From Paracoccaceae bacterium (GTDB taxonomy: Bacteria > Pseudomonadota > Alphaproteobacteria > Rhizobiales > Stappiaceae), in assembly GCA_002709505.1 (NCBI GenBank), contig PARB01000097.1, forward strand, positions 1-42,717: 42,717 nucleotides of DNA. The letters are read 5' to 3'. The position numbers were made by a program, and so were the translations under genes. Shown one piece after another: positions 1-42,717 of this stretch. Positions within the stretch are counted from its first letter, which is position 1, and the number at the start of each line of letters is the position of its first letter. The notes beneath the pieces are model-generated. The model ran no database searches and was not told where the DNA came from. It saw only the letters and a program-made list of their open reading frames with translations.

Positions 1-481
1 CGCCGACATTGCCGAAACCCTCGGGATTGCCGACTGGCGCGCCGGCCTGACGCCGAAGGACAAGATCGCCCGCCTGGAGGCGCTCGCCGCCGAGGGGCAC
101 AAGGTGCTGATGGTCGGCGACGGGCTGAACGACGCGCCGGCGCTGGCCGCCGCCCATGTCTCGCTGTCGCCGGTCACGGCCGTGCATGTCGCCCAGGCGG
201 CGGCCGACGCGGTCTTCCTCGGCGACCGTCTGTCGCCGGTCTGCGACGCGCTGGCGTTGTCGCGCCGGGCGCATGCGGCGATGATGCAGAACCTGTGGTT
301 CTCCACGCTCTACAATTTCGTCGCCGTGCCCTTCGCGGTCGCCGGTTTCGTGACGCCGCTGATTGCGGCGCTCGCCATGTCGCTGTCGTCGGTGGTGGTC
401 ACGCTCAATGCGCTTCGCCTGCGTCTTGGCGCGCAGAGCGTCGGTGGCGCCGCCGTTTCCTCTCGCCAGGAAGAGAGCTGA
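1..481 (+). CDS. fixI: Copper-type P-type ATPase FixI/CcoI, C-terminal fragment
   Basis: This is the 3' end of a P1B-type cation ATPase whose start lies outside the window; the frame is open from base 2. Visible are the P-domain lysine region (LTPKDK), the hinge motif VGDGLNDAPAL near base 113, and a C-terminal pair of hydrophobic segments (residues from about base 290 on, SLSSVVVTLNALRL) typical of the last two transmembrane helices of heavy-metal ATPases. The stop codon overlaps the ccoS start (TGATG). In alphaproteobacteria this pairing is diagnostic of FixI/CcoI, which exports or delivers copper for maturation of cbb3 cytochrome oxidase in the inner membrane. That it is FixI rather than CopA is inferred from the ccoS neighbour. 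Confidence 0.9.
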   Translation, partial: ADIAETLGIADWRAGLTPKDKIARLEALAAEGHKVLMVGDGLNDAPALAAAHVSLSPVTAVHVAQAAADAVFLGDRLSPVCDALALSRRAHAAMMQNLWFSTLYNFVAVPFAVAGFVTPLIAALAMSLSSVVVTLNALRLRLGAQSVGGAAVSSRQEES

Positions 482-675
482 TGGACGTCCTGATCTATCT
501 CATTCCGGTGGCCCTGGTGCTCGGGCTGCTCGGCCTTGCCGGCTTCCTGTGGTCGCTCAAGGCCGGGCAATACGACGACCTGGAGGGCGCCAAGTATCGC
601 ATCCTGCAGGACGACGATCTGCCGGATGGCGACGCGCCGAAAACGCCGGGCAAGGATCGGGCCGCCGGACGCTGA
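481..675 (+). CDS. ccoS: cbb3-type cytochrome oxidase assembly protein CcoS
   Basis: Encodes 64 residues. An N-terminal hydrophobic helix (about residues 3-24) is followed by the family-typical stretch FLWSLKAGQYDDLEGAKYRIL and then an acidic, disordered tail. CcoS is a small inner-membrane protein needed for cofactor (heme b/copper) insertion into CcoN of cbb3 oxidase. Length and motif fit the family well. The ATG overlaps the fixI stop by one base, indicating translational coupling in a fixGHIS-type operon whose upstream part is outside the window. The tail after residue 45 is poorly conserved in this family. Confidence 0.92.
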   Translation: MDVLIYLIPVALVLGLLGLAGFLWSLKAGQYDDLEGAKYRILQDDDLPDGDAPKTPGKDRAAGR

Positions 676-757
676 CGGCGTTTTTCCGGTTGTGGCGCCG
701 GGATAACCGTTATTTCAGATTTCGCATGTCATAAGGGGGCGGACTGGAGGTTTCTGC

Positions 758-1258
758 GTGTCGCTAGATCTTGCATCCCTGACGTTTCTTCTCGTCGAAG
801 ACAGTGCGTATATGCGCACGATCCTGCGCACCATGCTGCAGGGGTTCGGCGCGCGTCGCATCGTCGAGGCGGAGGACGGCGCGTCCGGGCTCGAGGCGAT
901 GGAACGCGCGAATCCGGATATCCTGATCCTCGACTGGGTCATGCCGATCCTCGACGGCGCCGACATGGTCCGCATGATCCGCAATCCCCACAATCCCTTC
1001 GCCTATATCCCGATCATCATGGTCACGGGCCACACCGAGCGCAGCCGGATCATCGAGGCGCGCCGGCTCGGCGTGCACGAGCTCCTGTCCAAGCCGATTT
1101 CCGCCAAGGCGCTCTATCAGCGGGTCAATTCGGTGATCATGCAGCCGCGCGACTTCGTCAAGACGCCGAGCTACTTCGGCCCCGCGCCGCGCGAGATCCG
1201 CAACCGCCAGAAGATCTGGCAGAGCATGGAAAACGGGGAAGGCGGGCAGGCGGCCTGA
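758..1258 (+). CDS. Single-domain CheY-like response regulator with short C-terminal extension
   Basis: Encodes 166 residues from a GTG start preceded by GGAGG at 746-750. The receiver domain spans about residues 8-125: acidic pair E14/D15, phosphoacceptor D59 (LILDWVMP), switch threonine T90 (MVTGHT) and invariant K112 (SKP) are all present, so it should be phosphorylatable. There is no DNA-binding or enzymatic output domain. Residues about 128-166 form a basic tail with the RDF...YFGP pattern seen in many alphaproteobacterial stand-alone receivers. It lies 82 bp after ccoS on the same strand and may or may not be cotranscribed. The partner kinase is not in the window, so its role (motility, respiration or cell cycle) cannot be assigned. 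Confidence 0.85.
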   Translation: MSLDLASLTFLLVEDSAYMRTILRTMLQGFGARRIVEAEDGASGLEAMERANPDILILDWVMPILDGADMVRMIRNPHNPFAYIPIIMVTGHTERSRIIEARRLGVHELLSKPISAKALYQRVNSVIMQPRDFVKTPSYFGPAPREIRNRQKIWQSMENGEGGQAA

Positions 1259-1275
1259 CGGGCCTGCGTCCTGAA

Positions 1276-1743
1276 CTACCGTGTGAACTCTGGGGAACTT
1301 CGCGCCCGGCTTTCTGCAATTGCGGACAGCAAGTCGTTCTTGTTGTCGACGAGATCGGCAAGGGTCACCCGCGACAGCGCCGCGAAGAACGCCTCCAGGG
1401 CGCCGTCCAGCGCGCTGCGCAGCTGGCAGGCGGTGTAGAAGGTGCAGCGCGCGGCGCAGTCCTTCTCGTGGCATTCCGTAAGGAAAAAGTCCGGCTCTAT
1501 AAGTTTGACAATGGAAGAAATGCGAATTTCAGCCGGATCCCGATCCAGCGCGACCCCGCCACTGCGTCCCACCGTCGATCTTATGTAGCCGGTCTTGCGC
1601 AGCTTCTGCACAGCCGCGACGACCTGTGAGCGATGACTTGCGCTTTTCTCGACGATTTCATCGATTGGCACAATTCGGTCGCTATGAATAGCCAAGTACA
1701 TAAGCGTTCGAACCGCGATGTCGGTCCGGTTCGTAAGGCGCAT
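1276..1743 (-). CDS. Rrf2-family transcriptional regulator, NsrR-like
   Basis: Encodes 155 residues with an N-terminal winged helix-turn-helix (about residues 1-65: RLTNRTDIAVRTLMYLA, GRSGGVAL wing) and the Rrf2 cysteine cluster at C91, C96, C100 and C106. The spacing of C91-x4-C96 followed by later cysteines resembles NsrR, the [4Fe-4S] nitric-oxide-sensing repressor, more than IscR. The start is the ATG at 1741-1743 with AAGGGAA upstream. The gene is divergent from a stand-alone globin gene across a 212-bp AT-rich region carrying a dyad at 1867-1883, which suggests that it controls that gene and itself. The NO-sensing assignment is inference; four cysteines are available where three are usual, so one may be a spare or alternative ligand. 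Confidence 0.82.
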   Translation of the reverse strand: MRLTNRTDIAVRTLMYLAIHSDRIVPIDEIVEKSASHRSQVVAAVQKLRKTGYIRSTVGRSGGVALDRDPAEIRISSIVKLIEPDFFLTECHEKDCAARCTFYTACQLRSALDGALEAFFAALSRVTLADLVDNKNDLLSAIAESRARSSPEFTR

Positions 1744-1866
1744 ATCTGTTCCCTTTTTGGTATTTTCACGTTTTTTTGAATCCTAAAGTAATACAAAGGA
1801 GAAATCAATTTCCATGAAAAATCATATATCTAAGAAGTGCATTTTGCATCTGCGTAAAAACAATTG

Positions 1867-1911
1867 AGTATTTCAAAAATACTTGAACAACAACGGAATG
1901 TGATCTAGGAC
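1867..1911 (+). promoter_or_regulatory. Candidate operator/promoter of the sensor-globin gene
   Basis: A perfect 7-bp inverted repeat AGTATTT-CAA-AAATACT lies at 1867-1883, overlapped by a second pair TTCAA-N6-TTGAA at 1872-1887. A candidate sigma-70 promoter TTGAAC (1883-1888) - N17 - TAGGAC (1906-1911) overlaps its right edge, so a bound repressor would block the -35 box. The GTATTT...AAATAC core resembles the published NsrR palindrome (GATGYATTT-N-AAATRCATC), but the spacer is 3 bp instead of 1. The surrounding 1750-1950 is strikingly AT-rich against the genome background. Assignment to the neighbouring Rrf2 protein is inference. Confidence 0.4.
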
Positions 1912-1955
1912 GATTATTAGATAGAGAAAAGTGAATTTAGGGTCGGAGGGGCAGC

Positions 1956-2435
1956 ATGCAGGCCGAAAACTGGGCGAAGATCCATGACCTGGCTGAATTC
2001 ATCGAACTCTCGAGTGCCGACCTGGACAATATCAGGCATGCATGGCGGATCTTGTCGCCGCTAATTCCTTCAATCCTCAACGAATTCTATGACAACCGGA
2101 TCATGTCCGATGAGAAGTGGCGGCTGAAGGAGATCGATGTCGAGGGCCTCAAGGGCAAGCAGGAGAGCTATTGGGCGCTGCTGTTTTCAGGCGTGCTGGA
2201 TGACGTCTACCGCTCGCATGCGCGATCGATCGCGGTGAAGCATCACCGCTACGGGGTGACGATGACCGACTACATCGCCTCCTACGGATGGTTTCTCAAT
2301 GCCTTCGAGAAAAGGCTGCAGTCCGCGGTCCTGCCGGCGGCCGAACGCGCGTCGATGATGGCATCGATCCGGCGGATGGTGTTTCTCGACATGACGATCG
2401 CGGCCTCGACCTACTACATCGTCTATATCGACTGA
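1956..2435 (+). CDS. Stand-alone sensor-type globin (globin-coupled-sensor/protoglobin family)
   Basis: Encodes 159 residues matching the heme domain of globin-coupled sensors with no output domain attached. The pattern SIAVKHHRYGVTMTDYIASYG aligns with the F-helix signature I-x3-H-x-R-x-G-(L/V)-x4-YI-x2-Y, making H96 the predicted proximal heme ligand. The C-terminal helix FLDMTIAASTYY is typical of the H helix. GGAGG at 1945-1949 precedes the ATG. Full-length sensors carry chemotaxis, GGDEF or kinase modules; this one stops at the globin, so it may bind O2 or NO as a scavenger, dioxygenase or partner of another protein. Divergent placement from an NsrR-like regulator points to NO. Confidence 0.8.
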   Translation: MQAENWAKIHDLAEFIELSSADLDNIRHAWRILSPLIPSILNEFYDNRIMSDEKWRLKEIDVEGLKGKQESYWALLFSGVLDDVYRSHARSIAVKHHRYGVTMTDYIASYGWFLNAFEKRLQSAVLPAAERASMMASIRRMVFLDMTIAASTYYIVYID

Positions 2436-2524
2436 TACCAGCGCCGCCTTGCGCAAGCCCGCCATGGGGTGGCACTTGCGTCGCGGGCAGGGGGGGCGAC
2501 CGGTCCGCGCGCCGGCCCGGCAGA

Positions 2525-2773
2525 CTATTGCGAGCGCGGCCGGGCGGCGGCCTTGCGTTTGCGCAGATTGGCGCGAAGCGCGGCGGCAAGCCGCTCCTCG
2601 CGGGTGTCCCGGGGCGTCGCCGGTGCGGCGGGTGTGCTCTCCCGCGCGGAGGAATCCGCCGGACGCGATGCGTCGTCCGATGCCGCGCTGCGGTCGGTGC
2701 CGGTGGGCGCTGCCTCGAAGGCCGAGTGGTCCGCGCCGGTCGGGCGCTTCGGTCTCTTGTCGGATGTGCTCAT
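2525..2773 (-). CDS. Small basic hypothetical protein
   Basis: Encodes 82 residues from the ATG at 2771-2773 (AGGAG lies 11 bases upstream); the frame stays open upstream but composition there looks non-coding. The N-terminal half is low-complexity, rich in Ser, Thr, Ala and Asp. The C-terminal 30 residues are a conserved-looking amphipathic basic helix (TREERLAAALRANLRKRKAAAR). Short proteins ending in this LAAALRANLRxRKAxAR pattern are common in Hyphomicrobiales, often beside tRNA genes; no function is known to me. The Lys/Arg-rich tail could bind nucleic acid, but that is a guess. Confidence 0.6.
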   Translation of the reverse strand: MSTSDKRPKRPTGADHSAFEAAPTGTDRSAASDDASRPADSSARESTPAAPATPRDTREERLAAALRANLRKRKAAARPRSQ

Positions 2774-3189
2774 GCCTGAGGTGCTCCTGGCGCCTGAACG
2801 TTGCGGTGCGCGGATCCGGCGAGGCCGGCCGGAGGCGGTTTCGCGCCACAAGAAGCACCGCCTGCCCGTGGCCGCGACATCGACAGCATGTGCCGGAAAC
2901 AGCGGCCCGGCGCAAGCCCGCCGGCGCAAGGGCAGTTCGTCTTGCGGAGGTCTTTACCGGGGCTGTGCCGTCTCCGGGTGGCATGAAACTGCGCCCGGAC
3001 TCCGGCCGATGTCCACGCCTCGGCGTCCATGCGTCCGGTCGCGCGGCGAGGCCGCGTTTTCGGCTGCGCAGCCTGCGACAAATTCCGGGCGGGAGCTGCG
3101 CGAGCCGCGGCCCAGGCGCCTGCGCAAACCGACGCGAATGCGCGCGCCGCGAAAATCCCGATTTCCCACAGAAGCCGCGTCAAACCGGC
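2774..3189. other. Gene-free stretch upstream of tRNA-Thr
   Basis: Several long overlapping frames cross this GC-rich segment on both strands, but none has a ribosome binding site, recognisable domain or consistent coding composition. I see no gene here. The right edge leads into the tRNA promoter. Confidence 0.5.
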
Positions 3190-3218
3190 TTGACTGCTAG
3201 GTTCTTTGCACTTACACC
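3190..3218 (+). promoter_or_regulatory. Sigma-70 promoter of tRNA-Thr
   Basis: TTGACT (3190-3195), a 17-bp spacer and TACACC (3213-3218) sit 10 bp before the mature 5' end of the tRNA. Spacing and position are those of a strong stable-RNA promoter. Confidence 0.65.
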
Positions 3219-3228
3219 CGCGTCCATC

Positions 3229-3303
<75 letters not shown>

Positions 3304-3742
3304 GTTTCTCCCGCGACATATTTTCCCCCTTACTTTTTAAACAGCTCGCGCTTTTTGCGTTCGAAAAGCCGTGCTGTCGCGCGCAAGAACAAATGGCCCT
3401 GCGCGCAAGATCAAATGGCAACCGATATTGATCGCGCTAGCACTAGGTTCAAGCTGGTTTAGGGTCACCCTCGTCAGCTGGCGTAAGGAATGCCTGCCCA
3501 AATTCTTCGAAGCCAGGCTCAGATAAAGCGCCTGATCCGCTTCGCGTGAGATGTTTTTGCGCTTCCTGCGCGACGGCTACGAAATCTGTGACTTTGGATG
3601 CGAGATCGCGAGCAGGTTAGCGCCGGGACGAGCCGGGGGTGTGCACCGGCGTTGTTTTGGTGTCCTTCCCATCGTGTCGAGCTCACAATTGCCACAATCG
3701 CCGCCTACCGACAGCCGGGTGGAGACGGTGTCTAGAGGGACC
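3304..3742. other. Gene-free stretch between tRNA-Thr and the copper operon
   Basis: No supported gene is present. The first 150 bp are more AT-rich than the surroundings (runs of T and A near 3326-3342), and an imperfect tandem repeat lies at 3379-3419. A frame open from ATG 3551 continues into the next gene, but its first 64 codons lack coding character. The segment looks like the junction of an inserted block, but no integrase or duplicated tRNA end is visible. Confidence 0.5.
3379..3419. repeat. Imperfect 19-bp tandem direct repeat beside tRNA-Thr
   Basis: GCGCGCAAGAACAAATGGC (3379-3397) is repeated as GCGCGCAAGATCAAATGGC (3401-3419), one mismatch, with a 22-bp period. It lies 76 bp downstream of the tRNA 3' end. 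Such repeats can be recombinase arm sites or protein-binding iterons; no further copies were noticed in the window. Confidence 0.7.
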
Positions 3743-4138
3743 ATGCGCGAATCGAGAACCATGATCGGGAAAGCCGTCGTGAGGGTTGCAAGCCTTCTCG
3801 TTGTGCTTCTCTTGGCGATCGGTCCGTATTCCGTGTCCGCTGGCGCGTCCTATTTTTTCGATCATTCGTCCGAACATACGCATGTCCAGGTCGATCAGGC
3901 CGGATGTGCTGACGTCTGTACCGGCGATTACGACGCCGCGGCCGACGAGAGCGAGCCTTCGCACTCTTCCTCTGCTTTCACGGACGGAACATGTGACCCG
4001 CTTTGCGTCGGGTCGCTTCTCTTTTCTCCGAACAGCGGCGTTGGCTTCGTGACAACCGTGTCAAAGCACGGCGCAGCCCTGACCGAGCGCCTTTACGGTG
4101 ACGAGTGGGCGTCCCTGCACCGGCCGCCAAACGCCTGA
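3743..4138 (+). CDS. Small secreted His/Cys-containing protein of the copper operon
   Basis: Encodes 131 residues from ATG 3743 (GAGGGA at 3735-3740); ATG 3761 is an alternative. A signal peptide is evident (basic start, hydrophobic core VASLLVVLLLAIGPYSVSA). The mature part is acidic and carries candidate metal ligands: HSSEHTH, a CADVC pair, then HSS and a CDPLC pair. I do not recognise a named family. The first gene of a copper-resistance operon with spaced Cys/His pairs may be a periplasmic copper-binding or sensing protein, but this is inference. The nearest gene downstream is a small lipoprotein, 83 bp away. Confidence 0.65.
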   Translation: MRESRTMIGKAVVRVASLLVVLLLAIGPYSVSAGASYFFDHSSEHTHVQVDQAGCADVCTGDYDAAADESEPSHSSSAFTDGTCDPLCVGSLLFSPNSGVGFVTTVSKHGAALTERLYGDEWASLHRPPNA

Positions 4139-4221
4139 ACTGAGTTCAGCCAGCCTGACTGGCCTTATTCCTCGACCGCACGGGTCCGGGGACGAACGAA
4201 TTCAGTATCAGGAAATCTTCC

Positions 4222-4443
4222 ATGAAATTGACCATTGCTGTGGTCGCCCTCTCGCTTGTGGCAAGCGGTTGCGCGTCCACCTTGCCGCCCGAAGTGACGG
4301 CAGCCAGATCGCCCGCGTCTGCCTATCGCGCGGCACCGCTCCCCCACCAGAATCCGCTCGCCGACTACACCAGGCGGGTTGCCGTCGAACCGAAGCCCTG
4401 GCGCGGTTTGAATGATGCGCAGGCGCCGGGAGGGAAGTCATGA
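4222..4443 (+). CDS. Small lipoprotein upstream of TolC-like gene
   Basis: Encodes 73 residues. A type II signal peptide ends in the lipobox VASGC (C17 predicted to be lipidated). The mature 57 residues are proline-rich with no domain I recognise (HQNPLADYTRRVAVEPKPW). The last codon and stop overlap the start of the TolC-like gene (ATGA), so the two are translationally coupled. Co-occurrence suggests an accessory of the outer-membrane copper efflux protein, but no function is established. Confidence 0.75.
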   Translation: MKLTIAVVALSLVASGCASTLPPEVTAARSPASAYRAAPLPHQNPLADYTRRVAVEPKPWRGLNDAQAPGGKS

Positions 4444-5912
4444 GCCGGTCCCTCCGCACCGCGATGACCGCCATTGTCCTGCCCGTGTTCCTGGGTGGCT
4501 GTGCGGTGACCGCGAAGGAAGCCTTCTACAGCGACAGCTTCGCGGGCTTCTCGACGGTTCAGTCGAAGACGCAAGCTGCAACCGGAAAACAGTCGGTATG
4601 GGTCCAGAACCAGCAGACCGCCGAAGCCGTTGCAAAACAGGTCCACGACCTGGTTCACGAAAAGACGATCGACGCGGACACGGCCGTCCAGGTCGCGCTC
4701 GTCAACAACAAGGGCCTGCAGGCGGCCTACGCCGATCTTGGACTGTCGGCAGCCGAGGTCTGGCAGGAAACGAAACTCGAGAACCCGGTCGTTTCCATCG
4801 GCGTTGTTGGAATTGGCACGCCGGAAGTCGCGGCCTTTCGAGCCATAGAAGGGATGGTGGTCAACAATATCTTCGCCCTGATCACCCGCAATCGCCGCGT
4901 CGACATCGCCGAAACCGAGTTCCGCGAAGCGCAGTTGAATGCCGCACTTGCAACCCTGCGGGTCGCGGCCGAGGCGCGCAGGAACTGGATCGAAGCGGCT
5001 GCCGCCTGGGAACGCGTTGTCTATCTCAACCAGGCAAAAGCCGCGGCCGATGCCGCCTCGGAACTGGCGCAGAAACTTGGCGAGAGCGGTGCGCTCCCGA
5101 AGTCGGGGCAGGCGCGCGAGCATGTCTTTTATGCCGAGCTTGCCGGGAATACGGCGCAAGCCAGGCTGGATGCGCGGCTTGCCAAGGAACGCCTGACCCG
5201 CGTCATGGGCCTGTGGGCAGAGGAGATCAACTATCAGGTTCCCAATCGACTGCCCGGTCTGCCGAGATCCCTGCCTGACAAGAGCAACATCGTAGCGGAC
5301 GCATTGCGTCACCGGGCCGATCTTCAGGCCGCCAAGCTCGAACTCGAGGCGATGGCCAAGCAATACGGGCTCACCGAGGCGACGCGCTTCGTCACCGATC
5401 TCGGCCTCACCGCAGGCTTCGAGACGGAACGGGAGGTCGAGGACGGCAAGGAGACCGTCTCCACGACCGGTTTTGCCGAAATCGAGTTCGTGATTCCGAT
5501 CTTCGATTCCGGCGAGGCACGCAAGCGGAAAGCCGAGCTCAACTACATGCGCGCGGCGAACCTGCTGGCAGAAAAGGCCGTCGGCGTGCGCTCCGAAGCA
5601 CGGTCTGTCTATGACGCCTATCGCTCCTCCTACGACATCGCGCGGCACTACAGGGACAACGTCCTGCCGCTTCGAACGACAATCGAGGAGGAGGCGCTTC
5701 TCACCTACAACGGCATGATCACCAGCACCTTCGAACTTCTCGCCGACACGCGGGCGAAGATCGATTCCATCATGCTCGCGGTGGATGCGAAACGCGCCTT
5801 TTGGCTCGCGGAAGCGAACCTGTCGCCGACCATCTACGGCGGCGGCACCGTGGAAGCCGGTGGTGGCGGCGGCATGGAAACTGCCGAAGCCGATGCCGGC
5901 GCCGGCCACTGA
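4440..5912 (+). CDS. TolC-family outer-membrane lipoprotein (CusC-like)
   Basis: Encodes 490 residues. An N-terminal signal with lipobox FLGGC (C21) is followed by two tandem OEP repeats (about residues 75-265 and 285-465) rich in Ala/Leu/Glu coiled-coil heptads, as in TolC/CusC trimeric channels. Such proteins normally form the outer-membrane exit of RND or other efflux pumps. No RND pump or membrane-fusion protein is encoded here, so the protein either serves a pump encoded elsewhere or has another role in copper tolerance. The C-terminus ends in a Gly/Glu-rich tail. The stop is followed 13 bp later by the multicopper oxidase gene. Confidence 0.88.
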   Translation: MSRSLRTAMTAIVLPVFLGGCAVTAKEAFYSDSFAGFSTVQSKTQAATGKQSVWVQNQQTAEAVAKQVHDLVHEKTIDADTAVQVALVNNKGLQAAYADLGLSAAEVWQETKLENPVVSIGVVGIGTPEVAAFRAIEGMVVNNIFALITRNRRVDIAETEFREAQLNAALATLRVAAEARRNWIEAAAAWERVVYLNQAKAAADAASELAQKLGESGALPKSGQAREHVFYAELAGNTAQARLDARLAKERLTRVMGLWAEEINYQVPNRLPGLPRSLPDKSNIVADALRHRADLQAAKLELEAMAKQYGLTEATRFVTDLGLTAGFETEREVEDGKETVSTTGFAEIEFVIPIFDSGEARKRKAELNYMRAANLLAEKAVGVRSEARSVYDAYRSSYDIARHYRDNVLPLRTTIEEEALLTYNGMITSTFELLADTRAKIDSIMLAVDAKRAFWLAEANLSPTIYGGGTVEAGGGGGMETAEADAGAGH

Positions 5913-5925
5913 AGGAGACCCGACA

Positions 5926-7293
5926 ATGTTCAGCAGAAGACAAATGCTTGGAGCCGGCGCGGCTCTCCTATCCTCGGCGGCCTGGACCAAAACCTCCGCC
6001 ATGTCGCTGCCGGAGGCGCCGACGATGGATACGGCAACGACACAACCGCCGCTGCGCCCCTCCAGCGGACCGGACTACCAGCCGGTCGTGACCATCAACG
6101 GATGGACACTGCCGCACCGGATGAACAACGGCGTCAAGGAGTTCCATCTCGTCGCCGAACCGGTCGAACGTGAGCTGGGCGAGGGCATGACCGCCTATCT
6201 TTGGGGCTACAACGGCCAGTCTCCCGGCCCGACCATCGAGGCGGTCGAGGGCGACAGGGTTCGCATCTTCGTCACCAACAAGCTGCCCGAACACACGACC
6301 GTCCACTGGCACGGCATGATCCTGCCGAACGGCATGGATGGCGTCACCGGTCTTACCCAACCCGGCATTCCGGCGGGCAAGACGTTCGTCTACGAGTTCG
6401 ATCTCGTGAAGAGTGGCACCTTCATGTACCACCCGCATGGCGACGAGATGGTCCAGATGGCAATGGGCATGATGGGCTTCTTCGTGGTCCATCCGAAGGA
6501 CCCGGCGTTCATGCCGGTCGACCGGGACTTCGTCTTCCTCCTCAATGCGTTCGACATTGATCCGGGCTCCTATGTGCCGCGGGTGATGGAGATGACGGAC
6601 TTCAATCTCTGGTGCTGGAACAGCCGTGTGTTTCCCGACATCGACCCGCTCGTCGTGTCGAAGAACGACCGGGTCCGGGTGCGGGTCGGCAATCTGACCA
6701 TGACGAACCACCCGATCCACATGCATGGCTACGACTTCGAGGTCACATGCACCGATGGCGGGTGGACGCGGCCCGAGGCGCGATGGCCGGAGGTCTCGAT
6801 CGACATTCCCGTCGGTGCGATGCGGGCCTACGAGTTCGATGCGGTCCACGAAGGCGACTGGGCGATCCACTGCCACAAATCGCATCACACGATGAACGCC
6901 ATGGGCCACGACATTCCGACCTTCATCGGCGTCGACAAGTCGAAGGTTACGCCGAAGATCCGGCGGTTGCAGCCGGAATACATGCCCATGGGGACGGCCG
7001 GCATGGCCGACATGGGAACCATGTCGATGCCGCTCCCGGACAACACGATCCCGATGATGACGGGTTGGGGCCAGTTCGGCCCAATTGAGATGGGGGGCAT
7101 GTTCTCGGTGGTGAAGGTCCGCGAAGGCCTGGCCGCCGACGACTATTCCGATCCGGGCGACTACGTCCATCCGGAAGGAACCGTTGCCTATGAGTGGACG
7201 GGGAGCCTGCCCGACACAGCGAAGGCGACGGACGCGCGAACGCAGGCGCCTTCAAAGCGTGTGCGTCAAGCAGGCCACGATGACCAGGGGTGA
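5926..7293 (+). CDS. Tat-exported multicopper oxidase
   Basis: Encodes 455 residues from ATG 5926 (GAAGGAGA at 5911-5918). The N-terminus SRRQMLGAGAALL is a twin-arginine signal, consistent with export of a folded copper enzyme. All four copper motifs are present: HWHG (127-130), HPHG (169-172), HPIHMHG (262-268) and HCHKSHHTMNAM (315-326). These give a type 1 site of H262, C316, H321 and M326 plus the type 2/3 trinuclear centre. Methionine clusters follow at about 350-395 (MPMGTAGMADMGTMSMP), typical of periplasmic cuprous oxidases, which oxidise toxic Cu(I) to Cu(II). Context between TolC-like and cupredoxin genes supports copper tolerance. Confidence 0.93.
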   Translation: MFSRRQMLGAGAALLSSAAWTKTSAMSLPEAPTMDTATTQPPLRPSSGPDYQPVVTINGWTLPHRMNNGVKEFHLVAEPVERELGEGMTAYLWGYNGQSPGPTIEAVEGDRVRIFVTNKLPEHTTVHWHGMILPNGMDGVTGLTQPGIPAGKTFVYEFDLVKSGTFMYHPHGDEMVQMAMGMMGFFVVHPKDPAFMPVDRDFVFLLNAFDIDPGSYVPRVMEMTDFNLWCWNSRVFPDIDPLVVSKNDRVRVRVGNLTMTNHPIHMHGYDFEVTCTDGGWTRPEARWPEVSIDIPVGAMRAYEFDAVHEGDWAIHCHKSHHTMNAMGHDIPTFIGVDKSKVTPKIRRLQPEYMPMGTAGMADMGTMSMPLPDNTIPMMTGWGQFGPIEMGGMFSVVKVREGLAADDYSDPGDYVHPEGTVAYEWTGSLPDTAKATDARTQAPSKRVRQAGHDDQG

Positions 7294-7332
7294 CGGGACC
7301 CCTCTGGCGACAACGCAAAAGCTGAATGGAGC

Positions 7333-7830
7333 ATGACCTTGAAAGCACTACTGACTGTAGCAACCGGCCTTTTTCTCATGACGGCCTCGTCGGCACTGGC
7401 GGGCCCCGGGCATTCCGGAAGCGGTGACGAAATGGCTGTCGGCAAACCGGGCGAGGCGGGGGCCGTCTCGCGAACCGTCTCGATCAAGATGATGGAGACC
7501 GACGCGGGAATGGCTTTCAAGCCAAATGGCCTGGAAGTGAAACGCGGGGAGACGATCCGCTTCGAGATCGAGAACATCGGTTTGCTTGAGCACGAGTTTG
7601 TTCTGGGGACCGTGGAGGAAAACCGGGAACACAAGGGAATGATGATGAAGTTTCCCGAGATGGAACACGACGATCCGAATTCGGTGCGGCTGATGCCCGA
7701 TGGCAAAGGCGAGATCGTTTGGACCTTCACCAACGCAGGAACCTTCGAGTTCGCCTGTCTTCTTCCCGGTCACTACGAAGCGGGAATGCACGCCGCCGTC
7801 AAGGTCACGGCCGGAACCGCGTCCAACTAA
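7333..7830 (+). CDS. Periplasmic plastocyanin-like cupredoxin
   Basis: Encodes 165 residues with a cleavable signal peptide (to about A23). The cupredoxin fold occupies about residues 48-160. The type 1 copper ligands are visible as H87 in LLEHEFVL and C142, H147 and M152 in FACLLPGHYEAGMHA. An insert of about 35 residues between them is Met/His/Glu-rich (HKGMMMKFPEMEHDD) and could hold additional Cu(I). The protein may pass electrons or copper to the adjacent multicopper oxidase. The first ATG has only a close GGAG, but the signal peptide supports it. Confidence 0.87.
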   Translation: MTLKALLTVATGLFLMTASSALAGPGHSGSGDEMAVGKPGEAGAVSRTVSIKMMETDAGMAFKPNGLEVKRGETIRFEIENIGLLEHEFVLGTVEENREHKGMMMKFPEMEHDDPNSVRLMPDGKGEIVWTFTNAGTFEFACLLPGHYEAGMHAAVKVTAGTASN

Positions 7831-7848
7831 GCAGGAAAGGAATTCCAT

Positions 7849-8133
7849 ATGAGAAACAGGATCATAGTGATGCTCGCCGCGGCGATTTCCCTCGGCGGTA
7901 TCCTTGCTGCCAACGCCCAGGAGTTCACGAAGGGCACGGTCAAGAAGGTCATGGCTGACCAGCAGAAGGTGACGATCATTCACGAGGAACTGACGAACCT
8001 CGACATGCCGGCGATGACAATGGTGTTCAACGTCGCCGACCCGGCCATGCTGGCCCGCCTGCAGGCAGGCGCGGACATCGAGTTCGTTGCCGAGCGCGTG
8101 CGCGGCAAGTTGACCGTCACCCAACTGAAGTAA
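7849..8133 (+). CDS. CusF-like periplasmic copper-binding protein
   Basis: Encodes 94 residues with a signal peptide (to about A23). The CusF OB-fold motif is present as IIHEELTNLDMPAMTMVF, giving a His and two Met ligands at the positions of CusF H36, M47 and M49. The Trp that caps the copper in E. coli CusF (WPEMTM) is Met here (MPAMTM), a natural variant expected to add a thioether ligand. It is the last gene of the copper operon. CusF is a Cu(I)/Ag(I) metallochaperone for CusCBA; here it probably buffers periplasmic copper alongside the oxidase. Confidence 0.88.
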   Translation: MRNRIIVMLAAAISLGGILAANAQEFTKGTVKKVMADQQKVTIIHEELTNLDMPAMTMVFNVADPAMLARLQAGADIEFVAERVRGKLTVTQLK

Positions 8134-8138
8134 ACCGT

Positions 8139-8179
8139 TCAGGGGCTCCGTCCGCCGCAAGGCGAGCCGGAGCCCCTGA
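8139..8179 (+). terminator. Hairpin closing the copper operon
   Basis: Twelve-bp perfect arms TCAGGGGCTCCG (8139-8150) and CGGAGCCCCTGA (8168-8179) flank a 17-nt loop that can itself pair. It starts 6 bp after the CusF-like stop. No U-run follows, so it may act as a transcript-end stabiliser or a weak terminator. A second short palindrome CCGCTCGAGCGG follows at about 8189-8200. Confidence 0.55.
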
Positions 8180-8351
8180 CTGTCCGCCCCGCTCGAGCGG
8201 GCGAGATATCGATGTGCGTGTCGCCTCCGTCGTGCACGATCGGGCCTGTTGCCCCGGGTTCCGACCCTTTCCACTCCATCGCGCCTGTGTCCGGCCAGGC
8301 AAAGACGTCGCGCCCTCGTCTGATGCGCGACGATGCCATGGCCGCGCGGCC

Positions 8352-9038
8352 TTACTGGCTTCTTCCGACCCGAAGATGCACGCGAAGCGCGTTCTCGATG
8401 TGATCCTGGGCGGCGCAGTCGGCCTGGTCCGGATCCCGGGCGATGATGGCGTCAAGGATCCTCTGGTGTTCGCGGTGCAGACTGGCGGGCCGGTCTTCGG
8501 GGATGTATTTCGTGCCCTTCAGAAGCGCCATCTCGTCGGAGATGGCTGCGATCGAGCGCAGAAGAAACCGGTTGTGGGCCGCGGAATACAGGGCGTTGTG
8601 AAATTCCCAGTTGATCTGGTTCAGCACCTTGAGGTCCGCGGATGCGTTTTCGCTGCGCTTGAGGATGTCCTGCATCTCGGCGATTTCCGCCGGTGAGGCA
8701 TGTTGCGCGGCGAAACGCGCGGCGATCCCCTCCAGGTGCTGGCGCAGCTGGTAGAGTTCCACCACTTCGTGACGGTCGAGTTCCGCCACCACCGCGCCGC
8801 GCTGCGGTTCGATGGTCACCCGACGCTCGGACTGGAGCCGGCGCAGCGCTTCGCGAACGGGCGTGCGGCTGACGCCGAGCTCCTTGGAGACGGTAGCCTC
8901 CCGGATCCGGTCGCCGGGGTTGTAGCGCCCCTCGCGGATCCATTGCGACAGCTCCTGATAGACGTATTCGGCAAGCGACGGCGCCGCCTCCTCGGAGTCG
9001 CGCGCGTCGTCGTCCCCGTTCCTGTCCGCACCCTGCAT
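8352..9038 (-). CDS. GntR-family regulator, FadR/FCD subfamily
   Basis: Encodes 228 residues from the ATG at 9036-9038 (GGGAGGCGG just upstream); the frame is open further, but the extension has no ribosome binding site. The N-terminal GntR winged helix (about 22-90: IREGRYNPGDRIREATVSKELGVSRTPVREALRRL) precedes an all-helical FCD ligand domain with the usual His/Asp metal residues (EFHNALYSAAHNRFL; EHQRILDAI). FCD domains bind carboxylates. The gene is divergent from tctCBA and the propeller gene, which it is expected to repress, with release by the transported acid or a product. Confidence 0.9.
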   Translation of the reverse strand: MQGADRNGDDDARDSEEAAPSLAEYVYQELSQWIREGRYNPGDRIREATVSKELGVSRTPVREALRRLQSERRVTIEPQRGAVVAELDRHEVVELYQLRQHLEGIAARFAAQHASPAEIAEMQDILKRSENASADLKVLNQINWEFHNALYSAAHNRFLLRSIAAISDEMALLKGTKYIPEDRPASLHREHQRILDAIIARDPDQADCAAQDHIENALRVHLRVGRSQ

Positions 9039-9122
9039 CCGCCGCCTCCCGTTCTGTGTCACGGATGATTTCCTATACGCCAATCGCGCCTGCTGTCGAG
9101 GGAATGCGCAGGCTTGCATGAA

Positions 9123-9155
9123 AATGTATTACATTGTATGCAAACTTGTACATTG
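9123..9155. promoter_or_regulatory. Candidate GntR operator cluster between regulator and tctC
   Basis: The divergent region contains a perfect dyad AATGTA-T-TACATT (9123-9135) immediately followed by the near-palindrome TTGTATGCAA (9134-9143) and another TTGTACA (9147-9153). TTGTAT/ATACAA-type dyads are common operators of FCD-subfamily GntR proteins. Assignment is by position and symmetry only. Confidence 0.45.
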
Positions 9156-9226
9156 CGTTTGCGCGGCCGGCGTCCGGGTGCGTTTGCGTGCGAAGTGGGA
9201 GTGAAACCGCAAATGGGAGCGATGAC

Positions 9227-10195
9227 ATGATCAAGACGATGAAGCCCTGGATTGCAGGACTGTGCGCGGGGGCGCTTGCCGCCCTGGCCGGTCCCGCGCT
9301 TGCCGACTATCCGGAAAAGCCGGTGACGATGATCGTGGCCTATTCGCCCGGCGGCGGGACCGACACGGCTGCGCGCACCATCGCCAAATACGTCGAGAAG
9401 CATCTCGGGCAGCGGCTGGTCGTGGAAAACAAGCCTGGCGCGGGTGGCCAGATCGGCTTCTCCGCTCTGGCGCGGGCGGCCACCGACGGGTACGAGATCG
9501 GGTTCATCAACGTGCCGTCGATCCAGCTTGTGAAGCGGCTTCGCGACAACGTGCCCTACGAACTCTCCGATTTTCAGCCGATCGCCAACATCCAGCTCGA
9601 TCCGGTCGTCGTAGCAGTGAAGACGGACAGTCCCTACCAGACGCTGTCCGACCTGCTTGCCGACGCCCGCGAGCGTCCGGGCGAGGTGAATATCGGCGCC
9701 GACGGCCCGCAGTCCAACAACCAGCTTCAGCTCGCGGTTGCCGAGGATGCCCTCGACGTCGATTTCAACTTCATCGCCTTCGACGGATCCGGTCCGGCGG
9801 TCAAGGCCACGCTCGGCGGCGAGGTTGCGGCGTCGCTTCCTTCGCTCAGCTCGGCCGCCTCCCATGTGGCGAACGGGCGCATCCGCATCCTCGGCGTGTT
9901 CGCGCGCAAGAGGAACCCCCAGTTCCCGGACTTTCCGACCGTGAGCGAGGAAGCCGGCGTCGAGGTGCCTTCGGTCGGCGCATCGCTTCGCGGCATCGCG
10001 GCCCCGAAGGGGCTCTCGCCGGAGCATCTGGCCGTTCTCGAGAAGGCATTTGCCGCGGTGATGGAGGATCCGGAATTCCTCGCGCATGCCGAGTCTGCCG
10101 GCTTGCCGCTCGAGTACATGAACGCCGCTGACTTCTCGGCCTATCTTGCCGATGCCGAGACGCAGCTCGACAAGTACATCGATCTGATCCGGTAA
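9227..10195 (+). CDS. tctC: TTT-family substrate-binding protein TctC (first set)
   Basis: Encodes 322 residues from ATG 9227 (GGGAGCG at 9215-9221), with a Sec signal peptide ending about ALA-DYP. The Bug/TctC signature is clear: YPEKPVTMIVAYSPGGGTDTAARTIA, followed by LGQRLVVENKPGAGGQIG. These periplasmic proteins bind carboxylates by water-bridged contacts to the two beta-strand loops and deliver them to TctA/TctB. First gene of tctCBA plus the propeller gene; the substrate is unknown. Confidence 0.93.
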   Translation: MIKTMKPWIAGLCAGALAALAGPALADYPEKPVTMIVAYSPGGGTDTAARTIAKYVEKHLGQRLVVENKPGAGGQIGFSALARAATDGYEIGFINVPSIQLVKRLRDNVPYELSDFQPIANIQLDPVVVAVKTDSPYQTLSDLLADARERPGEVNIGADGPQSNNQLQLAVAEDALDVDFNFIAFDGSGPAVKATLGGEVAASLPSLSSAASHVANGRIRILGVFARKRNPQFPDFPTVSEEAGVEVPSVGASLRGIAAPKGLSPEHLAVLEKAFAAVMEDPEFLAHAESAGLPLEYMNAADFSAYLADAETQLDKYIDLIR

Positions 10196-10222
10196 AACGA
10201 ACAGGAACAGGAGGGGGGCGTC

Positions 10223-10654
10223 GTGTCGGACCATGCCCGGGACTTGATTTTCGCGGTCATCGCCTTTGCGCTGGCCCTGACGGTGGGTGTGACGGCCTTC
10301 GGCTATCCGGTCGGCTCCTCCTATTTTCCGAGAACCCTCGCCGTGCTGATGGGGGGGCTTGCACTCCTCTTCGGCCTGCGGACCTGGCGGTCTCGGAGCG
10401 ACGCGCGCACGCAAGTCGGTGGCCTGGTCGCGCCGCTTGCGACCTTCGCCAGCATCGCGCTCTACGTGCTTGCGGTCGGGCTCGTCGGCTTCGAGATCGC
10501 CACCTTCGTCTTTTTGATGACCAGCATGCTCGTCCTCGGGCGGCCGCGCCGGCCGCTGCTGTTCGCCGCCGTCGCGCTGGCGATCACCGGCGGGCTTCAT
10601 GTCGTCTTCTTCGTGCTGCTGGGCGTCTCCGCGCCCGACAGCCTGCTCTTCTGA
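10223..10654 (+). CDS. tctB: TTT small membrane subunit TctB (first set)
   Basis: Encodes 143 residues from a GTG start (AGGAGGGGGG at 10208-10217). Four hydrophobic segments are evident (about 5-22, 36-54, 72-92 and 100-140), matching the four-helix TctB family, including the SSYFPRTLA motif early on. TctB is the small, poorly conserved membrane partner of TctA. The gene lies 27 bp after tctC and 16 bp before tctA. Confidence 0.88.
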   Translation: MSDHARDLIFAVIAFALALTVGVTAFGYPVGSSYFPRTLAVLMGGLALLFGLRTWRSRSDARTQVGGLVAPLATFASIALYVLAVGLVGFEIATFVFLMTSMLVLGRPRRPLLFAAVALAITGGLHVVFFVLLGVSAPDSLLF

Positions 10655-10670
10655 CCAGCGAGGCTCGGAC

Positions 10671-12173
10671 ATGCTCGAGAATATGATCCTGGGGCTCGGA
10701 TCCGCCTTCCAGCCCGAAATGCTGATCGCGGTGTTTCTGGGCGTCGTCGGCGGCGTCGTGATCGGCGCCCTGCCGGGGCTGACCAGCACGATGGGTGTTG
10801 CCCTGCTCATTCCGGTCACCTTTTCGCTGCCGCCACAGGTCGGTCTGGCCATGCTCGGCGGCATCTATTGCGCCTCCACCTATTCGGGGGCGATCAGCGC
10901 GATCCTGCTGAACATTCCCGGCACCTCCGCCTCGGTTGCGACCATGCTCGACGGGCATCCGATGTCGCGCAACGGCGAGCCGGGCCGGGCGATCTCGCTC
11001 GCCACCTTCGCCTCCGCCATCGGCGGTGTCGCCAGTGTCGCTGCGCTGCTGCTGCTCGCCCCGCAACTGGCCGAGTTCTCCCTGCGGTTCGGGTCCCCGG
11101 AGTATTTCCTGCTCGCAGTCTTCGGCATCACCGTGATTGCCTCGATGTCGTCCGGGGCGATGGAAAAGGGGCTGATCGCCGGGGCATTCGGCCTGATCCT
11201 GAGCACCGTCGGGGTTCACCCCTTGACCGGCACGATGCGCTTCACCTTCGACATGCCGTCGCTCTACGACGGCGTGCCGCTGGTCGTGGCGCTGATCGGT
11301 CTCTATTCGATCCCGGAGGTCATCGACCTGGTCAAGCGCGCCCGCGAGGAGCACGGCAACGATGCCAGGGTGGATGCCAGCGGCTTCCTTGCCGTCATTC
11401 CCGAAATCCTCCGCCAGAAGGTCAATCTCCTGCGCTCCAGCCTGATCGGCATCATCGTCGGCATTGTTCCGGGGGTGGGATGCAGCGTCGGCGGGTTTCT
11501 CGCCTATGACGCGGCAAAGCGCGCGTCAAAGACGCCCGACCGTTTCGGCAAGGGCGCCGCGGAAGGCATCGTCGCCAGCGAGACCGGGAACAATGCCGTC
11601 ACCGGCGGCACGCTGATCCCCTTGCTCACGCTCGGCATTCCCGGCAATCCGGTGACCGCCGTCCTGCTCGGCGGCATCATGATCCACGGTCTTCGGCCCG
11701 GACCCGAGCTGTTCACCACCAACGCCGAAATCACCTATGGCTTCATTTTCAGCCTGTTCCTGTCGAACCTCCTGTTCGTTCCGGTCGGGTTGGTGATTGC
11801 GCGCTTCGGACTGCGCATCGTGCAGGTGCCGCCCGCGATCCTGGCGCCGATCATTCTGGCGCTCGCCGTGCTCGGGGCCTACTCGATCCGGGCGTCCCTC
11901 AACGACGTGTGGATCATGCTCGCCGTCGGCGCCCTGGGTTGGGGCATGGCGGTTCTCGCCGTTCCGCGCGCGCCGCTGGTGCTCGGCCTGGTGCTGGGAA
12001 CGCTTGCCGAGGGCGAACTGGCGCGCTCGCTCGCGCTGGTGCGCGGCGACGTGTCGGCCTTCGCGCTCGGTCTTCTCACTCGGCCGATCTCGCTCGTCAT
12101 TCTGGGGCTGTGCGTCTTCGCCATCGCGCACGGCATCCTCCAGCACCGCCGCAATTCCAAATTCCTCGAGTGA
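10671..12173 (+). CDS. tctA: TTT large membrane subunit TctA (first set)
   Basis: Encodes 500 residues with about 12 hydrophobic segments. Both TctA hallmark loops are present: GALPGLTSTMGVALLIPVTF near the N-terminus (about 30-50) and GIVPGVGCSVGGFLAYDAAKRASKTPD near the middle (about 263-290), followed by TLGIPGNPVTAVLLGG. TctA forms the ion-coupled translocation path for the carboxylate. It is followed 45 bp later by the propeller gene on the same strand. Confidence 0.93.
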   Translation: MLENMILGLGSAFQPEMLIAVFLGVVGGVVIGALPGLTSTMGVALLIPVTFSLPPQVGLAMLGGIYCASTYSGAISAILLNIPGTSASVATMLDGHPMSRNGEPGRAISLATFASAIGGVASVAALLLLAPQLAEFSLRFGSPEYFLLAVFGITVIASMSSGAMEKGLIAGAFGLILSTVGVHPLTGTMRFTFDMPSLYDGVPLVVALIGLYSIPEVIDLVKRAREEHGNDARVDASGFLAVIPEILRQKVNLLRSSLIGIIVGIVPGVGCSVGGFLAYDAAKRASKTPDRFGKGAAEGIVASETGNNAVTGGTLIPLLTLGIPGNPVTAVLLGGIMIHGLRPGPELFTTNAEITYGFIFSLFLSNLLFVPVGLVIARFGLRIVQVPPAILAPIILALAVLGAYSIRASLNDVWIMLAVGALGWGMAVLAVPRAPLVLGLVLGTLAEGELARSLALVRGDVSAFALGLLTRPISLVILGLCVFAIAHGILQHRRNSKFLE

Positions 12174-12218
12174 CCGCGGGCCTTCCGCAGTCCGGTTCTT
12201 CGTAAAATCAGGAGCTTC

Positions 12219-13517
12219 GTGTTGAACCTCGTAAAGTCTTTTCCCTGCCCGATCCGCAAGATCGGCAACAGTGAAGCGCATCATTTCTTCGGCTACTACA
12301 ACAAGAGCATCTGGGACAGGGAAGGCCGGCGGATGCTGGCGCAGCGGGTGCCTTTCATGACGAAGGACCTCAGCTACGGCGACGAGGCGGACGTCGGGTA
12401 TTTCGACCTGGCTGAAGGGGAAACGTTCCGCAAGGTCGGAACGACCTCTGCCTGGAACTGGCAGATGGGCAGTCAATTGCAATGGCTTGAGGGCATGGAC
12501 GGTCGCAAGCTGGTCTACAATCGCCGCACGGACGAAGCCGGCGGCAAGTATCCCGGGCTCGCCGCGCGGATCGTCGATATCGACGAGGGATCGCATATCG
12601 ACCTTCCGGATCCGGTCTATGTCGTGGCGCCGGATAGCAGCTATGCGATCAGTGTCGACTACCAGCGGTTCATGGCGACGCATCCGACCATCGGCTATCC
12701 GCCGCGCGACGCCTTGCCCGCCTTCGAGCATGCGCCCGCCGACGACGGCATCCACCGCATGGACCTGCCGGGCGGGGAAACGCGGCTGCTGGTCAGCCTC
12801 GCGCAGCTGAAGGCGTTCCAGCCGGTCGCCTCGATGGAGGGGGCGATCCATTGGGTCACCCATCTGGAGATCAATCCCGCCGGCGACCGGATCCTCTTCC
12901 TGCACAGGTGGACGCGCCGTGTGGAAGACGAGACCTGCTGGCTGCACCGGTTGATGGTGATCGAGCCGGACGGCAGCGGGCTGAAGCTGCTGGAGTGCAG
13001 CGACCATCCGATCCCGCATCTGGAAAGCTCACATGATCCGGACGCTCTCGACACCTTCGACTATGAGAAATCGGAATATCAGATTTCCCATCCGACCTGG
13101 AAGGATGACCGGCACATCATGGTCTGGGGACCGCACGCCGGTGCCATCCACTATCACCTCTATGACATCGAGACGGATGCCGTCGAGGTGGTGGGCGAAA
13201 CCGTGCTGACGGAGAACGGGCACATGACCTATTCGCCCGACGGCAGCTGGATGATCTCCGATACCTATCCGGACAAGCAGACGAATATCCGCAAGCTGTT
13301 TCTCTACGATGTGAGAACGGGCATGCGCTACGACATCGCGGAGCTGAAGACCGACCCGAACCTCGGCAAGGAGAACCGTTGCGACCTGCATCCGCGCTGG
13401 CATCCGGACGGCCGCTCGGTCTGCGTCGATTCCGTTCACGAGGGCGAACGCCAGCTCTATGTGGTCGATGTCGCCGCCCTTGTGGCGCCGCAGGCCAAGG
13501 CCGCGGCGCGGGCGTGA
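12219..13517 (+). CDS. Beta-propeller protein resembling oligogalacturonate lyase (PL22)
   Basis: Encodes 432 residues from GTG 12219, or TTG 12222, which is better spaced from GGAG (12211-12214). There is no signal peptide, so it is cytoplasmic. Repeating blade motifs are visible: WVTHLEINPAGDRILFLH, ISHPTWKDDRHIMVWG, NGHMTYSPDGSWMISDT, DLHPRWHPDGRSVCVDS. The spaced histidines (about 213, 290, 335, 390) sit where the PL22 oligogalacturonate lyases place catalytic and Mn-binding His. The N-terminus HHFFGYYNKSIWD is unlike classical PL22. Placement behind a TTT uptake system suggests that it cleaves or processes the imported acid or oligouronide. TolB-like non-catalytic propeller is the alternative. 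Confidence 0.6.
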   Translation: MLNLVKSFPCPIRKIGNSEAHHFFGYYNKSIWDREGRRMLAQRVPFMTKDLSYGDEADVGYFDLAEGETFRKVGTTSAWNWQMGSQLQWLEGMDGRKLVYNRRTDEAGGKYPGLAARIVDIDEGSHIDLPDPVYVVAPDSSYAISVDYQRFMATHPTIGYPPRDALPAFEHAPADDGIHRMDLPGGETRLLVSLAQLKAFQPVASMEGAIHWVTHLEINPAGDRILFLHRWTRRVEDETCWLHRLMVIEPDGSGLKLLECSDHPIPHLESSHDPDALDTFDYEKSEYQISHPTWKDDRHIMVWGPHAGAIHYHLYDIETDAVEVVGETVLTENGHMTYSPDGSWMISDTYPDKQTNIRKLFLYDVRTGMRYDIAELKTDPNLGKENRCDLHPRWHPDGRSVCVDSVHEGERQLYVVDVAALVAPQAKAAARA

Positions 13518-13574
13518 CGCCCTCGCGCGGCCCGGTATGCGGGCCGGCGTGCGGTTTCCGGGACAGACAGGAGA

Positions 13575-13605
13575 CGGCGCCTCCCGATCAGGGGGCGCCG
13601 TTTTT
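13575..13605 (+). terminator. Intrinsic terminator of the tctCBA-propeller operon
   Basis: The stem CGGCGCC (13575-13581) / GGCGCCG (13594-13600) is followed by TTTTT (13601-13605). The stop codon of the convergent abrB-like gene lies in the loop and its last codons form the right arm, so the element is shared with coding sequence. Confidence 0.8.
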
Positions 13606-14655
13606 CTTTCCGGCGACGCGGTGTGCCGCCCAGGGCAGCAGCGCCACGATCAGGAAGACGCGGGCCACATGATGGGCTGCCACCATCGCGGGATCGATCA
13701 TCAGCGCCAGCGCGACGACCCCCAGTTCCGGCGCGCCGCCGGGAAGATAGGCGAGAAACAGCGGCGCGACATCCGCCCCGGCAAGCGGCGCCACGACGAG
13801 GGCCGCGGCCAGCGAGCCGGCAGCGAAGACAAGCCCGACAACGGCCGCAAGCCATCCGTCCCTTGCAATCTGTCTCAGCGTGTAGTCGGCAAACCGCGCG
13901 CCGACGCCGGATCCGATGACGATCTGCGCCAGGGCGGACAGGACCGGGGGAACATGCACCGTCACGAGGTCGGTGGCGTGGATCGCGGCGGACGCGAACA
14001 ACGGCAGGAGCAGCATCACGGAGGGAAAGCGCACGCGGGTCGCGATGAACCAGCTTGCCACGGCGACCAGGGCGAGCGTGCCGTGCTCGACCAGGTCGAG
14101 GGCTTCCGAGCCGGAGAAGGCCGTCCGGTTGGCCTCCGCCAGATCGATGCCGGAGATCCACTGGATCAGCAGCGGTGCACTGACCAGCAACACGACCAGA
14201 CGCGCCGTATGGCACAGCACAACGCGGTTGGCCTCTGTCTTGTAGTGTTCCGCGAGCATCGTCACCACGGACAAGCCGCCGGGCATCGCGGCGAAGAGCG
14301 CGGTCTCGCGGTTCATGTCGCCCCATCGGCGAAAGACCGCGTAGGCGAGACCGCAGAAGGCGAAGGACAGAAGCGTCATGACGGCAAGGCTGACGACCCA
14401 GCTTCCTGCCCGTGCGATCACATCGGGGGTGAAGCCGGTCCCGAGCATCGTGCCGATCGCGACCATGGCCCAGTTCCGCCATGCCGGGGGCAGGCCGGGG
14501 CGGAAGCCGGAAAGCTGACTGACAAGCGCCGAGGCAAACAGGCTCCCCAGAACCCAGGGGAGCGGAAGGTTCAGTAGATAGAATGCGCCGCCGCCGGCGC
14601 AGCCGATGCCGACGGTTGCCGCGCCGCGCGCGACGGCGGACCGCACCACCGTCAC
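13588..14655 (-). CDS. AbrB-family membrane protein (ammonia-monooxygenase-related, AbrB duplication)
   Basis: Encodes 355 residues from a GTG that overlaps the tctA stop (GTGA); in-frame GTGs at 14649 and 14646 are alternatives. About ten hydrophobic helices form two repeats, each with the family motif: PWVLGSLFASALVSQL...GTMLGTGFTPD in the first half and FPSVMLLLPLFASAAI...IGSGVGARF in the second, plus MPGGLSVVTMLAEHY and LPGGAPELGVVALAL. These putative transporters are often encoded next to TTT systems; the substrate is not known. Translational coupling to tctA suggests a joint role in moving the same or a related acid. Confidence 0.83.
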   Translation of the reverse strand: MTVVRSAVARGAATVGIGCAGGGAFYLLNLPLPWVLGSLFASALVSQLSGFRPGLPPAWRNWAMVAIGTMLGTGFTPDVIARAGSWVVSLAVMTLLSFAFCGLAYAVFRRWGDMNRETALFAAMPGGLSVVTMLAEHYKTEANRVVLCHTARLVVLLVSAPLLIQWISGIDLAEANRTAFSGSEALDLVEHGTLALVAVASWFIATRVRFPSVMLLLPLFASAAIHATDLVTVHVPPVLSALAQIVIGSGVGARFADYTLRQIARDGWLAAVVGLVFAAGSLAAALVVAPLAGADVAPLFLAYLPGGAPELGVVALALMIDPAMVAAHHVARVFLIVALLPWAAHRVAGKKNGAP

Positions 14656-16166
14656 TGCCCGGCGCGCCGCGCCTTGCGGGCGCGCAAGGCCTTGAGCGAC
14701 GGTGCGCCGACAAGAACCGCGAGCATCGCAATGGCGAGGACGAGTGCAATCGGGCGTTCCAGAAGATAGGTCATCGGCTGGTTGTTCGAGATCTGCAGCG
14801 TGCGCACAAGTTCGCCCTCCATCATCCGGCCGAGCAGCAGGCCGATCACGGTCGCGGCAACGGGGTAGGCGTTGCGGCGCATCAGCCACCCAAGCAGTGC
14901 GAAGGCGGCGACGGTCAGCGGTCCGGCGATCGTTCCGGTGATCCCGTAGCCGCCCCAGGCGCACATCGCAAGCACGCTCGGCACCAGATAGGCGAGGGGA
15001 ACGCGAACCACCATTCCCAGCACCCGCAGCATCAACAGCCCGACCACCGCAAGCAGCAGCACCTGGCCGAGGTTGCCGAGAATGATCGAATAGACCACGT
15101 CGGTCTGGTTGCGGATGAAGGACGGGCCGCCGATGATGTTGTGAAACGAGAAGGCGGCAAGCAGCACGGCGGTCGCCGCGCCGCCCGGAATGCCGAGGGC
15201 GAGAAGCGCTGTCATCGAGCCGCCCTCGGAGCTGCTGTTTGCGGATTCGGCCGCGATCACGCCCTCGGGCGCTCCCTTGCCGAAGGCTTCGGGTGTGCGC
15301 GAGGTGCGGCGGGCCTCGCCGTAGGAGACAAGGTTCGCGACCGAGGAGCCGACACCGGGGATCGCGCCGATGCCGGCGCCGATCAGGCTGCCGCGCAGAA
15401 GCACGGCGGGATAGCGGAAGGTCTCCGCCACGCCGGTCAGGATCTTCCTGAGCGAAATGTCGCGCTGGGCCTCGTCGGTCACCAGATAGCTGCTGCCCCT
15501 GAGCCGCAGCAGTTCGGAGGCGGCAAAAATCCCGATCATCGCCGGGACGGCCGGGATGCCGTCGAGCAGATGCGGGTTGCCGACGGTGGTGCGCATGATC
15601 CCGGTGGTCGACATGCCGATCTGGCTGAGAAGGAGCCCGAGAAAACCGGCGAACAGGCCCTTGGCCACACTGCCGTCGTTGAGGGTCGCGATCAGGGTCA
15701 GGCCCCACAGCACGACCACCACCATTTCCATCGGCCCGATCTTCAGCACCAGGGCGGCCATCGGCCCGATCAGCAGGAGCAGCAGGATATAGCCGATGAA
15801 GGACCCGACGACGGATGCGGCAAGTCCGAGGCCGAGCGCCTCATTGTGCTTGCCCTGCCGTGCCATGGGGTAGCCGTCGAAGGCGGTCGCGATGGAGGAG
15901 GAGGAGCCGGGGATGTTCATCAATATGGCGGTAACGCCACCGCCATAGGCGCCGCCGGTGAAGATCGCGGTCAGGAAGAGCATCGCCTGCAGGAAGTCCA
16001 TGCCGAAGGTGACCGGCAGGAACACCGCCATCGCCATGGAGATCTGAAGGCCTGGGATCGAGCCGAAAACCAGGCCGATCAGCAGGCCCGGTATCACCCA
16101 GATCCAGGGATCGAAGCTGGAAAACAGAAGGCCGAAGGCCTGCGACAAGGCGAATTGATCGAGCAT
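14652..16166 (-). CDS. tctA: TTT large membrane subunit TctA (second set)
   Basis: Encodes 504 residues. The hallmark loops are GSIPGLQISMAMAVFLPVTF (about 35-54) and GAIPGVGSSVANLVSYGEARRTSRTPE (about 268-295), then ALGIPGGAATAVLL. Around twelve helices are predicted from hydrophobic runs. The ATG is one base from the tctB stop, and the gene's own stop overlaps the abrB start. It is clearly diverged from the other two TctA copies in the window, so the three did not arise by a recent local duplication. Confidence 0.92.
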   Translation of the reverse strand: MLDQFALSQAFGLLFSSFDPWIWVIPGLLIGLVFGSIPGLQISMAMAVFLPVTFGMDFLQAMLFLTAIFTGGAYGGGVTAILMNIPGSSSSIATAFDGYPMARQGKHNEALGLGLAASVVGSFIGYILLLLLIGPMAALVLKIGPMEMVVVVLWGLTLIATLNDGSVAKGLFAGFLGLLLSQIGMSTTGIMRTTVGNPHLLDGIPAVPAMIGIFAASELLRLRGSSYLVTDEAQRDISLRKILTGVAETFRYPAVLLRGSLIGAGIGAIPGVGSSVANLVSYGEARRTSRTPEAFGKGAPEGVIAAESANSSSEGGSMTALLALGIPGGAATAVLLAAFSFHNIIGGPSFIRNQTDVVYSIILGNLGQVLLLAVVGLLMLRVLGMVVRVPLAYLVPSVLAMCAWGGYGITGTIAGPLTVAAFALLGWLMRRNAYPVAATVIGLLLGRMMEGELVRTLQISNNQPMTYLLERPIALVLAIAMLAVLVGAPSLKALRARKARRAGQ

Positions 16167-16167
16167 G

Positions 16168-16602
16168 TCAAAGCACCAGCGTCAGCATGGGATAGGGAAA
16201 GAGCGACCCGAACCCCTTGACGAGGGCAAGGCTGAAAATCGCGGCATAAAGGGGAGGGACCCAGAGGCTGCGTCCGCCGCTCATCACGATGCCGGCCCAG
16301 ACGAAGACGAAGGTCGCCACGTCGAAGCCGACATGGGTGAGCGCGTAGCAGAAGATGCCGAAACCGGCGAGCAGGAGGAGATCGCCGAGCGCGCCGGCCG
16401 GTGCCGGGTCCGCGTCCGGACTGCGCAGGGCCGCGACGACGATGCACAGCGCCAGAACGCCAAGCAGCAGCGCTGCGGGCGCCACCACGATGAGGTTGTT
16501 CAGACTGGTCGAGGCGGACAGCGCGCTCCAGAGAATGAAGCCGGTGATGGCAAGCACGATGCCGAGAAAGGCTGCATGGCTCGCGGAAAGTCTTGCACTC
16601 AT
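16168..16602 (-). CDS. tctB: TTT small membrane subunit TctB (second set)
   Basis: Encodes 144 residues from the ATG at 16600-16602 (GGGGA upstream). Four hydrophobic segments (about 9-28, 36-57, 70-90 and 95-135) match TctB. The gene is separated from tctC by 64 bp that include a perfect 20-bp palindrome, and it nearly abuts tctA. An upstream in-frame ATG would add seven residues without improving the ribosome binding site. Confidence 0.85.
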   Translation of the reverse strand: MSARLSASHAAFLGIVLAITGFILWSALSASTSLNNLIVVAPAALLLGVLALCIVVAALRSPDADPAPAGALGDLLLLAGFGIFCYALTHVGFDVATFVFVWAGIVMSGGRSLWVPPLYAAIFSLALVKGFGSLFPYPMLTLVL

Positions 16603-16635
16603 GGTTGTCCCCTGTGTGCCCACGTCCTGAGGGAA

Positions 16636-16655
16636 GCGGGGGCCATGGCCCCCGC
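16636..16655 (-). promoter_or_regulatory. Perfect 20-bp palindrome between tctC and tctB
   Basis: GCGGGGGCCATGGCCCCCGC is fully self-complementary and would give a very stable hairpin in the operon RNA, 11 bases after the tctC stop and 33 bases before the tctB start. No U-run follows. Such elements downstream of binding-protein genes typically protect the 3' end or partly terminate, so that binding protein outnumbers permease. Confidence 0.6.
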
Positions 16656-16666
16656 AACCTGTCGCG

Positions 16667-17653
16667 TTACTCGGCGCTGAAGCGCTTCAGAACCTCGAAG
16701 TTCGACTTGATGATCTCGGTCGTGCGGTCCGGACCGAGCCACTCGGTACCGATCTTCTGACCCTTGAGCTTCTCGACGAACTCCTTGTCCTCAAGCACGG
16801 CCTTGTAGGCGTCGACCATCTTCTGGAACGCTTCGGGATTGTTCTTCTTGAACTCCGCGTGGGCCGCAAGGCCGCGCATCGAGCCGGCCAGCACCGGAAC
16901 CGTTTCCAGCCCGTTGTCGGCAAGCGCCGCGTTCAGGGTCGGGGCATCCCAGTCCGCGCTCGGCTCATCCGCAGCCAGTGCCAGCGGGCGAACGTATTCG
17001 GCGATGGACAAGGTGCCGTCTGCGGCGAGAACCGTCATGTCGACCTGGCCGCCGGCGACGGCGGTGCGGGCTGCGCCGCCCGACTGATAGGTGACGATGT
17101 TGACCGCGCTCTTGTCGACGCCGAAGGCTTCCAGCGCGAGCTCGAGGTTGATCGCGCCGGTCGAGCCGGGCACGACGGAGACCTTCAGCTTGCCGGGCTC
17201 GGCCTTGGCCGCTTCCATGAACTCGCTCAGGGTCTTGAACGGGGTTTCGGCGTTGACCGCGAAGAGGTCGTAGTCGTTCCACTGCCCGTTGATGAAGGCG
17301 AAATCGTCGAGCGTGTAGTCCGCCTCGAAGCGTAGCATCGCGTTGGAGATATAGGGGTGGATCGACGTTGCCAGGAAATAGCTGCCGTCGGCCGGCATCT
17401 GGGAGAAGTAGGTGTGACCGACATGGCCGCCGCCGCCTTCCTGATTGACCACCGAGATCGGGGTGCCGAGCTCGTCCTGCAGACGCTGGGCAAGGGCGCG
17501 CGCCGTGCGGTCGGCGGAGCCGCCGGGCCCGAGGGCGACGACGAAGGTGATCTTGCGCGGCGGCCAGGCGTCCTCCGCGCTTGCGGTTGCGGGCGTAAAT
17601 GCTGCCGCCAGCGACATGCCGAGCGCGGCTGCGGCGATTGCGATTTTCTTCAT
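16667..17653 (-). CDS. tctC: TTT-family substrate-binding protein TctC (second set)
   Basis: Encodes 328 residues with a Sec signal peptide (MKKIAIAAAALGMSLAAAFTP, cleavage near ASA-ED). The TctC core is present as WPPRKITFVVALGPGGSADRTARALAQRL, GTPISVVNQEGGGGHVGHTYF. The lid sequence differs from the other two copies (VVPGSTGAINLELAL), implying a different ligand. It is the first gene of the tctCBA-abrB operon, divergent from a GntR regulator and two catabolic genes, so the ligand is probably the substrate of the PrpF-like and lyase-like enzymes. Confidence 0.92.
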   Translation of the reverse strand: MKKIAIAAAALGMSLAAAFTPATASAEDAWPPRKITFVVALGPGGSADRTARALAQRLQDELGTPISVVNQEGGGGHVGHTYFSQMPADGSYFLATSIHPYISNAMLRFEADYTLDDFAFINGQWNDYDLFAVNAETPFKTLSEFMEAAKAEPGKLKVSVVPGSTGAINLELALEAFGVDKSAVNIVTYQSGGAARTAVAGGQVDMTVLAADGTLSIAEYVRPLALAADEPSADWDAPTLNAALADNGLETVPVLAGSMRGLAAHAEFKKNNPEAFQKMVDAYKAVLEDKEFVEKLKGQKIGTEWLGPDRTTEIIKSNFEVLKRFSAE

Positions 17654-17688
17654 GGTTGGGACGTCCTCCCAGACGTTTCTGATGTTGG

Positions 17689-17788
17689 ATTGTAGTGCAA
17701 TATTGCAGATTGAATTGGTAGCGCTCTGATCACTGCCGTGTCAAGCGAGTCATTTCGGTTGACATATTATTGAAATTAAACAATTTTA
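17689..17788. promoter_or_regulatory. Divergent promoter region with two dyads
   Basis: The AT-rich region between tctC and the GntR gene has a perfect palindrome TGCAATATTGCA (17696-17707) abutting a candidate -10 box TACAAT on the minus strand (17689-17694). A TTGACA (17759-17764) and a second dyad ATTG-N8-CAAT (17770-17785) lie toward the GntR gene. This fits a regulator that represses tctCBA and itself. It is inferred from symmetry; no binding data. Confidence 0.45.
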
Positions 17789-17833
17789 TCGCTCAAAGAA
17801 GATTTGACCTTCCGAGAATTCGGTTCGTGGAGG

Positions 17834-18526
17834 ATGAAATTGTCAACAATTAGCGAGACATCCCGGGGTCTTGTCGCGGAGCGACTCGCAGAGGATCTGC
17901 GCGACGACATTCTGTCCGGGCGGCTTCAGCCGGGAGCGCGTCTTGGAGAGGTCGCCCTGGCCGAGCGGTTCTCCGTCAGCAGGGGGCCGGTGCGCGCCGC
18001 GCTCAACCTGCTGAACGAAACCGGGATCGTGACGATCGTGCCGAACAGCGGGGCGCGCGTGCGCGAGCTGAGCCGTGCGGATGCGCGGGCACTCTACGAG
18101 GTTCGCGCCGCGCTCGAGGCCGAGGCGGCGATGCTCGCGGCCACAAGGGCAAATAGCGAAACAGCGGCGCGGTTCGCTGCGCTGCTCGATCAGCATGCCT
18201 CGGAAGTCGCCGCCCATCCCGAGGGCGCCTATCTTCAAGGCGCCGGCGACCGGGACTTCCATCTGGTGATTGCCAAGATGGCGGAAAACCCCCTGTTGCA
18301 GCGCTATCTCGCCCGGGACCTCTATCCGCAGCTGTCTCTGCTGCGCGTCAAGCATCGCAACGTGACGGGACGCGGCGCCAAGGCGCTGCACGAACACAAG
18401 CGCATCGCGGCGGCCATCGCCGAAGGCGACGCCGAGGTGGCGGGGCTCCTGATGCGCCGCCACATCCGCAACAGCTGGACCGCGCTCGAGGCCCAGCTTT
18501 CCGAACATGTGGGAGAGGGCGAATGA
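17834..18526 (+). CDS. GntR-family regulator, FadR/FCD subfamily
   Basis: Encodes 230 residues if started at ATG 17834. GGAGG (17829-17833) touches that ATG directly, so the TTG at 17840, six bases further, is a credible true start; a TTG at 17804 would extend the protein. The winged helix is at about 18-80 (LRDDILSGRLQPGARLGEVALAERFSVSRGPVRAAL) and the FCD domain follows, with DFHLVIAKMAENPLLQRYL and HEHKRIAAAIAEGD containing the metal His/Asp residues. The stop overlaps the prpF-like ATG (ATGA), so the regulator is coupled to the catabolic genes it probably controls, together with the divergent tctCBA. Confidence 0.88.
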   Translation: MKLSTISETSRGLVAERLAEDLRDDILSGRLQPGARLGEVALAERFSVSRGPVRAALNLLNETGIVTIVPNSGARVRELSRADARALYEVRAALEAEAAMLAATRANSETAARFAALLDQHASEVAAHPEGAYLQGAGDRDFHLVIAKMAENPLLQRYLARDLYPQLSLLRVKHRNVTGRGAKALHEHKRIAAAIAEGDAEVAGLLMRRHIRNSWTALEAQLSEHVGEGE

Positions 18527-19692
18527 GCCAGGACCGTATCCCCGCCGCCTTCATTCGCGGCGGGACGTCGAAGGCCGTTGTGCTGAAGCGCGCGGATCTG
18601 CCGGAAGACGAGGCCGCATGGGCGCCGCTGTTCGCAGCCCTCATGGGAAGCCCCGATCCCTACAAGCGCCAGCTCGACGGAATGGGCGGAGGCCTGTCCT
18701 CGCTCAGCAAGGTCTGCATTGTCGGTCCCCCCACCCGGTCCGACGCGGATGTCGACTATACGTTTGCCCAGGTCGGCGTCACCACGGATCAGGTCGACTT
18801 CACCGGAAACTGCGGCAACATGAGCTCCGCGATCGGCCCCTTCGCCTATGACGAGGGGCTGGTTGCCGGTCCGCGCGAGGGCATGGCCGAGGTTCGCATC
18901 AACAACACCAACTCCGGCAAGATCATCCTTGCGCGCTTTCCGGTCTGCGACGGACGTGCCGTCGTCGGCGGCACTTTGGCCATTCCCGGGGTGCCCGGGA
19001 CCGGGGCGTCCGTTTCGCTCGATTTCCTCGACCCAGCCGATACCTTCGGCAATGGCGTGCTGCCGGAAGGCGTGGCCCTGCACCGGCTGACGCTTGCCGA
19101 CGGGCGCGAGGTGCGCGCGACGATGATCGACGCGGCGGTGCCGTCCGTCTTTGTCGACGCCGGCGATGTCGGTGGCGATGCGGGTGCCGACCCCGCCGAT
19201 ATTGATGCGGATGCGGCGTTGATGGCCCGTCTGGAGGAAATCCGCTGCGCGGCGTCGGTGCGCATGGGGCTGACCGGGGATCTCGATGCGGCCGCGCGGC
19301 GCATGGCGACGCCGAAGGTCGCCATGGTCGGGAAGGCCGGCCCCTATCGCGACCTTTCCGGAACATTGCATCCGGCCGAGAGCCACGATCTCCAGATCCG
19401 GATGATCTCGGCCGGCCAGGCGCATCGCGCGGTTCCCGTTACCGGAGCGCTGGCTCTTGCCTGCGCTGCTGCCGTCGACGGGTCCGTGGTGGCGGGCTGC
19501 CTGCCCGAAGGGGCAGACGTCTTGAACCTGCGCATCGCCACGCCGAGCGGCATTCTCTCGGTCGGGGCGATGCGCGATCCCGACGGGACCGGCATTCGCA
19601 GCGCCCGCATCCTGCGCACCCAGCGGCGCCTGATGGACGGCCACGTCTACCTCCGCGCGCCCATGCCCGATTTTTCCGCCGATCAGAACTGA
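18523..19692 (+). CDS. PrpF-family protein (aconitate/oxalomesaconate-type isomerase)
   Basis: Encodes 389 residues covering the full PrpF length, which is two diaminopimelate-epimerase-like halves. Signatures are the N-terminal AAFIRGGTSKAVVL, RQLDGMGGGLSSLSKV, and TGNCGNMSSAIGPFA with its conserved Cys. Members shift the double bond or change the geometry of unsaturated tricarboxylates: 2-methylaconitate cis-trans isomerase with AcnD, aconitate isomerase, or 4-oxalomesaconate tautomerase GalD. No AcnD, PrpC or gallate-pathway gene is nearby, so which reaction applies is open. The adjacent isocitrate-lyase-family gene and tricarboxylate-type transporter support a branched tri- or dicarboxylate substrate. 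Confidence 0.88.
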   Translation: MSQDRIPAAFIRGGTSKAVVLKRADLPEDEAAWAPLFAALMGSPDPYKRQLDGMGGGLSSLSKVCIVGPPTRSDADVDYTFAQVGVTTDQVDFTGNCGNMSSAIGPFAYDEGLVAGPREGMAEVRINNTNSGKIILARFPVCDGRAVVGGTLAIPGVPGTGASVSLDFLDPADTFGNGVLPEGVALHRLTLADGREVRATMIDAAVPSVFVDAGDVGGDAGADPADIDADAALMARLEEIRCAASVRMGLTGDLDAAARRMATPKVAMVGKAGPYRDLSGTLHPAESHDLQIRMISAGQAHRAVPVTGALALACAAAVDGSVVAGCLPEGADVLNLRIATPSGILSVGAMRDPDGTGIRSARILRTQRRLMDGHVYLRAPMPDFSADQN

Positions 19693-19707
19693 AGAAGAGA
19701 CACATTC

Positions 19708-20580
19708 ATGCTCAATCACGAAATCAACCGCGCCTTCAAGCAACGGATCCTCGGCGGCGGACCCGTGCTCATGCCCGGTGCCGCGAACGCGCTCGCGGCC
19801 CGCATCATCGAGGAACAGGGGTTCGAGGCGATCTATCTGTCCGGCGCGGGGCTGACCAACACCTATCTCGGAATGCCGGACATGGGCTTCATCGGCCTGA
19901 GCGAGATCGCGCAGCATACCTCGACGATCCGCGACGCCACCGAGCTTCCCATCGTTGTCGATGCCGACAACGGGTTCGGCAATGCCCTCAACGTCCGCCA
20001 CGCCATCCGCACCCTGGAACGCGCCGGCGCCAGCGCCGTGCAGCTTGAGGACCAGAAGATCCCGAAGCGGTGCGGGCATTTCTCGGGCAAGGAGGTGGTG
20101 CCGCTTGCCGAGGCCCGCTCGCGGATCCGCGCCGCCGTCGACGCCCGCCAGGACGCAAACACCATGATCGTGGCACGCACCGACGCGCGCGCGACCGACG
20201 GGTTCACCGAGGCGCTCGATCGGGCTGCCGCCTTTGTCGAGGACGGGGCGGACATCACCTTCGTCGAGGCGCCGCAGTCCATCGAGGAGATGCGCGGCAT
20301 CCCGGCGGCGCTCAAGGGCACCCCGCAGCTCGTCAATCTGGTCGTTGGCGGCAAGACGCCGATCCTCGACCTTGAGGAGCTGGGCGGGATGGGCTTTTCG
20401 CTGGTGCTCTATGCCAACGTGGCTCTGCAGTCGGCGATCCACGGAATGACCGTGGCGTTGTCCCAGCTGAAGGACACCGGCAAAATGGATGAATCCGGTC
20501 CGGTCGCCAGTTTCCTCGAGCGCCAGCGCATGGTCCGCAAGGATCTCTTCGACGAGCTGGAAACCCGCTACGCGATCTAG
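19708..20580 (+). CDS. Isocitrate lyase/PEP mutase-family carbon-carbon lyase
   Basis: Encodes 290 residues, the size of 2-methylisocitrate lyase (PrpB) and 2,3-dimethylmalate lyase. Present are the Mg-binding DADNGFGN (D85, D87), the QLEDQ strand, and the catalytic loop KRCGH (120-124) that contains the nucleophilic Cys found in isocitrate-lyase-type enzymes. This loop argues for a lyase rather than PEP mutase. It lies 15 bp after the prpF-like gene. Cleavage of a 2-hydroxy tricarboxylate or substituted malate to pyruvate or glyoxylate plus a smaller acid is expected. Not called PrpB because the rest of the methylcitrate cycle is absent here. Confidence 0.87.
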   Translation: MLNHEINRAFKQRILGGGPVLMPGAANALAARIIEEQGFEAIYLSGAGLTNTYLGMPDMGFIGLSEIAQHTSTIRDATELPIVVDADNGFGNALNVRHAIRTLERAGASAVQLEDQKIPKRCGHFSGKEVVPLAEARSRIRAAVDARQDANTMIVARTDARATDGFTEALDRAAAFVEDGADITFVEAPQSIEEMRGIPAALKGTPQLVNLVVGGKTPILDLEELGGMGFSLVLYANVALQSAIHGMTVALSQLKDTGKMDESGPVASFLERQRMVRKDLFDELETRYAI

Positions 20581-20894
20581 GCGTCAGGTCGCACAGGGCA
20601 GTTCATCCGGACTGATCGCCTGAAGCTGGCTGCCGCGAGGCAGCCGGCCTGCGGAGAGAGCCCGGGTGAACGTGCGTTTCAATGCCAGACCAGCATCTTG
20701 TGTGCGATGCCTGATGGCGGAATTTCGTCAGGCGAGGCATCATCTTGCCGACCGGTTCGGCTGTTTTCACAGATCGAGCGGATGGGGTCGGACGGCACCC
20801 TGACCGTCACTTTCGCCAAAATACTCAAAATGAGATTGTAAAAGTTCATTTCGGATATCTGTCTGTTTTACATGCCGGTCAGGGTGACCTCTAA
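20581..20894. other. Non-coding stretch upstream of osmC
   Basis: No gene is supported. Two hairpins are visible: GGCTGCC-gcga-GGCAGCC (20628-20645), a possible transcript end for the lyase operon without a U-run, and GCCTGA-N13-TCAGGC (20709-20733). The right end holds the osmC promoter: TTTACA (20867-20872) - N18 - CTAATT (20891-20896), with an inverted repeat GGTCA-ggg-TGACC (20877-20889) inside the spacer. Confidence 0.45.
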
Positions 20895-20914
20895 TTGTGC
20901 AAACGTTTGCGCAA
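20895..20914 (+). promoter_or_regulatory. LacI-family operator of the osmC-TRAP operon
   Basis: TTGTGCAAACGTTTGCGCAA is a 20-bp palindrome with a single mismatched base pair (18/20 symmetric) and a central CpG, the classic LacI/GalR operator architecture (core GCAAACGTTTGC perfect). It overlaps the candidate -10 element and lies 24 bp before the osmC start. The LacI-family gene at 24558 closes the same gene run, making local repression likely. Confidence 0.8.
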
Positions 20915-20938
20915 TGCGGCAAACCCTCGGAGATCTGC

Positions 20939-21430
20939 ATGTCCAATCCCCTCTTCAACGTTCACTTCACGGCCGAGGGCGCGTGTGTCGGCAAGCTTCG
21001 CAACGAAGTGACGCTGACGGCGCTGGAACCCTTCACGGTGACGCGCATGCTGGCGACCGACGAGGGGAAGTTTCAAGGCGGCGACGACACGGCGCCGACA
21101 CCGCTCGAGTTCTTTCTCACCGGCCTTGTCGGCTGCCTGATGACCCAGGTGCGTGTTTTCGCGCGGCGTCTCAAGGTCGAGGTCGACGACGTGAAGGTGC
21201 TTTGCCGGGCCAGGTGGGAGGCGCATCCGGACGACATCGGACCGTATCAGGGCAGTCCCGTCGGTTTCGAGATCGACGTGGACGTTACATCCGCTGCCGA
21301 CCCGGATCGTGTGGCGGAACTGGTCAGTGCCGCGCGCCGGGGTTGCTTTGTGGAGCAGACCCTGACCCGGGCCAATGCCATTGAACACACTTTGAAAATC
21401 AACGGGACCGCCTGGCAAGAGGACAAATAG
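20939..21430 (+). CDS. OsmC-family protein
   Basis: Encodes 163 residues from ATG 20939 with GGAG at 20929-20932; a longer GTG-started frame would run through the operator and is rejected. The OsmC fold signatures are GGDDTAPTPLEFFLTGLVGC (catalytic C66) and RRGCFVEQTL (C136), the redox pair that reduces organic hydroperoxides in Ohr/OsmC enzymes. Most OsmC members are peroxidases; others are of unknown role. It is the first gene of a TRAP transporter operon and directly behind the LacI operator, which is an unusual setting and suggests detoxification or processing linked to the transported substrate. Confidence 0.87.
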   Translation: MSNPLFNVHFTAEGACVGKLRNEVTLTALEPFTVTRMLATDEGKFQGGDDTAPTPLEFFLTGLVGCLMTQVRVFARRLKVEVDDVKVLCRARWEAHPDDIGPYQGSPVGFEIDVDVTSAADPDRVAELVSAARRGCFVEQTLTRANAIEHTLKINGTAWQEDK

Positions 21431-21473
21431 CCCGGCCGCGGACCTTCGCACTGTTCATGAAAGGGAGGACATC

Positions 21474-22571
21474 ATGAAAATCGAACGCTTGCGGAGCACA
21501 GCAAAGACGACCTTGACCGGTCTCGGGGGCGTGGTTCTCGCCGCCGGTGTCGGGTTCGGATCGCCGGCGGTTGCCCAGGAGGAAATCGACGTCAGCATCG
21601 TTTCCGGGTTTTCTCCGGCGGTCGCCGCGGTGCGGATGCTGAAGGAAAGCTTCATGCCCGGCGTGGACGCACGCCTTGCGGAGACCGGCAACTACAAGAT
21701 CAACTGGCAGGAAGCCTTCTCGGGCACTCTCGCCAAACCGGCGGGGGAGCTGGAAGCGATCGAAACCGGGCTCGCCGACATGGGGGTCATTCCGACCGCC
21801 TTTCATGCCGACAAGCTGCCGGTCTATCAGATCGGCTACGTGACCCCCTTCACCACGACGGATCTCGTCTTGATCCATGAAGTGGTGGATGGTCTCGTCG
21901 ACAAGTATCCCGCCTTCCGTGACACATGGACCGATCTCAACCAGGTCACGCTTTCGGCAAGCGGCATCCCGGACAATTACATCCTGTGCTCGTCCGAGCC
22001 GATCAACTCGGTGGCGGACATCGACGGCCTGAAGGTCGCGGGCGCCGGACCGAACCTGCGCTGGATCGAACCGGCCGGGGCAACCGGTGTCACCGGCAGT
22101 CTTGGAAACTTCTACCAGCTTGTCGAGACCGGGGTCGTGGATGCGATGCTCGTCTGGGGAGAGGCGGTCGTCTCGCTCAAGTTCTACGAGGTGTGCGAGA
22201 ACTATTTCAACGCCAACCTCGGCGGGGTGAACTCCTATGTGATCAACGCCAACCAGCAGGCTTGGGATCGCTTTCCTGACGAGGTCAAGGACGCGATGGT
22301 CGCGGCGGCAAAGCAGTATGGTGTCGATATCGGTGAATTCGCGGCCGAGCTTGGCAGCAAGGCACGCGAGACCTTCGTCGCCAACGGCGGAAGCGTCGTC
22401 GAGATCGATCCGCAGGAACGCGCGAAATGGGCGGCGACGCTCCCCAATCTCGCGCAGGAATGGGTCGACAGCCTCGAAGCCGACGGCGTGCCTGCCGGCG
22501 AGATCCTGACGGAATACATGCAGGCCATGCGTGACGCGGATCAGCCCATTGCGCGTCAGTGGGACCAATGA
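21474..22571 (+). CDS. dctP: TRAP transporter substrate-binding protein, DctP type (first set)
   Basis: Encodes 365 residues with a long Sec signal (cleavage about residue 36, AVAQ-EE). The body has the DctP-like features LGNFYQLVETGVVDAMLVWGEAV and YCSSEP-type recognition loops, but it lacks the usual arginine motif region of sialic-acid or dicarboxylate DctPs. The W-E-rich second half (FYEVCENYFNANLGGVNSYVIN) fits the larger DctP subfamily of unknown ligands. The stop overlaps the dctQ start (ATGA). Confidence 0.85.
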   Translation: MKIERLRSTAKTTLTGLGGVVLAAGVGFGSPAVAQEEIDVSIVSGFSPAVAAVRMLKESFMPGVDARLAETGNYKINWQEAFSGTLAKPAGELEAIETGLADMGVIPTAFHADKLPVYQIGYVTPFTTTDLVLIHEVVDGLVDKYPAFRDTWTDLNQVTLSASGIPDNYILCSSEPINSVADIDGLKVAGAGPNLRWIEPAGATGVTGSLGNFYQLVETGVVDAMLVWGEAVVSLKFYEVCENYFNANLGGVNSYVINANQQAWDRFPDEVKDAMVAAAKQYGVDIGEFAAELGSKARETFVANGGSVVEIDPQERAKWAATLPNLAQEWVDSLEADGVPAGEILTEYMQAMRDADQPIARQWDQ

Positions 22572-23125
22572 CCGACAGGTCGAAGGCGTCTTCCGAAGGG
22601 GCTCGTCCCCCTTCGGGAGAAGCGCCCACACCCGGTTTCACGCCGCTCGTGGTCGGCATGGACGCCCTCGGCGCACTCATCGTGCTGGGCATGATGGTGG
22701 TCGTCAACATCGACGTCTTCGGCCGGTGGCTCTTTGATGCGCCTTTGGCCGGAACGCTCGAACTGACCGAGATGGCGATTGTCGCGGTGGTCTATCTCCA
22801 GCTGGCCCACACCATTCGCGTCAAGCGGTTGACCCGGTCCGACGCCTTCCTCGATCTGCTGGCAAAGTTGCGGGCACGCACCGCAAATCTGGTCATGCGC
22901 ATGGGGTTCAACCTGATCGGCGCGGTGATCCTCGCCATCATCGCCTATGGCCAGTATCCCCGGCTGATCGATGCCTGGAGTCGTGGCTACTACAAGGGCA
23001 ACGTCGGGATCTTCACCGCGCCGACCTGGCCGTTGGAGGGGATCATGCTTCTCGGTGCGGCGGCTGCCTCCGTTCAATTCGTGATCCTGGCTTATCGGAA
23101 CCTCCGACAGCTTCGCGACCGCTAG
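22568..23125 (+). CDS. dctQ: TRAP small permease DctQ (first set)
   Basis: Encodes 185 residues from ATG 22568, overlapping the dctP stop. After a Pro/Ser-rich cytoplasmic N-terminus, four hydrophobic helices follow (about 27-48, 62-82, 110-132 and 150-175), with the DctQ-type NIDVFGRWLFDAPLAGTLELTEMAI segment. It is the small membrane subunit that pairs with DctM. A 49-bp gap separates it from dctM. Confidence 0.88.
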   Translation: MTDRSKASSEGARPPSGEAPTPGFTPLVVGMDALGALIVLGMMVVVNIDVFGRWLFDAPLAGTLELTEMAIVAVVYLQLAHTIRVKRLTRSDAFLDLLAKLRARTANLVMRMGFNLIGAVILAIIAYGQYPRLIDAWSRGYYKGNVGIFTAPTWPLEGIMLLGAAAASVQFVILAYRNLRQLRDR

Positions 23126-23174
23126 GGAAGGCCGGTTCCAATGTGGATTCCAGGAATGCTTCAGGAGGTGCCAG

Positions 23175-24518
23175 GTGTCTGGGCTTGAAATCGGCATGCT
23201 CTCGGTCGGGGTCATCGTTGTTCTGATCTACTCCGGAATGCACGTGGGCATCGCACTCAGTCTCGTCTCGTTTCTGTCGGTCGCGATCCAGAAGGACAGC
23301 CTGTCACTGGCGATGAAACTGCTCACGCTGGCGGCGGCGGACGGGATCGCCGACCAGACCTTCGCGGTCATTCCGCTTTTCGTTCTCATGGGTCTGATCA
23401 TGAGCGCGTCCGATGTCGGCCGGGACGCCTATGACGTGGGGGACTATTTCCTGAGACCGATCCGCGGCGGCCTCGGGCTTGCGACCGTGGGGTCCAACGC
23501 GGTGTTTGCGGCGGTCACGGGCGTGTCGATCGCCTCCGCCGCGGTCTTCACCCGCGTTGCCGTGCCGGAGATGCTGCGCCTTGGATACAGTCCGCGCTTC
23601 GCGGTTGGAACCGTGGCGGGCAGTTCGGTGCTCGGCATGCTGATCCCGCCCAGCATTCTTCTGATCATCTATGCAATCCTCACCGAGCAGTCGATCGGCA
23701 TGATGTTCTTTGCCGGGATCGGCCCGGGGATCCTGCTGTCGAGCGTTTTCTGCATCGGCATCATCGCGATGGCGTATCTGGTGCCGGGCTTCGTCTACGA
23801 CAGGACGGGCCGGTTCGCGGATCAGGAGGCGATCGCGCAGAGCGATCCGCGCCGCGAGCATTCGCTTGGCCAGATCCTGGTCAAGTTCCTGCCGCTTCTC
23901 GGGCTTGTCGCGATCGTGCTCGGCGGCATCTACGGGGGGATCTTCACCCCGACCGAGGCGGGCGCCGTCGGCGCGCTGTGCGCTCTGGTCCTGGCGGTCG
24001 CCCGCAAAAAGCTGTGCTGGAAGTCCTTCTGGAAGGTTCTGCTCGAGACCGGACACATCACCGCGTCCATCTGCTTCCTGATCATCGCGGCGACCATGTA
24101 CAGCCGCTCGCTGGCGCTCGCCGGCGTCCCGATGGAAATCGGCGGCCTGGTTCGCACCGCCACGGACCAGTTCCTGCTGGTGGTGCTGATCTATGTGCTC
24201 GTCGTTCTGCTGCTGGGCACGATCATCGATTCCGTGTCGATCATTCTCATCATGGTGCCGTTGTTCCTGCCGGTGATGCAGGGGTTCGAGGCGGATCCGA
24301 TCTGGTTCGGGATCCTGACGGTGATTGCTGTCGAGGTCGGACTTCTGACGCCCCCGCTCGGGATCGCCTGTTTCGTCATCAAGGGATGTCTGGAAGATCC
24401 GCGGATAACCCTGGGCGACGTGTTCCTCGGGGCCGCGCCGTTTGCCCTGATGATGATATTCGTGCTTGCCCTGCTGACGGCATGGCCGCATCTGGTCTAC
24501 ATCAATCTGTGGATTTGA
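23175..24518 (+). CDS. dctM: TRAP large permease DctM (first set)
   Basis: Encodes 447 residues from GTG 23175 (AGGAGGTG at 23164-23171). About twelve helices are present, with the DctM hallmarks AVTGVSIASAAVFTRVAVPEM, GMLIPPSILLIIYAILTEQSIG (ion/substrate hairpin) and FTPTEAGAVGALCALVLA. It drives sodium-coupled import of the DctP-bound acid. The substrate is unknown; the DctP and neighbouring genes do not identify it. Confidence 0.92.
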   Translation: MSGLEIGMLSVGVIVVLIYSGMHVGIALSLVSFLSVAIQKDSLSLAMKLLTLAAADGIADQTFAVIPLFVLMGLIMSASDVGRDAYDVGDYFLRPIRGGLGLATVGSNAVFAAVTGVSIASAAVFTRVAVPEMLRLGYSPRFAVGTVAGSSVLGMLIPPSILLIIYAILTEQSIGMMFFAGIGPGILLSSVFCIGIIAMAYLVPGFVYDRTGRFADQEAIAQSDPRREHSLGQILVKFLPLLGLVAIVLGGIYGGIFTPTEAGAVGALCALVLAVARKKLCWKSFWKVLLETGHITASICFLIIAATMYSRSLALAGVPMEIGGLVRTATDQFLLVVLIYVLVVLLLGTIIDSVSIILIMVPLFLPVMQGFEADPIWFGILTVIAVEVGLLTPPLGIACFVIKGCLEDPRITLGDVFLGAAPFALMMIFVLALLTAWPHLVYINLWI

Positions 24519-24557
24519 TCCGACACGAGGCCCCTCTAACCGGACGTGGTGTGGGAC

Positions 24558-25613
24558 ATGAGCAGTTCCAAGCGCTCCAAGACCGCGCCGAGAGCCGGGC
24601 GGGTCAAGCTTGCCGACGTCGCAACGGCCTCCGGGGTCCATTATTCGACCGTGTCGCGCGTCTTGCGTCCAGGCTCCAAGGGCCGGATCTCGGATGCGGT
24701 CGCCGAGCATGTCAGGGCCGTGGCGCGCGAACTGGGCTATCAGCCGAATTCCGTCGCGGCGAGCATGCGCACCAACTCCACATATTCGATCGGGCTGATC
24801 GTCCACGACATGAGCGACCCGGTCTATCCGCCGATCCTGACCGGGATCGAGGAGGTCCTGTCGCCGCAGGGCTTCGCTGTCCTGGTCGGCAACACGGGCT
24901 ACGACCTCGCAGTTGAAATGGATGTCGTGAACCGGATGGCGTCGCGTCTCGTCGATGGCATCTTCCTTGCCACCACCAGGCTGGAAGACCCCATCGTGGA
25001 GCGGTGTCAGGATCTGGACATTCCGCTTGTTTCCGTGCTTCGGCAGACGCAAAGCCGCGACACGCCTGCCGTCATCAACGACTGTCTCGGCGGGATGCAG
25101 GCGCTGACCCGACAGGTTCTCGCCTGGGGGCACAGGGATATTGCGGTCATCCTTGCCCCGCAGAATCTCTCGACCGGCCGGGAACGCTGGCGCGGCATTT
25201 CCGACGTCCTGAGCGAGAACGGGATGACACTGCCTGAACACCGGATTGTCCATGTCGAGCATATGTCGGTCGACGAGGGCGAGCGGGCCGCACGAACGCT
25301 TCTTGCCGACGGGGCCCCGCCCGAGGCGATCATCTGCGTGAACGACCTTGTCGCCATCGGGGCGATCCGGGCCTGCCGCGCGGCCGGCCTGAATGTGCCT
25401 CGCGATATCGGGATCTCGGGCTACAACGACATTCCGCTGGTCGACATGATCGACCCGCCGTTGACGACGGTGCGAATGAACCTGAAGGAGATCGGCAGGA
25501 CGGCCGCCGAGTTGATGCTTGCCCATATGGCACCTGACGCGCCGCCCTCCCGCACGGTGCGGATCGACGCCGAGCTTGTCCTGCGCGCCTCCTTGCGCAA
25601 CCTGAACGGCTGA
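24558..25613 (+). CDS. LacI-family transcriptional regulator
   Basis: Encodes 351 residues from ATG 24558; GTG 24546 would add four. The N-terminal helix-turn-helix with hinge helix is VKLADVATASGVHYSTVSRVL (about 16-36) and ELGYQPNSVAASMRT (about 55-70), and a periplasmic-binding-like ligand domain follows (about 75-345: IGLIVHDMSDPVYPPILTGIEE, ICVNDLVAIGAIRA, ISGYNDIPLVDMIDPPLTTV). It lies 39 bp after dctM and is probably cotranscribed. Its predicted operator is the palindrome at 20895-20914, giving an autoregulated uptake operon. The ligand is likely the imported compound or its first catabolite rather than a classical sugar. Confidence 0.9.
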   Translation: MSSSKRSKTAPRAGRVKLADVATASGVHYSTVSRVLRPGSKGRISDAVAEHVRAVARELGYQPNSVAASMRTNSTYSIGLIVHDMSDPVYPPILTGIEEVLSPQGFAVLVGNTGYDLAVEMDVVNRMASRLVDGIFLATTRLEDPIVERCQDLDIPLVSVLRQTQSRDTPAVINDCLGGMQALTRQVLAWGHRDIAVILAPQNLSTGRERWRGISDVLSENGMTLPEHRIVHVEHMSVDEGERAARTLLADGAPPEAIICVNDLVAIGAIRACRAAGLNVPRDIGISGYNDIPLVDMIDPPLTTVRMNLKEIGRTAAELMLAHMAPDAPPSRTVRIDAELVLRASLRNLNG

Positions 25614-26060
25614 AAAACCCGCCATGACGGGCCCGCGCCCCTAGCGGTTTCGTCGTAGACGCGATGTCCTTCGGCCGCCCAAGGTCCTCGCCGCCAGCTG
25701 ACGTTCCCGGCTTTCAGCCTTCCCGCGAACGCCCTGTCGCACGTTTGCTGTTTCGGAGAATGGCCGGCACTTGCGAAAGAAAAAGGGTCTGGCGCCAGGC
25801 GGCGGGATTTCATCGAACCGTCATCGACCTCAACCCGCGCTTCCTCCATGCGGGTGGTGGCTGCCTGGCGCAGACGCGCGCGCTGGCAGCCCGCCCGTTC
25901 GGGGACGCTCGCTCCAACCGGGGGCAGGACGCCTTCGGGTTGACCTGGCGGCGTTGTGCCGGAGCCGCAGTTTATGCCGACAGGCTCCGGAAATAGCCGG
26001 ATATCGAAACCTTCGAGATCCAGGAGCGGTGCGGCGGAGCCCGGGCGGGCTCAAGCGGAG
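25614..26060. other. Gene-free stretch after lacI
   Basis: About 450 bp between the lacI and GntR stops holds only overlapping frames of implausible composition on both strands. A short hairpin CCCG-N6-CGGG (25618-25631) with a T-run on the minus strand could end transcripts arriving from the GntR gene. No RNA gene, repeat or coding remnant was recognised. Confidence 0.45.
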
Positions 26061-26735
26061 TTATCTGGACATGTCCGCCCGGATTGTCTCCAGGTGTGCC
26101 GTCATGAAAGCGGCGGCGCGCTCCGGAGACCCGTCGCCGATCGCATCGACGATGCGTTCGTGCTGATCGCTGTGGATGGTCTGGAAGGCCCGGACACCGA
26201 CGCGGCGATAGGTTGTTTCCCACTCCCTTTGCCAGGCGACCCGGCGCCGGACTCCCGAGAGATAGACCAGAAAGCCGAAGAGGATCGGATTTCCGGACAT
26301 TTGCGCAAGGGCGCGGTGAAAGGCGTCGTCGGCCTGTTCGCAGGCCGCGCGGTCGGGGGCGGTGCGGCCGGCCTGCACCTTGTCACGCAGCAGGGCGACA
26401 TCGGCGGCATCGGCGTGGCGCGCAGCCTCCGCCGCGACCATCGGTTCCAGCAGCATGCGCGCGTTCATGATGTCCGGCGGTGTCGCCCCTTCGATCAGCA
26501 GCGTGTCGCGGACCGGCAGATGGCGGGGCCGCGACCCGCGAAACGTTCCCTGGCCGACATGACGCCAGAGTTCGCCTTCCTTCTCGAGGGCAGCGAGGCA
26601 GTTTCTCAGGGTCTGTCGCGAGCAGCCGAGGCGCTCTGCCAGATCGCGCTCCGCCGGCAATCGCTCTCCGGGCATCAGGTCCGACAGGATCGCGACGATT
26701 TCTGGTCGCACGGCGGAGGCGGATCGTCTTTGCAT
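26061..26735 (-). CDS. GntR-family regulator, FadR/FCD subfamily
   Basis: Encodes 224 residues from the ATG at 26733-26735 with AAGGAG six bases upstream. The winged helix is at about 8-65 (VAILSDLMPGERLPAERDLAERLGCSRQTLRNCLAALEKEG); the FCD domain follows with the ExLLEP pattern (NARMLLEPMVAAEAARHAD) and DDAFHRALAQMSGNPIL, DQHERIVDAIGDGSPERA. LRLLVEP-type FCD proteins include PdhR and LldR. It is divergent from a TSUP permease, its probable target; an imperfect ACCAAT dyad (26757-26770) in the gap could be its site. Confidence 0.88.
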   Translation of the reverse strand: MQRRSASAVRPEIVAILSDLMPGERLPAERDLAERLGCSRQTLRNCLAALEKEGELWRHVGQGTFRGSRPRHLPVRDTLLIEGATPPDIMNARMLLEPMVAAEAARHADAADVALLRDKVQAGRTAPDRAACEQADDAFHRALAQMSGNPILFGFLVYLSGVRRRVAWQREWETTYRRVGVRAFQTIHSDQHERIVDAIGDGSPERAAAFMTAHLETIRADMSR

Positions 26736-26822
26736 TCGGATCTCCTTTTCAAACCAATTTGCAGACCAATCCGAAATCGTGCAAGCACCGGCGCGTCCCT
26801 CAAACACGTTGGTTTTTCGAAC

Positions 26823-27572
26823 ATGACCGAACTGCTTCTTCTGTGCCTGGCCGGCACGGCCGCCGGCCTGCTCAATGCCGTTGCCGGCGGCGGCACCTTC
26901 CTGAGCCTGCCGGCTCTGATCTACGTCGGCGTTCCACCGGTCGCCGCCAATGCGACGGCGACGCTGAGCGCCTTGCCCGGTTACATGAGCAGCGCCTGGG
27001 GGTTTCGCAACGACATGAGGTCCGAAGGGGCGCTTGACCTTCGCGCCATCATCGCGATTGCCGTGATCGGCAGTGTCATCGGCGCGCTGCTCCTGATCGT
27101 CACACCCGGCGAGACCTTCCTGTGGATCGTTCCGTGGCTCTTGATGCTGGCGACAGTGCTCTTTGCCTTCGGGCCCTACCTGCTCGATCTGCTCCGCCGC
27201 CGCGGCATCGGGTTTGCCGGCCCGTCGCTCTCCGCCGTCGCGCTCCTTGCCGTCTCGATCTACGGCGGTTACTTCAACGGCGGTCTCGGCATAATGCTGC
27301 TTGCGACCTTCGGTCTGCTCGGCCACGTCGACCTGCATGGAATGAACGGGCTGAAGAACGTGCTCTCGGCGGTGCTGTCGCTGATTTCGGCGGGCGCCTT
27401 CGTCTGGGCCGGGCTGATCGCCTGGGAGCAGGCTCTGATCATGGCCGCGAGCGCGACCCTTGGCGGTTATGTCGGCGCATATTTCAGCCGCAGGATCGTG
27501 CGGACCGATATCCTGCGCGGGTTCGTCACGCTGGTCGGCGCGACGATGACGGTCGCCTTCTTCATGGCATGA
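26823..27572 (+). CDS. TSUP (TauE/SafE)-family membrane permease
   Basis: Encodes 249 residues. Eight hydrophobic segments are present and the TSUP repeat motif occurs twice: GLLNAVAGGGTFLSLPALIYVGVPPVAANATATL near the N-terminus and IYGGYFNGGLGIMLLATFGLLG in the second half, followed by GLKNVLSAVLSLIS. Members export sulfite, sulfoacetate or other organic anions, or import sulfur compounds. Divergence from a carboxylate-type GntR regulator favours an organic anion. Direction of transport cannot be told. Confidence 0.88.
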   Translation: MTELLLLCLAGTAAGLLNAVAGGGTFLSLPALIYVGVPPVAANATATLSALPGYMSSAWGFRNDMRSEGALDLRAIIAIAVIGSVIGALLLIVTPGETFLWIVPWLLMLATVLFAFGPYLLDLLRRRGIGFAGPSLSAVALLAVSIYGGYFNGGLGIMLLATFGLLGHVDLHGMNGLKNVLSAVLSLISAGAFVWAGLIAWEQALIMAASATLGGYVGAYFSRRIVRTDILRGFVTLVGATMTVAFFMA

Positions 27573-27607
27573 AGGGGAGGGGCGTTGATCCCTTTCACAG
27601 GGGGAGG

Positions 27608-28561
27608 TCAGCGCCCGGCCCGGCGGCGGCGCGGAACGCGTGCCTCGCGCCGGCGCTCGCGGTGGAAGATATAGGCGCCCGATCCCAGGATGATCGCGAC
27701 GCCGAGCCAGGTGAGCGCATCCGGAAATTCGGAAAAGACGAAGAAACCGGCTGCGGTCGCCCCGACAATCTCCAGATACTGGAACGGCGCAAGGATGGTT
27801 GCCTCGGCGTGACGGAAGGCCTCGGCGATCAGCACGAAACTCGCCGCCGCGAATCCGCCGCACGCGAGGATGGCGCCCCATGTCCATGTCGGGCGGTCGA
27901 GCGGTGCCATCTCGATAGACCCGGTTGCCTGCAAAGCGCCGGCGAGAATGACCATGCCGAGCGCGGCATAGGCGGTCGCCCCGCATTGCATCGTCAGGGC
28001 GGAGCGCGTCGTGCAGGCGCGTTTCAGCACGATCATGTTGAGGGCATAGGAGGTTGCCGCGATCAGCGGCAGCACGGTCGCGAAACCGAACTCGGAGTAG
28101 CCTGGCCGGATGACGATCAGCGCCCCGATGAGCCCCACAGCAACGGCGGCATAGCGGCGCGGTCCCGCGACTTCGCCGAGAAGCGGACCGGCGAGCAGCG
28201 TCAGGATCAGCGGTTCGGCGAAAAAAATCGCGATCGCCGTCGCGATCGGCATTTGCGAAAAGGCCGTCACCAGGCTGGTGAGCGTGGTCATCAGCAGAAG
28301 GCCGGACAGGGCAACGACCGGGGAAAACATGGGGCCCTGCAACCGGTTGCGCAGCAGCAGGATTACGGGCAGAAAAAACAGCGCCTGAGCCAGCAGGCGC
28401 CACATCGTCACTTCGATTGGGCCGAGGGCGTCGGTCAGGGCCTTGGCGAATGTATCGGCGACGGGCAGGAGAAACATGGCGATGCCCATGTAGATCATGC
28501 CGATACGGGTCGAGCGCCCCGTGGTCGGGGCGGAGCGGCTCGAAGACGGGGCCTGACGCAT
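27608..28561 (-). CDS. EamA/DMT-family permease
   Basis: Encodes 317 residues from the ATG at 28559-28561 (AGGTGAT upstream). Ten hydrophobic helices form the two EamA repeats (about 20-150 and 165-300), with the AEPLILTLLAGPLLGE and LAPFQYLEIVGATAAGFFVFSEFPDALTWLG motifs of the S-adenosylmethionine/drug-metabolite transporter superfamily. The C-terminus is strongly basic. It is convergent with the TSUP gene (35-bp gap) and looks like a single-gene unit; no substrate can be inferred. Confidence 0.87.
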   Translation of the reverse strand: MRQAPSSSRSAPTTGRSTRIGMIYMGIAMFLLPVADTFAKALTDALGPIEVTMWRLLAQALFFLPVILLLRNRLQGPMFSPVVALSGLLLMTTLTSLVTAFSQMPIATAIAIFFAEPLILTLLAGPLLGEVAGPRRYAAVAVGLIGALIVIRPGYSEFGFATVLPLIAATSYALNMIVLKRACTTRSALTMQCGATAYAALGMVILAGALQATGSIEMAPLDRPTWTWGAILACGGFAAASFVLIAEAFRHAEATILAPFQYLEIVGATAAGFFVFSEFPDALTWLGVAIILGSGAYIFHRERRREARVPRRRRAGR

Positions 28562-28816
28562 GGGATCACCTGAAACCGATGGACCCCGTGGGATGGCGGG
28601 GCGCACGTCCGGGCGTTCGGGACACAATGAACATGGGGAGGACCAGACGCGACGCCATCGCGCTGACCGGACCCGGCCTAGTGAAACGGCATGCGCTTGT
28701 CAAATCGGGCCGGTGGCAGCCATCGGTCCGCCGAGCGGACCTGCGCGAGCCGATACGTCAGTTTCGGTCCGCGACCGTTTCCGGTCGCGGACGGTTGCCT
28801 TGCGTCGGGGCCAGCG
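28562..28816. terminator. Intergenic region with 11-bp perfect hairpin
   Basis: GTCCGCGACCG (28767-28777) and CGGTCGCGGAC (28782-28792) form an 11-bp stem around a TTTC loop, 24 bp downstream of the DLH-like stop on the minus strand. There is no U-run on either side. It probably marks the end of the minus-strand transcript. No gene was seen in the rest of the gap. Confidence 0.5.
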
Positions 28817-29548
28817 TCAGAGGCGTTCTTCCAGGAAGGTCTTGAAGGCGTCCCAGCTCGCGGTGTCCGCACGCTCCTGATACCGGTTGGACCCGAACAC
28901 CGTGAAGGCATGCGGCGCGCCGGAATAGACCTCGATGGAATAGGTGTTTCCCGCCGCCTCGAGTTCCTTGGAGAATGTCGCCACATCGTCCATTGTGATC
29001 GAAGTGTCGGCGGCGCCGTGGAAGATCATCACCGGCGGCTCGTCGCCGCTCCAGGACTGGCCCTCCGGCGTCGTCAGCCCGCCGTGGAAACTGGCAAAGC
29101 CCTTCGCCAGTCCGGCCATGTCGCTTCGCGCCATTTCAAGCGTCGTCGCGCCGCCGAAACAATAGCCCATGACCACCATGTCCGTGTCGCCGGAACGGCT
29201 TGTGGCCTGTTCGGCGCCGGCCCTGAGCAGCAAGCGCATGCGCTCGCGATCCTGGTAGAGGGCGCCGGTGGCCGCGCGGCGATGGTCGACCGTCTCGGTC
29301 GGCGTGTCGTTGCCGAACATGTCGAGCGCGAAGGCGTTGTAGCCCATCTCTGCCAGCATGTCGGCGCGTTTGCGCTCGTAGTCGGTCATGCCGTCCCAGT
29401 CATGGACGATCAGCACGAGACCTTTCGGGTTTTCCGCCTCCGCCCAGTAGCCGGTGAAGGCTTCGCCGTTCACCTCATAGGAGACATCCGCGGCGACGGC
29501 AGGCGTTGTCGCAAGCATCGACGCGAGCAAAACGGACTTCAAACGCAT
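28817..29548 (-). CDS. Secreted dienelactone-hydrolase-family protein
   Basis: Encodes 243 residues with a Sec signal peptide (to about A20). The alpha/beta-hydrolase core carries the DLH triad: nucleophile C130 in GYCFGG, D181 in HGAADTS and H213 in GAPHAF. Cys as nucleophile is the DLH hallmark. Typical dienelactone hydrolases are cytoplasmic, so export is notable; periplasmic relatives of unknown substrate exist. It lies 113 bp downstream of the third tctA on the same strand and may take part in hydrolysing a lactone or ester before uptake. That role is inference. Confidence 0.87.
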   Translation of the reverse strand: MRLKSVLLASMLATTPAVAADVSYEVNGEAFTGYWAEAENPKGLVLIVHDWDGMTDYERKRADMLAEMGYNAFALDMFGNDTPTETVDHRRAATGALYQDRERMRLLLRAGAEQATSRSGDTDMVVMGYCFGGATTLEMARSDMAGLAKGFASFHGGLTTPEGQSWSGDEPPVMIFHGAADTSITMDDVATFSKELEAAGNTYSIEVYSGAPHAFTVFGSNRYQERADTASWDAFKTFLEERL

Positions 29549-29661
29549 TGTTTTCTCCTCACCTGTTGCATGGCCGCGAGGGCCACGATGAACCTGTTGA
29601 CGTCAAGGGGAGACATGGAGCGCATGTCGGCATCGGCAAGATTTGCAATTCTGCCCTAGCG

Positions 29662-31158
29662 TCAGGTTTGCGGGTTTGCCCGTCTTCTTGCGGAAAAGAC
29701 CGCGCCTGCGGCAATGCCCAGCCAGATGAGGATCGTGACACCTCCAAGCACCGCCGCGATCGGGCGGTCGAAGAACCCCCAGAGATCGCCGCGCGCGATG
29801 GTCATGGAGGTGGTGAAGCTCTGCTCGACGAGGGGCCCGAGGACAATGCCCAGAATGATCGGGGCGATGGCGAAGTCGCGCGATTGCAGGATGTAGGCGA
29901 TCACGCCGAGGCCGAGCATGATGCCCACGCCGAAGAGCGTGTTGTTGATCGAATAGGACCCGACCACGCAAAACAGCAGGATCGCGGCGTTCAGGTAGCT
30001 GCGCGGCACCTTGAACAGATTGCGGGCAACTCTGGCGGCCAGATAGCCGAAGGGGATCAGAAGCAGGTTCGCCAGAACGAACACCAGCAGCACGGCATAG
30101 AAGTTCTGCGGATTGCTCGTCAGAAGCTGCGGCCCCGGCTCCAGGCCCTTCATGAACAACACGCCGACCGCGATCGCGGTGACGGCATCGCCCGGAATGC
30201 CGAAGACCATCGCCGGGATCCAGGATGACGACAGCGCGGCATTGTTGGACGCGCCCGCCTCGACAAGCCCTTCCGGGTGGCCGGTGCCGAATTTCTCCGG
30301 CTCCTTCGAGGTGCGTTTGGCCAGCGAATAGGTGATCCAGGCGCCGAGGTCGCCGCCGATGCCGGGCAGGGCGCCGATGACCGAGCCCACCGCCGCCCCG
30401 CGAAACAGGTTGATCCGGTAGCGGCTGAGGGCCGCCCCGACACCGGCGAAAGGGTTTGCGACCTCGACCTGGGGAACGGACGGGCGTCCTTCGCGGCCGT
30501 TGCGCAGGATTTCGGCAAGCGCGAACATCCCGATCATTGCCGGAATGAAGCTGATGCCGCCGGACAGCTCGGCAATGCCGAAGGTGAAGCGGGGCTGGCC
30601 CATCAGCGGATCGAGGCCGATCTGGGCGATGAACAGTCCAAGGAGCAGCGACAGCATCCCCTTCGCCACCCCGCCATGCGACACGACGACGGCGCAGCTC
30701 AGGCCGAGAACGGACAGCCAGAAATACTCGAAGCTGGAGAAATTCAGCGCGAAGCGGGCGAGAAACGGAGCGGCGACAAGGAGCGTCGCGAAGCCGAACA
30801 GCCCGCCGAAGGCCGCCGCGCAGATGCTGATCCCGATGGCAAACCCCGCCCGGCCCTTGCGGGTCAGTCCGTAGGCGTCCTCGACATAGGCCGCCGAGGC
30901 CGGGGTTCCCGGGATCCGCAGCAATGCGCCGGGGATATCCCCGGCCGTGATCGCCATTGCCGTACAGGAGATGATCGCTGCAATCGCCGGAACCGGGTCC
31001 ATGTAGAAGGTGATGGGAACCAGCAGTGCCGCCGCCATCGTCGCGGTTAGACCCGGCATGGCTCCGACGAAGAGGCCGAAGGCGGAAGCGAGGACAATGA
31101 CGGTCAGGGTCTCGGCGTTGAAGACCAGTCCTGCCGCGAGTGCGAGTGCGTCCATCAT
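29662..31158 (-). CDS. tctA: TTT large membrane subunit TctA (third set)
   Basis: Encodes 498 residues from the first of two adjacent ATGs (31156-31158), one base from the tctB stop. The hallmark loops are GAMPGLTATMAAALLVPITF (about 28-47) and GALPGIGGDLGAWITYSLAKRTSKEPE (about 263-290), then VFGIPGDAVTAIAVG. About twelve helices. It is the last gene of a tctCBA operon that shares a regulatory motif with the DHDPS-family and FAD-oxidase genes. Confidence 0.92.
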   Translation of the reverse strand: MMDALALAAGLVFNAETLTVIVLASAFGLFVGAMPGLTATMAAALLVPITFYMDPVPAIAAIISCTAMAITAGDIPGALLRIPGTPASAAYVEDAYGLTRKGRAGFAIGISICAAAFGGLFGFATLLVAAPFLARFALNFSSFEYFWLSVLGLSCAVVVSHGGVAKGMLSLLLGLFIAQIGLDPLMGQPRFTFGIAELSGGISFIPAMIGMFALAEILRNGREGRPSVPQVEVANPFAGVGAALSRYRINLFRGAAVGSVIGALPGIGGDLGAWITYSLAKRTSKEPEKFGTGHPEGLVEAGASNNAALSSSWIPAMVFGIPGDAVTAIAVGVLFMKGLEPGPQLLTSNPQNFYAVLLVFVLANLLLIPFGYLAARVARNLFKVPRSYLNAAILLFCVVGSYSINNTLFGVGIMLGLGVIAYILQSRDFAIAPIILGIVLGPLVEQSFTTSMTIARGDLWGFFDRPIAAVLGGVTILIWLGIAAGAVFSARRRANPQT

Positions 31159-31159
31159 C

Positions 31160-31630
31160 TCAAAACGGCCCTCTCGGCAGGGGAACGCGCAGGCCGTGGG
31201 TGAAGACGAGGTAGACGGCCACGGTGGCCAGAAGCGCAAAGACGACGGCGCCCGGCCAGCGGCCGCCGCCAAGGCGCACGAGGACAGCTGAAAACACAAA
31301 GCCGCTCGCCAGGAAGCCGGTGAGGGGCATGGCGAAGATCAGCGCCAGAAGCGCGCCGATCACCGCCATTGCATACAGCGTCGGAAGGGCCGGTCCGCCG
31401 GCGTCCCGGACAATCTGCGAAGCGGGCAGGCGGCGCATGTTGCGCGCCGCCGCCAGGGCCATCACCAGGCCGAAAAGGATCATTCCCGTCCCGGTGATCT
31501 TTGGAAAAAGGCTTGAGCTCACCGCCATGCCGGGGATCGTGCGGAAGCCGCTGGCCACGATGAAGATCGCCGTTCCCAGGCCGGCGAATGCCAGTCCGAT
31601 CACGAGGTCCGCAACATGTCCAATGCGCAT
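31160..31630 (-). CDS. tctB: TTT small membrane subunit TctB (third set)
   Basis: Encodes 156 residues from the ATG at 31628-31630 with AAAGGTG about eight bases upstream; the frame is open far upstream as a shadow of tctC. Four hydrophobic segments (about 6-28, 43-62, 82-105 and 112-150) and the SSSLFPKITGTGM motif near residue 37 match TctB. It lies 44 bp after tctC. Confidence 0.87.
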   Translation of the reverse strand: MRIGHVADLVIGLAFAGLGTAIFIVASGFRTIPGMAVSSSLFPKITGTGMILFGLVMALAAARNMRRLPASQIVRDAGGPALPTLYAMAVIGALLALIFAMPLTGFLASGFVFSAVLVRLGGGRWPGAVVFALLATVAVYLVFTHGLRVPLPRGPF

Positions 31631-31674
31631 GGGGGCACCTTTTTCAGTCGTCCGGGAAACGCGAAGCCGATCCG

Positions 31675-32640
31675 CTACTGACCGAGGCCGGCGGCGGAAA
31701 TCGCTGCTCCGAACGCCTCGCCGCGACGTGCCAGATACTCGGTGAAGTCCTCTCCACCTGCCCAGACGACGCCGTAGTTGAGCGCCCCCATCTTGTCGCG
31801 GAAGGCGTCGCTGGCGACGATCTTCTCGAGTTCGGTGGTCAGGATGGCGGTGATGTCGTCCGGCATGCCGGCCGGTCCGCCCACGCCGCGCCAGCCCGCA
31901 ATCGAGAATTCGATTCCGAGCGCTTCGGTCACGGGCGGCACGTCGGGATGCTTGGGGTTGGGCTCGCTGCCAAGCGTCGCCAGCGCGCGGATCTCGCCCG
32001 CGTCCATCAGGGCCTGCGCTTCGGGAAACTGCACGACGGCGACATCGATCGCTCCCGAGGCCAGTAGCTGAAGGGCCGGCGCGCCACCCTCGGCCGGCAC
32101 CCAGCTGCTCGCCGCTCCGTCGAGACCGAGCCCCTGGACCATCGATACCCACGACAGGTGGTTCACACCGCCGAAATTGGCCCCGCTCGCCTGGATGGCT
32201 TGCGGATCGGCCTTCACCGCATCGGCAAGGTCGGCGATGGTCTGAAAGTCGGAATCGGCTTTCACGAAAATCGCGGACGGGTCGGAATTGTAGAGACCGA
32301 TGAGGGAATAGTCGGCGAAATTGAGCTTGGCGGAGCCGACGGCCTCGTACATCGAGAGTTCTGTTGTGAGAATGCCGATCGTGTATCCGTCGGGGTCCGC
32401 ATCCTTGATGGTCGTGTGACCGACGATGCCGCCGCCGCCGGTGCGATTGACGACATTGAACGGCTGGCCGAGCCGTTCCTCCAGCATCGTCGCGATGATG
32501 CGTCCGGTGGCGTCGGTGCCGCCGCCCGCGGACCAGGGCACGATCACCGTCACCGGTCGGTCCGGGAAGTCGGCAAGTGCCGTGGCGGACGCGGCTGCGA
32601 GGCCGAAAACGGCCAGTGCGGTCGTGAGTACGGTTCTCAT
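31675..32640 (-). CDS. tctC: TTT-family substrate-binding protein TctC (third set)
   Basis: Encodes 321 residues with a Sec signal peptide (cleavage about ALA-DFP). The core motifs are FPDRPVTVIVPWSAGGGTDATGRIIA, LGQPFNVVNRTGGGGIVGH. Its lid loop (QASGANFGGVNHLSW) differs from the first two copies, again pointing to a different ligand. Transcription starts in the 327-bp divergent region shared with the DHDPS-family gene, where the motif CCCATATTACGGAATTA (32712-32728) lies 71 bp upstream of the start. Confidence 0.92.
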   Translation of the reverse strand: MRTVLTTALAVFGLAAASATALADFPDRPVTVIVPWSAGGGTDATGRIIATMLEERLGQPFNVVNRTGGGGIVGHTTIKDADPDGYTIGILTTELSMYEAVGSAKLNFADYSLIGLYNSDPSAIFVKADSDFQTIADLADAVKADPQAIQASGANFGGVNHLSWVSMVQGLGLDGAASSWVPAEGGAPALQLLASGAIDVAVVQFPEAQALMDAGEIRALATLGSEPNPKHPDVPPVTEALGIEFSIAGWRGVGGPAGMPDDITAILTTELEKIVASDAFRDKMGALNYGVVWAGGEDFTEYLARRGEAFGAAISAAGLGQ

Positions 32641-32967
32641 GGGTCTCCTCCAAGCTCCCTGTTCGGCGATCCTCCATCGCCGGTGGTATGGGTTTTACCT
32701 CCATGCAAAATCCCATATTACGGAATTAGCAGCCTTGGCGGTTCGATGCAACCGTGATGTCCGATCCGCTGTTACAATGCTGTTCTAAAGAGATTATTGA
32801 TTTTTTATCTGACGTTCTGGCCACGTGGGTCGCTGACGATTGACAGGCAGCGCATCCAGGTATACGAAGATTTCAGGTCTTTTTTCCCGTATTGTGGAAT
32901 AAGATGTAAGAGCGGGGCGGAGGCAAGGGGTTTGCCGGGCGCTTTTCGCTGTAACCTGGAGGGACGG
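32641..32967. promoter_or_regulatory. Divergent control region of tctC and the DHDPS-family gene
   Basis: No gene. Two copies of a shared motif are present: CCCATATTACGGAATTA (32712-32728) toward tctC and CCCGTATTGTGGAATAA (32886-32902) toward the DHDPS-family gene, identical at 13 of 17 positions with three of the four differences transitions. A promoter for the plus-strand gene is visible as TTGACA (32840-32845) with TATACG (32861-32866, spacer 15) or TACGAA (spacer 17). The right-hand motif would lie just after the start of transcription, a repressor-like position. Confidence 0.55.
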
Positions 32968-33900
32968 ATGGTCAACAAAATCGCTGCATCGGTACGGGAA
33001 AAGCTGACGGGCATCATGCCGCCCTTGTCCATGCCGTTCGATGAGACCGGTGCGCTGGTGCCCGAAGCGTTGGGTCCGCAGATCGACTTCATGGTGCGCG
33101 CCGGGGTGAGCGGCGTCGTTGCGGGCGGTTCGACCGGCGAAGGGCATACGCTCTCGGATCAGGAATTCGCGACGGCCATGCGGACGGCGCATGATGCGCT
33201 GGACGGGCGCGCCAGTTTCGTCGCGGGGCTGATCGTGAATTCGACGCGTGCGGCTGTCGAACGCATGCGCATGCTGAACGGGCTCAAGATCGATGCGCTG
33301 CAGGTGACGCCGGCGCATTATCTCTTCAAGTCCTCGTTCGACGCGACCGTGGCGCATTTTCGCGCCATCTACGAGGAAACCGGCATCCCGATCCTGATCT
33401 ACAACGTCATTCCGTGGAACTATCTCAGCGTCGACGCGATGTTGCGGATCATGGACGAGGTTCCCGGCGTCGTCGGCATGAAGCAAAGCTCGGGCGACCT
33501 GAAATCCGTGTCCGATCTGCTGTTGAAGGCCAAGCCGGAAAATATTGTCACCAGCGGCATCGACGCCCTGCTGTATTCCGCCTTTGCAATGGGCGCGCAT
33601 GGGGCGATCAGTGCGTTGACCTGCGCCCTGCCGAGCGTGACAGTACAGCTCTATGACGCGGTTCAGCGCGGCGACCACGCCGCGGCGCTCGATATGCACT
33701 TCAAGCTGAACGAACTGTGGAACGTGATGCCGCATGACAATCTGCCGGCCTGCGTGAAGTATGTTCAGCACCGGCAGGGTCTGGCGCTCTATGGCCCGCG
33801 CGCACCGATGGATCCGGTGTCGCCGGCCCAGAAGGCCGCCATCGATGCGGTTCTCGAGCCTTTGCTCGAGATCGCCAGGAAGGCGGCGCCGGCCGCGTGA
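32968..33900 (+). CDS. Dihydrodipicolinate synthase-family lyase/aldolase
   Basis: Encodes 310 residues from ATG 32968 (GGAGGGA at 32957-32963). A TIM barrel with the family motifs: GGSTGEGHTL (53-62), catalytic Tyr145 in LIYNVIPWN and Schiff-base Lys172 in VVGMKQSSGD. The GSTGE loop and the neighbours argue against lysine-pathway DapA. The family also contains 2-keto-3-deoxy-sugar-acid aldolases, 5-dehydro-4-deoxyglucarate dehydratase (KdgD) and hydroxyproline-pathway deaminases; KdgD's usual GGTGEFFSL is not matched. Monocistronic, between third tctCBA and IclR, with the shared upstream motif. Probably cleaves or dehydrates a 2-keto acid derived from the imported compound. Confidence 0.87.
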   Translation: MVNKIAASVREKLTGIMPPLSMPFDETGALVPEALGPQIDFMVRAGVSGVVAGGSTGEGHTLSDQEFATAMRTAHDALDGRASFVAGLIVNSTRAAVERMRMLNGLKIDALQVTPAHYLFKSSFDATVAHFRAIYEETGIPILIYNVIPWNYLSVDAMLRIMDEVPGVVGMKQSSGDLKSVSDLLLKAKPENIVTSGIDALLYSAFAMGAHGAISALTCALPSVTVQLYDAVQRGDHAAALDMHFKLNELWNVMPHDNLPACVKYVQHRQGLALYGPRAPMDPVSPAQKAAIDAVLEPLLEIARKAAPAA

Positions 33901-33906
33901 TCGCGC

Positions 33907-33935
33907 AAAGCGCCGGCCTGTCAGGCCGGCGCTTT
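33907..33935. terminator. Bidirectional terminator between DHDPS-family and IclR genes
   Basis: Thirteen-bp perfect arms AAAGCGCCGGCCT (33907-33919) and AGGCCGGCGCTTT (33923-33935) enclose a GTC loop. The stem ends in A/T on both sides, and TTTGCCTTTT follows on the plus strand. The IclR stop codon (33921-33923) lies in the loop, so the last IclR codons are part of the hairpin. Confidence 0.85.
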
Positions 33936-34739
33936 GCCTTTTCTGCCGGAAGGTAGCGGATTGGTCTTTGCGACGTGGCCGAGTTTCGCCGAAAGGGTGT
34001 CGGCATGGAGCTTCACGGTCTTTGCGATCTCATCGACGGCGCCGGGGGTGAGCTCCCAGGCCGTGCCGCTGACGCTGATTGCGGCAAAGGCCTTGCCGGC
34101 TTCGTTGAAGATCGGAACCGCAACGCAGCGAATGCCGATGTTGTGTTCCTGGTCGTCGATGGAATAGCCGCGCTCGGCGATCGTCGCGAGTTCGCGATCA
34201 AACGCCTCGCGGTCGACGATCGTGGATGGGGTGAACTGGATGATCTCACCCGCGAACACGCGGTCGATCGCTTCGGGCGGCTGATAGGCGAGGATCGCCT
34301 TTCCGACGCCGGTGCAATGCGCCGGAGCGCGCTCCATCAGGTTCAGCGAGGTGGAAAGTTCCCTTGCCGAGCCGATCTTGCGCACGACCAGAACGCCCTC
34401 GCCATCGAACACCGCAAGGTGAACCGACATGCGGGTGATGCGGTGGAGCTCCTCCATCGCGTCGACGGAGATGCGGTGGATGTCCATGCTCCCGAGAACC
34501 GTGCTGCCAAGGCTGAAGAGCTTCAGTCCAAGCCGGTAGCCGCCACGGCGCTTGTCCTGTTCCAGCAGGTCGGCCGAGCGCATGGACGACAGCAGTCGAT
34601 GTGCCGTGCTCGGAGGGATGTCGAGGCGGCTTGCGATCTCGCTGACGGAGAGGACGTCATCGCGGATCGAGAAGCAGTCAAGAACGCGCATCACCTTGTG
34701 AAGCGATTTGATGCCTTCTTCGGAGGTCGGTTTCTTCAT
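33921..34739 (-). CDS. IclR-family transcriptional regulator
   Basis: Encodes 272 residues from the ATG at 34737-34739; the frame is open upstream but the extension is not conserved in appearance. The winged helix (about 8-70: SLHKVMRVLDCFSIRDDVLSVSEIASRLDIPPSTAHRLLSSM) is followed by the GAF-like IclR effector domain (about 85-260) with the typical GVGKAILAY, YSIDDQEHNIGIRCVAVPIF and AISVSG patterns. It is divergent from the FAD-oxidase/TRAP/DhaKL operon and convergent with the DHDPS-family gene. GTGGAA/TTCCAC half-sites, close to the known IclR-family consensus TGGAAAT, occur in all three probable target regions. Confidence 0.9.
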   Translation of the reverse strand: MKKPTSEEGIKSLHKVMRVLDCFSIRDDVLSVSEIASRLDIPPSTAHRLLSSMRSADLLEQDKRRGGYRLGLKLFSLGSTVLGSMDIHRISVDAMEELHRITRMSVHLAVFDGEGVLVVRKIGSARELSTSLNLMERAPAHCTGVGKAILAYQPPEAIDRVFAGEIIQFTPSTIVDREAFDRELATIAERGYSIDDQEHNIGIRCVAVPIFNEAGKAFAAISVSGTAWELTPGAVDEIAKTVKLHADTLSAKLGHVAKTNPLPSGRKGKAPA

Positions 34740-35155
34740 GTCGGATCGTTCGTGACTTTGGCTCGCTTCCCGGATTCGCGCCGCGTGGCGCTGAATCCTT
34801 GGGTGGGCGCGGCTGATTGCACCATTCTGGTCGTTCTTCCCTAGCGTCTCGCGCAAAACCTAGTTTCGCGCGGTGGTCTTGTAAATCGGCGGCGCGGGTT
34901 TCCCCCTCCCGGCGGAGCACGTCCCGGAGGGGCGGACGCGTCGATCATGTTTCAATTTCCACTATATGGGCTAGATTGTCCACCTCTCTCAGAAATATAC
35001 GCATTTTCCACCTGATCATGCGGGTTTTCCTTGCAAAAAGAGATCATAAATGATTTTCTGGCCCGCATTGTGGAATATGGTGGTTGGTGCGTCGCAGTCG
35101 ACAGTGCCGGTCCGCCTGTCCGCCGGATCATTCGTGCGGCAATCGGGAGAGGCAA
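34740..35155. promoter_or_regulatory. Divergent control region of iclR and the oxidase operon
   Basis: Non-coding. Three direct copies of ATTnTCCAC-like half-sites occur on the plus strand: ATTTCCAC (34955-34962), ATTGTCCAC (34975-34983) and ATTTTCCAC (35003-35011). The inverted counterpart GTGGAAT lies in the shared motif CCCGCATTGTGGAATAT (35062-35078), 15 of 17 identical to the motif before the DHDPS-family gene. The motif ends about 78 bp before the oxidase ATG. The segment 34945-35060 is more AT-rich than its surroundings. Confidence 0.55.
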
Positions 35156-36556
35156 ATGCAGGCGGATGCGCCGTACACGGGGGAGGCGTTCGAGCGCTTC
35201 TGCGGGGGGGTCGGGCAGGTCACGGGCGTGGCGCTCGAGCGGCGTCCGTCCGTCTGTGTCCAGTATTCCAGCGGCGAGGGAATGCCCTTCGCGCGTATTC
35301 CGGATGCCGTGGTGTCTCCCCGTTCCACCGACGGTGTGGCTGCCGTGATGTCGCTGGCTGCCGCCGCCGGTGTGCCGGTGACCTGTCGCGGCGCCGGGAC
35401 CTCGCTTGAGGGGCAGGTTGTGCCGGTCGCCGGCGGTGTCGTTCTCGACCTGTCGCAAATGAACCGGATCGTGGATGTGTCCTGCGAGGCTCTCGACTGC
35501 ATCGTCGAGGCCGGCGTGACGCGCAAGAGCCTCAATGCCCATTTGCGCAACACCGGGCTGTTCTTTCCGATCGATCCCGGGGCCGATGCCACCATCGGCG
35601 GCATGGTTTCCACCCGCGCGTCCGGCACCCAGGCCGTGCGCTACGGGACGATGAAGGACAATGTCATCGCCGTGACGGTGGTCCTGCCGGACGGTCGTGT
35701 GATCCGCACCGGCAGCCGGGCCCGCAAGTCGGCGACGGGCTACGATCTCACCAGCCTGTTTGTCGGGGCGGAGGGAACGCTTGGCGTCGTGACCGAAGTC
35801 ACGCTGAAACTGGCGCCGCGGCCGGCGTTCCAGCTGTCCGGGATCTGCCAGATCGACGACCTTCCCCAAGCCCTGGCGGTGATCTCCCAGGCCCTGATGC
35901 ACGGGCTTGAGCCGTCGCGGATCGAATTGCTCGACGCCGTGCAAACCGGCGCCTGTGCCCGCTACTCCCGGCTCGACGCGCTGCGGGAAACCAACACGAT
36001 CATGTTCGAGTTCGCCGGCGACGAGGCGGACGTGCGCCGCAGGGCAGGGGAGTTTGCCGCGATCTGCCGGGAGGAGGCAGGGGTCTCGCCGGTCTATTTC
36101 GAAACACCGGAGATCCACTCGCTTTACTGGGGTGCGCGCGAGCGCTGCTATGAGGCGGCGCTGGCGCTCGCGCCGGGCAAGAAGAACATGGGGACCGACG
36201 CCTGTGTTCCGCTCGACCGTCTTGCCGAATGCATCCTGGCAACCAAGCGGTTTATCGGCGAGGCGGGCCTGACGGCGCCGCTCGTCGGCCACGTCGGCGA
36301 TGGCAATTTCCACCTCGGCATTCTGTTCGATCCGAACGACGCGGAAGAGACCGCCCGCGCCGAGGCGTTGTGCGAGCGTGTGTCGATGCTGGCCATCGAA
36401 CTGGACGGCGCCTGCTCGGGCGAGCACGGCATCGGTTTGCACAAGCGACATCTGCTGGAGCGCCAGCACGGCGACGCGCTCGCGGTCATGCGGGCGGTCA
36501 AGGCCGCGCTCGATCCGGCAGGCCTGATGAACCCGGGAAAGATCTTTCCGGGGTGA
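35156..36556 (+). CDS. FAD-linked 2-hydroxyacid oxidase/dehydrogenase (GlcD/D-lactate dehydrogenase type)
   Basis: Encodes 466 residues from ATG 35156 (GGGAGAGG at 35145-35152). The N-terminal PCMH FAD-binding domain (about 48-225) shows SPRSTDGVAAVMSLAAAAGVPVTCRGAGTSLEG and PGADATIGGMVSTRASGTQAVRYGTMKDNV. The C-terminal FAD-oxidase domain has GHVGDGNFHLGILFDP (metal His pair) and CSGEHGIGLHKRHLLE. Enzymes of this type oxidise D-2-hydroxyacids to 2-keto acids and feed electrons to quinone or cytochrome. No signal peptide. First gene of a six- to seven-gene operon with TRAP, DhaKL and an aldehyde dehydrogenase; the likely substrate is the 2-hydroxyacid brought in by the TRAP. Confidence 0.9.
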   Translation: MQADAPYTGEAFERFCGGVGQVTGVALERRPSVCVQYSSGEGMPFARIPDAVVSPRSTDGVAAVMSLAAAAGVPVTCRGAGTSLEGQVVPVAGGVVLDLSQMNRIVDVSCEALDCIVEAGVTRKSLNAHLRNTGLFFPIDPGADATIGGMVSTRASGTQAVRYGTMKDNVIAVTVVLPDGRVIRTGSRARKSATGYDLTSLFVGAEGTLGVVTEVTLKLAPRPAFQLSGICQIDDLPQALAVISQALMHGLEPSRIELLDAVQTGACARYSRLDALRETNTIMFEFAGDEADVRRRAGEFAAICREEAGVSPVYFETPEIHSLYWGARERCYEAALALAPGKKNMGTDACVPLDRLAECILATKRFIGEAGLTAPLVGHVGDGNFHLGILFDPNDAEETARAEALCERVSMLAIELDGACSGEHGIGLHKRHLLERQHGDALAVMRAVKAALDPAGLMNPGKIFPG

Positions 36557-36616
36557 TGGCCGTCTGACGGTCCCCAACCGCACCTGCGGAAATCCGACAA
36601 CCAAGAACGGGAGGAA

Positions 36617-37648
36617 ATGAAAATGAGAAAGTTCGCAACCGGTGCCGCCCTGGCGCTTGTCATGGGGCTTGCGGCCCCTCAGGCCTCTGCCGAACAGACC
36701 GTGCGCGCGGCCTGGGCCGATCCCAACGATGCCCAGGTCGCGCCGACCTCGGCCTTCATGCAGGTCTTCGAGGCCTCGCTGGAGCGCTTTTCGGGCGGTG
36801 AGTTCGACGTGGAGCTGTTCCCCAACGGTCAGCTCGGCGACCAGGCCGCGACCGTCCAGCAGGTTCGCCGCGGTGACATCCAGTTCGCCAATGTGGTGTC
36901 CGGCGTCGTCGCATCGCTGCTCTACGAGAAGCTGAGCGTTCTCGACATGCCCTATCTCTTCGCCTCGCGCGCGCATTTCCGCGCGGCGATGGATGCCGAC
37001 ACGCCCTTCATTTCCAAGCTTCTCGACGATGTTGCCGAAGAGACCGGCGTGCGGATCCTGTTCCTGCAGCCCTATGGCTTCCGCAACATGACGACGAAGT
37101 CGACCCTGGTGAAGGGACCGGCGGACCTCGACGGCCTGAAGATGCGGACCATGAGCGTCGTGCCGCACCAGAAGATGATGGAATCGCTTGGCGCGACGCC
37201 GGTGCCGATCCCCTTCCTCGAGCTCTACACCAGCCTGCAGACCGGTGTGGTCGACGGCCAGGAAAACACCCCGGCCAATATCGTCATCCAGAACTTCGAC
37301 CAGGTGCAGGGCTATATGAGCGAAACCCAGCACGTGATGACGACCGCGGCCTTCATCACCAACGAGGCGTGGTTCCAGGGCCTTTCGGATGAGGAGCGCA
37401 CGGCGATCCTTCATGCCGGCGAGGAGGCGATGCTCGCCTACGACGGAACCGGCGCGGTGCAGGACATGCTGTCGGTCGCCAGGATCCGCGACAAGGGCGT
37501 GGAGGTCTATACGCCGTCTCCCGAGGAAGTGGCGATGTTCCGCAAGGCGGTTGCCGGTCCGACGCGGGCCTGGGCGGAAGAGAACTTCGGCGAGGCGTTC
37601 GTGAGCGACTTCTTCGCGCATATGGCCGGGTTCGAAGGCAAGTTCTAG
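36617..37648 (+). CDS. dctP: TRAP transporter substrate-binding protein DctP (second set)
   Basis: Encodes 343 residues with a Sec signal peptide (to about ASA-EQ). Classic DctP features are present: LFPNGQLGDQAATVQQVRRGDIQFANV, the GLKMRTMSVVPHQKMMESLGATPVPIPFLELYTSLQTGVVDGQENTP block, which carries the conserved Arg (in KMRTM) that grips the carboxylate, and a C-terminal WAEENFG. It is followed 68 bp later by dctQ, with a tetraloop hairpin in between. Confidence 0.93.
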   Translation: MKMRKFATGAALALVMGLAAPQASAEQTVRAAWADPNDAQVAPTSAFMQVFEASLERFSGGEFDVELFPNGQLGDQAATVQQVRRGDIQFANVVSGVVASLLYEKLSVLDMPYLFASRAHFRAAMDADTPFISKLLDDVAEETGVRILFLQPYGFRNMTTKSTLVKGPADLDGLKMRTMSVVPHQKMMESLGATPVPIPFLELYTSLQTGVVDGQENTPANIVIQNFDQVQGYMSETQHVMTTAAFITNEAWFQGLSDEERTAILHAGEEAMLAYDGTGAVQDMLSVARIRDKGVEVYTPSPEEVAMFRKAVAGPTRAWAEENFGEAFVSDFFAHMAGFEGKF

Positions 37649-37671
37649 CCGCGTTCCACTGTGGTGTTCAA

Positions 37672-37695
37672 CCGGGGGCGGGCAACCGCCTCCGG
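37672..37695 (+). promoter_or_regulatory. GNRA-tetraloop hairpin between dctP and dctQ
   Basis: CCGGGGGCGG (37672-37681) pairs with CCGCCTCCGG (37686-37695), ten pairs including one G-U, closed by the loop GCAA, a stable GNRA tetraloop. It lies 23 bases after the dctP stop and 21 before dctQ. Such a structure can stabilise the dctP portion of the mRNA or limit read-through to the permease genes. Confidence 0.6.
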
Positions 37696-37716
37696 TCCTG
37701 CACGCAAGGATTTCCG

Positions 37717-38247
37717 ATGTTTTCCAAACGTTTGAAAACGGTCTGCCGCCACGCCGACCAGGCGTTGCAGCTCGCCACGGGCGCGATGGTGGCGGCGTCG
37801 CTGCTGGTGATGTTCGCTTGCGTGCTCTACCTCGTGGCCGGACGGTATTTCTTCGGCCTGTCTGTGTTCTGGGGCGAGGAAGTTGCGCGCTACGCCATGA
37901 TCTACATGGCGTTTCTCGGCGCCTCCACCGCGCTGCGCGCCAATCAGCATCCGCGCCTGTCCCTGCTGTTCGAGATCCTGCCCGGCGTCATTCAGGCGGT
38001 CGCGCGCTTGGCGATCAACCTCGGGCTCGTCCTGGTCTCGATGATCTTCATTGTCTACGGCTACGAGTTCTTCACCTTCGACGGCATCATGCGCACCCCG
38101 GCCTTGCGCATCCGCTACTACTGGGTCTTCGCAATCATCCCCGTCGGCGGCGTGCTTTTGCTTCTGCATGTCCTGGCCGCGCAGGTCTTTCCGAGCCGTT
38201 TCACCATCATGGGCGGTGACGACCTTCCGACGGAGGCGAACCGATGA
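37717..38247 (+). CDS. dctQ: TRAP small permease DctQ (second set)
   Basis: Encodes 176 residues with four hydrophobic helices (about 22-45, 60-75, 95-120 and 137-160). The AGRYFFGLSVFWGEEVARYAMIYMAFLGASTALR segment is the conserved DctQ core. The stop overlaps the dctM ATG (ATGA). The start codon region contains a CAAACGTTTG palindrome that I regard as coding coincidence. Confidence 0.9.
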   Translation: MFSKRLKTVCRHADQALQLATGAMVAASLLVMFACVLYLVAGRYFFGLSVFWGEEVARYAMIYMAFLGASTALRANQHPRLSLLFEILPGVIQAVARLAINLGLVLVSMIFIVYGYEFFTFDGIMRTPALRIRYYWVFAIIPVGGVLLLLHVLAAQVFPSRFTIMGGDDLPTEANR

Positions 38248-39530
38248 CCCCCTTCGCCGCCATGCTGCTGTGTTTCGTCGCGCTCGTCGCGCTGAGCTTT
38301 CCGCTCGCCTTCTCGATGCTTCTTGCCTGCGCGCTCTATCTCGTCATGTCGGGCCAGTCCCTGACGTTGCTCATTCAGCAGCTGTTCAGCGGGCTCGACA
38401 TCTTCACCATCATGGCGATCCCCTTCTTCATGCTGGCCGGTGACCTGATGGTGGCCTCCGGCACGGCCGACAGGCTCCTGCGTTTCGCCCAGCTTCTGGT
38501 CGGGCGGCTCAAGGGCGGGACCGGCTATGTGAATATCGTTGCCAGCATGCTCTTCGGCGGCTGTTCCGGCTCGGCCATCGCCGATATCGCAGCGCTTGGA
38601 CGCACTCAGGTGCGCATGATGGAAAAGAGCGGTTTCACGCGCGAGTTCAGCGCCGCGCTCACCATCGCCACCTCGATCAAGGGGGCGATCATTCCGCCCT
38701 CGATCCCGCTCGTGCTGGTGGGGGCCGTCTCCGGCACCTCGATCGGTGGCATGCTGATCGGCGGGCTGGTTCCCGGACTGCTTGTCGGGATCACGCTTGC
38801 CGTCGCGGTGTTCTGGACGACCCGTCACACAGTGCTCGCCAAGAGCGAACCGCTTAGCAGGCGTGAAAAACTGAAAATCGTGGTGGAATCCGTTCCGTTC
38901 CTGATGATGCCGGTCATCATCCTGGGCGGCATCCTGTCCGGTGTCTTTACCCCGACAGAAGCGTCCGCCGCCGCGGTCGCCTGGGGGTTCGGCCTGTGGC
39001 TGATCGAGCGCAAGGGCCGGCCCGATCCGCGCGAACTCTTCCTGATCCTGCTGCGCAGCGGCACGCTGTCGGGCGCGGTGCTGCTGCTGACCGGCGCGGC
39101 AAACGTCTTTTCATGGATCCTTGCCACCGAGCAGGTGCCGGCGCAGATCGCCTCCTTCGTGTTTTCTCTCACGGACGAGCCGGCTCTCATTCTCCTGATC
39201 ATCATGGTGTTCCTGCTCCTGTGGGGAACGGTGATGGACATGTTGCCGGCGATCTTCATCGTCATCCCGATCCTGCTGCCGCTCGCCACCGAGATCGGGA
39301 TCGATCCGGTCCATTTCGGGGTGATCTGCACCTTTAACCTCGTGATCGGCCTGATAACGCCGCCCTACGGAACCGCACTGTTCACCGGGTCGATCGTGCT
39401 CGGCATGCCGATCGAGCGGATCGTGCGGAACATTTTCCCGTTCTTCTGCGCAGCCGTCTTCGTGCTGCTCATCATCACCTATGTGCCGGAAACGGTTCTC
39501 GCCCTGCCGCGCGCCCTTGGCCTGCTGTGA
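38244..39530 (+). CDS. dctM: TRAP large permease DctM (second set)
   Basis: Encodes 428 residues with about twelve helices. DctM motifs: MAIPFFMLAGDLMVASGTADRLLRFA, ASMLFGGCSGSAIADIAALG, IPPSIPLVLVGAVSGTSIGGML (first hairpin), GIFTPTE-like SGVFTPTEASAAAVAWG, and GLITPPYGTALFTGSIV (second hairpin). It is the sodium-coupled importer for the DctP ligand and closely related to typical C4-dicarboxylate/sugar-acid DctMs. The next gene is dhaK-like, 36 bp downstream. Confidence 0.93.
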   Translation: MTPFAAMLLCFVALVALSFPLAFSMLLACALYLVMSGQSLTLLIQQLFSGLDIFTIMAIPFFMLAGDLMVASGTADRLLRFAQLLVGRLKGGTGYVNIVASMLFGGCSGSAIADIAALGRTQVRMMEKSGFTREFSAALTIATSIKGAIIPPSIPLVLVGAVSGTSIGGMLIGGLVPGLLVGITLAVAVFWTTRHTVLAKSEPLSRREKLKIVVESVPFLMMPVIILGGILSGVFTPTEASAAAVAWGFGLWLIERKGRPDPRELFLILLRSGTLSGAVLLLTGAANVFSWILATEQVPAQIASFVFSLTDEPALILLIIMVFLLLWGTVMDMLPAIFIVIPILLPLATEIGIDPVHFGVICTFNLVIGLITPPYGTALFTGSIVLGMPIERIVRNIFPFFCAAVFVLLIITYVPETVLALPRALGLL

Positions 39531-39566
39531 GCCGTAGGGGCCGTCGTTCGAGACAAGGAGTTACCC

Positions 39567-40565
39567 ATGACGAAAATCATCAACGCCCCCGGGACGTACG
39601 TGGACGAAAGCCTCGAGGGTCTGTGTCTGGCGCATCCCTCGCTCAAGCTGGTTGGCGACGAATGCCGCGTGGTTGTCCGCAGCCGCCCGAAGTCCGCCGG
39701 CAAGGTCGGGATTGCCTCGGGCGGAGGCTTTGGCCATCTGCCGCTTTTCTGCGGATATGTCGGGCCGGGCCTGCTCGATGCCTGTGCGGTCGGCAACGTC
39801 TTCGAGGGGCCGACCGTCGGCACGTCGCTGGACAGCATCCTGAACGCCGACACCGGGGCCGGGGTGCTCTGCCTCATCGGCAATTACGGCGGCGACCGCA
39901 TGAATTTCGAAATGGCGGCTTCGATGGCCGAGGACGACGGCATCCGCAGCGAACTCGTCCTCGGGACCGACGATGTCGCGAGCGCGACGGAGGAGGAAAA
40001 GGACAAGCGCCGGGGCGTTGCCGGGCTGCTGTTCGCCTATAAATGCGCCGGTGCGGCCGCGGAAGAGGGGCGCGATCTTGCCGAAGTGGCGCGGATCGCG
40101 CGCAAGGCCGTCGACCGAACGCGCACGATCGGCTTTGCGCTGGCCCCCTGCCTGATGCCGGGGCGCGACGCGCCGGCTTTCGAGGTCGCTCCGGGAACGG
40201 TTGAATTCGGCATGGGCATCCACGGCGAGCCCGGCCTGTGGCGCAAGCCGTTTTCCTCGGCGGAGGCGCTGGCTGAGGAGATGGTCGACAAGCTGCTCGC
40301 CGAAAAGGTCTCGGAGACCTCGTCGAGGGTCGCCCTCCTGGTCAACAGCCTGGGCGCATCGCCCTATGAGGAGCTGTTCATTCTCCATCGCAGCGTCCGC
40401 GCCCATCTTGCCGACCACGGGATCGAGATCGCGCGGGTCATGGTCGGGCCGTTCGTGACCTCGATGGAAATGGCTGGGGCCTCGGTGAGCCTTTGCTTCC
40501 TCGATGAGGAGCTTGAAACGATGCTCGCCGCGCCCGCGCAGTGCCCGTTCTGGGCGGTATCCTGA
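39567..40565 (+). CDS. DhaK-like dihydroxyacetone-type kinase, substrate-binding subunit
   Basis: Encodes 332 residues, full length for DhaK. Key elements are SGGGFGHLP (51-59), with H57 as the substrate His, GNYGGDRMNFEM with the catalytic Asp110, and GMGIHGEPG with H219, which forms the covalent hemiaminal with the ketose carbonyl. The canonical GHEP is GHLP here. DhaK binds dihydroxyacetone or other short ketoses (erythrulose in some homologues). GAGTT(A) precedes the ATG. Paired with a divergent DhaL and no DhaM, so an ATP-dependent kinase is expected. The substrate is probably not plain dihydroxyacetone given the TRAP/oxidase context. Confidence 0.9.
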   Translation: MTKIINAPGTYVDESLEGLCLAHPSLKLVGDECRVVVRSRPKSAGKVGIASGGGFGHLPLFCGYVGPGLLDACAVGNVFEGPTVGTSLDSILNADTGAGVLCLIGNYGGDRMNFEMAASMAEDDGIRSELVLGTDDVASATEEEKDKRRGVAGLLFAYKCAGAAAEEGRDLAEVARIARKAVDRTRTIGFALAPCLMPGRDAPAFEVAPGTVEFGMGIHGEPGLWRKPFSSAEALAEEMVDKLLAEKVSETSSRVALLVNSLGASPYEELFILHRSVRAHLADHGIEIARVMVGPFVTSMEMAGASVSLCFLDEELETMLAAPAQCPFWAVS

Positions 40566-40566
40566 C

Positions 40567-41202
40567 ATGGCGATTTCCGCAAAAGACATCAGTGCCGCGA
40601 TTGCGCGGATCCAGGCCGGGATCGAGCCGGTCGAACGCCGTCTCAACGCGGCGGATTCCCGCCTTGGCGACGGCGATACCGGAACCATGCTGGCACGTTT
40701 GATCGGGGTCATGAGCAGCCAGTCGCCGGATCCGTCCGCGAGTGTGGGAGCCTATCTCTCGCAACTGGCGAAGGCGGCCGCGCGCTCCACCGGGTCAAGC
40801 TTCGGCACGCTGATCATCGCCGCCCTGATGGCGACGGGCCGGGAGACGAAGGAGCGCGACAGCATCGCCGTCGACGACGTCGCGGATCTTCTCGGCGTGG
40901 CCCGTCGGGAAATGACCGCGCGCTCGGGAACCGGGGAAGGGTCGAAGACCGTGATCGACAGTCTGGCGCGGCTCGAGGCGGAGACCCGTGGCGCCGGCTC
41001 GCGCGCCGACCTGGCGCAGCGGGCGCTGGCCGCCGTCGATGCGGCACTGGACGACTTTCGCGACCTGCCGTGCCGCGTCGGCCGGGCCCGCATTCATGAA
41101 GCCAGCTCGATCGGTCATGACGATCCCGGAATGCTGGCCGTGGCCCTCCTCGTGCGGGCAGCCGCAGGGCCGAAGGCGGCTGCCGATACGGACATCGAAT
41201 GA
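40567..41202 (+). CDS. DhaL-like nucleotide-binding kinase subunit, divergent
   Basis: Encodes 211 residues starting 1 bp after the dhaK stop. The three Mg-binding aspartates are at D30, D35 and D37 (ADSRLGDGDTG), matching the DhaL pattern, but the following invariant His is Thr38. The glycine loop reads STGSSFGTL rather than GGASGPL, and the GDKTM loop reads EGSKTV. The C-terminal GRARIHEASSIGHDDPGM matches the DhaL consensus. It should still bind ATP/ADP with magnesium, but the nucleotide loops are atypical. No PTS DhaM is nearby, so ATP use is likely. Confidence 0.85.
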   Translation: MAISAKDISAAIARIQAGIEPVERRLNAADSRLGDGDTGTMLARLIGVMSSQSPDPSASVGAYLSQLAKAAARSTGSSFGTLIIAALMATGRETKERDSIAVDDVADLLGVARREMTARSGTGEGSKTVIDSLARLEAETRGAGSRADLAQRALAAVDAALDDFRDLPCRVGRARIHEASSIGHDDPGMLAVALLVRAAAGPKAAADTDIE

Positions 41203-41239
41203 TCCGGCGCACACGCTTAACCCCCGAGAGGATACCGAC

Positions 41240-42700
41240 ATGCACAAGCACCTGATAGCAGGTCGATGGAGCGACGGCCGTCGCCCGCTCGAAACCGCCA
41301 CCGCCGCCATCGATGCCGCCTGTGTCGCCGCCGAGGAGGCATTCTGGAGTTTTGGCTCTTCGACCCGGGCGGAGCGTGCGCGCTTTCTCGAGGCAATCGC
41401 CGATGAGATCGAGGCGAGGGGCGCAGAGATCACGCGCGTCGCGGTCGGTGAGACCGGATTGCCGGAGGCCCGGCTGGAGGGGGAACGGGGCCGCACCACC
41501 GGCCAGTTGCGCCTGTTCGCCCGAATGATTGAAGCGGGTGACCATCTCGACATTCGCGAGGACCCCGCGTTGCCGGACCGCCAGCCTGCTCCGCGTCCCC
41601 GCCTCAGTCTCGTCCAGCGGCCGATCGGTCCCGTGGCGGTCTTCGGCGCGTCGAATTTCCCGCTGGCGTTTTCCGTGGCCGGCGGCGACACCGCCTCGGC
41701 GCTTGCTGCCGGTTGCCCGGTGGTGGTGAAGGGTCATCCCGCGCATCCCGGCACCGGTGTGCTGGTGGCCGAAGCGATCCGCGCGGCGATCGAGGCGCGG
41801 GGATTTCATCCAGGCGTTTTCTCGCTCGTTCAGGACGGCACGCATGAAGCCGGGCAGGCCCTGGTAACCCACCCGCTCATTCGCGCTGTGGGCTTTACCG
41901 GGTCCCTTGCGGGAGGGCGGGCACTCTTCGATCTTTGCGCCACCCGGCCCGAACCCGTTCCCTTCTTCGGGGAACTGGGGAGCGTGAACCCGATGTTCCT
42001 GCTTCCCCATGCCGTTGCCGCGCGCGGCGCCGAGATCGCGGCCGGCTGGGCCGGCTCGCTGACGCTGGGCGTGGGGCAGTTCTGCACCAAGCCCGGGATC
42101 GCGGTCGTTGTTCGCGGATCGCACGCCGATGCCTTTGCGGCGGCCGCCGTCGCCGCGCTTTCCGAGACCGACAGGCAGGTGATGCTGACCGACGCGATCG
42201 CGCAAGGCTACCGGGCAGGCCGCGACCGTGTCGCGGGGAGCGCCGGTGTCGAGGCGATGCTTTCGTCGCCCTGCGCGGATCGCTTCGCAGCACCATCTCT
42301 TTATCGCACCACCGGCAAGACCTGGCTCGCGACCGAAGAGCTCGGAGAGGAGGTGTTCGGTCCTCTCGGCTTGATCGTCGAAGTGGAAGACATGGCGGAG
42401 ATGCGTCGGGTCGCCGAAAGCCTGAAGGGGCAACTGACCTGCACGCTGCACGTCGAGCCTGCCGACACGGACACCGCGCGCATGCTTCTGCCGGTGCTGG
42501 AGCGCAAGGCCGGTCGCGTGCTCTCCAACGGGTTTCCGACCGGAGTGGAGGTCTGCGACGCGATGGTCCACGGAGGCCCCTATCCCGCCTCCACGAATTT
42601 CGGCCACACGTCGGTCGGGACCCTTGCCATCCGCCGGTGGCTCCGGCCCGTCTGCTATCAAAACATGCCCGATACGCTTCTCCCGCCGGATCTGGCCTGA
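41240..42700 (+). CDS. NADP-type aldehyde dehydrogenase (2,5-dioxovalerate dehydrogenase-like)
   Basis: Encodes 486 residues. The set GETGLPEARLEGERGRTTGQLRLFA (split motif, about 70-94), VFGASNFPLAFSVAGGDTASALAAGCPVVVKGHPAHPGT, catalytic Glu245 in GELGSVNP and Cys282 in GQFCTKPG, and PSLYRTTG later is diagnostic of the alpha-ketoglutaric-semialdehyde dehydrogenase branch used in pentose, uronate and hydroxyproline catabolism. The N-terminus is short: the usual segment with NPATG between the first strand and AxAAxxAF is missing (only SDGRRPLETATAAID remains). Last gene in the operon; it oxidises a semialdehyde product of the pathway. Confidence 0.88.
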   Translation: MHKHLIAGRWSDGRRPLETATAAIDAACVAAEEAFWSFGSSTRAERARFLEAIADEIEARGAEITRVAVGETGLPEARLEGERGRTTGQLRLFARMIEAGDHLDIREDPALPDRQPAPRPRLSLVQRPIGPVAVFGASNFPLAFSVAGGDTASALAAGCPVVVKGHPAHPGTGVLVAEAIRAAIEARGFHPGVFSLVQDGTHEAGQALVTHPLIRAVGFTGSLAGGRALFDLCATRPEPVPFFGELGSVNPMFLLPHAVAARGAEIAAGWAGSLTLGVGQFCTKPGIAVVVRGSHADAFAAAAVAALSETDRQVMLTDAIAQGYRAGRDRVAGSAGVEAMLSSPCADRFAAPSLYRTTGKTWLATEELGEEVFGPLGLIVEVEDMAEMRRVAESLKGQLTCTLHVEPADTDTARMLLPVLERKAGRVLSNGFPTGVEVCDAMVHGGPYPASTNFGHTSVGTLAIRRWLRPVCYQNMPDTLLPPDLA

Positions 42701-42717
42701 TCATGCCGGCTTAAATC

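Follow-up and report, generated by a model that had tools for sequence, protein, structure and literature searches.

Four copies of a 15-bp palindrome as predicted operators of an IclR-family regulator near TTT and TRAP importer genes

The gene cluster and its repeated element

The stretch of DNA analysed here (the window; 42,717 nucleotides) is the entire contig C97 of a 4.1-Mb draft genome (G000), which is 85.4% complete. Domain profile matches identified the gene tctC for a TTT-type binding protein (31675..32640, minus strand), followed leftwards by tctB (about 31160-31660) and tctA (ORF 29662-31299), as well as a TRAP importer encoded by dctP, dctQ and dctM (36617..39530, plus strand). Between them lie a gene for a DHDPS-family lyase (32968..33900, plus strand), which scores below the NCBIfam cut-offs of the dapA, nanA and kdgD models, the gene of an IclR-family regulator of 272 amino acids (33921..34739, minus strand) and a FAD oxidase gene (35156..36556, plus strand) with the domains FAD_binding_4 and FAD-oxidase_C, which is glcD-like and stays under the glcD cut-off. 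A terminator-like hairpin of 15 pairs (33905..33937) was found between the convergent DHDPS and iclR genes. The TRAP genes are followed by dhaK, dhaL and an aldehyde dehydrogenase gene (39567..42700, plus strand; starts of the latter two uncertain), presumably the end of the FAD oxidase unit. In the related locus L029, the aldehyde dehydrogenase end of the cluster is followed by an ORF on the opposite strand. Searches against solved structures found relatives of DctP, the DHDPS protein and IclR, which did not settle the substrate. A second cluster at 18523-25613 contains PrpF, a PEP-mutase/isocitrate-lyase-like gene, DctP, DctM and a LacI-type regulator.

The regulator, the presumed binder, carries both family domains above the Pfam cut-offs (HTH_IclR 52.3 bits, cut-off 22; IclR_C 141.5 bits, cut-off 24), in agreement with the IclR gene that the first-pass annotation had placed amid the repeats. 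Against the NCBIfam equivalogs BhcR, KdgR, AllR and IclR and the PcaR/PcaU subfamily it remained below cut-off throughout, BhcR being the best named model (191.3 bits, cut-off 350).

Three related 17-bp strings had been noticed at 32712, 32886 and 35062. They lie 71 bp from the start of tctC (at 32640, minus strand), 66 bp from that of the DHDPS-family gene (32968) and 78 bp from that of the FAD oxidase gene (35156), and identity to the middle copy is 13/17 and 15/17. Positions, distances and identities were all correct when recounted. The sharing is real, but the shared element is an imperfect palindrome of 15 bp (approximately TYCCRYA-W-TRYGGRA), which starts one base earlier and omits the last three bases. 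Furthermore, a fourth copy, the one nearest to iclR itself, had been missed. The predicted operators on the plus strand are A (TCCCATATTACGGAA, 32711..32725), B (TCCCGTATTGTGGAA, 32885..32899) and C (GCCCGCATTGTGGAA, 35061..35075), with their centres 78, 76 and 88 bp from the starts of tctC, the DHDPS-family gene and the FAD oxidase gene, respectively. Predicted operator D (34957..34971, minus strand; TTCCACTATATGGGC on the plus strand) lies between iclR and the FAD oxidase gene, with 225 bp between its centre and the iclR start and 192 bp to the start of the FAD oxidase gene. Exactly mirrored pairs number 5, 4, 4 and 3 out of 7 in A, B, C and D, and pairs keeping the purine/pyrimidine class 7, 7, 6 and 5. 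Site D is the weaker copy and the least symmetric of the four. Directly behind it, a TTGTCCA stretch (34972-34990) is kept in three Stappia loci; this might be a third box as described for some IclR sites.

Counterparts in related genomes and specificity of the motif

With the IclR protein as query (E ≤ 1e-50), matches were found in four of 87 family genomes, the window's own among them. The loci L029, L030 and L031 carry tctA, tctC, the DHDPS gene, iclR, the FAD oxidase gene, dctP, dctQ and dctM in the same order. The genes dhaK, dhaL and the aldehyde dehydrogenase gene were found in L029 and L030, too, and were not found within 19.9 kb of L031, which belongs to another genus and whose IclR is 79-81% identical to the others (paralogue matches were left out of the identity figures, six of the nine apparently having been translated in a wrong frame). 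A related-locus search additionally returned Stappia stellulata DSM 5886 (L007, IclR 90% identical), which is the same-genus genome G462, since 6 kb of L007 are contained in L030. By this relative, the window's genome would belong near Stappia. A Streptomyces locus (L008, IclR 30% identical) served as control only. The distribution of the iclR orthologue is patchy: within the genus, 3 of 14 genomes have it (own included), and elsewhere in the family a single genome from a different genus. This pattern suggests that the cluster was gained and lost, or transferred.

The first-pass annotation had proposed scanning orthologous loci with a matrix. Counterparts of A, B and C were present in all four syntenic loci (window, L029, L030 and L031). 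D had a counterpart in three of the four and none in L031. Taken alone, the column-by-column conservation of the sites is only moderate: each of A, B and C has 10 of 15 columns invariant over the four genomes, compared with 224 of 693 outside the sites, and equally conserved windows account for 45 of 317 in the A and B regions and 22 of 408 in the C region. We consider it more telling that the substitutions across the four loci mostly preserve the motif, A reading TCCCATAATATGGAA in L030 and B reading TTCCATAATGTGGGA in L031. D and C begin 104 bp apart in all three loci with D. From the start of A to that of B it is 174 bp in three loci and 163 bp in L031, shorter by roughly one turn of the helix. 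These distances are possibly under spacing constraint, as far as four loci can tell.

When each class of site was left out in turn from the Stappiaceae matrix, the left-out sites ranked 1 (A), 2 (B), 4 (C) and 4 (D), with scores of 15.6-20.7 compared to 10.3-11.3 for the best non-site. The pattern CCCGYATTGTGGAATAW with up to 3 mismatches matched only B and C in the window, A falling outside the pattern; shuffled windows gave a mean of 0.12 matches, and two matches occurred in none of 100 shuffles. The genome-wide test was a pattern search, with the 85.4% complete genome as sample. The 14-mer YCCRYAWTRYGGRA occurred exactly at four places in G000, namely A, B, C and one place inside an ORF of 635 amino acids (contig C48). 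With one mismatch it gave 75 hits in G000 against 37 for the reversed pattern, about twice as many. G440 has six exact matches, of which two are B and C of the locus and the other four lie within ORFs; G460 has no fewer than three beyond the locus, two in ORFs and one ambiguous. At least three exact matches beyond the locus in G462 (L035, L043, L047) appear intergenic by eye, so that the locus is not the only place with the motif in that genome. These G462 matches and the doubled number of one-mismatch hits in G000 weigh against the operator reading. At L035 (G462:C1, about 444750) in Stappia stellulata, CTGTTCCATATTGCGGAACAG between divergent ORFs forms, by eye, a longer palindrome of the GTT-11-AAC type, perhaps the operator of another IclR protein.

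An order-wide search with the IclR protein (E ≤ 1e-60, 397 genomes) yielded eight matches besides its own gene, 40-48% identical. Searches at E ≤ 1e-65 in a class-wide and a phylum-wide sample returned the own gene only (1 of 385 and 1 of 398). In every one of the eight distant loci, the retrieved DNA includes a DHDPS gene; TTT, TRAP, FAD oxidase or DhaK genes are present as well in several of them. The matrix derived from the four loci of Stappiaceae found sites in the tested intergenic DNA of seven of the eight, in several cases between iclR and the DHDPS gene. Scores at L018, L019, L020, L023 and L025 exceeded all 300 shuffles; those at L021 and L024 were reached by 2 and 1 of 300, respectively. 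No site was detected at L022, also an IclR-DHDPS locus, in the 401 bp upstream of dhaK that we had selected for testing (top score 6.1, reached by 64 of 300 shuffles), and the best score in all 16.5 kb of that locus was at most 11.2.

A palindromic motif was also learned from the eight distant loci only, without the window (consensus TCCCACAATGTGGGA). With this outside-trained motif A, B, C and D took ranks 1-4 of 42,703 window positions, scoring 21.2, 21.1, 15.4 and 13.5, respectively, the next position reaching 12.2. The motif likelihood was 61.2 compared to at most 35.5 in 20 dinucleotide-shuffled runs, in which no more than two of the top four window positions fell inside the two intergenic regions; the 150 restarts for the real input against 60 per shuffled input gave a slight advantage to the real input. 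A run without L022 returned the same top four as the run with all eight loci. In G000, G460 and G440, 12 IclR_C genes were found, three of them the orthologues, and the loci of ten other IclR genes (the nine non-orthologous ones and L008) scored at most 13.1.

Proposed mode of regulation

Promoter-like pairs were noticed by eye for two of the units. The tctC pair, TTGCAT-17-TAATTC (32723..32751, minus strand), overlaps the edge of A with its -10; by eye, its spacing is equal in all four syntenic loci, L031 reading TTGCCA and TAATCC. The pair of the DHDPS gene, TTGACA-15-TATACG (32840..32866, plus strand), has a short spacer and lies upstream of B. Its TTGACA is present in all four loci, and TATACG is replaced by GATAAC in L031 (by eye). 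A strict promoter scan reported no sigma-70-type site, neither of these pairs being included. The location of the FAD oxidase promoter is uncertain.

In the mechanism we propose, an IclR dimer would recognise the 15-bp near-palindrome. A would then control the TTT importer unit, B the DHDPS-family gene and C together with D the FAD oxidase-TRAP-DhaKL-aldehyde dehydrogenase unit. D would perhaps control iclR itself; it could serve iclR or strengthen C. As A extends into the putative tctC -10 and B lies just behind the putative DHDPS -10, bound IclR would block initiation, presumably until a metabolite derived from the imported compound frees it from the DNA. Such repression relieved by a metabolite, as reported for the IclR-like SL1344_3500 (PMC12445098), is favoured because the sites lie on or just behind the putative core promoter, and blocking of the promoter appears from the sequence to be the most likely mode. 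We infer binding by the IclR protein, the sign of regulation, the promoters, the inducer and the operon limits, and likewise, from the importers and enzymes, a sugar-acid-like substrate.

The sites, their counterparts in relatives, their fit to a published class of IclR motifs and their association with this IclR lineage are computed results. The joint IclR regulon postulated in the first-pass annotation is computationally well supported by all four syntenic loci, seven of eight distant loci and the published IclR-family consensus. We hold with good confidence that the four sites would be operators of the IclR protein encoded at 33921-34739, controlling the TTT, DHDPS and FAD oxidase units, most likely by repression. 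A mechanism of a known kind would probably switch the two uptake systems and several enzymes in concert.

That the local IclR protein acts on the same sites chiefly as an activator or in a dual manner, D for instance being an upstream activating site of the FAD oxidase unit, appears unlikely. The IclR family comprises repressors, activators and dual regulators (PMC8222616), and both the distal position of D, 192 bp from the FAD oxidase start, and its constant distance to C in the three loci with D would suit such a role, but the by-eye placement of A over the putative tctC -10 and of B just behind the putative DHDPS -10 argues against it. We regard it as quite improbable that the operators belong to a different regulator, be it a further protein of the IclR type or a member of another family, and that the neighbouring iclR is incidental. 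A motif of the published class is common to 43 orthologous groups (PMC8222616) and weak similar sites, up to 13.1, occur at some other IclR loci, but the motif accompanies this IclR lineage to seven of the eight distant loci, several of them holding it between iclR and the DHDPS gene, and the 3 other IclR_C genes of G000 (E ≤ 1e-10) have far weaker family scores. A chance resemblance of three strings picked by eye out of 42.7 kb can practically be dismissed: although the strings were selected after the fact and 13/17 matches to the consensus are common (45 positions in the window), shuffle, genome-wide, leave-one-out and outside-trained tests all contradict it, the motif learned without the window having already done so.

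With the four sites as operators of the local IclR protein, a motif caught by eye becomes a regulon that can be tested by way of its matrix and its four defined sites, and a motif spotted by reading proves verifiable by training on other genomes alone. The TTT importer and the TRAP importer would be tied to one pathway, so that the inducer of IclR would probably indicate what both importers carry and which reactions the enzymes catalyse. We give an even chance to the wider reading of a recurrent order-wide regulog, for which we found no name. In such a regulog, one IclR lineage and its operator would gate TTT and TRAP importers, a DHDPS-family lyase, a FAD oxidase and dihydroxyacetone-kinase-like genes for one acid substrate, and the operators would follow the genes through operon rearrangement.

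Comparison with known operators and regulators

Literature searches with idealised 15-mer versions of the operator, and for papers joining at least three of dihydroxyacetone kinase, TRAP transporter, IclR and erythronate, found no paper. Among the IclR group 1 motifs described by Suvorova and Gelfand (2021; PMC8222616), the subgroup WTT-11-AAW (WTTYCRYW3RYGRAAW) is, like A to D, an odd palindrome of equal length and box order. A, B, C and D match it at 16, 16, 14 and 15 of 17 positions, none perfectly; the second consensus T is a C in A, B and C, and C and D deviate further. Ten positions in the window reach 14/17 and four reach 15/17. One 15/17 match, TTTGCGCAATGCGGCAA (20906-20922), lies upstream of the second dctP-like gene (21474). 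The centres of sites in this subgroup lie mostly at -20 to -80 from the gene start (PMC8222616), a range that includes A (-78) and B (-76), with C (-88) just outside and D distal. Sugar and sugar-acid genes are underrepresented in the subgroup according to the same survey, which speaks mildly against the guess of a sugar-acid substrate.

The first-pass annotation had likened the half-sites to TGGAAAT. The half-site TGGAA is indeed shared, but TGGAAAT belongs to the E. coli IclR operator (TGGAAATNATTTCCA), whose boxes stand in the opposite order to those of A to D (PMC8222616). The best window match to this operator (12/15) is at 7833, away from A to D, and none of the seven best window matches to either TGGAAATNATTTCCA or the group 2 pattern TGRAACAN1-2TGTTYCA falls on A to D. 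An operator of the E. coli IclR type or of group 2 was rejected as the class of A to D, as these seven best matches per pattern fall elsewhere. The GenR motif of Corynebacterium glutamicum, ATTCC-N7(5)-GGAAT (PMC8222616), has equal outer boxes and an equal 7-bp distance. GenR regulates the use of 3-hydroxybenzoate and gentisate, and Table 1 of that survey names no DHDPS, TTT or TRAP genes for it.

An IclR-like regulator beside a gene for a DHDPS-family aldolase is likewise found in SL1344_3500 of Salmonella and XynR/YjhI of E. coli (PMC12445098). These systems contain transporters of the major facilitator type and a dehydratase, unlike the cluster in the window, and the wording 'binding site' does not occur in the text of PMC12445098 consulted. 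SL1344_3500 represses two neighbouring operons, one with the DHDPS-family aldolase (PMC12445098). The type of regulation predicted here is already well described.
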